This document shows, piece by piece, positions 1-64,000 of a stretch of DNA of 64,000 nucleotides. A program made the position numbers and the translations under genes. Each line of letters opens with the position of its first letter. Position 1 is the stretch's first letter. The stretch lies in contig NC_049982.1 in assembly GCF_000003815.2 (NCBI RefSeq), forward strand, positions 23,529,137 through 23,593,136. The letters are read 5' to 3'. The notes under the pieces were generated by a model. It was not told the origin of the DNA, did not search any database, and was given only the letters and a program-made list of their open reading frames with translations. Source of the DNA: Branchiostoma floridae (lineage: Eukaryota; Chordata; Leptocardii; Amphioxiformes; Branchiostomatidae).

Positions 1-61
1 TATATATATTTATTTTCTTATCATATTCTACAACAGAGAACGTGATATTCAATGTACATTT

Positions 62-460
62 AGTTTTGCTTGTTGAATAAAGTGAGAAAATCATTATTTT
101 GATAGGTGCCTTTTTACTTAAGTCAAATCACCGAACCTACCTGTCATATAGTTCTGTGTACCATACATTATGTACATTGTACAAACATCAGACCAATCTT
201 AACTGATGAGATTTTTTTGTTCAAGACCGGCAGCATGATACCAAAATACAATATATTCAACAGACATAGTAACTTACACTAGTCTTACTTGTTCAGATAA
301 AGTGAGAAAAATCTTTATTTTGATAGGTGCTTTTTTATTTAAGTCAAATCAAAGAACCTATCTGTCAAATGAAAAAGAGTGATGAAGAGTAGGGTGGGGA
401 AATGTGTTTTGATAGGTGCTGGTTCCTTCCCAACCCCACTAAAGTCACATCACAGAACCT
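62..460. repeat. Three degenerate direct repeats
   Basis: A block of roughly 85 bp, recognisable by the core ttttgataggtgc followed by aagtcaaatca and gaacct, occurs at about 66-152 and 288-374. A shorter, more diverged third copy lies at about 402-460. Function is unknown. Confidence 0.6.
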
Positions 461-556
461 TGTATCTGGGCAACAATGTCTCAAACACATCCAAACTGTC
501 ACAGAGCACATTCTAAAGATGTACCAGTGGATGTCTGGAAGTCATTGGACCAGATA

Positions 557-750
557 CTGTAAATGCATTCACGTTTGCAGGGATTTACTTTCGCGGTAGC
601 CAGGAAAAATGGAGTGTTTGCGGAGGTTTTAAGTTTGCAGTAGCGCCATACTGCAGTCTCATACTGTAATGGAAAAATGTACGCGGTGGTTTTAAGTTTT
701 ATTATAAAACAGTGAACATATAACCACCGCAAACATTTCTGTATTTACAG
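557..750. mobile_element. Palindromic MITE-like element (ctgtaaat termini)
   Basis: The left end ctgtaaatgcattcacgttt and the right end, read on the other strand (ctgtaaatacagaaatgttt), are inverted repeats. The interior carries repeated gcggtggttttaagtt-like words. There is no coding capacity. A decayed relative lies at about 965-1160, and a larger element with ctgtaag termini is at 29777-30960. The call rests on terminal symmetry only. Confidence 0.6.
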
Positions 751-1406
751 TTACATGTACATAGCCAGCAGGGCTGCTAGGGGTGTTATCATGTGGTTTC
801 CTAGGTACTTAACAAAGCAAACACAGCAGTGGGAGGTCATGTTTAGGTGGGGAGAATGTCTGGAATCCCCTGATACTGGAACTGGGACCTGACCTGAAAT
901 TTGGAGGGAGGGAAACCTCTCAGTAGGGGAAGCTAAAACATCAGGGAACTCACATGTGGTGTCCTCATGAGGCTGAGGGTAAAATGCATTTCATGGGCAG
1001 TGGTTTTAAATTCTCGGTAGCACCATGCACTGTAGTCTCTCAGTAGAGTCTTACTGCCATGGGAAAATGTTCTCGGAGGTTTTAAGTTCGCTGTAAATTT
1101 GCAACGCGAAAAATGCAAACACAGAACCACTGCAAAAATTTCGGCATCTAAAGTATATGTCAAACTCAGAGACTGTGATTGTGAAACACAGCAACTACCA
1201 GGGATGACTTTGCCTCATTCAATCATTCAATACTTGGGACCACAAATAACATTAATTCCTTATATGCCTGGCGCTAAAACGAAAATCAAGGCAACATTAT
1301 CAATCTCAAGTCTTACAAATCTAGTTTATTTAAAAGTTTAGGTGGATTTTGGAATGGTATCAAAAATTATAGAAATCATTTGAATGTCGCAGCAAACACC
1401 CTCATG

Positions 1407-1435
<29 letters not shown>
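1407..1435. repeat. (CA)n microsatellite
   Basis: Uninterrupted CA dinucleotide run of about 14 units. Confidence 0.95.
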
Positions 1436-1439
<4 letters not shown>

Positions 1440-2832
1440 ACAGTTACAGTACATAATATATAAGCCTCAAATCCCTCCATACAATAGTAGGTCAGACAGT
1501 TTATTTAAATGGTGTGCGTAGATATTTATTACCCCTATGTACAGGATTATGGTGGTATTGTGACCCTGATTTCAGGGTCATGTAATGATGTGATGTGACA
1601 ACCTCAATAAGGCTTACAGCCCAGACCCAAAGACAACATTTTTTTAATATTCAAAAACTTTACAAATTGCACCTTTACATTTGCCAAACACTTAGTGCAA
1701 TAAGTCATTGTGGGGTGATTGGAGGTCTTTGTCAGTTTTATGATTAGATTGAGTGTGTGCAATGGGTACATGTAATAAATAAGCATGAGCAATAAGTTGC
1801 TGTGAACTTTTATGTATGGTAGAGATCCTCAACATAGAGGTACTTGTAAAAATGTAGCCCTTCTCTTTCAATGTGCGAACGGTCTGAGACAGAAAGAAAC
1901 AAATGCTGCAATGTGTACATTTAACTTTTATCTCCGCAGCTGTTACCTTTTTCAATACAAGTCCTAGTGTATGACTGTGTAGTACATGTATGTAACACCC
2001 CTGAGTCAGTCAGTGTACAATCGATCAAGTAGCCTTGACTGTCTGCATCCTTGAGAGGTGATGAGCATTACTCACTCCTGTATGTGGGCTCAGCCTTGAG
2101 ACAAGCCACCACACATGCATGCATTGTTGCTGATGTATGCCAACTGATTTTGCCAGGTCTTTCTACAATACCATATGATGTCTGCCTTTATGAACAACTG
2201 CCAATGGGGGCGTAAACAAATGAGAAAATGTCTCGTAATCCAGACAATCATATATTTTATCTGTTGTTCATTTCTGTACACATTTTCAGTTTTAGATTAC
2301 CAGTTCTATTTCTGATAAAGTTAAGTCAGTGATATAAAATGGCAGAGGAATGCTTCATTATACACCATTCACATAAAGTATAATGATGATTGTGTACATT
2401 GTATATTCTAGTACATGGGGACTTGCCAGTATTTCCTAAAGCTTGTTTTTTTTTTGATAGCACAAAGGTGTTGATGTATAACATTAATTTTACAGCACCA
2501 CAGAATTACGGAGTAGTTTAAATGTCTTTTAATTTTTTTTCCCAAAAACTATATAATCATAGAGCACATTGTCAGCAAGTACAGCAGGGACATCTTCACG
2601 TCTAGATACTTAGTATATCAATACAGCACCATTAAGTAACACCAGAGTTAGAGGGTGTGCCAGGTGGTTTGATGTACATTGTAAGTTTAATAGATATCAA
2701 GGGTGTGACAAGTGGTTTATTCGGTGGTTATAGCAAAGGACCAGGCGTTATACCTCGCGGGGACCATATACACCTCGGGGCAGGTCATTAAACCTTAATT
2801 AAAACATGATCTTCCTCCTGTCATGTCTGCAG

Positions 2833-5800
2833 GTCCACAGATCAGATGGAAGACTTCATCCAGACAGCCACGCAGCAGGAGACAGAGGCCAAGGACAAGC
2901 TGAGGAACTTCATCGAGGCCCTGACCAGCCGGACTGAGCGGGCGGAGAAGGAGGTGGAGTTCTACCGCAGCCAGTCTTCCCTGGTCAGTCTCAACTCTGC
3001 TGTCAGCTGTACCACATCTCTGTGTACCAAGTGCAAGAAGAGACAGGTACGTTTCCCTAGCATCTTTCTCGCTAAAAAAATGTGTAAAACATTCAGGTAC
3101 AGTTTATATGACACTTGGCTTGGAAAACTATTATGATGATTTTTTTAAGCCTTGAAAAGTTTGCAGTGGTATTAATGCAAAGTCATGATACCTTGAATAT
3201 GTGTTTTGTCATTCAATACTTCAGAATTGTTCCAACCGTGAACTTCAAAAGTCGCGGAAACGTTTCCCTTCCTATATACAGCAAAATAGAACCACGGCAG
3301 AAATTTGAGTATAGCTTCCAAAGAGTTGCTTTTGTTATATCAGTAAGAATCTGTAGAATTTGCCAGCCTAAGATTCTTTCATCAGATTTCTTTTTTGTCA
3401 ATAAATGAATAATGAATTTAGCAGTTGAGATTTCGTGCAAATCAACATATCCATGTCATATTTTGTGTCCATCTACTACAACTGCTTTTCTATATACTCT
3501 ATATTGTCTTCATCTACATAACATCATGCCATTTAAACTAATAAGTGTAAAGCATTATATATCATAGCTTTGAGACTCTAGGAGTCTTGATAAGCATACA
3601 CAACATTGCTTTTGAGATTTTAGTATCAATTTAGTAGCCTGGTATATATGTCTTAATGCCTGGTCCTGTTCTCAGGCACGAATGTCAGCTCCTCTGGGCA
3701 TGTTGCAACGCTCAGCCAGCGCCTGCAGCATCCAGCATCCCTCTGACATGGACACCAGCAGGAGACCCAGTGTCAGTCATCATCAAAGGTACACACTCCA
3801 GCCAGCTTTCTCTTGTAGCATCTTGTATGAGAGCCTCCTGTTGGCTGTTACTAGTACTGCAACATACCATGTCAAAGTTAGACCTTCTTATAGTTTATAC
3901 CTGTGTTGAATGGGTGGTGCCCATCTCCATTCCCTTAGCCCTTGAGCCACCCAGATGTGCAAGCACAGAAAATGCTATAGCTGGGGCTAGTACATAGTTG
4001 CTAGCATTGAGCACGTTCAACTTTATTGGTAGTTTTATTCTTTTCGTATATACATTGTAGAGGATCAGCATTTTGTATGACTTGGTTGAGGAATTGAACT
4101 ACACATCCCATGCAAAAGAAGCATTCCTACCACTAGGCTATTGCTGGAGTTGCCAAAGATACCATCTGTTTCATGCAATCCTAACTTATTACATACACTT
4201 GACTTTATTTCCCCGTTCCATGTAGGTCCAGCAGTGTGGACCCAGTCCAGTTGAACGGTGGCCTGTCAGACCTGGTGAAACAGGCCCGTGTTTTACACAG
4301 CAGCCAGGGGAAGGGCTCCCCCAACCAGCCCTCCACCTCCCCCAGGGGTTCCAACGACTCCGGCCTAGGGGACAGCGGCAACGGCTCGTCACAGAGCGGC
4401 ACGTACGCGACAGTCAGCCCACCTGCACCGCAGTATTATGACAACGACCTTCAACATCCCCAAGGTCACGGCATGGAGGTCCCTTACAACCGAGCCCTGT
4501 CGCCAGAGGAAATTGATGATTTGCAGGCTCAGGGTGTGATTTTCCCAGATAATACACCCCAGAACCAGAGAAGGTCACATACATTAAACAATGGTTACTT
4601 GAGTAACAGCTATCCTATGTCATCACCATCCACAGGGCGGAGGGGAATGGCTAGTGAAAATGGTTACCACAGTAACAGGAATGGTCTTCCCAATGCAACC
4701 CCTCCCACCCGCAGGAGGACAGCATCATATTCAAATGAGGAGAGATATCCAACCAATGACATGGCGTACCCAGTAACCACACCCCCAACTGGGAGGAGAC
4801 AGACTCCCCATTCAGGTTACCATAGCAACCTGACCACGCCCACTGCCACGCCCTTAAATGCTAGAAGAATGCAAAACAGTCCCAGTGGTTACCATGGCAA
4901 TGGAATAAGTCCAAATGCCACCCCTAATATGGCACGAAGGAATCCCTATGGGAACGGTTACTATGGCAACAGTAGTGGGTTCCCTTCACCACAGTCCACG
5001 CCCAACCCTGTCAGAAGGCCGCAGTTCACAGATGAGGACAGCTACTTTGAAGACAGTTGTCAAGACGACAATAGTTTCCATGACAACAGCGACAACTACG
5101 ACCCCAATAGACAAGAGGTAAGAAACCATGTCAACAATCCACGGCAGAGAAATAACAGGAACCCTCCACAGCAGCAGCAATATCATCCAAGTGCAATGCC
5201 TTCACAAACCCCAGTGGGATACCCGCAGAACCGCAGCAAGAGACCTTCCATGGAGAGATTTGGTGGCAGCTTTGATGACGAGACCCTGACAGAAACGGGT
5301 TCCATTACCACGGTAACCACAGAATCAGCGTTTGATGATGACGATATGTTCATGAGCAGGAGAAGCAGTAGGAAGAGGAGCAGGAAGAGGCAGCAGGCTG
5401 AGCTGGTGAGGCGCAGACAGGATGCCTTGACTCTAGCCTTCAGCTACCTGGACACTAAGAGCCTGTGTGCCTGCTCCATGGTGTGTAGGGAGTGGACACT
5501 GATCAGTCGACAGCCTGCACTCTGGAGACAGGTTCACTTGGAGAGGGCCAGGGTTGGCTCCAAGGTTAGTATGAGGACTCCTATCAAAACTGAAATCCAA
5601 ATATCTTAAACTTTGACTTCACAAACAGGATACTAGTATCTGGCAGACTTTGAGAGATTCTTGCTCAGGGCTAGATCAGTTGTACATGTTTCTCTTTTTG
5701 CTTAACAGTCTGCTTGTTGTCACTACAACTTACAAGTGCTTTTATCAACAAGGCAATTAGTCCTGTCCAAGTTTGCATATGCTTCAGTACTAGAATGCTG

Positions 5801-8800
5801 AATTGTGATAATTTTTATTGCTAAATCTTGTCTGTTTTTTTTCTGCAGTTCCTACAGACTATTGCTAGGTGGTGCACAGAGCTACAGGTGCTGACTCTAC
5901 AGAACCTGAGACCCAGGAAGAGGAGGGATGGGGAAAACAAGAAAGAATACTTTCACAAAACTAGGTACTGAACTATGCCAAATCAAATCAAATTTCCAAC
6001 AAACTTGATTTAATATTCATCATCATCATCATTTGGGTTATTTGTTGGTTTAATATTAGATGTTTGCACTCGTCTTCTTCTCTTTTTTTTTTACAATTTC
6101 CCGGTCCCGGTCAAGCATATTTCCGTACTAACATTGTACATTGCTTACAGAGGGAGTTTAGAACCAGGTCTGGAACGGCTCCTCTCAGCCACCAAACAGA
6201 ACTTACTCAGCCTCAGGATCAGCAACTGTGGCAACGTCCTCACAGACAGGTATGAATCCCAAGGTTTTAACACTTATGCAAATACATTTGTACATTGTAC
6301 ATCTTTAAAGCTTATGGGTCCTGTTACACAAGCATTAAGAATTCTGCATATCAAAGTGGCCACCTGTTTGTAACAGGTGGTCACAGCTACTTGGGAACAG
6401 ACTAGGACGTGTCATGGACTGACTCTAACATGCATGACTTGTGTAAGAAACCTAAAATGAGATTCTAAGACCTTCACAGATAGACTTCTGCTGTGAAACA
6501 GAGCAGAATAAAGCATCATTGCTAGTTTTTAGCAACAGTGTCATCATTTGAAGTTCCTGCATCAAGATCTCACACTCACAGATCACACTCACACAAAAAT
6601 TTGTTCTACTGACCACTTAGACCAGATTTTATTTGTCCAAGTGAGTCAGTTTTTACTGTATACATGTAGCTGCACTCTAGTAATACTAGTCTATTAACCT
6701 ACGAGTAGATCTTGGCTCCAGTTTGTCAGTCACTATGTCAATCAGTGGTTGTTTTTTTATTCTGTTACAATAGAGCGCTGTGGTTGGCCAGCTGCCATTG
6801 CCGGCTGGTGAGAGACGTGATGTACAAGAGTGAGTCAGACCCTGTAGGACAGGAGGTCATCTGGGCACTGGGCGCCGGCTGTAGGGAGATCACATCACTC
6901 AGTCTGGCTCCTATGTTCCCATGGTAAGTATTACTATTACTATTCATACTCTTTGTAAAGGAGTGTTGGCCACATAACTTGAAAAAGGCCACAATTTGAT
7001 TCAATTTTTTGTTCTTAGATTGGAATATACTGGATTGGAGCTTTGAGATGATACAGTCTGGGGAAAAAGGCTGTACTTTAGTGCACACAGTTTCAGAAGT
7101 GTCAAGTGGAGGTTTCACCCCAGCCTTCTGCTTTTGTAATACCTTTTTGCTAAAATCGTACATAAAAGTTCTTAATAAGAACCAACAAGTTAAATTTGCA
7201 TGGTCCAATGTAGAGGTGCAATTTTACTATGTCGTTGCAAAGGTAGAGGTACCTATCTAATCTAGAAGTTGATTTACGTCAGAAATGACAGACTATGCCT
7301 ATTTTATCTGCAGCAGTGATTCCTCCGCAAAAGAGTTCTGAGGATACTTAGTGAGACCAAACTATTGTTGAAAAATGATAGAATAGCCTAGGCTAATATA
7401 TCACATCAAAAGTGTCAGTACTATCACACATCACAATTTCCACATGAAGACATGTTTGTCAGTGATAACCTTGCCTTACAGCCAGCAGCCTCAGAGATTT
7501 AACAACCGGTGCCTACAGATGATTGGTCAGTGCTGGCCCATGATGCAGCAGCTTACCGTGGGAGGAGTGGGGATCACTGAGAAGGGACTGTCCACCATTG
7601 GTCAGGCAAAACATTCATCTTAAAACATTAAGTTACTGTACTGAAACCACTTACAATGCCATATTGACTGTAAGCTTAAAAGTATTTAACATGCAAAGAT
7701 TTAACATCAACAATATAATTCAAACTTTGGAGCATTGAGCAATGCAAAGCAGTTAGACAATAATGAAAAAATTGTCCGTTTTATAGATGCTATTTCTATA
7801 CTTGTTCAACTTTAAAAAAATGTTTGCAATGGTTTTTGTGGTGAACATGTACAAAAATTACAATAATTCTTGCTTAAAGTAGTTAGAGATTAGAGATATA
7901 CACTGTATGTAATCTACTTTCCAAAGATGCAAAGTAATGTACAGACTAGTATTCCATTCATTCAGGGAATGTCCACCCAGTACACTGTATATGTATTGAT
8001 GAGCCAAGGATGGAGATCTGTATATCAACTGTTTTTCTGTGTGGTCCTCTACAGCCAGTAACTGCCCCAGATTACAAGTCCTAGAGTTAGACCACATGCT
8101 GGAGATCACAGAGGCCTTTGCTGTGGAGATGTGTAGGAATGGTCTGAAGGGGCTTCGTGTGCTTGAGTTCAGCTTCACCCCCGTCACACCACAGGCACTG
8201 CTGCACTTCAACAGTAAGTCAGCATCAGCATCATCATGCCTACATGTATGGTTTACTGGACTTAGATCTATCTGTGGTAGATGGCATTTACCTGAGTAAA
8301 GCCATCCAAACTGTGGCGTAAATGGACATATTTGTTGAGTTTTGAATTCTGGATGACCCCCGCTTCTCGGAAAGCCGCACACAGGCACCAGTGGGTCCAG
8401 CTCACTGGACACAGGATGATCTCAGCAGGGGAACATCCCCAATCTATCCTGACTCAGTAGATTGTAAAGATGAGTCAACAGGAAGGAACTAGCGTCTTTT
8501 GTCTTATAAATAGATAACATCCATTGTCAGAGGCACAAAGCCATGCTTTGCAATTCGAACTTCATGATTTACTGGACTTAGACATCTGTGGTAGCTGGCA
8601 TTTACCTGAGTTGGCCATCCAAACTTTGTGTTTGAATCAAAGTCTGCACGTCGACAGTAAATTATCATCGTAGTGACCACATAAACTCAGTGACTGACTG
8701 AAGTTGGACAGTGGGGCATGGTAGCATAGTTCCAATAGTTGTACAGTCAGCCATCTGAACTTTGAGTGTACGACGGTCTTAGAATAACCTTTTATGATGT

Positions 8801-9748
8801 ATATCATTAAATAGGACAATCATGTAAACCACTCTTTTACAGAGTCCATCAATGTCCAGAATTGCCTGTCTGATGGGTAAATCTATTAGGCATTGAGCTA
8901 TCTTACCTTCTACAAAATAAACCAATCAACTGGATATGAGGTCTCTTAGATTAGGTTCTGGGTGTTGTCTGTAACATTAACCATTGTTGATTTTGATTGA
9001 CAGGTAGCTGTCCTAACCTGAGGGCCATCAACATCCACATCAGCATCTCAGACTACTTTGAAGACGTGGAGAATGAAGATGTACAGGAGCTGTATAAAGA
9101 TGTTGTCATCAAGTTGAAGGTATCAACACGTTAGAAGTCTGTTCTTTAAATCACAAAGCGACCATTTTCCTTAATCATGAAAATCATTCTAGTCAAACTC
9201 CATCATAATATACTTGGTGCTATTCAATTTCCAAAAGTGTCAAAGAAATATTTATACAAAATTTTTCTTAATTTAGGTTTTGTTCAACATTCATGGTGAA
9301 CATCATGTAAGCTAGCATACATGTATCAATGTTCATGTTTGGCATGCATTTACATATTGAATAAAACCGGCACCAGTACTTACACATTGAAAGTAAAAAA
9401 AAAATATCGTCTGGTTTATGTTTTTAATGCCAATTGCTAAATATAAATAATAGTTTATGTTGCTTGGACTAGTTTCCTAGATGTCCAGTTTTTCTATGCA
9501 GTACTATGTTAATAAAGTCGAGGACAATTAGCTTCTTGCATTTTATGTAGTTAGCTAATAGATTCTATATACATGTATATCCAAAGTCCAAAGTGTATCC
9601 CACTTACCTTATATGGTTACTATTGACAATGTATAAGAAACTTGAATGTTGAATATGATAATAAAATTTTGTTCATTTTTCTCCTTTCCAGCAACTGAAG
9701 AAGAGACCAGGGTTTGCTGGCCTACTGCATATCAAATCAGACTACTAG
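2833..9748 (+). CDS. FBXO41: F-box only protein 41 (FBXO41) orthologue, 5' incomplete
   Basis: Substrate adaptor of SCF (SKP1-CUL1-F-box) ubiquitin ligases; the vertebrate protein is neuronal and centrosome/cilium-linked (from memory). Exons placed by GT-AG sites and frame: 2833-3046, 3676-3788, 4226-5564, 5849-5964, 6151-6249, 6774-6923, 7482-7600, 8055-8213, 9004-9119, 9692-9748 (stop TAG). All junction phases agree, giving about 827 codons. Exon 1 encodes a charged coiled coil ending in a Cys-rich tail (CTKCKKRQ). The 1.3-kb exon 3 encodes a Ser/Pro/Asn-rich disordered region with repeated GYxxN and TPxxRR motifs, an acidic stretch, a basic patch (SRKRSRKRQQ) and then the F-box (near LTLAFSYLDTKSLCACSMVC). 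Later exons encode LRR-type segments such as LQVLELDHMLEITEAF. The N-terminus lies outside the window. The family call is firm; exact start unknown. Confidence 0.9.
4088..4146 (-). mobile_element. tRNA-derived SINE fragment (A and B box)
   Basis: Read on the minus strand, an A-box-like word (tagcctagtgg) is followed about 40 bases later by a B-box-like word (agttcaattcc), the order and rough spacing of a Pol III internal promoter. The flanking sequence does not fold as a tRNA, so this is a SINE head or tRNA relic in the FBXO41 intron, not a tRNA gene. Confidence 0.45.
4573..5019 (+). repeat. FBXO41: In-frame protein repeat in FBXO41 exon 3
   Basis: About six imperfect units of 20-30 residues carry a G-Y-x-x-N motif followed by [S/T]-P-x-x-R-R (SPSTGRR, TPPTRRR, TPPTGRR, TPLNARR, TPNMARR, TPNPVRR). 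The G-Y-x-x-N codons create near-palindromic DNA words like gttaccatagcaac. The region has no predicted fold and reads as a disordered, possibly phosphorylated linker before the F-box. Confidence 0.8.
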
Positions 9749-10016
9749 TAACAAAAACTGAAAGACTTTGCTGAAGACTTCAAACATACATTGTATACAC
9801 AAACCTACCTGCCTTCTATACTTGTCTCACTCGCAGATTTGTTTTATTAGAAGAAAAAATATGGAATTTGAGTTGACTACTACAAACCTATGGAGAAGAG
9901 CATGGGCACTTAGGACTACAGACCTTGATTTGTGTTCTGTACATCTCATGTTTTGTGGGATATAAATATCTATGACCAATGCTACACAGGGTAAATATAT
10001 GTTCACCAATAACTCT

Positions 10017-10022
10017 AATAAA
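10017..10022 (+). terminator. FBXO41: FBXO41 polyadenylation signal
   Basis: AATAAA 269 bases after the FBXO41 stop codon, implying a short 3'UTR of about 0.3 kb. It is the first canonical signal after the stop that I saw. Confidence 0.6.
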
Positions 10023-11463
10023 GCACTTTTTACTGTAGTCTTCATGAATTCTGTTGTTGTATGTGGCCAGTATCAAAATATTTAAGAATACTATTACACT
10101 TAACTAGTTTTCTTTTAAGGTATGAGTGACTACTGTCTTAAATGTTAACAGTGTATTCTATAAAAAGGATTATAAATTATTATATCTTTTTAAGATATAT
10201 CTAGTGACTGCAGGCAGTCAGCATGGATTTTGTACTTCAGCTTTTATTTTCTATGTCAGTGACTATTTTCAGCTTGACAAGGAAGAGAGATTTGGATCAA
10301 ATGTTTTCTTGTCGCATTATTTAACAAGCAGTGAAAGTAATATGTACTTTGCAGTAACTAAGGCACAGTAAAGATACTTTTATGAGTTGGTCTATTCTGT
10401 AACAAATATAGACTAAAAGTGGTCTGTTTATGCCATGGCCAAAACATTCCTTAACTTAAGATCCACATCTTAAAAAAGTGGAAACTTTAGTACATAACAT
10501 GCTGTTTTTTTCATCAACAAAAATGGAAAATTGTAATGTGCTTATTATCTACAACTGTCATTAATTATGGTCTTGTCAGTGTTTAAATAGTTATCCAAAA
10601 ATGTTTTAAACCAAATTTTAACAAGTCATGTTTTGGAAATGCATCATAGTCAAAAACAATTTTGATAAATTTATTGTAACAGTTGTACACTGTATAGGAA
10701 TGCAAGTCCAGTATAGAAGACAGTGTGATACCTATTGTTTGTTGAATGTATAAATTGCATATTATTAGTTCATTCAGATTGGATATGAATGGTGTACAGT
10801 TAATGTATGCGTCTACATATGGCTTATAAGAAAAACTCTGCATTGTCCAAATTTGAAAATACAGTGTAACATAACGGATAGTTCATGGCAGCAAAGTAAG
10901 AGAAGCAATTGTTACAAAATATAATACTTAATGACAGTGAAAAATTTAGTACTGTTAAAAGTAGTATTAAAACACTCTTCTCAGTACAAACAAATAGTAT
11001 TACAATGTTAAGTGTGTACATGATATAGATAAATGACAAATACAACATGTAAGTCATGTCACAACCTTCAACTTTGGACAATGAATTCTGTCAAAAATAC
11101 AGGTACTTTGAAATAGAACTATGACATCAAATCTTGTTTGTATTGTTCTTGTTAAACTTTTATGTGTAGTGTGATACTTTGTTTATAAATGAAGACTGAA
11201 CTTAACAAGACAAAACGTTGGTCTTTTAAAGTTAGACTTCATTTGTAATCATTCTGTCATTTACCAACACAGATGAACTTTCATGTTAGATACTTGCTAC
11301 CAGCTAAGGTTAATCAACATTAATCAACAAAGACACGGGACCTGTTATACATATACATTGATATAAATGTAGGAAATTTCTTAATCATTTTGGTCCAAAA
11401 CTGTCCAATAGTTTTACTGTTTTCCTGATTGTGACAGCAATTACTGCAACAGCAGTATGTATT
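10023..11463. other. Convergent intergenic/3'UTR region
   Basis: AT-rich sequence between two genes that converge. I see no coding exon. A minus-strand AATAAA at 10670-10675 could end the transcript of the TerD-domain gene, which would give it a 3'UTR of about 0.8 kb. Confidence 0.5.
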
Positions 11464-14077
11464 CTAAACACCCTGTTGAATCAGCTTGCGAATGGTAGCT
11501 TTTAGGGAATCATAGTTCATTGCATTTCCTTGCGACAAGGTTCCCAAACTGTCAATTTTCCACACCCCAGTTTTGCGTGAGACAGAGCACATGACAATGG
11601 CCTGAGAATGGGCAGCATGGTTCATTTGATCGCTACACAGTTGCTTATTCTTGTTGGAAGCTTCAAAGAACCTAAGACTTGGATTGGGATACTTGGAAAT
11701 GTTTGGGGAGCTCCAAGCACTGAGGGTGAAGAACATGTGAGTGATATTTGAGGGTATTTCTTTGAGCTTAACATTAATAGTGTGATGGCCTTTCCTGTTA
11801 TAGTCATCCATAACATCTCCTGAATGGCGGATGACACCACCATGGTAGAATGTATGACCATAATCAATGACAGCGATAAAGGATGTACCACTGAACAGCA
11901 AGCAAGAGGCATCCAAATAGTCACGCCCTTTATAAGGATACCCCCAGAACAGATCAAAGATGACGTGGTTGAAGTGCTCTGGGATGGCATACAGCATGAT
12001 GATGAGGTGTACAGTGCTGTGGGGCTGTACTCCATAGTCCCCCATTGTGGCCAGTTGTCCACTGTTGGCGTATGTCTGTACAAATTGCAAATATAGACAC
12101 ATAAAATGTATGCCCGTACAAAGTGTAATTCCATCATTCATTTGCAACTTCATAATACAAAAATTTAAGCGAAAGAAAATCTCTTGGGCATCAATATACA
12201 GGTATGACACTTTTAGTAAAAATTACAGTAACTGTAGTGTCAATTTTATTGTTACATCATGTATATAGAACTATACCTTATTTCTTGTGGATATTGTTCA
12301 GCTGTAGTTCTTTGTAAAATGGTTACATGCATATCTTTCTGTAATGGCTAATGCAAAAATTGCATGCTATATTAAGAGAAAAAGTACATGGAACAGTGCA
12401 TCTATTACTGAAAGTGAGAAAAAAACAGCTTGAGATTAATTAAAACCTTAAGAAGACAGAAGGGCAGCAAAAGATATTTGACAAAGTTTCACATGCAGCC
12501 TTGTTTGTGTTACCTTCAACTCCACTTCATTGTAAATGAGCCGTTGTTTCTCCACATTATGGTGAAGCTGCTTCTGGATTTGCAGTTTTATCTGATGAAT
12601 TGTTGTGGAAGGGTTGTAGGACAGACTGATGCTCTCTCCATTCATCATCACCACAGAGATCACCTTCGCCCCTCCCGATGCTCCCAATGCCGCCTGTAGG
12701 ATAAAACATGAAGTCAAGGTGAGAAAGCTTTGTACTCTCCATACAGAATTATTATGATGCTTTAATATGCCATCATTCCAGTTGGTTTCCAGAAGAAAAT
12801 GTATCTTTTCAAGTGAAAATCAATGTTGCTTTTGAAGTGAAAAGTCGTCAATGATTTTCACAGAGACAGTAACACTAACAAAGACAGTAACACCTTTGAA
12901 TATGCAGGAATGCCACAGCACTGGCTACCTTTACAATTTGGGGCACGAAATGCTGCCTGCCAAAACGGCTATTGTGTCACTGCCTTCTCCGCAATCCAAT
13001 TTGATTCAATATGTTATAATACAAGACCCATCCTACATGAATACAAACATTTGAACATGCAAATATTACATAGAAATCCTTCCATTCTCATTGGTCAAAC
13101 TGAAGTTTGGCATTTTCTCATTGGTCAAACTACTAATTGTGATGGACAGTCAGAATCAGTCTCTTGTATTAACTCTATATCCTTTCGTTTTAGCAAAAGC
13201 AAACAGTGTAAACAAATCCTACGGATACAATGTACTATATAACAAGTTTTTTTAAATGTCCTGTATCCCCGGGAGATGGATGCCAAATGCATATGGAAAG
13301 GTTAGATAAGAATTCCTCTCTTGCTTACAGTAGTGTAGTCCACAGTAGAGGTACTGGTGTACTCTGCAAACAGCCGGTTTACTGTTGCCTGGAATTCTTT
13401 CAGCCTCACACAGTTACCAGGCACTTCTGCTTGGCAGGTTGGGTGTGGGCACTTCTTCTGTTGCTCAACTACTTTGATCAGACACTGAAAATTGCAGGAA
13501 CAGTACATGATTAAATATTGATACCACAAGCCTTCAGTGAAGATCAAGAACGCCAGAGGAAGGCCAAGAATATAAATTAGGCCACACTGTCTTAATTTTA
13601 TGGATGACATGCACGCATTGATACATTTGTACATAAAATTCTATTATATGGCTTAACATTACATGTTTATAATTTTAACAATAGAAAACAGCATGAAACC
13701 ATCAACATAACTTTACTATTGGACAAGGACTTAACTTAGATTCACCTTTATCCATCGGCAACCTTTATCCGTTGTATTGAAAAGCAGCATATTTAGGGAC
13801 ATCAAGACGATGGAGGGTGGTTTTAGACTGAAATATTTTCAAATATTCTAGTTTGATACCAACGTTCGTAGATTTGATACCCTGTTTTTCAATACAACGG
13901 ATATAGGTTACTAGTATCCTGCAGATAAAGGTGAACTGCCGTTACATGTCAAATGTAAAAGCAATGTTACATGCTTACCCTGAAGCAGTGAAGTGGAGGA
14001 TGATAGCATGAGTCCAGTATTGTAACTGATGGGAACTCCTTTGACAGCTTCTCTACCTTACACCCAAGACACTTCAT
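11464..14077 (-). CDS. RING-like zinc finger + ubiquitin-like + TerD domain protein
   Basis: Four phase-0 coding exons on the minus strand: 14077-13979, 13484-13329, 12693-12514 and 12075-11464 (stop TAG), giving 348 residues. Residues 3-50 hold a RING-like Cys/His pattern: CLGC, then SCYH, then HCFRC across the first splice junction, then CPHPTC. The last pair is spaced x4, as in RBR-type RING1. Residues about 95-177, split by the third intron, form a ubiquitin-like domain (QRLIYNEVEL ... GVQPHSTVHLIIML). Residues about 178-345 match the TerD fold: YLDASCLLF, GGVIRHSGD, INVKLKEIP and a closing GVWKIDSLG. TerD proteins are bacterial stress and calcium-binding proteins; a TerD tail behind Ubl and RING modules suggests a ubiquitin ligase with a ligand- or metal-sensing tail (inference). 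The start is the first ATG after an upstream acceptor (14103 region), which suggests a non-coding 5' exon. It is convergent to FBXO41 and divergent from the RNF213-like gene. Confidence 0.85.
13741..13935. mobile_element. MITE, ttcacctttatcc termini
   Basis: The 195-bp non-coding element begins ttcacctttatcc and ends with its inverse (agataaaggtgaa). A second inverted match (ttgtattgaaaa / ttttcaatacaa) lies inside. It sits in the first coding intron of the TerD-domain gene. A related element is at 60087-60294. Confidence 0.75.
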
Positions 14078-14445
14078 GTTTCTTAACTTTACACAGTTGC
14101 TCTAAAATGACCAGAAATCTGAAGGAAAATGAAACAAAAATGAAAGTGAAAGTCCATCCATTGTCAGGGTTGACTACATAGCACAAAGCACTAAGAATTG
14201 GGATGAATAACTTGCCGAAAGAGCTTGTCAGCCAGCCAGAGAAATAGCTGCCTGTGAAGTATAATCTCCAAGCAGATGATGGGATGAAAAATCATAACGT
14301 TTCACTGATCGAATGTGCTGTAGAATGCATGGATGTACAAAAACATTTCAATTTTCCACCCAAACATCTGCTTGAAGAATATTAGCCATCGGCCAAACAT
14401 GATACCTTGATACTAGCAAATAAACTTTCATGATAAAATAACGTA

Positions 14446-14857
14446 AGGCCACAGCAAGTAAATTTTATGGATGACATCCGCGCGCGCATTAATTTTTGTC
14501 TGATTTCAGGAAAAAAAAGTTTTTTTTCTTCTGCAGGGATGACGATAAAGTACCAAAATGAGCAACTGGAAGCTATGAGTGTGGTTACCAACTTTGTTGG
14601 TGATGCCAGTCTACCACAAAAGTGTCACTTTTACCACACCAGTACATGTCTTAAATGCAGGAATGAATGCCTTGTTGGCTCTGATGCCATGTTTTGTCTC
14701 TTTTATTCTTTTTACAACAGGCATCACAACTTTATGGTGCCTATTTTTGAAAATGTAGCCATCTTTTTTTTTCCACCTATCTTGTTTTTTTCGCCCTATC
14801 GCACTATTTTTGCAGTCTGCAGAGGATGTCATCCATAAGATTTACTTGCTGTGGCCT
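14446..14857. mobile_element. MITE with 34-bp near-perfect inverted ends
   Basis: The ends 14446-14479 and 14824-14857 (aggccacagcaagtaaat...) are inverted repeats with about one mismatch. The 412-bp element has no coding capacity. Half-copies of the same end occur near 13573-13615 and 23565-23670. It lies just 5' of the TerD-domain gene. Confidence 0.8.
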
Positions 14858-14888
14858 ATAAACATAATGTTTGAAATACCACTTGAAT

Positions 14889-14903
14889 GGGGGGGGGGGG
14901 GGG
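14889..14903. repeat. Poly-G run
   Basis: Fifteen consecutive G residues, a likely site of polymerase slippage or assembly uncertainty. Confidence 0.9.
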
Positions 14904-15399
14904 TCAAATGGTTAGGTCCAAATACACAATGATAAAGTGGTATGACGGTAAATAGACGAAACGGTAAATAGACGAAACGTTACACCAGACTCAATGCAGG
15001 AAGCCGCTACTTGATAGCCCTACGGCCCTGGATGGCGTTGATCAAAGTAACCTACAGAATCATTTAAATTCACTCCGCAATGGCAACCATATGCTGTATA
15101 AACAAGACAATGAACGGATGTTTACGTATCAAAAAGGAGTATAGATGTTTCGCTGATATCTGTCAAAAGCATACCTTCCGGGTGCGTAACCTTGCCTTGC
15201 CTTTCCTACCCAAGTTCACCAAATCAGGGGTTTGAACCCGAAGCTGTGCTGCTGTGCGGGATAAGGAGGTTTAGGGAGGCCTCTTTGCTATGGCGTGGTG
15301 GTGTGCTATACGCCCTTATGATGCCAAACAAACACGTAGAAAGAGGAACTTGAAGCGATTCTGTAGTCAACAGGTTTCGTACGAAACCATTACACCATC

Positions 15400-15780
15400 C
15401 TTTGGGAATTCAAGGGTCACGGCGGTCAACACCCCGTGCTGCTATTGGTCCGCGTAGCGGTTCCCGGGGTGACAAGTTTCGGTCGCTTGACGTCAAGTTT
15501 CATAAATTATGAAAAACTAGAAAGACTGCTGGGAAAGCATATCTCATCAGTCTTCGTTCAGAAAGGATACTAGAGGTATTATAGCGTCCAGATCTGAACT
15601 TGAGCGAGCAAAACTGTCGTCTTTCTTTGTACTATGTGTACTATAGTCTTAGGCATCGGGGGACATCCGTGAACTTTATGAAAATAGTGCAGAAAAGCAC
15701 GATCACGAGGTGATGGAGACTGAATCGCGACCCGCTGTGGTGAGATCGAGCGAGAAGCGAACCATCGTCTGAAGTTTTCC
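15400..15780 (+). promoter_or_regulatory. Candidate promoter and non-coding first exon of the RNF213-like gene
   Basis: This CpG-richer segment has an inverted CCAAT box (attgg, 15444-15448) and a palindromic CRE (tgacgtca, 15488-15495). It ends with a strong splice donor (gtaagt at 15781), so about 15550-15780 could be a non-coding first exon joined to the ATG exon at 16328. The TerD-domain gene starts about 1.4-1.7 kb away on the other strand, so the segment may serve both genes. The transcription start is not visible from sequence alone. Confidence 0.45.
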
Positions 15781-16198
15781 GTAAGTAGATCTAAGTACTG
15801 TGGGCGTTTACATGAGTCCTAGTAACGTTTTGTAACATCTAACATCTTTTTTTCAATCCTTATAAGCATGCAAGTTCGTATAAAGTAAGGTTAATATACT
15901 TACGATTGCGTGGTGGCTAACAGATTTGGCAGTCTGCAACCCAGGACGTTCCAGTCTGTTTTGAGTTAGATTGGGTAGGGTGTCCTCGAGGGACTGCTTT
16001 TGGCGCGAAAGTTTTGGCCACGTGTTTTCCGGGGTCAAATCAGCATAAATGTTACCATGCAGTTCTTTCGGTCGCTTTTCAGCTACCAAGGTTTAGCTTG
16101 GTAGGTCTTGGTAGCACGACGCAATTTATGATTCCTCGACGCGTGAAGTGCTGTAACGTGTAGCACCGTAGGGCTGTTCCACTTGTAAGAAAGGAGTA

Positions 16199-16209
16199 GG
16201 AAGTGAAAC
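16199..16209 (+). promoter_or_regulatory. ETS-IRF composite-like site
   Basis: ggaagtgaaac fits the GGAAnnGAAA ETS-IRF composite consensus. It lies about 120 bases before the ATG exon of the RNF213-like gene. Such short matches occur by chance; it is notable only because vertebrate RNF213 is interferon-inducible. Confidence 0.25.
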
Positions 16210-16369
16210 TTATCTAAACGGTCGTTTTTGTGGGATCAACTTGGAGCAAAATCGTTCCTTCTTTAACGGTTGATACATGTATCTCGGGTCATGTATTTAA
16301 TGGGACTGCTCTTTTCCTGTTTTGCAGAATCAGTCCAGGGGGCGCGCGTCGGCGCAGGGGGCGTAAGTC

Positions 16370-19300
16370 ATGGGTGACGAACAACCTTTGTTATCCACCA
16401 GCGTGGACTGTGATCAGGTGAGCAAAAGTCCAGGATGTGAAACTGCTGATGTAATGACTGTGGTGCTCTTTTGTTTACCCCCATGAAATATTCATGGCGG
16501 TTTAATCTTATATTTACCTCCAGGGAAAATGGAGGTATATATTGTTTTTGCATGTGTGTGTGTGTTTGTGTGTCCGGATATGTGTAGTAAGCATAAGTCA
16601 GGAGCTACGACTGGGTGGATTGGTTTCATAATGTACAATAGCAGACCTATTATCGTTTAAGGGGGGGCCCCAATATGCCCTTTTGCGTAGAGCGTAATCA
16701 GCTGTTTTAGTTTTACGTAGAGTGTAGACGGATCGCTTAATTCAACGAAGAGCGTATCAGTGCATTTTGCGTAGAGTGTAATTGGCTCTTTTAATTCTAC
16801 GTAATGCGTTGTAGCTCCCCAGAATTTACCGAAAAACGTAATGGATGAATTTTGCGTAAAGCAAAATCAAACCTGCCCTAACCATTGCCCTAAGTCCCTT
16901 CAAAATGCAGGAAATTGCGTTTCAGAGGGTCGAGATTTCAAAATTTCCGTGGATCTCCTCTGCGGGGCATCAGCGACAGGAAATTTCGTATGGGGGGGCA
17001 AACTTTACTGACAGAATTTTGCAGCACGTAGAGCCGAAGGCGCTAGCGCGACAATCCTAGGGGGTCAGGGGGCATGCTCCCCTGGGAAAATTTGACATCT
17101 TGACCCTCTAAAACGCCATTTCCTGCGTTTTGACGGGCAAATTTTGCTGCCAGACTAAGGCCCCGTTCATGATGCAAACAATGAAACGGTTCTATTGGTT
17201 AGGCCTGGAAATCCGTCAGCAAAAGACAGGAAACGGTTTGCATTTTGCGCTCACGATCAAACTTGCAAACCGTTTCAGTTCCTAGAAAAGGCATGGTAAT
17301 GCGTGGTAATGCGGCCTCTGACCCCTGAGGTTGTTGTGATCTTGCCCTAACTTGTACTTCTGTGTCAGATTATTGGTCTTTGATTGAAATTGAACCAATG
17401 TCTTACTGAATTCGAAGCTTGTTTCTGTTATGACCTTGGAAATGCCTCTAAAAACATTTTGGTCCCAATATATGCCATGCTACAGGTATGTCATTTCCAC
17501 TGGATCTCCTGACACATTCCCCTTGCGATATCATGACTGCTGGCTCCTCAGTCGACCAGGAGGCGGCCCGCTAATAAAAATGAATTTTACGATTGAAAAC
17601 GCGGCCAAAACACCCGAATGACGCCACCAAATATGAACGCACATGCCCCGATGTAAAACGGATCGCGTCGCTTTTGCGTTCATAATGCAAATAGCGATTC
17701 CGGATAAGGAAGAAACCATTTCAATACTACCTCGCGAGGAGGTAGTATTGAAATGGTTTCAATACTACCTCCGAAAAAGCCGTTTCCTATCGCTTCAGAT
17801 CCGTTTCGGAGTGTTCATGATGACAAAACTTATCCTTTTCAGCTGGCCTAACCGATAGAACCTTTTCATTTTTTGCATCATGAACGGGGCCAAAGCTAAA
17901 TTTGATGGCAATTTTGTAAGAAAGACACGCGAGGGCCATGCCCCCAAAATATTTTCATGATTTTGAGTACCAAAGGTGCGAGCTGTCGCAAGGTTGGTCT
18001 GGGGAAATTTCGAAATCTGCACCCTCTGGAATGCCATTTTCTGTATTTTTAGGGACAAATTTTGCTGGCAGACTATGCTAAATCTTATGCCATTTTTGTC
18101 AAAGAAAGAAATTGAGGGCGATGACCCATACAAATTTTCACCATGTCGTTGTGAGCGCCCGAGGCGCTAGTTATTGCTCGTGTAGTCCGTAGAAAAATTT
18201 GAAATCTTGACCGTCTGAAACATCATTTCCTCCATTTGGGGGCCACATTCTGCTTGAAAACTAAGCTAAGTACGATAGTTAAATTCAGTTTAAAAGATTT
18301 TTGAGAGCAGCGCTCCCGCAACATATTGTCCTGTGCCGAGGACGCGGGCCGTCACAAGGGAGGTCTGGCGAAATTTTGAAATCGGGACTCTCTGAAACGC
18401 CATTTCTTGCATTTTCGGGGGTAAATTTTGCCGTTAGACTAGCTTGATTTAATGAAATTTCCATCATCAAAAAAATACACAAGGTTTCAGCTTGCTTTTT
18501 TTGGGGGTGGGGGGTGGGCGACACCCCCCAACATATTTTCCGGAGGGGGGGGGGCAGCCGTAATACATAGCCGGCCACCAGAATTTAGCGTAGAGCGTTG
18601 TCGGGACAATGGGGGCCCTCTTTAAGTTGTATATTGCACTATGTCAATTCGCCATTTATGTTCACATTCCTGTACTTAATGTAGTTATGATAATACATAT
18701 ATGTAGTGTCACTGTATAAATTGATCTATTACTGTTGCCTTAAATTGTACCATGTACAAATGTTCAATTAAGTTCATTCATTAATACCTGGTGTGTTGGT
18801 TGGGTGTGACGAAAGCTAGAAATTTGGGGGCCCCTAGCAGCTTCCCTTGGTACTGCAACGTTTTAAACTTCTGGTTTTGCTATCTCGTGTTCTGAACAAG
18901 ATATGGTCACAATTTTTGGATGTTAGATAGCTCTTGTGCGCGTAAAGAAGTGACATAAGTTTGGCCCTCCTAGCAGCTAGTTTTGGGATAGTAGGGGAAT
19001 TTCTGTCAAAAATTTCTGAAGACGATTAGATCTACTCAAGAAAGGAACAACGGATTTTCATGATTTTTTTGGCATGCAGGACTAACTTGGACAATGTTGT
19101 ACCGGTACTACATGAAATACTTAAAATGGGAGTAGCAGTTTTTTTCAATGTATCTCTTGTCCCGGACATGGTATGGTCTAATGACAATTGAGTGGTAAAT
19201 ACATGTAGATTTCAACATCATGACCAAATGGGGCTGGTTTGAACCACCTAACATTTAATTTTGGAACTGCAGGGGCACTTTTGTCAAGAATAAGGATAAG

Positions 19301-19979
19301 ATAACTGGAGATAACCGAGACAATTTTAGGCATCAAGGAGGAAATTGCATGATTCAATTGTTTTCCATAACTGGACTTCAAAGAACTGATTTGCATAATC
19401 TATGCAAAATTGACAAAACTGCTTAATGCTAAATGATGGAGATTTCATACTTGCGACATGTGAACGTTAGTCAATGATGAACACCATGCATAAATCATGT
19501 AACAAGTCATTTGCATAAAATTTTAAAAAGTTCTAAATATTTCATGGAGGTATGAGCTCTCTCTCTCTCTGTCTCTCTCTCTGTCTCTCTCTCTCTATAT
19601 ATATATATACAGGGCTCGAAATACTGGGTGCATGTGCACCCAGGTGCACCCAAAATTGGAGCTGTGCACCCAATTACTTTCTGTGGGTGCACAGGGTGCA
19701 CCCAAATATTTTCTTGGGTTTGTGTATGTAAAAATATCAAAGTATACTAGTATACATCATATTCTTGACATCTAAGTGTGAAAAATAATAAGAATGTCTC
19801 ATGGTACTTGTATAAGAATTTGATGGCATGTAACTACGTTTTGTTATTACTTTTTTCTGACATTCTAGACTTAAATTTAAGTGGTGCACCCAAAAAAATT
19901 TTGGTGCACCCAATTTTTAAAGCTGGGTGCGCCAGTGCACCTAATCCAGAAAATGAATTTCGAGCCCTGATATATATAT

Positions 19980-20033
<54 letters not shown>

Positions 20034-20107
20034 ACTATATATATATATATAACTATATATATATATATATATTTACTATCTGTCTATCTGTATCTATGTA
20101 ATCTATC

Positions 20108-20157
<50 letters not shown>

Positions 20158-23100
20158 CATAACAGCATAACTCAAGATGCCTTGGATGGATCCTAACGAT
20201 ATTTGGTAGGTGACAAGTTTGACAAGTTGACAAGTTTTATTCCGACATGTACGGCATTGCATCTGGTAGCTGAATTGCGCCGTCATTTACAAAGTATACG
20301 AACAGCTGTAATAAGATATGGGCACACTATTAAAAACTTAACAACACAAAACCAACAAGTAATTCTTAACTACAATGTTGTAGTGCATTCATCTTTGTAA
20401 AACGTTCATTATACATATAGAATATCAAGTTGCCATACGAAGGTTGTATCATTACAAATCAGGAGCAGTTCAAGATCTGTGGAGTAATTACTTATTCAAT
20501 AAAGTATGGTATGGGGGAGTTCTTATATCTGTTAGTTTGGTACATTGGGGTGTCCAGTTTCTCGGACCTGCGAGTGGTACGTCCCGTCATGTGCTTTCTG
20601 GAGGGTGGGAGCCAGTCCCGGAACTCAGACTGTAGTAGTGACTCGCCGAAACTGGTCCAGATACGAATCCGTCGGTCTGACAAGGTACTAAGGTCCAGTG
20701 TGGAGAGAGCCGAGGTATAGTCCGTATATTGGGATCTGAGAATGTTTCGACATGCCCTCTTTTGGATTCTCTCAAGTTTTACTGTTTGGGCCATGGTCAG
20801 TGCCGAGTGCCACGCCGGTGCTGCGTACTCTAGCGTGGGTCTCACATACGACGTGAAGACTGACTTAAGGTCTGGGAGAGTTACACCAAAACGCTTGAGT
20901 CGACGAAGCATGTACAATTTCCTGTTGGCTGACACTAGCATGTTGTTAACTTGCATGTCCCATTTCAAGTCATTCTGCACAGTTAAACCTAGCACTTTGA
21001 TGTGTGGCACGCACAACAGGGGTTGTGGAGGAGGAGGGGCCTTCATGAAGCACACTCGGAGTACGAAACATTTCTTTGGATTTAAGGCCATTTTGTGGTC
21101 ACTAACCCAAGTGCTAAGGTTGTCCAGAGTAGATTGTAGTGTACATGGCTGACGCACTAACCGGGTCTCTGCAATGTTCATATCGTCCACGAACTTCCAA
21201 TGGTTGAGGACTTCACATAACGCTCCATCGATCAATGCCATAAAAATAACTGGTCCAAGAGGTGTTCCTTGCGCTACTCCGCAGCTGAGGTAGAGCCAGC
21301 CCGAGGGTTCACCCTGATAAATCACTCGCTGCCGTCTGTCGGTTATGAAGCTACAAATCCAAGGGATGACTCCCGGACAAACACCAAGATCAAGTAAGGA
21401 TCTAATAGCTGTGGTATGGTCCACTTTGTCGAAAGCTTTGGACAGATCGGTGGTAACAAGAGTGCAGATTGACTTTGACACGGAAGTAGATTTGTAGAGG
21501 AAGTCCACTAAACTGACCAACGTGTGTGTTGTCGATCTGTGCTTCCTTCCACCAAACTGGCGGGGATCAAGCTTTGGAGAAATGTCTTGTACTATCCAAT
21601 TTGTCACGAAGCGTTCACAGAGTTTAGATAACATTGGAGTAAGAGAGACGGGCCGAAGTTCGTCGATGTTTGGAGGGCTCAGGACTTTGGAAGTGGAACC
21701 ACGTTGGCTTCCTTCCATTGACGGGGTACGGTGCCTTCTTTCAGCGACGTGTTGAGTAAGTCACACAGAGGAGTGCTCAGCTCACACGCGAATTCCTTGA
21801 GAAGGCAGGCCAGAACTTTATCCGGTCCGGGACTCTTGTAAGTGTTGGTAGCACATAGATACGAGTAAACATCCCATTCCTGGATAACAGGTAACGGTTT
21901 GGCCGGAAGGAATGATGAGAGAGATGACAGCTCCAGTGGCGGGAGTGACTGAGACACGTCCGCGAACTAGGTGGGTAGGGGTCGAGAAAACGAAGGTCAA
22001 GTTCGATAATGGGCCCCCTAGCGGCTTGCTAAGGTACTGCAGCGGAAACTCAATTTTTTATATCTCGTGTTCTGGACATACTGTGGTCATGATTTTTGAG
22101 TGATAGATAGCCCATAGGGCAGAGAGTATGCTGTGAGTTTGGGCCCCCTAGCGGCTTTTTGGTACTGCAGGCGCCGGTTTCCTTTCAAACTTTGGATGAG
22201 AATAACTCTACAACGTGTTGACAGATCTTCATGATTTTTGAAATGTAGATAGAATGAGTGTTGTCATACAAAATGGGATACTAATTATGTACATGTAAAT
22301 CAACAGCTAATTTGCATAATTAATGAGAAAAGTTTATAAATCCACTGCATTCCATGATAGGACTTCAAACTTGTCACATATGTAGCTGAGAAGGAGAGAA
22401 ATGTCAATAGATATCAATTATGCAACTGAAGACCCTATTTTCATAATTAATGAGACAATATGAACATGTTGACGGATCATCATGTTTTTTGGTATGTAGG
22501 TAGTATAAGTGAAGACCTACATAATGAGATACCAATTATGCAAATCAACAGCTAATTCGCATAATTAATGAGGACATTTGATAAATCCACTACATTCCAT
22601 GATAGGACTTTAAAACTTGTCACATATGTAGCTGAGAAAGAGAGAAATGTTAATACATATTTATCATGCAAATGATGACTTCATTTGCATAATTAATGAG
22701 AAAAATATGAACGTGTTGATGGATCGTCATGATTTTTGGCATGTAAATAGCCTAAGTGAAGACTTATATAATGTGATACTTATTATGCAAATTAACAGCT
22801 AATTTGCATAATCGGTTAGGAAAACTTTATAAATCCACTGCATTCCATTATAGTACTTTCAAAGTTGAAAGAGAGTAAGAGGTGTATTTAAAGACTTTGA
22901 AAGAGAATAAGTCAAGAATGGATCAAAGGATCATCACGATTTTTGGTATGCTGATAGCTTAAGTAATGCTTGATACAATTTTATATCAATTAATTGTAAC
23001 TTGGGATCTAATTTGCATAATCAATGCCGAAATTTTATAAACCAACTCCAAGCATATAATTATAAAATGAAATGAGTAATGCATTTGTCTACAGACATCA

Positions 23101-26100
23101 TTCTACATACCAAACCTGGTTTATTTGGCAAAGGTATGTGTTCGTGGAACTCTAGTTTATTTCTATAATTCTTCTTCGAAGATTTATGAAATCTTAGTAA
23201 CTTATTCAGTTATTAAGATGGGTTAATGATCTGAATACTAGTGACCAGTGTCAGGCTGTGTTAGGAAGTGACAGGAAGTGGCCAGGAGTAAATGGGGAGT
23301 GTTCCAAGAAAGTAAAAGGAATGGAAAGTGAATATGACAGGATGGGACTCAGAGAATGGGCCACATTGTCAAGGGAGGCACGCCTCCAGGACAGAAGGGA
23401 AGAAACTAGGTAAAGGGAAATCACTTGTCCAGACTCCTAGCACAGGGACAGTTAAGTAGCGATCATAGAATCTGACAATTTAGGCAACTTGTTTTTTTTT
23501 TCCCACATAGTCTCTTTTTTTCATCCTCGCACATTAATTAGATTTGGAGTCTCCAGATGAACATTGTCATCCATAGAATTTACTTGCTGTGGGCCAATTA
23601 TGCATAAGTTCCATACAAATGTTTGTTTCTTACTTAGGCCACACCGACTTAATTGTATGGGTAACATCCTGAGGAGACCCCAAAACTTAGTGTGCAGGCG
23701 AAAAATAAAACCCCAGCCAAAAAAAAATGGTGCTTAACCCGACTACAAAGCTGGTATTAAGAATTGAACCACAGAACACACTGTGTATCATAATAATAAT
23801 AATGGTTTATTCAAAAGTCAAACGTCACAGTTGCCACGTTGCAGCCAACGGCTGAATTGCGTGGTAAACTTTCCAATTCATATAACATTATACAAGTTAA
23901 AATTGTCAAGAGCTCTAGATACACTGGTTAAAATACACTGGTCTAAATACACTAGTTGAAATCATCGATCAACGACGTTTACAGTTGATACAGTTTCGGG
24001 GCATTTAAATAAAAAATGTTCATAGAATATCATAGGATATTATCATACATATATAAAACTTTGAGGGAAACAGTTCAAAACACAACGAGTAGCGAACACA
24101 GAGAAGGCAATTAAGCGTTCAGAAGTCTAGTCATGTGAGGAATAGCGCTGGATCTATATCTATCAGTCTTACAGTGTATAATGTCTAATTTCTGTGATGA
24201 TCGTCAGGGCTCGAAGTTAACTATGTCCCGATGTCCCGGGGCCACTAAAATTTAAGCCGGGACAACTGAAAAATCTTTTTGGGACACTTTTGGGACAATA
24301 GGAAAATAATCAACGAATCAACATCAGAATGTCCGATCTCCCCGCGCCGCAGGCTTTTAGCTAGCAATGCGTACAGCCGTACAATGTACGGCCTTCGGTA
24401 AAAAAATCGCAAAATGTACGCCCTGTTTTTTGGATATACGCCTTTGGTTTGCCCTTATTTTCCCCCGAAAACTTCGCTCAAAGTTTAAAATTCGGCGATT
24501 CCGGGCGCACCGAGCCGCCATTTTGGGTGATTCTACCTCAAGTCTTGCGCAATCTCGCACTCACTCACATCTCGCGAATCGCGAGAGTCGCACCCCATTG
24601 GCCATTTCGTCGTGACGTAGCGCGCCCAGGCGCCATTATTGGTGGAATATCTGATATCCCCGCTGTTTTCGCGGGAAAAATCACGCAGGAAAGCGTAAAA
24701 ACTTTGATTTGTTTACGAAAACTCGTCGAATGCCTGAAGTCATTGGTGATAAGTACATGTATAGGATTGTTTTGGAGGTTTTTTTTGCTTGTTTGTCGGT
24801 GGAATGTGGGAAAAACAACAGCTAATGTGACGATGACATACTGGGGAGGGGGGCGGTGTCGGCACTGAATTCGTAGAAAATGTTGAACGGTAACTTGAGA
24901 TATTCCTTTTGTTGCAGTCTTTATTTTTAAAATACTGATAAATGGATGTTGTTTGTTGAGAAAATTTCGCTTAATTTGCCCTTGGAACACATCTTTTCTG
25001 CTATATATTTTCAATGAATTAAATGTTTGTACACATTTTTCTGTACTGTGTAAAGTTAAAACGCTGATGTTACAGGATACAAGTAACATCTATTATCATA
25101 ATACCGGTACGTTTACGACGATTTCTCTAGCCATACTGATTTGACAAATTGTCAACGCATCATTTTCTCCAGTTACATGTTGCTGTTATAGGTTACCCTT
25201 GCCACTTCTTCTGTGTAACTTTTCTGCCACTCTTGTCCTGCTAAAAGCGTAATATTGTAATTGTAACACGCCGCGGAATTACACGGCGAACGGCCGCGTG
25301 GTTGGGAGGGGGTACAAAATACCGGTAGGAAGAAACACGGCACAATTAACTGCCGCTATGTACATTTATACATCCTCTGATGTTCCTTCCTTTTCTGTCA
25401 GTAAATGCATAAAACATAAACCTGCTTGAGCATACAAAATGTCATGAGAAAACGGACGTATACTGTCAAGAATTTTCATTTAACTTCTGTCCGTCACAAC
25501 CGCTATGGCGTAACACTTCACTGCTAGCGTAGATATAAAAATGGCGGGAAAATGGCTGCGTACGTTCAATTTTGCCCATTCAGTCGTAGATCCGGGCTAT
25601 TATGCAACGGTTCTTCACACTTTTACATGAGTTGTAGGTCACCAACAGAAATTCAAGATTGTTGTTGAATCATGTTCGTCTTGTGCCGTGAGCATGTGTA
25701 ATTATGATCTATATAAATTTGGCAATGAATGTGACAGTGTGTTCGTCCCACGACGAGCTGCCTACCCCGAAATTTAAAAAAAAGTATACTGAAAACTTTT
25801 GGCCTTGTTGTCTTCGAATGCATTGTTATCGATGCTTTGTAAATGGTGTATTGGACACCTAGATGTCTGAAGGTTGCATAGCTCAGAAATAACTATTGTT
25901 GCATGTGTAGATCTCTTTAAGTTCCAGCATTTTTAATCTACCGGTATAAATCTTACTACCGGTATTATGCCAATGCATGTTAACTTTTCAGTGCATTTAT
26001 TTTCAGCTATGTTCTTAACAGAGTAGATACACAAAAGAAATATAAGATGTACCTGGCAGTCCTGGCTACACTTTCTCCTCTGTTGGTTTGCAGATTTTCT

Positions 26101-29100
26101 TGTAGACTTCTTTAGCTTGCTGTTGTTATATATGTAACAGTCAAGTTTCACCTTTAGCAGTAAGGTTAATTTACTCTCCCTGATTGTATGTATTAACTCA
26201 TGAAACATTATATTGTAAGGAATCAGTGTTATATTACTTGAAAATTACCTCATGTATTCTTTAAGCCATACCCACCTCAAATCAAGAACACATACCTCCC
26301 ATTCTCAGGACAAAAGTAGCTATAGTGTTGCAGCAAAGAAAAAAAATTGGCTATACTCTACTTCAAAATGCAGGAAATAGCATTTCAGAGGCTTAAAATT
26401 TCAAAATTCGGACCCCCCCTACAATGCTCGCGCCTTCGGCGCTCGTCGTGCGGCTCTGCCGCGCAGTGCGGAGAGTACAACACATTACAGGTGTACAGCC
26501 TAAAAAAAGTTCCTCGCTAAAAGTCTGCCCCGCGGTTGTCAGGCGTGCGTACTCTGACTTACAGTTGTTGTAATACATAATTTCTGAAAATAGGGTTGGG
26601 ACAGTCCATCCTCACTTCGGGACAGTTGAAATTTATTTTTGGGACAATGCTGGGACAGTAGGGAAAAAAGTTAATTTTGAGGCCTGATCGTGTCGACCTT
26701 CCACTTATTTCCCCCCGAGAAGAAGGGAGAAGGTGTCTGAATTGCTCAGATGACTGCAGTGATCTGGCGAACTTCATCGTTAAGGCTTCGCGACGGTCTT
26801 CGAGTGTGGGTAGGTCTAGTAAGTCACATGCCTTGGTGTAGGACGTAAAGTCAGGGCCTAAAATGATTCTGAAGGCACGTCTTTGAACGGATTCGATCTT
26901 CTTACTTAGCACGCTGGGTAGTCCGGGGTGCCACACGGGGGCACAGTACTCTGTTATGGGACAGATGTAGGTGATGTAAACTGTCACAAGATCATCTGTT
27001 GGGAGGCGGAAGTGTTTGAGTTTACATAGGAGGAAGAGCCGTTGACTGGCTTTATTATACATAGTGTTGACATGGGTGTTCCACTTCAGGTTTGATTGAA
27101 GATGTATTCTAAGGATTTTCATAGATGGTACTTCTTGAAGGACAACATTACTGACTGTGAGTGGACGAGGGATGTAAGGGACTTTGCTGAATTGTATGTG
27201 CATAACTTTGCACTTTCCAGGGTGGAGCATCATGTGGCTTTCTTTTGACCAGTTGTCCAAGTCAGTTAGGTCCTGTTGCAGGTGTGACGGACTTAGGGGT
27301 GGGTTCCGGACTTCCAGCATGTTCAAATCATCAACAAATTTCCAGCGCTTTGAGAGAGCTTCCTGCGCTGCACTATTAATGTAAGCAGTGAAGATAAGGG
27401 GGCCCAGTAACGTTCCTTGTGGCAGACCACAAGTGATCAGAACGCTGTTAGAACACACGCCGTGGTATCGCACCTCTTGGCGCCTGTTTGTGAGAAAATC
27501 GGCGATCCATCTGACCAGCAAAGGCCGCAGGCCGAGTTCTACAAGACGGCAAATGGCGAAAGTGTGGCTGACTCTGTCGAATGCCTTGCTATAGTCAGTA
27601 GAGACTAGGGAACACGGAGTATTAGGCTTGTCACACGCCTTGAATAAAGTGTTTGTCATGTCTAGGAGGCAGTGAGTAGTAGATTGGCCTTTAATTCCAC
27701 CGAACTGCTGAACGTCAATATTCGGGAGGATGTCTGTCATAGCCCACTGGCAGATGAAGTTTTCAGCGACCTTACTCAGGAGTGATGTTAGAGAGATAGG
27801 CCGAAGTTCATTTACGGACTGTGGTTTGCACTTGGGGACTGGGACTACCGTTTTTCCACTCATCTGGTACTAAACCTTGTTGGAGCGATGAGAAGAAACA
27901 ACAAGCCTTTACAATCATGTATTTGTAGGAGCCACATGTAGGCTGTTTTGTTCATCTTAGCAGGCTGAAGTAATCAATATTCAATATATCGGCAAGGAAG
28001 ATCAAAGAAGTACACTTTTAAAAGGTATATAGCTCCAAGGACTGTGGATTTTACATTGCATGACTGTGCTGAGAATATGTTAAACAGGGCATTTTCAACA
28101 TACAAGGCATTGAACTCCATATTAAGCATTAATTTCCATAGCTCACACTTACAAATCTTGCTGCAGATTTGTCTACTTTCTCTCATGGTTGCAAAAGAAA
28201 CCCATTAATGTGTGAGGGTTGCTCTGGATATGACGTCTTGGAAATTGTCTGTGCAATACTCACTGGCTGCTTGTCTCTCTTACAACTGTGCAAACGTAAT
28301 ATCCCCTCGCCGACTTTGTTTGCATACCATTCCATAAAGATGCTCCAGTTTTTCCTGTGATGCATTTTGATGGCACAGTAATGTCATCTTGACAGATTTC
28401 GAATCTGGGCAAAGCAACTTGCGTGTGCAGAAGCACCATTTACTGCAAAATTAGCACGTTTTGTGACATTTTAGGACAAGGTGGCATATGCTGGCCTTTT
28501 GCAGCAATATGCGACTGTTGAATGGTTCTGTGGTGGCAATAACTTCTGGTTAATCAGGGGAAAAACTCTGTACCACTGTACTGTAGTGTCCGTACCCCAT
28601 GTAGGGTCTCACTCTGTACCCCTGTAATGTCCGCATACCCCATGTAAGGTCTCACTCTGTACCCCTGTAGTGTCCGCACCCCATGTAGGGTCTCACTCTG
28701 TACCCCTGTAGTGTCCATACCCCATGTAGGGTCTCACTCTGTACCCCTGTAGTGTCTGCACCCCATGTAGGATCTCACTCTGTACCCCTGTAGTGTCCAT
28801 ACCCCATGTAGGGTCTCACTCTGTACCCCTGTAGTGTCCGTACCCCACGTAGGATCTCACTCTGTACCCCTGTAGTGTCCGTACCCCATGTAGGGTCTCA
28901 CTCTGTACCCCTGTAGTGTCCGTACCCCATGTAGGATCTCACTCTGTATCCCTGTAGTGTCCGTACCCCACGTAGGATCTCACTCTGTATTCCTGTAGTG
29001 TCCGCACCCCATGTAGGGTCTCACTCTGTACCCCTGTAGTGTCCGCACCCCATGTAGGGTCTCACTCTGTACCCCATGTAGGGTCTCACTCTGTACCCCT

Positions 29101-32100
29101 GTAGTGTCCGTACCCCATGTAGGATCTCACTCTGTACCCCTGTAGTGTCCGTACCCCATGTAAGGTCTCACTCTGCACCCCTGTAGTGTCCATACCCCAT
29201 GTAGGGTCTCACTCTGTACCCCTGTAGTGTCCGTACCCCATGTAGGATCTCACTCTGTACCCCTGTAGTGTCCGTACCCCATGTAAGGTCTCACTCTGCA
29301 CCCCTGTAGTGTCCGTACCCCATATAGGGTCTCACTCTGTATCCCTGTAGTGTCCGTACCCCATGTAGTGTCTCACTCTGTACCCCCTGTAGTGTCCATA
29401 CCACATGTAGGGTCACCACCTGTACTGTCTAACCCCCTGTACTGTCTAACCCCCTGTAGTGTCTGTACTTCGAGTACTGCCCGTACTCCCTGTAGTGTCC
29501 TTACCCCTGTAGCTTCCATACCCCTTGTAGTTTTTGCACTCCCTGTAGTGTCTGAACACCCTGGAGTATCTGTATCCCATTTAGTGTTTATTCCACTGTG
29601 GCTCCATACCAGACCAGTAGTATTCTTAACTTCTGTAATCTACATACCCAATATTGTCTGTACCGCTTGTAGTGTTTGCATCCCCTGTAGAGTCTGTACC
29701 CCATGTACTATGATGTAGTAGCTGTTCCCCCAAAACTATTCGTACCTGCTGTAATGTCCATTATTATCCCTGTATACTGTAAGTTTATTTATGTTCGCGA
29801 GCACTTGATTTCACGAGTTTGAGCAAATCGGGACTTCGCGAGATCTTTGAGTTTGTGAGTGGGTGTTTCAATTTTTTTCAAAAGTTGCGATCCGGTACTA
29901 TGAAGGTAGCGAGTGACGCCCTCCCACCCACACCACAACACCAGTCATGCCGTCAAAGGCACCATTTACGCCTTTGAGTTCCAAATTTACATGTATAGTT
30001 ACCCTTCAAACAATGTCTAAAGTTGGTGTACTCAATAAAAAAAATGTGTTTCTACCAAGCCACTGTTTCATTGCTGAGCTCGTTTCGGCCATGATTTGAC
30101 GACAGCGCACGGAACGTAACAGGGCCAATGACCTCTGTTATGTCGCAATCACATTTGCCGCATAGGGTGATGGGATATCCCACGCCAAACAAGTGACGTG
30201 GGCGCCGTTTTTTTATTTTTTCGGTGTGAAAGGCGGCGCTAAGTTTTAAACTTTCAGCGTAATTTGTGGACAAAAGTTGTACACAAAAAGGTGAAGAGTT
30301 TATCTCTCCGATATTTATTTATTTTATATAATTTTATTTAATTTACAGTAGTTCTAACTCAGAATTATGAAACGAATGTCTTTTCTTTTTGGCATGTAAG
30401 CGGAGTTGTGTTTGCCACGTTTCTAGTCGCGAAAATTCCCCTCTATTATAATAATAGTATTATTCAATTGTTGTAAATCTTAGTTGCTGTAATTCCATAA
30501 CCTTTCTTGTATTTGTAAAGACCAGTACTACTCAGTTTTATTTTTTGTTTCGTTCGTAACTTGTAGAAATCTAGTTAAACTAGGATAATGTACTAAGTAA
30601 ATTGTTACCGCAGCCATGTCACGGCATGCACGTACAAAGCCGACGTTTCTTTTTCCTCCATTCGCCATTGGGACATTTCTGTACAATAATGACTCCATGT
30701 ATCGTTTATGTGTTGAATTAACTTTTATTTCGGTTTGAAAAGAATAAATGGTCTGTTATCAACTGAGTCTTGTCATTGGTATAAGTTACTATCATAGTAC
30801 ACACGTAGTTGAGACTGGATCTTTTGGACGGAAGGTATGGGGAGGGGGCGATGTTGAACATCATCATAGTGGCATGTTCGCGAGTAGATGACTTCGCGAA
30901 GAAGAGGTCTCAGCGAAATACGTGAACTTAAAAATCTCGCGAACTTAAATCAACTTACAGTAATCCATATCTGCTAATTATCTGCGTGATAGTTACCTGC
31001 GTGATGTGCAGGTATAGTTTTAAGGTTCGTGTATTGTGTGTTTGACAGGTATAGGCAGGTTTGACTGTAGCTGTAAAATTATTGGAAACTGTTGCTTTTT
31101 TCTGTAGGAACATGATCCTTCTGGGCACAACAAGGATGGTGATGTTAAGCACCCACCATCAGAGAGTTCAGGCCCCTTGGTAGAGCTTGAGCAAGGGAAT
31201 GGCACACAGCACAGTAACAACAGGACAGAACAGAGCCACACAGACCAGCCTGTAAGCATAACAGTAATTGAATCTTATGCCATTTTATGCAAATGCGTAT
31301 CTAGAGATTGGAGATGGACACTTTTAACTGGAATTTACACACACTACATAATTCTTCATTTTCCATCCAGAAGATGTCTTGAGTAACTGTTGCGTAATCA
31401 AAGCATACACAATATTGTTTCCTCAAGTCAACTCATACATATATAATTACAGAAAGTCTGAGCAGTTTTCCTTATGTGCCTCTGCCAATTGAAGACACTT
31501 AATGTTATTGTACATGCAAGATGCATTGCTTTCCTTTTGAGTAATATTCTTTAGAAATCAGGCTAATTTTAAATTATTGCAGGACCAGAGGACAAATGGA
31601 CAAGTGTCCCAAGTGAATGACACAAAGGCAAATGGAGCTGACGATATGCCTGCTCCTGGCGGGTACATGGTCACAAGAAGTCAGGAGAAGGAGGCTGCAG
31701 CAAGACAACAGGCATTTGAGCAGACAAAGGTATAGATTTCATTTAATTGTACTGACAGCATTGCGCACATCAAAATTACATATTAAGCATCTTTCTTTCT
31801 GGCTTGTGCTTCGCAATGGTCAGGCCTGGGAAAAAATGTTGTGTTTCCTGTTTCCCTAACTACCCTAAAAAAACTGCTGACCTAGACCTTTTTTGGGTGG
31901 GCAGTGGTCAGTCACATAGTTTCCAGTTGGAATTTTTATTCAGCCTGCTTCCTATTGGTTCATCAGAAGTAAAACACTGCTTGTCCTATCTAAATGAAGG
32001 ATAAATATCCTTTAGAAATTTAAGTTTGACATTGAAAGACAAGTGTCATCATGCATTTCAGTTTACTTTGTTCAACTCTATTGTATGTATTACTAGAGAG

Positions 32101-35100
32101 TACAAGGAAAAAAAAAAGATAATCCCTACCTACCGATCCTAATTTTTTCATGGATGAAACAGAAAACACACATTTTTTTTTCTAGGCCTCATGTTCTGAT
32201 CAGGGTATAAGAATATGTTCAGGTGGTAACATACATGTAACCTGGACACAAAAACAGAAGCTGGTGACATGCAGTCTGTTGTTCTTTTCCATCTTTGCAT
32301 GTTTAAGTACTCAGTTGAGCAAAGACTAACAGTCACCTTAAACAACAGGGTGCTGTAACTTTTGTATGTCCCCTGACTTTGGACGGATTTTTAGTTGTCA
32401 CATTGCACAGAAACAAGCCATGTTTGTTTTTGTCAACAATGCTGAATTATAGAATTGTTAAAAACATTGGTAAAAAATTGGTAAAAAAGTTAAAGCATAG
32501 ACTTGTTGTCTGGATAAAATATTGAATTGTGTACAGTAACCAATTTTTGCTTCGCCAGACAAATTTGAGCATTATAATTATATGTATCTGGTCTCCTTCA
32601 GTCAGTAATGACCATAGTAAAATCCTAACTGATATTAGCCTATAGCTCTATGCTATGACCTAAAACAGTCATATGCAAGAGTGACAGTCTCTACCACATA
32701 GGGCACATCCGTGTAGCCTGACTAAGGTCTGTTGTAGAGTCCTTTTCTCAGGATTCGCTTTTCTCCTGCTATGTAGATCAGTCTGGCTTCTCAAGATTTT
32801 AGCTGTCTGGACAGTGTGCATCTTTAGCTGGATCTGTCATTTGCAAGGCCCTCCCAGTACTAGTGCTCTTTGTCAATATCGAGAGTCTGCATGTCCCTCT
32901 TTGAAATGCAGCAGCGGCCGCCCGGTGAATCTCTTTCCTGAGATCAGTTCCCTGTAGAGTATGTCTTTGGGCATTCGACCATCCTCCTTGTGACGGATGT
33001 GGACTAGCCAGCATAGTCTGTGTTGTCAGAGCAGGGTAAAAACTGGTCACCATGATTTGACCAGTATGCAGTAGATACACCTCATGTGGAAAGCATTTAG
33101 TTCTCCTGCTTGGCATAGGTGGACCTTGTTTTGCTCCCATGCATTTTCAACATGTATCTTGCCATTAAACTGACCTTAAATAATTATGTGGAGACAATGG
33201 TGTCACCTCTTCGAGGATGAACTGAACTGAACTAGATAACAAAATAACCATGGTGTCGAATGCCCTCCTCTTTTCACATCACGGTAATTCTGTTGCCCCC
33301 GGTTCAAATGTGCCACAGAAGTAGGGTCACAAAATGGTGAAATTGCATGTAACCTAGCTTGACACATGTTGGATAAACTTGTGTTTGGTAAATCCTCAGT
33401 TGCTGGCTTACAGTACACAAGCTGACCCACGATGGGATATTGGTTGATAGTTTATTGATTGCAACCAATCACCGAATACATGGCAACATGTAAGCAAATA
33501 CATGTACATTGTGTTTGCTACATCAATTCAGCGTGCTACAGTGGTACATCAATATATGTAACCTAGCCCAATGAAGTTTGCAGACGGACCGGCTTTGATC
33601 TGGCATGTGTGGCCTATTTGACAATGAGTGATTGCTGAATCTGTATACGACATTTATATATTAATGGCTTGCTCTATATGAAATCTGAAAACATGAATAA
33701 CAGGCTCTAATTCTAAAAAATGAGGAGTGGTTCGGAATATGTCGTAACTTTGCACTCGCATTTTGTACATTCATTCTAAGTAAGAGCTATTGGTATGAAA
33801 TGAAGTACTTTCATTTTCATACAAAGACAAAGCAACTGACTGTCAATGTTGACAAGGCTTGAAATGCAACAAGCAGCGTAAGCAATTGTTAAGTTACAGC
33901 AGGCCTCGTATACATGTAGGTGGAGACTTACGCATGATCGGTAGAGACTTATATCTGCATGGTCAACAAATTTAGAGAGAAGCCAAAGTTAGTTGACACA
34001 TTGTAATTCGTCCTTCTATTTTACTTAGAATTGTCCCAACTCAAATAGAGACAATGGAAGTTGGTACGCTGTTTGAATAGAACAATGTTATGTTATGTTC
34101 GTATTGATTAACAACATTTTTCTGGCTTTATCGGCTGACATTCATGGTGTAAACTGTGCATGGTCAATGGACAATCAACTTCTCAATGGAAAATCTCCAA
34201 CACACAGTCACTTTCATTTATCATTAGAAGAAACGACACTGGTGCAATTGTGACAATTTCAAATTCCTTAAATTTACGTCCGAAGTTAGGGGACCCACCA
34301 TTACTTTTCATGACTTATGAATATGAGATAGGCAGGTTGCAATTGCTTTGTGTATATGCACTTTGGCCCAAATTTGTATGATGTTAGAAGTAGATATCTG
34401 TAAAAGACTTAACTTTACAGCTTGGTAAATAAATGTTACCAGTGTGTAAGCAAAATTTTCAGAGCTTTTATGTTTATGACCTGATTGGCTTTACAGCTTC
34501 TCCAAGTAGAGTTTTTCCTGTATGCTCCGGAAATTGATGACTACTCAGCATGTGAGGCTGTCCTGTGTGTCAGTGACAATGGACAGAGTAAGAACTATCC
34601 ATTATGGGCAATTGATGAGAAGATTTTGTGGACAACAAAATCTCCTGTGTACTTACCAGTTGACAAGGAGACACGCTACAAGTATAGTGTACTGTACAAA
34701 GCCAAGACATCATTCTTCCAGAGAATCTTTAATGTGCGCAAAGACATGGAGGCTTGCTGGGTACATGAAGTGGCAGCCTCAGTTCATGACACACAGAGCA
34801 TACACAGGGACATCTTCAAGGACCCAAATGTATTCTACAAGGATGAAGAGTTCTACGGGAAGTTGTTCTTCACAGAAGATATTTTCAATGCTGTAACATT
34901 TGGAAACCTAAAGGAGAAGCTACTGGAATGGGAATATCTACAATTCCCAAATACAAGCTTGACAACAAAGGAGGAAAGAAAAGAAATTCTCGGAAGAATT
35001 ACAAAGTTATCATGGAGAGCAACAAAAGTACAGAAAGCTTTCCTTTGTGTTGTGCTAGGGAAAATGTCCCAACAGAGTGGGTTCCACTTGAAGAAGCTTG

Positions 35101-38100
35101 AAGTCGCCACTGCTAAGTCACTCCTTCAGGGTCTGTCAGGTTTAACAGTAGAAGACCTTCCATCCACCTGCATAGGTGGCTTGAAGATCATGGTACCACA
35201 ACTGTTGTCAGCAGCAGATACAGTTGAGCCTTGGCTCTGGCTTCTTGGCAACTGCAGCAAACTTTTTGAAACTGGCTACCTTATACAGCAGGCAACATCA
35301 CAAGAGTTGAAAGAGTGGTCAAAGAAGCATACTCCTGCACAGTACATGGAGCACTCAAATGTTCCCATATACAATCTGATCCACACTCATCCAGGAGGCT
35401 CACATAGAGATCGACTTCTTGTGGCCATACAGAGGGAGGCTCCTGACATTGATACAAAGATTGCTATCTTTGATACAGTTGCTGGAGATTGGCAGGCTGA
35501 AAACTTGCAAGAAGTTCTGGAACCCATGAAGCTCAACTGTACAGCAAGTGTTGAGAATGCTATCAGATCACTGAAGGGGCCCAAGCAGGTAGAGGAGCTG
35601 TATCAGCTGTGGAGGAAAGTTGAGAGAATGGGCCTACCCGTGGAAGACATGATAGCATCAGCAGTGACTCAGCTGGCTGCCAAATCCTCATTTCCACAAG
35701 ATCAGATCACCAAACTACAGATGCTGATGACAGACAGAAAGCTCTTCTCCAGTAAGAAGGCACTGGACCTTTTCAAAGTCATAGCAGCATCAAAAGATCC
35801 AGTATTTCAGTCCATGTTCCTCGCACTAGCTCATGATGAAAAAATGAGCCAAGTAGTTGACAAAGAAGATGCAAAGGAATTGTCTGTGATGTGGCTACAG
35901 ACTTCCATAGACGCACACTGTACCACAAGCCGGATGTCCTACCAACCCTCTGTGGTAGCAAGTCTAAACATACAAAGAGCCTATGATGATCTGCTTAAGG
36001 TAATGGGAACTGTTCTTGTAGGTCATGACCAAACAATTGAAAGAGCCCTTGGAGAAGTAGTAAAAGGCTTCATCAGAAAGTTTGGGTGGAAGGTAATGCT
36101 GAAGAAGTGTGAAGATATGAAGAATATGTCAGAACAAGCCCAGGGCCTGTATAAAGAACACCTGGAAGAGATGATCAAGCAAGAGGGTAGTGCCCAGCTG
36201 TCTGAGGATCTGCTGGAGATAGCCTACAGTATTTGTGATATGAAGCATGCCAAGGCACCAGGAGGACTGGATATCAAGTACAAGTAAGCAAGACTTTGTA
36301 AGTTTTAAATTAGAAGAATCAAGGAAAATGTTGGCAAGATGATCTACATATTAGTAAGATGATTTTTTAAAACTATGTGTAAGTTATGTACAGTGTAGTT
36401 GAAGAACAGTGAGCGTTTTCTACTGCTCACACGATTTAAGTTAATCATACAGACACACTGGTTTACATCCATCACTTCTTTTTACTCAAGAGCTAAATTA
36501 AACATGTTGGATATATTACCGGGTAACCATTATATTGCTGTTACTCCTTTTCACATAACCTTAAAGGCAATATCAATTTTTTTCACGCTGACAGAAGATC
36601 TGTTGGTAATGCTGATCAACTTCGTGGACTTGCCCGAGAGAAATCCCGACCAAGACCTGACAGTCAACCTCCAGTTCCTCTTGACTGTGATAGAAGAGTC
36701 TCGATTTTGGCTTGCCATACTCAATGCCAAGGGAAGGACAACTCAACTACATAAGCATCCAAAATGCAAGGCAGTCACTAGTGTACTCAAGGACTTTGGA
36801 GACCAGTTGCAGTCAGGACACATAAACATCCAACTTTTCCAAGCAGTGGTTGAGAAAGCCAATGGTGTGAAAGGAGGTACTGATGTGCTTGCTGTACTTG
36901 TTGATGCTACAAGAAAGAACGCAGGACAGGGCAGCAATGCAAAACTGACAAAGGATGTGCTGAGGGATATTAACAAGCAACTGGAATCACACAAGCAATT
37001 GCTGGACAACATAGAGAACCTGCTGAAGGTTTTCACCACTATGGTGGAGGACCATGTGAAGATCACTGACATCTCACACCTTCGAAGTGACCTCCATAAG
37101 CAGAAGAAGAGGTTTAAAGAGGACAGAGCTTTGACAGTGGCAGACTTAAGTCAACCGACATACTGGGACAAGCTGCATGACCTGCAAGAGCCAGCTTGTC
37201 GTCTCAATGGCTTCCAAAATTCATTTGTTTTCAGAAATGTTGTCCAAAAGCACTTTGCAGAGATGGACTGGGAAGACGATGATGATGAAGAAGATGATGA
37301 GAGCTCTGACAAGTCAGGAGAGAACAAGCCACCTGCACCTTTAAGTGCAGTTGAAACAGATCCCAGTTCATCTACTCCTCCAACCATCTCAATGGTGCAA
37401 TTTGTCAGCACTCTGTCAGAAGAGGTTGTAGAACAATTCAAAGATCAATGCCAACCACTCACTGAGTACAACCCAAAGATTCCATTGGAAACCATACAAT
37501 ACATGTTCGGAGGCATCACTGATGCCAATAAAATGGAGACAGAGTTGTCATGCCTTGATCGCATACTATGTCTTGGTAGTAGAATCCCTTCTTCAAATAG
37601 GAAGGCTCTAAAGGAGTTTGTTGAGTTTCCCAAAACCCAAAAGAAAGTACACAACTTGTCAGCTGCACTTCAACTGTTCCAAGTCTCAGTGGAAACTTCC
37701 AGTGACCTTGGTACTGCCCTCCAACTCTGCGAGAAAGGAGTTGTACAAGGTACCTCTTTGAGCGAGCTTCACAGAGCTGTGGACAAGGTGGAAAAGATCA
37801 TCAGCAAACTATCAGATGAGGACAATGACATCATAGAACAGCTGAGTAGATCATCAGAGCTACTGGCCTTTCTTAGAGATATAGTGGATGAAGACCTGAG
37901 GAACCTAATAGATGCTGTGGAGGAACACTCTGAGCAATTTGTCAATGAATCCACTGTCTCAAATCTAATTGAGGTAAAGAGGTACTTGCAGCCACTACTT
38001 AAAGACAACTTCGACAACAACCCAGAAAGGTTCATCCACAAACTTCAGCACTACCATGAGCTGTCAATCAGAAATCTCCCAGAGAAGATCAGTGACTGCA

Positions 38101-41100
38101 GCATCAATTTCCACAGTTTGAAGGGCCTTTATGCAAGTGTAGCCAATCGAGGAGAGATGACAAAGGAAATAGCTCACAATGCATACATGAAAGGTCGATA
38201 CACTTTTGATCTGAACAGTTCGAGTACATGCAAGGTGACCATGTCTTATGACAGGGGGCAAACACAAGCTAACCACTCTATGTCAGACCTTCGTGACTTC
38301 CGTAGCAGGGCCTTTCTCATTGTTAACTCAGATAAAGGCCTGACATGCCCACCTGGAGAGGTGCAGACAGTCTCTGAATCATCCACAGAACTGTCTCACT
38401 TCATTAGATGCATAGATCTGGCCTCCAACATTGCCTTGTCCTGTGAAAGTCTCCATTCATCTGGGCACTTCAAGTACAAAACCTTTCAAACATCTGTGTC
38501 AAACATTGAGGAACTAGAAGACTTAGATGCAAAGTTGAGGCATGACTATGAAAACTGGCAGGAGACACTTAAGAGGGCCAGAAGGGAGTACTACTATCTC
38601 AACTACCTGTACTCTGATCAGCTCTGGATCCTCGATGATTTCTTCAATGGGAAGCCCATTACACCCGAATTGCATTCACTCTTCCACTTTATTCATCCAT
38701 CAATCACTGTGACTCAGGATATGAGGAAGAAGTACACATCACCAAAGAAGGGAGATAGTCCTTACAAAAGACTCTGTCAGATTGGCTTAGCAATGTACAA
38801 CATATGTGGAAATCATCAGGCTCCAAAGAGACCAATGGACAAGAAGCAGAAACAACAGTCACCCAGTACAACAACCTCAACTATATCATCGCTGCGTACA
38901 ATGGTCCAACCTGGGAAAGTCTTTGTAGCAGCACTTGATGTAGGAAGCTCACAAGTGGTGAACGTCATCATGAATCTGTATGAGAGTACAACAGGAAGTT
39001 TCCCAGAACCAAATCAAATCATCATCTGCAGTCCAGACACAGAATGGGAGGAACTTCACCTTCTTCTCCAAAGGTGTGTTGGAGCTCCAAACCAGCCTGA
39101 ACTGGGCAAGTGTCTGTTCTGTATTGCTAATGTGGAGGTCCTACAGAGTGACATACAGTTTAGGCTTGTGGATGAGATCAAACAACTGCACTCATTAGAG
39201 AGCCCTTTCCTCATGGCTTTGGTGTGCAGAGGAGGTGCGCATCATCCAATCCTGGATCAGTTTTCACGCCTCACCCACAGGATCCAAGGCATGAGCGATG
39301 TTGCTATGAGGCAATGCTTTTCCACATTGTGGCCAAATGTAAAAATGGTGACATCAGACATCCCTGGATTGGGGAAGACAGAGTTTGTTCAAGAGCAGGC
39401 AAGCAGAAAGGGCATGGGAGTGGTGTCATTCCCTATAGGAGGAACAATCACCAAAGACTACATGGTGAAACGATTAGCCAACCTCAGAGTACAGCCATAC
39501 CAAGTTTTGCACCTGGACATTTCACCTGTAGATGACCCAAACCTGCTGGATGCCTTCATTTTTGAGCTCATTGTTGTAGGTGCCGTACATTCTGGAACAA
39601 GTTTTGTTGGTAGACCCACAGAGTACATCATCATGGAAGTAGCCAACACCCTGAATCATGCTCTGCGCAACACATTGGTAACAAGCATGTGCTTTGAAAG
39701 GGTCCATCTCAAGTGGGAGGACTACCAAAACTTCATCATCAGTCCAGAGGTCAACAGCCCAGTTCAAGTGGTGTGCCACTACTTGGAGGCCTTGGACAGA
39801 GCAACCATTGATGAGACAGACATACCACTGTCAGGACCAAAGAGGGTCCCTCCTCTCCCTGCTAAAAGGTGTCAGGATCTTTTGAGAAAGCATTTCTCAA
39901 CAGGTGCCGACCTTTCCTTTACCATAGTTGAGATATTTTTGTCCGTTCTGGCAGACCAGCTCAAGAAATTCTCAGCTAGTCAGTACTTTCGCACTGCGAA
40001 TCTACGCATCATGTTGGGAGATAAACAACAGCACCAAGTACGAAGGAACCTGTTCACAGCCCTGCTAGATGTTTCAAAGGAATTCGCATCCCGGTCAGTA
40101 CTATCCTGCCGCAACACTCAGTCATCTGCAATGACAAAGGAAAAAGCTGTCCAAAAGCTGAAAGAAGCTGCAAGCACAACATCGTCAGCCATGCAAATGG
40201 TCGATCGAGTAGAAGGAATGATTCGTTGGGCAGACAGCAACCATTTGATGGTCATCTTTCACAGCCAGGATGCACAAACTGTGTCTGCACTGTACAGGAG
40301 CCTCCAACAAGTCCCTGTCAAAATAAAGGAATTGTTCAAACAACAGGTCAACCGACCACTTTCTGAGTTTTCAAGCTTGGCACAAGGTGAGTTGCAAATA
40401 ATACTGGAGCGGATTGCTCGAACTACATCTCACAAGCTGAAGAAAGAAGGGACTGGTACACTTGACACAAGGTATGCCCTAACACCAGACAATCTGTTGA
40501 AGATGGCACTCGTCATTATGAGGGTGAGGGCTCGCATCCCAGTCATCATCATGGGAGAGACAGGCTGTGGCAAGACAAGCTTGATCAGATACCTTGCAAA
40601 GACATGTGAAGTTCCGTTCAAGGTCCTCAGCATCCATGCTGGAGTCACTGAAGATAAAATCACAGACTTCGTGACAGACAGAGCTGCAGAAGCAAGGAAA
40701 GATCTGTCTCGTGAGGTTTGGGCCTTTTTGGATGAAATCAACACCTGTGACCATCTTGGACTAATCAACGAAATCATCTGTCACCATTCCATGCTGGGGA
40801 AGAAACTGCCAGAAAATCTTATCTTGTTGGCAGCTTGTAACCCCTATCGGCAACGGGAAAGTTCTCAACTGCATACAGCTGGTCTGGAAGGTAAAATCAG
40901 CTTTGATGAATGCTCCAAGCTTGTGTACAGGGTACACCCTCTGCCCGAGTCAATGTTGGACTATGTCTGGGATTATGGGACTTTGGACGAGAAAGATGAA
41001 AGATCCTACATTGCAAAAATGGTCACTGGTGTGTTCCCTCAGAAATCTAAAGTCAAACCTGCCATGCTCGTTGATCTATTGTCGTCTTCACAAAACTTCA

Positions 41101-44100
41101 TTCGAACAGTGGAAGGGAACCAGTTTGGTGTCAGTTTGCGGGACGTCAACCGCTGCCGCATTCTGATGAAATGGTTCGTGGATATGCTACTGACAAAAGG
41201 AGTAAAAGCTCTCTACAAACAAACAAGCTACTGGCTGACCCTAACTTCTGCTCATCCATGTGATGATGTCGATGTACGGAGTGTCATCCTTACACTTGCA
41301 CACTGCTATCACTCAAGACTTGCAGATACAGAGAATCGTGCAAAGTACAGGAAAGAGCTATCAGAAGTCATGGGACGACACAAAATAAGTGTGTCTGAAC
41401 GTGAGATAGAAGAGGTCATCCACAGGGAGCAGCTGGATCTTCTTGAGCGAATGGAGCTGCCAGAAGGTACAGCAAAGAATGGAGCACTGTGTGAAAATGT
41501 CTTTGTCTTGCTAGTCTGCATCCTAAACAAGATTCCTGTCTTTGTGGTTGGAAAGCCAGGCTGCAGCAAATCCCTTTCAATGCAGTTGATAAGAAGCAAC
41601 TTAAGAGGTCGGGATTCATCTGATAATTACTTCAAGAAACTTCCACAGCTGTATGTTGTCTCACATCAAGGCTCTGAATCTTCAACCTCTGAGGGCATCA
41701 TTAAGGTCTTTGACAAGGCAAAGAAGTACAAAGAACACAATGAAGGAGGCGTCCTACCTGTGGTGCTTCTAGATGAGATTGGTCTTGCAGAAGAATCAAG
41801 ATTCAACCCATTGAAAGTCCTACATAGTCTCCTTGAGCCAGCTGAAGATGACTTCCCTGACATTGCTGTGGTGGGCATTTCAAATTGGGCTTTGGATGCT
41901 GCAAAGATGAACAGGGCTGTTCACTTGTCTCGCCCAGAACCAGACACAAAAGACCTGTACTTGACGGGGAGATCTCTTGCTGAGGCTGCACTGGACAGAG
42001 CATGTCATGGTAGCAAACTACTCACTATGGAACAAGATAAGGCCCTCAAAGCCCTCGCAGAGGCTTACTTTGAATATGAGGAAAAGCAAACATACAAAAA
42101 CTTCCATGGTCTGCGTGACTACTATTCGTTGATCAAGTGCATCTGTTCACCAGAACATGCCAATACAGGTGCTGTTGTTATGCCCCAGTTCAACCTGAAA
42201 GTTTTGAAGCGAGGACTTCTTCGAAACTTTGGTGGCCTACCTACTGAGAGGGACACCATCATGGAAACCTTCCAGCAGAAACTGAGGGCCCTTCACATTG
42301 ATCTTGATGAGGATTCACAGGAGCTTGATGTGAAACAGCTGATACAAGACAACCTACGAGACAAGCAAGCTAGACACCTCATGCTCATCACCAGTGGTGA
42401 CTCAGCTGTGGGCATCCTGGAACAAATGATCAAAGACTCAGAAGATCTGCACTGCAGAGAGCAAGTCACTATCTTTGGGAGCCACCTGGATGATGACCTT
42501 TCTGAAGACTATGACTACCGTACTCTCAGCCGAATCATCCTTTGTATGGAAAGAGGATGCATCTTGATACTGAGAGATCTTGACAGCATCTATGGAAGTC
42601 TGTATGACATGTTAAACCAAAACTACACAGTAGTTGGGAAGAAACGAAACTGCCGTGTAGCCCTTGGAGCATACAGCAACCCAATGTGTCAAGTGCATGA
42701 AAACTTCCGATGCATTGTGCTGATTGACCAACAGAAAGTCAACTACTCAGACCCGCCATTCCTCAATCGCTTTGAAAAGCAACTGCTGAGGTTTTCTGAT
42801 GTGATCGATCCCCAGCAGATGTCTGCAATCAAGAAGCTTCAGTGTTGGGTTGATGGTATCTCAACAATACCTGGACAGCAGTTCACCAAGGAAGACTTGT
42901 TCATTGGGTTCCATGATGATACTCTTCCCTCCCTAGTGTTGTGGCATAGCAAAAATGGTCAAGCTCTCGACCAGAAGGAATTGCTGAAACACTGCAAGTC
43001 TGATCTGATGTGGATAGCATCACCAGATGGCATGCTCAGAGCCTCAAAGTCTAGATTGGCAGGAACAAACTTACCTGACATTGTAAACTTTCAAGAAGAG
43101 TACTTCAACCAACCAACTCACAGAGGACTACAAAAGTTCCTTGAGCACATGTTGCTCGGTGAAGGTCCAGCACCGACTGCAGGACAAGATACAACCACTG
43201 AGTCTGGAGAACATCCTGACATGTACTCCATGCAATCTCCATTGCTAAAGCTTGTGGTTCACACCTTCAGTAATGTCCATACAGACATAGCATCTTGTCT
43301 ACAAGATTTCATCAAGACCAACACTGGTATGGCTGTGAGTGAAGGTTTGCAGGTTGAAAAGCTAAGTGCATTCAAATCAGAGAAGCAACTGTCTTCAAGA
43401 ATTCAGCACTTCTGGCTGGAGTCTAAGGCCACTCTTCTGATATTGCAGTGTTCACCTGCCCTGGACGGTGCTCACATGCTGTTGGCAAAATCACTACTTG
43501 ATCATTACAGAAATGAGTACATCAAAGCTAGTAAAACTGGAAGCATTTGTGACAAACATGTGTGTTTAATGATTCATGTAGAACAGGGAGAAGAGGTGGA
43601 AGAAAACCCTTGGCAGTTGAACTTTCTCTGTGGTTGGCAGCAAGTCACCTTGGACAGCATTGAAGAACCAACACTCCCAGTCAAGGACCTCCTCAGCATG
43701 ACAGTCAGAGAAGTGCTGGAGTCTAAGGTGCGTCCTTTCGCAGATGTTGCACGAGAACAACTGATGTGGTGCTTTACTTGCTTCAAGTACAGGAATGAGG
43801 GACGGCCAGTGGAGGGGATTTTGAAACTGGTCAGTGAAATCTCTGAGTCTCCAGTTCTGATGGAGTTCCTGAAACAACATGTCTACTCATCAGCAACATG
43901 TTTCAGTGAACTGCACCTGGAAGGTGATGCTGACAGTTGGCAGGTACAAGTTGCATGTGACCGGCAACTGCTTCACAGCTGCTCTGGACTACAAACTGCA
44001 ATGCAGCAGTTTATTTCCCTGCAAGTAAGACAGCCCCTGGCCAAAGCTATCTTTCTCATAGAGAGTCAATCTGCATGGGAAAGCTTCTTCAGTGGATCAC

Positions 44101-47100
44101 CAGAGCTGCAGTCTGTTTGGATTGAGCTTGCTCAAAATGGAGACATGTTGAACTTTGATGGTTGTCCAGAGCCATGTGGACCAGAATCATGTGACCTACC
44201 AGAGGTCTATTTTGATCTCAAGTTCCCCTTCAGCCTTCATTTTCTGGCACAAGTAGAGAAACAGAAAGATCTCTTCTACGATGAAATGAGAGAGCTACAA
44301 CAAGATGAGGACAAACTTGATGAGGATGGTTTGCTCAAACAGGAAGAAGCAGAGCTACAGGTTCAACGATTTGCAGATATTGTTGACAAATGCATTCCCG
44401 ATGTCTTTCAAAGACCAGCACTGTGTAAGCACCTGGATCTCCTGATTGATGATTTCTGCAACCTTATGTCAGAAGACCATGGCTCTCGACTTGAGGCTTC
44501 GCTCAGAACCAAAGTGTTGAAATGGACCATAGCACAGAAGGCGGTCATCTCAAAACCAGATTCTCCACAGCTGACAATCACTGATGTCATTACCTGCTAC
44601 TGGAGAAACAGTGAGCTGTTTTCAAATGAACTTCAGCTCATTTCATCTTGCGTTGATGTTGTGAAGTTTGATGTCCATGACCTACTAGCCACAATGACAA
44701 GCAGTGAGTCTGTCCCAACAATGAAAGAAGAGAATGTCCTGGAAGCACCCATAGAATCGTTTGGTGACGCTGACTCTTTTGTAGAGGAAGCCGAAGAGGC
44801 TGGGTTGGCGGCAACAGGCATAGAAACCAAAGTAGAATCCGTTGAGCAAAACCCAGAAACTGTGAAGGAAGAAGACATTTCAGTTGTCCTGCTGTCTGAG
44901 GAAACAGTGACATCATCTCCAACTCTGGTTGAAGATCTTTTCGATACAGAAGAAGCTTTGCATGTGGACAACGAGAAGCTAGAAGTCAAGGAGCAAACAT
45001 TAACAGAGTCCAATGATGATGAAGAAGAGGAATGTCATGAATGTCCAGACAATGAATTTGAAGAAAGTCCAACAATATCAGAGCGTCTTGTGGACATGTA
45101 CTGCACAGCCATGCTGCCCGAGAAGTCTGTCATTGACTCCTGTGGTGGTCTTAGGGCATGGCATGCGAAGGTCACAACACTGCTGTCCCTTGCTGCAAAA
45201 GTGAGTAGAGACACGCCAATGTTCCATTTCCTAAGACTTTGTAATGACTTTGCCACAGCACTAAACCTTGCTTCAGAAGGAGTCTCAGTCATGAACAGCC
45301 TTGCACAAACAGCAATAAGTGAGCTAGACAACTGCATGAACTCACCACAAATGTTCTCCTCGGTTGTTGAGACAGCCAGGAAACTACTGAACAGTGGGAA
45401 GATGTCTTCAGAACGAACACAACAGTTCCTTTGCTTGCTTTTTGGACGGTGCTTGGATGCAAACCCGGACACCATTCTTATTGACAGCATCCTAGATGAG
45501 TTGAGCAAGCTACCTACAGGATCCATCAGATACGCTGGTCCAGTTCTCGATCGTATTCTCTATTTTGAGCAGGAGAGTCACCAGGTAAAGTCAAGCAAAC
45601 CTGGACATCTAGGTCTGTTCCAAGATATCATTGAGGACCAGGACCTTGCATTGGAAGAACATCCACCCCTACAGTCCTTTAACAACTGCCTGCATTCCTT
45701 ACAATCAAAAGCAGGGTTTGACTCGCACCTTGCTACCATATGCAGCGACATAATCCAGGAACGATTTTTCTCCTCCGTTGCTCAACATGCGATGGAATTT
45801 GGAGAGCCCTGCAACCCAATGTTTAATGTTCTGGTCAGGGCTGCAAAGGTCACAAGGGAATCAGCCGTTTGTGACTTGCAGTTTATCTGTTCTGTTGCAT
45901 TCATCAGAGCTTTCCTAACAGGAATGGCCCAAGCCTTGCAGGAATGGTTGGATACACAAGAACAAGGAGAGGAGAAACAAGTGCCAGAACATCTACTTCA
46001 GGAAGTCAACACCCAACTTTTCACACCATCACCAAAAGAGGAGCCAACTCTGTCAAGGAAGACATCCATGCTCTTGTTCTTTCTGAAACAGTTCCGACCA
46101 GACCATGGGTTGCTGGGTCTACGTGATGTAAGCAAAGACCTTGGCCAGATGTTGCCTGCCTTGCAAGAACTAGAATGGGAAAAGCATGAGCTAGAGTCAA
46201 GGTTTCCCTTCGGTCCACTGAGGTATGCTACAGGCTGTGAAGATGCAATGAAGGCTCTAGCACTCCTAAAGGAAAAAGAAGATGGGGCAATGAATACACT
46301 GATACAAAAAGCAGAGGGATGTGAAGAAACCAGATTCTCACTTTTGGCAACACTTTATGACCTGTACTTCTTGGTACGAACAGTGCGGCCGGCCCGTGAC
46401 ACTGAGAAAGCTGCTGCCCAAACAATTGCAAAGATGATCACAGACTTCCCACGACCATACCAACAGGCCCTGTTGTGCACTGTAGGAGAGCAAGACTCCA
46501 AGCTGTGTGTCTCAGAACAGTCCAGCCTAGATGATATACTGAAGAAGTCAGTTATCATGCACCTCTTGTGTGCCTTAAGCTCCAGTTTGACACAAAATAT
46601 GAAGACTCAGTCACCCTTCCAGCAGTACTTAACCAATCCCGAGAAGTTAAATGCACCATATGTACTAGCTGCTGACAACAATGATGACAACCCACCTGAA
46701 GTGTATACATCCACCAACCAACAAATGTGGGCTGAAAAGGCTACTGTATGGTGTTGTTCCTGTGGATTTCTTGTTGCCCAGCAATCACTTGCTCCAACTT
46801 CTGCTGAACAACAAACAGTGTGTCCTATTTGCAAGTCTCCAGCTTTGCCCACAAAGCATCTTGATGGAAGCCAGCCTGGCCTGTCCTACATCCAAAATGT
46901 CAGCTCAGGGGTCACTGTAACCCAGCAAACAGGGTACGTCATTGCTAACCCAGAAGAAAGAGGGGAAAAATGGTTTACAGTTCGCCAACTGTCTCCTGCA
47001 GCATATCGTTGTTTGCATCTGTTAGTCCATGGATGCCTTCTGGCTAGCCACTATGCAGAGGTCTGCAAGTCAGAGCAGCTGGGAGAATTCATCTTCAAAG

Positions 47101-49341
47101 ATCACAGCAAGGGTCAAGATGCCATCGACATTTGTACCAAATTTGTTGATGCTGATTGGAAAGCACTGGGCAAAGTTATTTCTGGTACAAGTGAGGATGT
47201 TTGCCGTCTGCTACACTCTGTCATCCAGCATACCTACAGCCTGCTAAATGGATCCCACAAAGTTGGACAGAACACTTGCAAGTCTCGTGAAGAGAGGGAA
47301 AAGTGGGAAGAAGAATTCTCTGCCATTGTAGACAAACTGGTCCAGAAGATTCCATCATCCCTTCGAGAGCAGCAGGTTTCTGCCTTGTCTGACAATATCG
47401 ACATTGAGCAAGGCCCCAAATGTCTGGAGATCAAAGTAGAAGAGCTTGAAAGGGAAGTTGGCCAACAATACCATCATGATCATGCCTTGAGGCTCTTCCG
47501 TGTTACAGAGACAAGGACATTTGAAAAGCTGCAGTGTCATTTCATGAATGGTGGCAGAGATCTGCAAGATGTGCACCCCTTCTTGGGATTGTTCTTTTCA
47601 ATGCACGAACAGCTTCCATACATAAAGCACCTTCATCCTCTGCTGAAGTGGACAACAATAGTCAAGTCACGACTGAGCCACAGGCTGGCGAAGGAGAAAG
47701 CAAAAGATATGCCCATTTGTGATTTCATCTATGACAGTAAACTGACAAAGCAGGAGAAGGAACGATTGAAGAAGTACTTCCAAGGGTTCAAGGAAGCATG
47801 GAATCAACTGCATGGTAGTGGAAAGGCAGTTGATGAGAGATTTGCAAGTATGCCACCCATGCATGAAGAGCGTCCCATCACACAATGCCTACTTGACCCA
47901 CAGATTCCTGACAGTCATCTCCAAACAGCTATCAGTGTCTTGTACAATCTGCAGAACAAGTTCCTCACTAATGTTGCCAAGCTTGCTGCCACCACAACCT
48001 GCCCCGCAGTAAGTTTCTTGGTTCGAGAGCAACATTCAAGTGTCATTCCACAAGTCTCCATCCTTGATGTTAGAAAGAAGGATGTTATCCACTACACATG
48101 GTCAAATGACTTCATGAAGCACTCAGAATGTAACACAGAGTATGGCCTTGGACGGGAACTGTTCTTTGACTTCAGCAAGATTGAGATGGAACTTGCCAAC
48201 AACTTAGTGCTGGGCAAGGCCTATATCAATGATGAACAAGGCTTACCAAAGTTTGCGTATGCCAACGAACTGTTTTCTGCTAGTGCCAGCATTCTACATG
48301 ATGTGAGTAACCACGTGCCACAAGAGCCTCTTGCAACTGACACAGTCAGTGCACTGCGGGAAAGAAACGAGAGTGACCGCATTGCTAAACCATTACTTGA
48401 ACACATGGAGGTGGTACTATTCCTGCTAAAACGGACAAAGGGGAAGCCCTCTGAGCCTCTTGTGGACTATACAAAGAAATGGCTGTCCATGCTAACAAGT
48501 CCCTTTCCTGTCCGTCTGCTGCCAGAACCGCACAGTGCCATCCAGCTCAAACACGTCGTACATCTGTATGAAACACTGGAGGACATGATGGCAGATGTCA
48601 CCGTAGAGTCCCTCCATGACTGCTTCCGACAGGCTCTGAAACCTGTGATGCAATCCAAGGTGGAAAATGCTTCCATAGAAGAGTTGGAATGCGCTGTAAA
48701 GGTGACTCGACAGTTTGTCTTCCGCTACATGTCATCATCTGACGCAGCTCAGAAAGTCAAGCCTGAAAGCCTCCTGCTGACACACTTGATGAATACAGGA
48801 CTCTGGACAGCAGGCCACACTGAGACTAGTGAGGACACAGCAACCAACTCCTCATCATCGTTCATGGACCAACTGAATGTGGAACATGTGTATGCTGCCT
48901 TAGAGGCCATGACAAACACCATTCGGGTAAGCTTATCAATTGACATTCAATGGATCTGAATTTTTGATGCACAGAACTTAAAGGCTAAGATCAGACTTAA
49001 AATCGATAAATTGTCATGCTTCATAAGTTAAAACTATTTTAGAAAGATGTTGTCCTTGGTTGTTAGTTGACAAAGTAATTTTGATAAAAGAACCTGACAA
49101 ACTGTTATTTGTCATATTCAAAATGTTGTGTATATATAGAGCAAGTGAGCAAAATGGTTAGATATTTTAGCTTTCCCTGGTTACGTTCTTGAATTTCTCT
49201 GACAAGACTGCTGCATTCTTATTCCATTAGGAGCGACGTCAAATGGAGAGGAACATGTTCCAGTCCTTCTCTGCCAGGAAGACTCAACCAACACCGAGCC
49301 GTAGGGCAACAAGGAAGAAGATGAGATACTCTGCTACATGA
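16370..49341 (+). CDS. rnf213-like: RNF213-like giant AAA+ ATPase protein
   Basis: Vertebrate RNF213 is a dynein-like AAA+ E3 ligase acting in lipid-droplet biology and antimicrobial ubiquitylation. Coding exons: 16370-16417 (ATG in exon 16328-16417), 31108-31251, 31583-31729, 34497-36283, about 36491-48926 and 49231-49341 (stop TGA), giving about 4,890 residues (human about 5,200). The first three junctions are all phase 0. The first three coding exons encode 113 polar, disordered residues. Exon 4 carries the N-terminal arm. The 12.4-kb exon carries Walker A motifs GETGCGKTS (40554-40580) and GKPGCSKS (41550-41573), Walker B LDEIN and LLDEIG, and an AAA2-like PGLGKTE. It also has the RNF213-typical block around DPPFLNRFEKQLL (near 42750). 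No RING pattern is seen where one is expected; an acidic linker (about 44680-45090) sits there. The RZ position has only C-x2-C...C-x2-C. Short exons may be missed in the long introns. Confidence 0.85.
17159..17891. mobile_element. TIR element nested in the composite repeat
   Basis: The left end ggccccgttcatgatgcaaa and the right end (tttgcatcatgaacggggcc-like, to 17891) are inverted repeats, with further matching inward (gaaacggttctattggttagg). The 733-bp element splits a copy of the surrounding repeat unit (cagacta / agctaaa), which shows that it inserted later. No transposase is visible. Confidence 0.75.
17712..17760. repeat. Perfect 22-bp-arm hairpin
   Basis: Arms 17712-17733 and 17739-17760 are perfect inverted repeats separated by the five bases gcgag. 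A further partial direct copy (caatactacctcc) follows immediately. Confidence 0.9.
18790..19540. repeat. Interspersed repeat, first part
   Basis: Non-coding block marked by ggcccctagcagcttccc, ctcgtgttctg and catgatttttttggcatg words. The same words return at 22010-23060. The two blocks are probably one repeat family, now separated by the satellite/TIR cluster and a LINE. Confidence 0.55.
19556..20158. repeat. (TC)n/(TA)n microsatellite tracts around a TIR element
   Basis: TC/CT and TA dinucleotide tracts occupy 19556-19609 and 19971-20158. The 19610-19969 element lies inside and is flanked on both sides by TA repeats. Confidence 0.9.
19610..19969. mobile_element. MITE with cagggctcgaaat termini
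   Basis: The 360-bp element starts cagggctcgaaat and ends atttcgagccctg. The interior has many ggtgcaccca words in both orientations, so it is almost palindromic. It appears to have inserted into a TA microsatellite. It shares its terminal cagggctcga word with the 24205-26686 element. Confidence 0.75.
20198..21962 (-). mobile_element. 5'-truncated non-LTR retrotransposon (CR1/L2-like) with RT
   Basis: The minus-strand reading frame (21957 to 20492) encodes a reverse transcriptase: DLSKAFDKVDH, GVAQGTPLGPV and a KFVDDMN catalytic motif (FVDD at 21193-21182). The thumb and C-terminal tail follow. The frame shifts near 21690, joining two open stretches. The endonuclease is missing, so the copy is 5'-truncated and presumably dead. 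The 3' end lies on the left, with short ttgacaagt repeats (about 20210-20240) as the tail. It lies antisense in the first intron of the RNF213-like gene. Confidence 0.85.
22010..23160. repeat. Long-period tandem repeat (about 205-250 bp units)
   Basis: Units begin with a gttgacggatcatcatgatttttgg-like word at about 22214, 22465, 22713 and 22918. They also share taatttgcataattaatgag and aaatccactgcattccatgat. The block continues the repeat family of 18790-19540. No coding potential is seen. Confidence 0.7.
23790..24204 (-). mobile_element. 3' part of a second LINE, split by an insertion
   Basis: The LINE 3' end, in minus orientation, is marked by an (ATT)n tail (aataataataat at about 23790-23805). 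Its coding frame resumes at 24204, right after the inserted TIR element, and runs to a stop near 24105. The tail residues resemble those of the LINE at 20492 (KLD...TDRY...). The 5' part is at 26687-27915. Confidence 0.75.
24205..26686. mobile_element. 2.5-kb TIR element inserted in the LINE
   Basis: The ends cagggctcgaagttaa and (other strand) caggcctcaaaattaa are diverged inverted repeats with gggaca-rich subterminal sequence. Five bases, atcgt, are duplicated at both borders (24200-24204 and 26687-26691), fitting a target-site duplication. No transposase frame is visible, so it looks non-autonomous. The interior has a CpG-rich part (about 24340-24680), E2F-like words (24666-24679, 25540-25552) and an inverted piece of the 16505-18600 repeat near 26365. 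Confidence 0.8.
26687..27915 (-). mobile_element. 5' part of the second LINE: reverse transcriptase
   Basis: The minus-strand frame from 27863 encodes the reverse transcriptase: STDYSKAFDRVSH, CGLPQGTLLGPL and KFVDDLN (FVDD at 27338-27327), then the thumb region. A frame change near 27850 precedes it (VPDEWK in another frame), and the endonuclease is absent. The last residues of the open frame before 26559 come from the inserted TIR element, not from the LINE. It has the same orientation as the other LINE and is clearly related but not a close copy. Confidence 0.85.
27916..28566. other. Intronic sequence, no gene seen
   Basis: Mixed unique sequence in the first intron of the RNF213-like gene. 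No exon, RNA gene or clear element ends were recognised. Confidence 0.5.
28567..29420. repeat. 41-bp minisatellite, about 20 copies
   Basis: The unit reads roughly gtagtgtccgtaccccatgt followed by agggtctcactctgtacccct. Copies differ at a few positions (gtagg/gtaag, ccg/cca). The array decays into diverged gtagtgt / taccccctgt words up to about 29720. It is intronic. Confidence 0.95.
29777..30960. mobile_element. 1.2-kb TIR element with TA target duplication
   Basis: The left end ctgtaagtttatttatgttc and the right end (other strand) ctgtaagttgatttaagttc match with few differences, continuing into cgcgag. TA flanks both sides (29775-29776, 30961-30962), as in Tc1/mariner-like elements. No transposase is visible. 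A shorter relative is at 557-750. Confidence 0.75.
32760..33140 (-). pseudogene. LINE reverse-transcriptase C-terminal fragment
   Basis: Translating the minus strand over about 33025-32890 gives CWLVHIRHKEDGRMPKDILY and then ELISGKRFTGRPLLHFKEG. This is the typical region downstream of the RT in LINEs (LRWLGHV..ED.R.PK..LYGEL..G.R..GRP). Frameshifts interrupt it, so it is a dead fragment. It lies in the intron before the 34497 exon. Confidence 0.7.
33150..34496. other. Intronic sequence, no gene seen
   Basis: Intron of the RNF213-like gene between 31729 and 34497. Apart from the LINE fragment at its centre I recognise nothing here. Confidence 0.5.
34497..36283 (+). CDS. rnf213-like: RNF213-like exon: N-terminal arm
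   Basis: This 1.8-kb exon follows a clear acceptor (ttggctttacag) and ends at a gtaagc donor. It opens with a beta-rich segment (VEFFLYAPEID ... YKYSVLYK). The W...V.LP...YKY.V pattern recalls the carbohydrate-binding-module-like fold proposed for the RNF213 N-terminus (family inference, weak). The rest is helical and matches the RNF213 N-arm style without a sharp motif. The exon ends two bases into a codon. Confidence 0.8.
36491..48926 (+). CDS. rnf213-like: RNF213-like exon: AAA+ core and C-terminal E3-like part
   Basis: One uninterrupted frame of about 12.4 kb. In order it encodes a linker with an acidic patch (37266-37330), an AAA2-like module with PGLGKTE (39363-39383), AAA3 with Walker A at 40554 and Walker B at 40729, AAA4 with Walker A at 41550 and Walker B at 41769, and AAA5/6 remnants. 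An E3-region scaffold follows, with an acidic low-complexity stretch in place of a RING, then a four-Cys motif at 46752-46832, then the conserved RQLSPAAYRCLHLLVHG block and the C-terminal domain. The 5' border is uncertain. Acceptor 36490 keeps frame with donor 36283; the stronger-looking acceptor at 36594 does not. Confidence 0.8.
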
Positions 49342-51461
49342 GGTGGTTAGTGCTGACATTAATCACAGTCATGGCACATTTAAACCTAGATGATAATTCT
49401 TTACTAATTGTGCCCAATATGTGTGACACAGTTTGAAAGACTGAGGTAATGTTATCATTGATACTACAAATGTGTAGGGGAGGGCAGCTTGGGTACGGCA
49501 AAGGTTCACAGGGTCAAATGGTGTGGCGGGGAAAGTTTTGCCCCATGATTTTTATGGATAGAGGTTCCATCTTTATAAGTGTAAGGTAATCTATGACTCC
49601 CAAGAAAAAAGAAAGACAATTAAGTCTTATGTTTTCTCAGGATGCAGTGCTGCATAAACAGGCAAGCTGAGCAGAGAAGATGTGAGAGTACCAACCCAAC
49701 TCCTCTCACCGGATGCTATCACATTAACTTTTTTTTTTTATCATTGCGAAGACTTTTGTTTGAAGTAGGATCGTAGTTTAACCCTTATATGTAACTTTAA
49801 GTAGAAATTATTGAATGTGACAAAAATGTAATTATTCTTAATCTTACTTTAATTCCCCTGACTAAATTAATAACACTAAAAACATGCTCGCATGAAAGTA
49901 TTATCTTGCACAATAATGCCAACATGTCTGGCAGTAATGCTGTCTACAGTTTAAAAAGAGTATAAATGGACCAACTATTGAGAATATACCGTATATCGGA
50001 TTGATTACTTGAGAACCAAAATGCATGTAGCTAGTATAGGCTTCTACACTGTCAAATTTATTCATCTGAAACTATCACATTTTTATGATTATCGCTGTTA
50101 ACTAAGCACTATAGTGTTAAGTGTATAAAGAGTTGTTTTTTTTTGTATTGTTTCCCAATATTCTCCAAAAAGACATGATGGAAATTCATTACAGGAATAT
50201 AGACAGTGAAATACCACTTTTCATTCAAGACTTTTAAAGGACTGGTAGAATTATTATGCTAGTAGTATCAAACTTGTTATAATAACAATTTGAACTACAT
50301 GTCTGTGTATTTTGACTAATCAATGGGTCCATGATGGATTGAAGATCTCAACATGAAAACATTGTTGGAGGTAATGTTAAAAACATTAACGTTTTTAAAA
50401 AAATGTCTGCATAGAGTAGAGATTATCATTCATACTACAGATAGCATGTGACATTTCTGGTTTCTAGATTTGACTTGATGATATGTAGTATATTTGTAGT
50501 GCTACAAATTTCTTTCTCTCAACCAAACATTTTGTGCCCAAAAAAAGGCATGTAATGTAATGTAGACTCTGGTGACATTAACAGCTATTAGTAATCATCA
50601 ATAAACTTAAATTCAGAATCTTTTATAGCATGGATATTGGGTGAACGTGTTAGTTAAAGAGCTTTGAGTGTGCTTTTGTAATCATCTATTTTCTTGCATT
50701 CAGCATATTTAGGAGGTAAACTTACATAATGACTTGAAATGTAATGATTGTATATTTTTCCATGATCATGTATCATCACTTCTAGCAAACATTCATACAT
50801 AAATCTAAAAATGTGGTATCTTTCCAAAAATCATTTTTGTTAGTTTCCGATAGAAGTTTTATCCAAAATGTGGCCATCAAAGTATGGGATTGAACAGTCC
50901 TTATTTGCTGTATATACCTTTTTTCAGCAAGGACAAAGAGGTTTTTTTTTTAAATCTTGTTTAACATGGTGTATGCTACTGCAGCAGTCAATAGGCAAAA
51001 CTTAAATGCACAAATCAAAGATGCATCCCGGAAAACTGAACAGCCAGCTGCATTGAGAATCAAGACTAATACAATGTATAAGGATTTCATATCTGTATGA
51101 AAAAAATATGTTTCTTTTTTGAGGATTAGTGTAGTTTGAAATGCACAATCATGTACAAGGTGTTTGCACTGTATGGAGGTTTACAACTATTAACATACTC
51201 TTGAGTTTGATATATGCCAATAAGGTAATGGCATTCTTTTTAAGAAGAATCTATATTAAGAAACAGCATTATGCATGATTAACATGTCTCGTCATTAGAG
51301 GCAAAAGTCAAGGTGCATGAGATTATTGAATTTAAAAGGTAATTCATCATACTGGTTAAAGAGACAACTTTTGGGTGTACTCTATTTAGTCTATAAAATC
51401 TGTATGGTAGTACTTCTTATCTGTTGTTGTTTTATTGCAGCTAATTTTTTGACAGAATAAA
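49342..51461 (+). other. rnf213-like: 3'UTR of the RNF213-like gene
   Basis: AT-rich sequence without coding exons after the TGA at 49339-49341. A canonical AATAAA at 51456-51461 would give a 3'UTR of about 2.1 kb. Earlier weaker signals cannot be excluded. Confidence 0.55.
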
Positions 51462-51682
51462 GCTTGTGCATTTTATCTTACAATTATGAAGTCCCTATTA
51501 TTTATCATTGAACCAGCATAGCCTTTGCTAATTTGTAATACAAATATGTTTATGATTAGCATAATTTATCCAAAAGTATACACATTGCTGTCTTCCTCTT
51601 TTCACATACCATTGCATTAAGGCCTCAGTGATTATGCAGATGATATCCAAATTATAATACCTTTGTCTACAGATATTCATCT

Positions 51683-51930
51683 TTACTTAGCCTTGTCCTT
51701 GGTGCTGATTAGCTATTACCTTGCTCAACTGTCCTTGTCCTATGTGCTGATTGGCTTTCAGCTTAGAACAATCATCCTTGCCCTTGTTGCTGATTTGCTA
51801 TCAGCTAAGTCCATCATCCTTGTCCTCGGTGCTGATTGGCTATCAGCTTAATCATCCTTGTCATTGGTGCTGATTGGCTATCACTTGAAAAAGCCCATTA
51901 TTCTTAGGACGGATTGGTTGTCAGCTGCAT
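51683..51930. repeat. Degenerate minisatellite with CCAAT-box words
   Basis: About six units of 35-45 bp share the core ccttgtcctnggtgctgattggctatcagct. Each gattgg is an inverted CCAAT box. A related block at about 54795-54890 contains the word in both orientations. Confidence 0.8.
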
Positions 51931-53059
51931 GATTTTCTCTCATCCACGACTTGTTTATGCCAATCAAAGAATAACATTGCTTGTGTGGTCTCGTTTAGCC
52001 AACAGGACTGAAGATCATGTGTGTGACATTCCTGTCAGTCCTGTTGTTGCCCAGGCGGCACCAAATCGAGGAGGCGAGACCAGTCACCGTCCAACAGAAG
52101 GGAAAGACAGACAACCAGGTTCCCCTCAACAGGCACTAGGAGCTTTAGCAATAAATCACGTTAATATATGTGTCATGAAAGTGGTTTACTCCCATGGAAC
52201 AACAACATTCCAATATTTGTTTAGATACATGATTCATCAATCAAACATTGAACATTAAACTTTTAAATGATTCCATTCTCAATATGATGTGGTATTGTCA
52301 TTTTATCAAAGTCTAGGAGCCATGCTAACAATTTTTTGATGCAGGTGTTCTGGACTGGGTGATAACTTGCAGTATCAAATGGGGTTCTGCTTACATCACA
52401 CAGGCTTCATTTCAAAATTTGAATTCTGGATTTAGATGATGGAATTGCTGTTACAAATTTTTGTTTAGAAACACCAAATTTTCTCAACTTCTGACACATT
52501 TTGCATTGAAAGGTGTGTTTTCTCGGGTGGGTCTAAAGGTCTCAGTCCCAGCCCCGCCCTACCGTGGGTCAGATCACCCTCCAGCCTTGGCCATTGGGCA
52601 ATTAGACCTGCGGTCGAGCTGTTACCTCGGGTCATGCGGAACGCACTGTGTTTCATTCTGTATGTATTGATAATAGAAAGTCTTCTATTGTTCCTCCAAA
52701 GATTAAAAACATATAAATGAATATATTGCTGTTGAGGGGGTGGAAACAGGAAATGCCCCCACACTTCCAATATCCACCTGGCATCTGAAAATAAAATTTT
52801 CCAAAGGGATCAGTACAAAAAAAATTCTTTCCACCTCAAGTGATGGCGTCTGTTCTCCTATTGTTTGTACATTCACAGAATGCAAAGGCTCTTGACGCAC
52901 TTGGAAAGAACTTTTACTCATATTCTCATCTATTAATTGGTTTGCTTTCTCATGTAACAGCTTTGTTCTGTCATCCTTTGTAGCCTGTTGGATTTTTCAT
53001 GTTGCAAGTTACTGAAGTCACTTCTTATCCACAAAATTATGTGGACGAATTCTTTTGAA
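51931..53059. other. Intergenic, no firm gene
   Basis: One open stretch, 51991-52130, follows an acceptor-like word (tctcgtttag) and encodes polar residues (NRTEDHVCDIPVSP...) vaguely like the disordered N-terminal exons of the RNF213-like gene. No donor or partner exon is visible, so it is not called a gene. Confidence 0.35.
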
Positions 53060-53480
53060 GGTTTACTTACTTAACCCAGCATGCTCTTTGATTGTCAGGA
53101 CTTACCCAGCATGCTCAGTAATTGTTAGTACTTACTTGTCCCAGCATGCTCTGTGATTGTTAGGACTGACTTACTTATCCCAGCATGCTCTGTGACTTTC
53201 AAGACTACTTAGTACTTACTTATCCCAGCATGCTTTGTGATTGGCAAGATTTACTTACTTATCCCAGCATGCTCTGTGACTGTCAAGACTTACTTACGTA
53301 TCCCAGAATGCTCTGTGACTGTCAAGACTTACTTACTTTCCCAGCATGCTCTGTGACTGACTTACTTACTTATCCCAGCATGCTCTTTGACTATCAAGAC
53401 TTACTTACTTACTTATCCCAGCATGCTCTGTGACTATCAAGACTTACTTACTTACTTATCCCAGCATGCTCTGTGAAGAT
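53060..53480. repeat. About 39-bp minisatellite, some ten copies
   Basis: Units share ttacttatcccagcatgctc and then tgtgactgtcaagac. Unit length varies through ttac insertions. The palindrome agcatgct sits in each unit. Confidence 0.9.
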
Positions 53481-54889
53481 TAATATATAGCCATCCCAGC
53501 ATTCTCGGTGATGCCTGGAATCATGTATAGCTCAGGTCTCATCAGAATGGACGAAATATGCTATTGTCAATGAGGAACCTGGAGTTGATCATCCAGGACA
53601 TCATCTTCAATGTAAGTCAATGTCTAAGGTAAGAACCCTTTTGGAATAGGTAGAAGCACACACACATGCAGGACATGTCTTGGCTGAAGTGCATGTTTGC
53701 CCTGGGACTGCTGGGTCAATAGCCACATCTACAGACTCTGGGGATATTCAATGACATGTTGAGACATTAAAAGCTGAGGATCCAATTACTCTCTGTTCTA
53801 TCGTTAATGTAAGGCATAGCAGCATGTCCTGAGAAGATCTTCTGCACAGAGGCCAATGGACTTTTTAATGTATCCAGTAATACTCCATGACATGTCACTG
53901 GGGTACCTTGACAGGTGGTCCTATGTCTACTTATGTCGTGTGCCACATTGATTGTGAGATCCCTCCTGTGCCTCTCAGATAGGTAGTCAGTTATTTGGTA
54001 CATCTGGGTCTGGGAGGGGTCCTGGCATATGTTCCTCCAGCAGGTCAGCTGGTTCCAGAGATGATGCCTTCTTGGATAATGCGGCCATCTTCTCAGATTG
54101 ATGCCTCATTTGCCATCTTGTGTGTCTGTCTACCTGTCCATGGTGTGAATCTTTTATGCCAAAGACGGTAATTAGGTCACACTGACTTGATTATATCCAC
54201 AAGCACATATTTTTCTATTCATGTGCAAAAAGAGTTTGTGGTCATGCTGTCAATTGCAGTGAAATAAGCAACCTTATGCCATGAATTGCAAAAAAGTATA
54301 GAAAAATAGATGCTTCTGAACAGTCTTCATAGACAATGCATGCAAGACGGGATTGTCAATCATGAAAAGAGCCATCTTTTGTTTTCTTATAGAGAGTTTA
54401 TTATACAGTCATGTCCAGTTATATGTGCAATACACGATCAAAACAGTCATGTGCAGCAGTCAGGAAACACAACATTTTCTTCTCTGCATGAAGTCTCATT
54501 GTGAAGGCAACTGTCTCAGTAGGTTACAGATAATGATAATGAAAAACAATTTTTTTCCTCATTGCAAGTTTATTGTTGGTTGAGAAACATGTACATGTCA
54601 CTCATGAAAAGGGTCATTCTAAAGTCATGCAGTTGTAATAATACTAGTAAATCACCCACAATAAACTTTACAGGACTGATTTAGAAGTGTAACATATCAT
54701 GTAAAGCTGGTACTATCATACTTTATATTGTCATTGGCCATACTTCCTGCATTTGCCGCAGGATACATGTACATGTCCATAGCAGAGTTTTACCAGCTGT
54801 CTCATCCTCAGTGATGATTGGCTATCCACTGAAATTCTAACAACATCCATTGTCCTCAATGCTGATAGCCAATCAGCACCAAGGACAGT
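53481..54889. other. Intergenic, no gene seen
   Basis: Non-coding sequence with a decayed end of the aggccacac MITE family near 54170 and a CCAAT-rich inverted block at 54795-54890. No coding exon was recognised. Confidence 0.5.
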
Positions 54890-56420
54890 TCTGTCTCAGG
54901 GTAGGCACTTTGTAGGTTGAGGCAAGGAGATGTAGATTTTCCCTTATGTTGTGAGTCCATCTCTTACAGGGTCTTCCCCTCTATAGTCATTGTGGTGATC
55001 TTCCTAGGACAGTTCTCCTCTTCCGCTTTTTTCTCTGTTGAATCTCATTGCGTCCTGTACACAGCTATGTGCTCCTAGCCTAGTTCTAAGGTACTTGGTC
55101 GACAGGCTCACCAAGAGTTTCCTGGAGCTTATCCAGTGGGACATGATGTTGTCACTCCTGGTTGTACTCCTCACTGCCCATGACTCATCAGAAGTGTATA
55201 GTAGCACCCTCCTGATGCAGGAGTTGAAGCTATGACCACAGTTTCTTAAAGGTATATAGCTGTTTGTGAGGATTTGGAGGAGGTCTCAAAAGCTCTTTCA
55301 TGCAGACTTGATCCTTGACAGTCACAGCATCCAAGCATTCCCCATCCTGGCTTATCACATCACGGGTAAGATTTTTTTTAAACTACTATAAGATTTTCTT
55401 TGCCAACTGTCACTAGTTAACTAGTTGTGTAACAGTTGTAGTTTAGGGGCTGAAAGGAGTTCACCTCTACGTCTCATGTATGCAAAGTTGGTGTCTTCCT
55501 TTAGACTACCCTTGATATTAGTGCATGGTTTGTGTATCCAGCGATGGTACTTTCTACAGAAAATGAAGTTGGTTCCTACACCTTTCTGGCACACACCGCA
55601 GTAAACTCCCCAGACTCCTTTACCGGTGTAGTGTCTGCAATGCAGTACCATGGTCTTCCCTATGGCCATGTTCAGTCAGAGACCATGCATCATGTTCAAC
55701 CACATCTTCCAATGATGAATAACAGTGGGCTAAGCACCGAGCCTTGGTGGACTCTTGGTGGAAACTTTAACCTCTACTCTGAACTGTAGTGTCATTCACA
55801 TGTACACTTCATGTAGCATTTCTGTACATCGCCTCCACATGTACATCTCTGACTATCTGTTCTTTTTCTCCCAGCTTTGTCATGGCCCACCATTATATTA
55901 CTTGTCTTGAGACTCTGTCAAAGTAGCCTTGCAGCAACCTTCGGAAGTGGACTAAAATAAACTGCTGGACTCCAGGCTTCTGCCAAAGGCCTATACCATG
56001 TCTTTGGACTCTGTCCAAGTAGCCTGGCAGCATGCCTTTGGGAGTGGACTAAAGCAAAGAAGGATGGATTCCAGGTTACTGTCAAAGGCCTATACCATGT
56101 CTTGGCACTCTGTCAAAGTAGCCTAGTAGCGACCTTCGGTAGTGGACAAAAGCAAGCAAGGCTGGACTCCAGGCTACTGTTAATGGCTTTCTCCAATTCA
56201 ACAAATATAAAGAACATGCAAGTCCTTCCTCCAGCAACTCTCAGTATGAAGATTGCATCCTTGGTGCTTCTGAAAGCTTCTCCCAGGCAAAAAGCTCACT
56301 GAAGAGCTATTCTTACACTGGTTATGACAGTGGAAACAGTGTGTGCAGGTTCTTTGTATTGGGGACATTTTCCACTTCAAGATAAGCAAATGAATGGTGG
56401 ACCACAGCTTGATGTCCTAC
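54890..56420 (-). pseudogene. Degenerate LINE reverse transcriptase with zinc finger
   Basis: On the minus strand, in order and in shifting frames: AIFILRVAGGR and FVELEKA (about 56270-56190), FDRVPRHG (about 56115), VHQGSVLSPLLFII (55752-55711, RT motif), a Cys/His finger (CGVCQKGVGTNFIFC...HRWIHKPC, 55669-55421) and LLYTSDESWAVRS (about 55200). This order is that of a LINE ORF2 C-terminal half with a zinc finger after the RT core. Stops and frameshifts make it a pseudogene. Confidence 0.75.
55904..56195. repeat. 97-99-bp triplicated block inside the LINE remnant
   Basis: Three tandem copies start at about 55904, 56000 and 56099. Each contains, on the minus strand, a version of the RT word FDRVPR (FDRVSR, LDRVQR, FDRVPR). 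The copies differ at several positions, so the triplication is not recent. Confidence 0.8.
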
Positions 56421-58249
56421 TCAAAGGACTGAGGCCCTCTTGAGTAGCCTGCATGTCAAGTACCAGGATTTGAACTCAGGGGCAGGGGCCATTAGCCTCT
56501 GGTAGTAGAAGACTTCAAAGTGATAGAAAGAGCTAACACACCAGGTTGGTTTGCATTTTTGATTTCTGAAAGTTTACAATAAATGTATGGAAAAGAGGTA
56601 CAGTGAATAGCAATGATGCAGAAAAGAAAACTAAGTTTGTATCAAAAAGACTAATTCTGCTTTTGGTATCTGATGTCTTGAATCAGGTGACACTTCCAAT
56701 CAGATAAGACCACTTGCAGTCCAACACCCTACACCGCACCCCCTCGACTTTCTACGACTCTGGGGTCTCCCCAGGGGGCTACCTCCCTGAGACTGTCCAA
56801 TGCTACTCCTCCCCCCTGTCCCCCATGTGTACCCTTCTTGGCTGTTCTCTAACTGGAAGGCTATCCCATTAAACATTTCAGAGGGGGTGACTCCCAATTA
56901 CTGAATGACATTGTGTGGGTGTACATATGATTTTCTTATAAAAGATAGTAAGATAGATGTAATTTTTTTGTCTTTCCCCACCAATTTGTTTTAATGGGAT
57001 ATCCTTGAGCATATTGGGGGAGGTAAACGTGTGTGCAGGGCCTCTATTAGTGCATGTGGGGGAGGGGTGATTGTGCAGCTGAAAGGCGGGGGATCAAAAC
57101 AGATCAAATCCAATATCACGTCTAGGACATCATTCCTCACAGTGTCTTCAACAGTGAAACCTATAGCTATCTGCAGTGCAAAGTAGAATCAGTCAGTAAT
57201 GTCACAAGAAAGGTGTCAGAAGGTTACTGAATCGTTAGCTAGAACTTTTATTAAAATAAATGATGTTTGTTTCAAAATGAACTCGTGATTGCCGATAAAT
57301 GATGATGATTGATCTGAAAATTGTACTTAATGCATTTGATTTGGTCTGCTTTGAGAGAGAAGTGGGCATAGTCAGGGGGCATTGTGGGTGTTGTTTTGGT
57401 CTGAAATGTGAAGTTTCGTTTCTTCTTTTTATTCAGTAGTAAACAAAGGATCCCACGTGGTCACGGCCTCAGGAGTGCTTTCTGAGTGCCCAGCAGTAGG
57501 GTGGGGGACTACAGACTCATCTTTCTCAAATCAAACAATCGGAACGGAGATATATATGAGTATAGATGAAAATATTCTTAGCTCCAAACAAGACAGAGAA
57601 ATGCAAGATGCAGTCAGAAAGAAAACTACAATGTGTAACACCTTGACGTATGAGAAGAAAACATATTCAATTTGGTAAACAAAAAAGATTAGTGATGAAG
57701 AATGTTCAATCTGATTAAATACTATTCAATACAAAATGGTTACTGACGAAAAACGTTGTCTCAACGACTGTCCATTTTCAAGACATATCCAGTTACTTGA
57801 TGAGTAACTTGTGTATTGAGTATCTCATTACTTGGGTTTCTAACTTCCAATATTCATGTTTTAGATATGCTTCTTCTTTGTGACACATGACAACGTAGTA
57901 GAAAGAGAAATTTGTAACTAACGGGGTGTCACGATTCAAGAACGATATTTCAAGCAGCGACATTTCTGTGCTTCGACGACGACGACTGAAAAAAAAAACT
58001 GAATCAAACACGTGGGGTGGGAGGGGTGCAACGTACATCACACAGCTTCATTGCGCACGAAAGCTGTTTCGCTTGGAGAAATTTTGCCAAAACGAAATTT
58101 ATTTTCACAAAAAACTCGCGTTGTATACTTCCAAGATCAGTAAAAATGTGCGTTTGTTTCATCGTGTTTCTTGTCGCGAACATATAACCGATTCTCATAT
58201 GCTGAACAAAATCGATTAAAACAAGCCTGCGGAAAAAAGGAAAAAACAG
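56421..58249. other. Intergenic, no gene seen
   Basis: Open stretches here (for example 57457-57678) show no domain features and no splice partners. A B-box-like word at about 56470 on the minus strand hints at another tRNA relic, but no A box is convincing. Confidence 0.45.
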
Positions 58250-58460
58250 AAGCTAACCCTACCTCTTCTTGGCCTGTTGGTTCTCCAGAACCTGTAAGGA
58301 ATTAATGTTGTGCATTGTATCGCTTTACCTGCCGCTAAACATTGTTTTTTCCCATATCCTTGGGAGAAGTTTTGCTGTGTGGCCGACTCCAGACACGGCC
58401 AGTCTCCAACTGATACCGCAGCTGTAAACAACCCTGTTGCTTAGCAACTGTTGTAACCTC
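58250..58460 (-). promoter_or_regulatory. X-box promoter-like segment 1
   Basis: A 13-bp palindromic X-box (gttgcttagcaac, 58436-58448), the RFX-factor site class typical of ciliary genes, is preceded by ctgtaaacaac. On the minus strand about 150 bases on, a 29-bp microexon-like unit (acceptor ttacag, then gttctggagaaccaacaggc..., then donor gtaggg) ends at 58263. No downstream gene was identified. Confidence 0.4.
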
Positions 58461-59164
58461 GGATGACCTCAAGTTCGATACTTGTTCTAGAACGTTGCAT
58501 TCAACGAAGAAGCTACAATATCACATTTCTATGTCTATAATTCAATCTTTTGCTTCAAATTTAACAAGAATATACAAAGTCTCGGATGTATCGGATGCAC
58601 GGCTCTTTATCCAGTCGTGGTCCCCTCGAAGCCTAAAACAGTCACGACACAAGCCATTCACATGGCATTGTTAAAGGCGCCCAGATCAGTTTTTTCAGTC
58701 TTTTCAAATTTAATTTTCAAGTCATTTTTACACACAGTAAGCTTAAATAATTGCATATCATTGCATATCGACCTCTATTGAGCAAAGATGAGACGTCTTT
58801 GTGTGGTGAGAACTCATTAAAGATCTAAGCGCTGCCCGTGCCATTATTTCAAATTTGCGGAACGCATGCGAACATGACCAATGAATCCCGAATAAATTCA
58901 GTCATAACACACCCGTACTTGGGACATTAACGTTAGACACTTCAGTGCTAAAAGCTGCATTTTGACAGAAAGATAACGTTACTAATAATGATGATAAAAA
59001 AAAGATACTAAACAAGAAGTCTTCTCGTTGTTTCATTCACATCTCAGCAACTTGCTAGTTGTCAAACCCTGCTGTCCGCATGTGTTGAACTGTCACATAG
59101 TCCTAATCGTGAACCACAACTTCACGAATGAAACGGAACGTACAAGACACAGACAATGAAAATA

Positions 59165-59310
59165 AATTAACCCTACCTGCTTTTCACCTTATCGTTGACC
59201 TACAAGAGAACGTGTTTCTTTTCCCGGACCGCTCCACCTCCTTCCAATATGGCGCCCGGCCTCGCTGTAAACAACGATGTTGCTAAGCAACCATTATCTG
59301 GATGGTACCA
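59165..59310 (-). promoter_or_regulatory. X-box promoter-like segment 2
   Basis: It carries an X-box in the opposite centre orientation (gttgctaagcaac, 59279-59291), the same adjacent ctgtaaacaac word, a YY1-like aatatggcgcc (about 59246-59256) and, on the minus strand, a donor gtagggtta like that of segment 1. It may be the real promoter of an unseen gene, or a duplicate of segment 1. Confidence 0.4.
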
Positions 59311-60086
59311 TCCTTGCAATGTAGGGCTATTTTGAATCAACGCCACAATTTCACCCTTTCTCTCATAGTTCGTACTTCGAAAGGATTAGACAGTGGTACT
59401 GTATCAATTGAACATTGGAATATTTGATATGTGTGTGCAAGTCCTTTCAATGATTTGTGGTAAAAAGTAAACACGGAATTCTGCCAAATTGACGATAAGC
59501 ATTTATTGTCCTTTAATTTGGCAGAGATTTATAAAAGAAGACCACCGTAAATGAAATAGATCGTGCCAATTACAGCTTTATTTGCATAATCAATCAGACA
59601 AGATGAAACCATGAATCTACAAATTAAGGTGCGAAATATTTCTTGCAGGTATGAGGTCTCCGAACTCTTGTTTTTCTAGGCCTAAAGGTTTGCACTCATT
59701 TTGTCCACGTCGTATACGTGTTGTCCGCCATACCAGGTAATGAGAATTTGCAAGTTACATGTGGGGCACGGGTTCCTGTGATCCGGGATTACTACTATAA
59801 GACTGGATCTTGGCAGCATTATCAAAACAGGAGTATCAGAACTGCCAGGTAGATCTACGGCTTCGAACACGTCAACAAAGTCTGCGATTTGACGTCATTC
59901 TTCAGCTGGCCCAGATTCCAGTTTACCTTCCCCGTGTCTATATGTGCTAGATGAGGTAGGTGGAAATAAAACCATTTGGGGGACGAATTATAAAAATTAA
60001 ACCATTTGGGGAACGAAATAACAGATGCGTTTTTCATTTTAATTGTAGTTCAACGGTGGCGAGTGCCGTATACGTCCAACGTCAGT
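59311..60086. other. Intergenic, no gene seen
   Basis: AT-rich sequence with short open stretches lacking family features; nothing recognised. Confidence 0.5.
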
Positions 60087-60294
60087 TCACCCTTATCCAC
60101 AGAATAACATGTAAATACAGTATTCGTTTTGGGATATCAAGTAGACGGACAATGGTACGAAATTGCACTATTAAAACAAGAGTATCTGAATCATTGGCGT
60201 TTTGCAGTTTGAATCTACCGTCCGTTGACTTGATATCCCAAAATACTTTGTTTTTAAAGGCAATAGATTTAGGTTACGTCAGGGATAAAGTGAA
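60087..60294. mobile_element. MITE, ttcacccttatcc termini
   Basis: The ends ttcacccttatcc and ggataaagtgaa are inverted. An inner pair, ttttgggatatcaagt / acttgatatcccaaaa, is a perfect inverted repeat. It belongs to the same broad family as 13741-13935, with a different interior. Confidence 0.75.
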
Positions 60295-60505
60295 TTAACG
60301 TTACATGTGAATTATAAACGCTATCATATGTTCCATAAAGATTATTAAACTTTCCACAACCTTTTACATTCTGTATAGACATGTAGTTGCATAAACGTCA
60401 TTCTTGGGCTCTCGAGTACCAGTTAAGTATAATGTGCATAAACTGCACAGAGATCTTAAATTCGATCACTCAGCATCAATGAATTCTGTATTAGATTGAA
60501 GAATA

Positions 60506-61163
60506 CGAGGGGTGATCAATAAGTTCTCGGCCTCACCCAGAAATAATAAGCACAACTCAGATTTTGAGGCACAACTTCATAGTGTAAAGTCTTTTATCAA
60601 TATCCTCCAAATTTCAAATCATTGGAGTTATTACTTTTCAGGCATTCGTTTTACCGAGAAATAATAAGCACAGCTCAGATTTTGAAGCATAGATGTCAAG
60701 TATAAAGTCTTATATAAATATGTACCAAAATTCAAATTATTGTGACCTTTACTTTGCAGGCGACACCCAGTAATGTTAGGTAAGGGAGAAGGAAAAAATG
60801 GGACAACTGACCTGACCTAGTACCTGAGGTGTGCGATCGAACTTGCACTGCTGGAATTCAGACACCCGATTCTTTTTGCTTGAAATAGGAAGAGAATCAT
60901 TATCAAACATTTTGACAATGTCTTTTGTTAATTAACGGCATGGGGGACTCGACCCACACATGTCTGATCACAATTCACACCACTTTTTTCTCGCCACTTA
61001 CCTTCTGATTTGCAAAAAAACGAATGCCTGTAAAGTAATGACTTCAGTGATTTGAAATTTGAAGGATATTGACAAAAGGCTCTATACTATGAAGTTGTGC
61101 CATAAACTTTGAGTTGTGCTTATTATTTCTTGGTGAGGCCGAGAACTTATTGATCACCCCTCG
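60506..61163. mobile_element. Mariner-like MITE with long inverted repeats
   Basis: The termini cgaggggtgatcaataagtt and its inverse at 61163 extend inward as diverged inverted repeats of about 150 bp (60506-60660 against 61010-61163). A third, direct copy of the inner part lies at about 60655-60770. The gaggggtgatcaataagttctcgg end is typical of mariner-type elements (family knowledge). No transposase is seen. Confidence 0.8.
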
Positions 61164-61827
61164 GATATTGCTTGAAATTGATATTGAACATATGTCAATA
61201 TTCACACTTTGACGATCTCAGTGACTACGACTGGTGGCTGCAATGGAAAAATACCTTTTGATTTTAAGACATCACATACTTGATCGGTTCAATCTTTACT
61301 CAAAATGACAATATTAAGGTCATTGGGAATTTTTTGTCAAGTAACAAGAGCAGTATATAATTTGACTACCCTGATCTAGAACTCTAAAATCTTAACTTGT
61401 AAGTTTATCTAGTTTTGAAAGATACTTTTTGACAGATAAGACTGAAATCATGATCGGAAGTTTGAATATAAGCATCGGGTCAATAGAAAACATTATGGTA
61501 AAACACGTAAATCTCTGAGGTCCAAGCAAGCTTCCGCACTTTCCGTAGAACGGAGGTAATCATGAAACGTCGTGCAGCAAACCAAAGACGGCTTAATAAC
61601 CACCATCTGCGTGATTAGGTGGGATTGTACCACGGCAGACAATACGACTAGACTGCCTTCAGTGCTGCAAAGAATCTGCGCATTTTCAGTCGCGGGTGGA
61701 ACACTCGCGGTAATATTTTCTGAACCATCCGCTTGTGATTTGTCTGTTTCCTTTTATTATAGAAAGTGGGTGATATATTTTCGTTACCGTGTAGCTCATT
61801 GCCGCCAATCTTAGCTAACGTTCTGTC
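61164..61827. other. 5' flank of the LRR gene
   Basis: No coding exon recognised. It should contain the promoter and 5'UTR of the LRR gene, but no clear TATA box or initiator stands out. Confidence 0.45.
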
Positions 61828-63933
61828 ATGGCAATAAGGCTGGAGACAAATGTCTTCTTGTTTCTGCTGTTTTCGCAGCTACTAATGCCAGGTTTAAACG
61901 CCAGTAACTGGCAGAGCTGCCGTAAGGTGCCTGTGGCCAAGTGTGGCGTAGGTGATAGCGGAAATGGTGATCACAAGTACCGGTATGATGCTGGAGCATA
62001 CCGGTACAAGTGGACCAAATACCCAGATGAACCAACCAGCTACCAAGGACCTTTTCACACCGTTTCCTTGGGCCAACTCTTCCAGTCCTGCCAGGTCTGC
62101 TCAAATATAGCCAGGCCTACTCATGGGGGTCCCACCCAGAGCCTTTTGACAGAATCCAGAACCAACATCATGATCGTTGAGAACGACGTCGGTAAGCTTG
62201 ACATTGAAAAGGCGGAGATCCTCTCTCAGATCCCCTGTGGTACAGATTGTAGGATGTGGTTTGTGGATTGTAACATAACGGACATAGAGGGAGGGGCGTT
62301 TGCTAAGTTGCCACAGGTGTCCACCCTCGTCATCTGGCGGAGCAGTGTCCAGACTCTGAGGAACGGCACGTTTGCTGGGATGGAGGGCCTCAATCGTGTC
62401 CTGATATTGGAGAACAACATGACACATCTGGAGGTACGGTTTCACTTCGTCTTTTTTGTTATTATATTTGTAGGAATGATCACACTACTGGCTTTCTCGG
62501 AGTCACATTTTAAGAGACTCCTATCCAACTCCACGTTTATTGATTATTTTCCCCTAAATGCTGATTAGATTTGATACGCATATTCATTATCATATTTCGA
62601 CCTTTATTATATATGCAGAAGACAGATTTGTTTTAATTCAATATTTGCTAATATCCCAATGACATGTGTTCTGCTGCAGGGAGGCTGCTTTGACGGGTTG
62701 CCCAGGTTGTCCGAGATCATCGTTGTGGACAACCAAATCGTGACACTGTCACCTGACACGTTCCGGGGACTGCAGCTGCGGTGGTTTGACGTAAGTGCCA
62801 ATCTTATCTCTAACGTAGCACCTGGGACCTTACAGGCGATCAAGTCCGTAGTACATGTCCGCGCTGTTCACAACAAACTGCGATCGATCGACGCGGGGAT
62901 GTTCCACGGTCTTGGGCGGCTTCGGGTCTTAAAACTGGAGGGTAACAGGATCTCCCACATTGCTGAGGGCGCGTTCCACTCAAACACGGAACTTCTTTCC
63001 CTTGATCTAGCGGGAAACAGGCTGGCCTACCTGTCCGGCGGTTGGTTCAAATCTTTAATTCCACTTCAATTCACAGTGCGTGGAAACGCTATCGCCGCCA
63101 TTGCGTTGGAAGGGAGGGTGCTGGGATTGGCTCACAAAATTAAGCTTGACAATCCTCCGCGCTGTACCTGTGCAAATGATTGGCTGTACGAACACGGGGG
63201 GAACATGCCGAAGTTCAGGCAACGTTTTGTCTCGGCAATACGGGTTCCCCCTGCCGCAGGCTGCCCTGCCTCGTCGCTGATGCGAAATTCTCCCGAGTCT
63301 GTCAATCCCAGCGCCCTGCCCTGTCCAGCGCCGCTGGTTGAGATCGTGAATATCGAACGCGATGCGGCGTACAATTACACAGCGTCTGGCAACATATATT
63401 GGGAGCAACTGCCTCAAGTTTCTTGTACCTTCTCCAACGGCTCGCACCACTCAGTTAACATAACGTACGACACAAAAACGACGACACACGCCAGTCTGCC
63501 GACAGGCAACCTAACCGTGAGAGTGGTGACCGACCTGAAGGCTGAGGGCTGGGTGAGGTGTAAAGGGCCACAGAACCTGTTGGGGGAATCAGGAAATCCC
63601 AGCCTGTGTTCTAACTACATGGGGAAGTCGAGCTTTACCTTTTGGCTTGAGACCTTCGAGCCCTTGTCCTTTGAGAACACCACTTGTACTGCCTTCTCGG
63701 AAAATGGCTCCCACACTACTGTTTTCATGGCGAGCGAGCGCACACACTCTGGCATAACAACACTTCCAGCAACAGAGATCTCACTCATCAACACGACACC
63801 AGCATTCTCAATCAGCACCACACACTTGCGAACTGACATCAGCACTACACCACTGTCCATCAGCGCGAGTGATGACGGCTATGGAGATCTAACGGCAGAG
63901 GTCGCATGTCTCCGGTCACAAATATGCAAATGA
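61828..63933 (+). CDS. Secreted or surface leucine-rich-repeat protein
   Basis: Two phase-0 exons, 61828-62433 and 62680-63933 (or beyond), give up to 620 residues. The ATG opens a hydrophobic signal peptide (FLFLLFSQLLMPGLNAS). An N-terminal Cys-bearing segment and about eight LRRs follow (for example LRVLKLEGNRISHIAEGAF and LLSLDLAGNRLAYLSG). An LRRCT-type cap comes next (NPPRCTCANDWLYE). A domain of about 150 residues with several N-glycosylation sites and paired cysteines follows, possibly Ig-like. The last part is a Ser/Thr-rich stalk. No transmembrane helix lies before the TGA at 63931, so the protein is either secreted or continues in exons outside the window. Family recognised; orthologue not. 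Confidence 0.8.
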
Positions 63934-64000
63934 GACTGCCGTCACAACTATGCAAAGCGCCAAGGAAAGAGACAACGCCTACTGCCCACAACTATCTGTA

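Follow-up and report, generated by a model that had tools for sequence, protein, structure and literature searches.

A predicted Branchiostoma floridae protein joining a Cys/His-rich region, a ubiquitin-like domain and a divergent TerD domain

The minus strand of a 64,000-nucleotide stretch of the Branchiostoma floridae genome (hereafter the window) carries a four-exon gene whose predicted product contains a ubiquitin-like domain leading almost directly into a TerD domain, with a Cys/His-rich, RING-like region preceding both. The join of the ubiquitin-like and TerD domains looks real. TerD has mostly been studied in bacteria, and what it senses there has so far been a matter of proposals, judging from the accessible passages of two papers (PMC7159879; PMC7824862). 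A protein coupling TerD to the ubiquitin system offers a connection between them that can be tested, and its natural TerD variant, in which most conserved acidic residues are missing, could reveal roles of the fold besides calcium binding.

Gene model and ubiquitin-like domain

The exons are all in phase 0 with GT/AG borders, and the length of each is a multiple of three. Exon A (14077–13979, minus strand, as are all four; 99 bases, 33 codons) supplies the start codon and the first half of the RING-like Cys/His region, and exon B (13484–13329; 156 bases, 52 codons) supplies the rest of that region, the motif CPHPTC and a linker. Exon C (12693–12514; 180 bases, 60 codons) encodes the N-terminal two thirds of the ubiquitin-like domain, whereas exon D (12075–11464; 612 bases, 203 codons and the stop) encodes its end followed by TerD. 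The introns A–B, B–C and C–D measure 494, 635 and 438 bases, start with the donors GTAAGC, GTAAGC and GTAACA, finish with the acceptors TTTTCAG, CCTACAG and TGTACAG, and contain 15, 8 and 6 phase-0 stops, respectively. Frame, borders and intron stops together bear out the original prediction of four phase-0 exons with a continuous frame of 348 codons, to which we add the stop codon and the strand, previously unstated. An in-frame stop lies nine codons upstream of the ATG of exon A, but the TTTTAG there, which precedes AGCAAC, could also act as an acceptor and thereby add a further upstream coding exon.

The whole protein matched the Pfam ubiquitin family (PF00240) at 40.3 bits (E 2.6e-10), above the cut-off of 25.4, over residues 98–171, and the match crosses the exon C–D junction. 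Exon C alone scored 34.5 bits, covering profile positions 1–48 of 72, and extending it into the intron gave 35.4 bits; once the beginning of exon D was spliced on, the isolated 91 residues scored 45.6 bits. Splicing thus adds about 11 bits, confirming that a ubiquitin-like domain spans a splice junction, as had been proposed. In a comparison of the whole protein with the PDB, 307 distinct sequences were found at E ≤ 1, and for the best 60 of these the match always lies in the ubiquitin-like part. A search of the protein against NCBIfam returned only rad23 (E 0.11).

Counting by hand along the PDB alignment, we found M, I, H and I at the positions of L8, I44, H68 and V70 of ubiquitin, and V at that of K48. 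Carried beyond the printed alignment, the same hand count places A and I at the C-terminal Gly-Gly of ubiquitin. The processed C-terminal Gly-Gly of conjugated modifiers is absent, the sequence running through IIMLYAIPEHF into TerD. Because the Gly-Gly positions read A and I, the ubiquitin-like domain is expected to be fixed in the protein. The domain may bind ubiquitin receptors, and residue correspondence predicts the M, I, H, I surface patch as a docking face.

A rival account is a wrong gene model, with exons drawn from two genes or from a decaying gene copy. What leaves room for it is that the A–B and B–C junctions are read from splice signals and frame. It nevertheless seems very improbable, as all four exons are open in frame with standard splice sites, the ubiquitin profile match spans the C–D junction, and the pair C31/C34 is split across the A–B junction in phase.

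TerD fold and RING-like region

Homology to TerD was found with several profiles. The whole protein matched Pfam TerD (PF02342) at 41.2 bits (E 1.6e-10; cut-off 25.3) over residues 179–325, and exon D alone scored 42.8 bits. With a profile built on six bacterial and phage TerDs, exon D reached 41.8 bits, compared with 8.1 for the highest-scoring of 2000 shuffles. Exon D is matched as well by PHROG 5698, a group of unknown function (E 1e-10). The stretches YLDASCLLF, VIRHSGD and INVKLKEIP, from which a TerD signature had originally been read, are all present. When the TerD part alone was compared with the PDB, a single sequence appeared at E ≤ 10, the Streptomyces TerD 3ibz (E 0.0088). The structure model of the TerD exon (pLDDT 76.2, pTM 0.77) has the TerD fold, with TerD-type structures as the top PDB matches; the alignment behind the model included TerD relatives, and the fold result is therefore not independent of the sequence match.

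The domain resembles bacterial TerD (2kxt from Klebsiella, 3ibz from Streptomyces) in its profile match and in the fold of the model. It differs in being fused behind a ubiquitin-like domain, in having no match to the N-terminal L-x-K-G stretch of its relatives, and in missing most of the conserved acidic residues.

The Cys/His-rich region holds eight Cys and three His within the first 58 residues (C3, C6, C24, H26, H30, C31, C34, C45, H47, C50 and C58). This clustering, described at the outset as RING-like, is real, but a RING assignment found no significant profile. Pfam gave no family at E ≤ 1 for the first 85 residues (exons A and B), and the best RING-type match, obtained with the first 64 of these as query, was zf-RING_2 over residues 2–47, at 10 bits (E 1.1) against a cut-off of 27.3. 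Comparison of the RING-like part with the PDB gave one row at chance level (E 1.1). The Cys/His spacing departs from the canonical RING pattern, which arises in 3 of 100,000 shuffles of the 85 residues. It does agree with a relaxed RING pattern, selected after the sequence was seen, that arises in 7 of 100,000 such shuffles and in 0 of 100,000 random sequences of ordinary composition. We conclude that this part is probably a zinc-binding domain; as a RING, the pattern of residues is suggestive only. By eye, its CP-x3-C ending presumably resembles that of the first RING of RBR ligases, a likeness that we do not claim.

Possible functions

Parkin, HOIL-1 and UHRF1 are E3 ligases in which zinc-binding parts of the RING type occur together with a ubiquitin-like domain, and to our knowledge none of them contains TerD. 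The present protein differs from them also in that its Cys/His part has no significant RING match. For this reason E3 activity is only possible, and E2 binding would rest on the Cys/His spacing and a weak match. Of the proposal of an E3-type protein with a TerD part, the joining of a ubiquitin-like to a TerD domain is supported, by profiles for both and by the model for TerD, and the RING remains suggestive.

The likeliest function, which we put forward tentatively and at somewhat less than even chances, is that of an adaptor of the ubiquitin system, or of an E3-like protein, in which TerD serves to recognise a protein or a small ligand and does not bind calcium in the bacterial manner. The 348-residue protein would be intracellular. 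Its Cys/His part would hold zinc and contact an E2 or an E3 complex, while the ubiquitin-like domain, lacking Gly-Gly, would dock to ubiquitin receptors or the proteasome instead of being conjugated. TerD, without most of the acidic residues of the microbial type, would serve as the recognition module for the protein or small ligand. As an outcome, a former stress-system domain would direct ubiquitin-dependent turnover or signalling. A broader scenario, rather doubtful at present, is that an animal lineage took over a domain of the bacterial Ter stress and phage-defence system and put it to new use as the recognising part of a ubiquitin ligase or adaptor; the protein would then be an innate-immune or stress sensor without a described counterpart.

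The original prediction further held that the TerD part senses a metal or ligand, and its metal component is weakened, because other residues occupy most of the positions at which viral-contig TerDs are consistently acidic. Thirteen columns carry an acidic residue in 14 or more of 20 such TerDs, and only three of them do so here. The conserved acidic residues expected of a calcium-binding TerD (DLD and the GDN-TG-GDGDDE region) are thus mostly missing, with NRKGHH standing in place of the relatives' GDGDDE; at the first acidic site, DLD in relatives against YLD here, the alignment is ambiguous. The same loop contains two Asp (GDVMDDYN) at columns that are non-acidic in relatives, and these might conceivably form a rearranged metal site. 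An E3 ligase sensing calcium or another metal would draw on these two Asp and on a TerD homology that is itself real. The title of PDB entry 2kxt indicates that Klebsiella TerD binds calcium, and an accessible passage of a further paper describes calcium-binding sites as encoded by TerD (PMC10953051). Set against the loss of ten conserved acidic columns and the ambiguity at the first site, such a sensor appears quite improbable, and we rank it as the least likely among the adaptor, cytoskeletal, nucleotide-ligand and calcium readings.

Two alternatives, each unlikely but better placed than calcium sensing, draw on TerD proteins of other eukaryotes. Dictyostelium CapA and CapB and trypanosome FAZ28 and FAZ30 share with the present protein a TerD domain in a eukaryotic cell, and are set apart by their descriptions, the accessible parts of which contain no ubiquitin-like or RING-like part (PMC3188802; PMC10953051). 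Since the passages available report such proteins from the flagellum attachment zone and from a screen of the centrosome, the main rival to the adaptor reading is a scaffold without catalytic activity in structures built on microtubules (cilium, basal body or centrosome), in which TerD and the ubiquitin-like domain would be binding modules and the Cys/His part structural. The link is by analogy, however, and the sole row of the profile search that includes PDB 7jtk, radial spoke protein 1 (E 0.013, residues 351–399), lends it no sequence support because it falls outside the fold-matched range. The other alternative, to which we likewise assign a low probability, is a ligand-sensing ubiquitin regulator whose TerD would bind a nucleotide-like signal and thereby change the activity of the RING-like part. 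Consistent with this, the available passages propose that TerD might recognise specialised nucleotide derivatives or sense such a signal (PMC7159879; PMC7824862), and describe CapA and CapB as cAMP-binding (PMC3188802), but the disappearance of most conserved acidic positions argues against it. We keep the ubiquitin-system adaptor or E3-like protein as the preferred reading.

Relatives and surroundings of the gene

TerD was found at one place in the B. floridae genome, over the cut-off by the family profile and at E ≤ 10 by exon D, in an exon-wise search of 513,431,437 bases in 431 contigs in which only the best candidates were scored. As far as this search can tell, the gene appears to be present once. 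The window contained no further copies, all matches other than the exons themselves having E ≥ 0.055. A search for close relatives of exon D gave 1 pattern match in viral contigs and 227 in genome contigs, none of which was confirmed, and seven records of a phage collection matched exon D weakly (E 9e-6 to 1e-2). In the open-licence literature, as represented by titles, abstract openings and some passages, no description of a RING-like/ubiquitin-like/TerD architecture was visible.

No Rfam family or tRNA was found in the window. Very long RNF213-like frames span 34485–48959 on the plus strand, RNF213 being a giant AAA+ E3 ligase. One of them, an open frame of 4186 residues (36399–48959, plus strand), matches PDB RNF213 with E 6.2e-139, the best stretch being residues 1356–2250; a 600-residue frame ahead of it had no Pfam match at E ≤ 0.01. 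An F-box open frame of 468 residues lies at 4203–5609 (plus strand). Two reverse transcriptase frames, at 20492–21760 and 26559–27869 (both minus strand), are likely pieces of LINE-type retroelements. Leucine-rich repeat frames at 61819–63933 (plus strand), the first of which has a match below the Pfam cut-off, possibly belong to a receptor gene that continues past the edge of the window. A 41-base tandem repeat forms a long array at 28581–29414, its roughly 20 copies divided between two overlapping rows.
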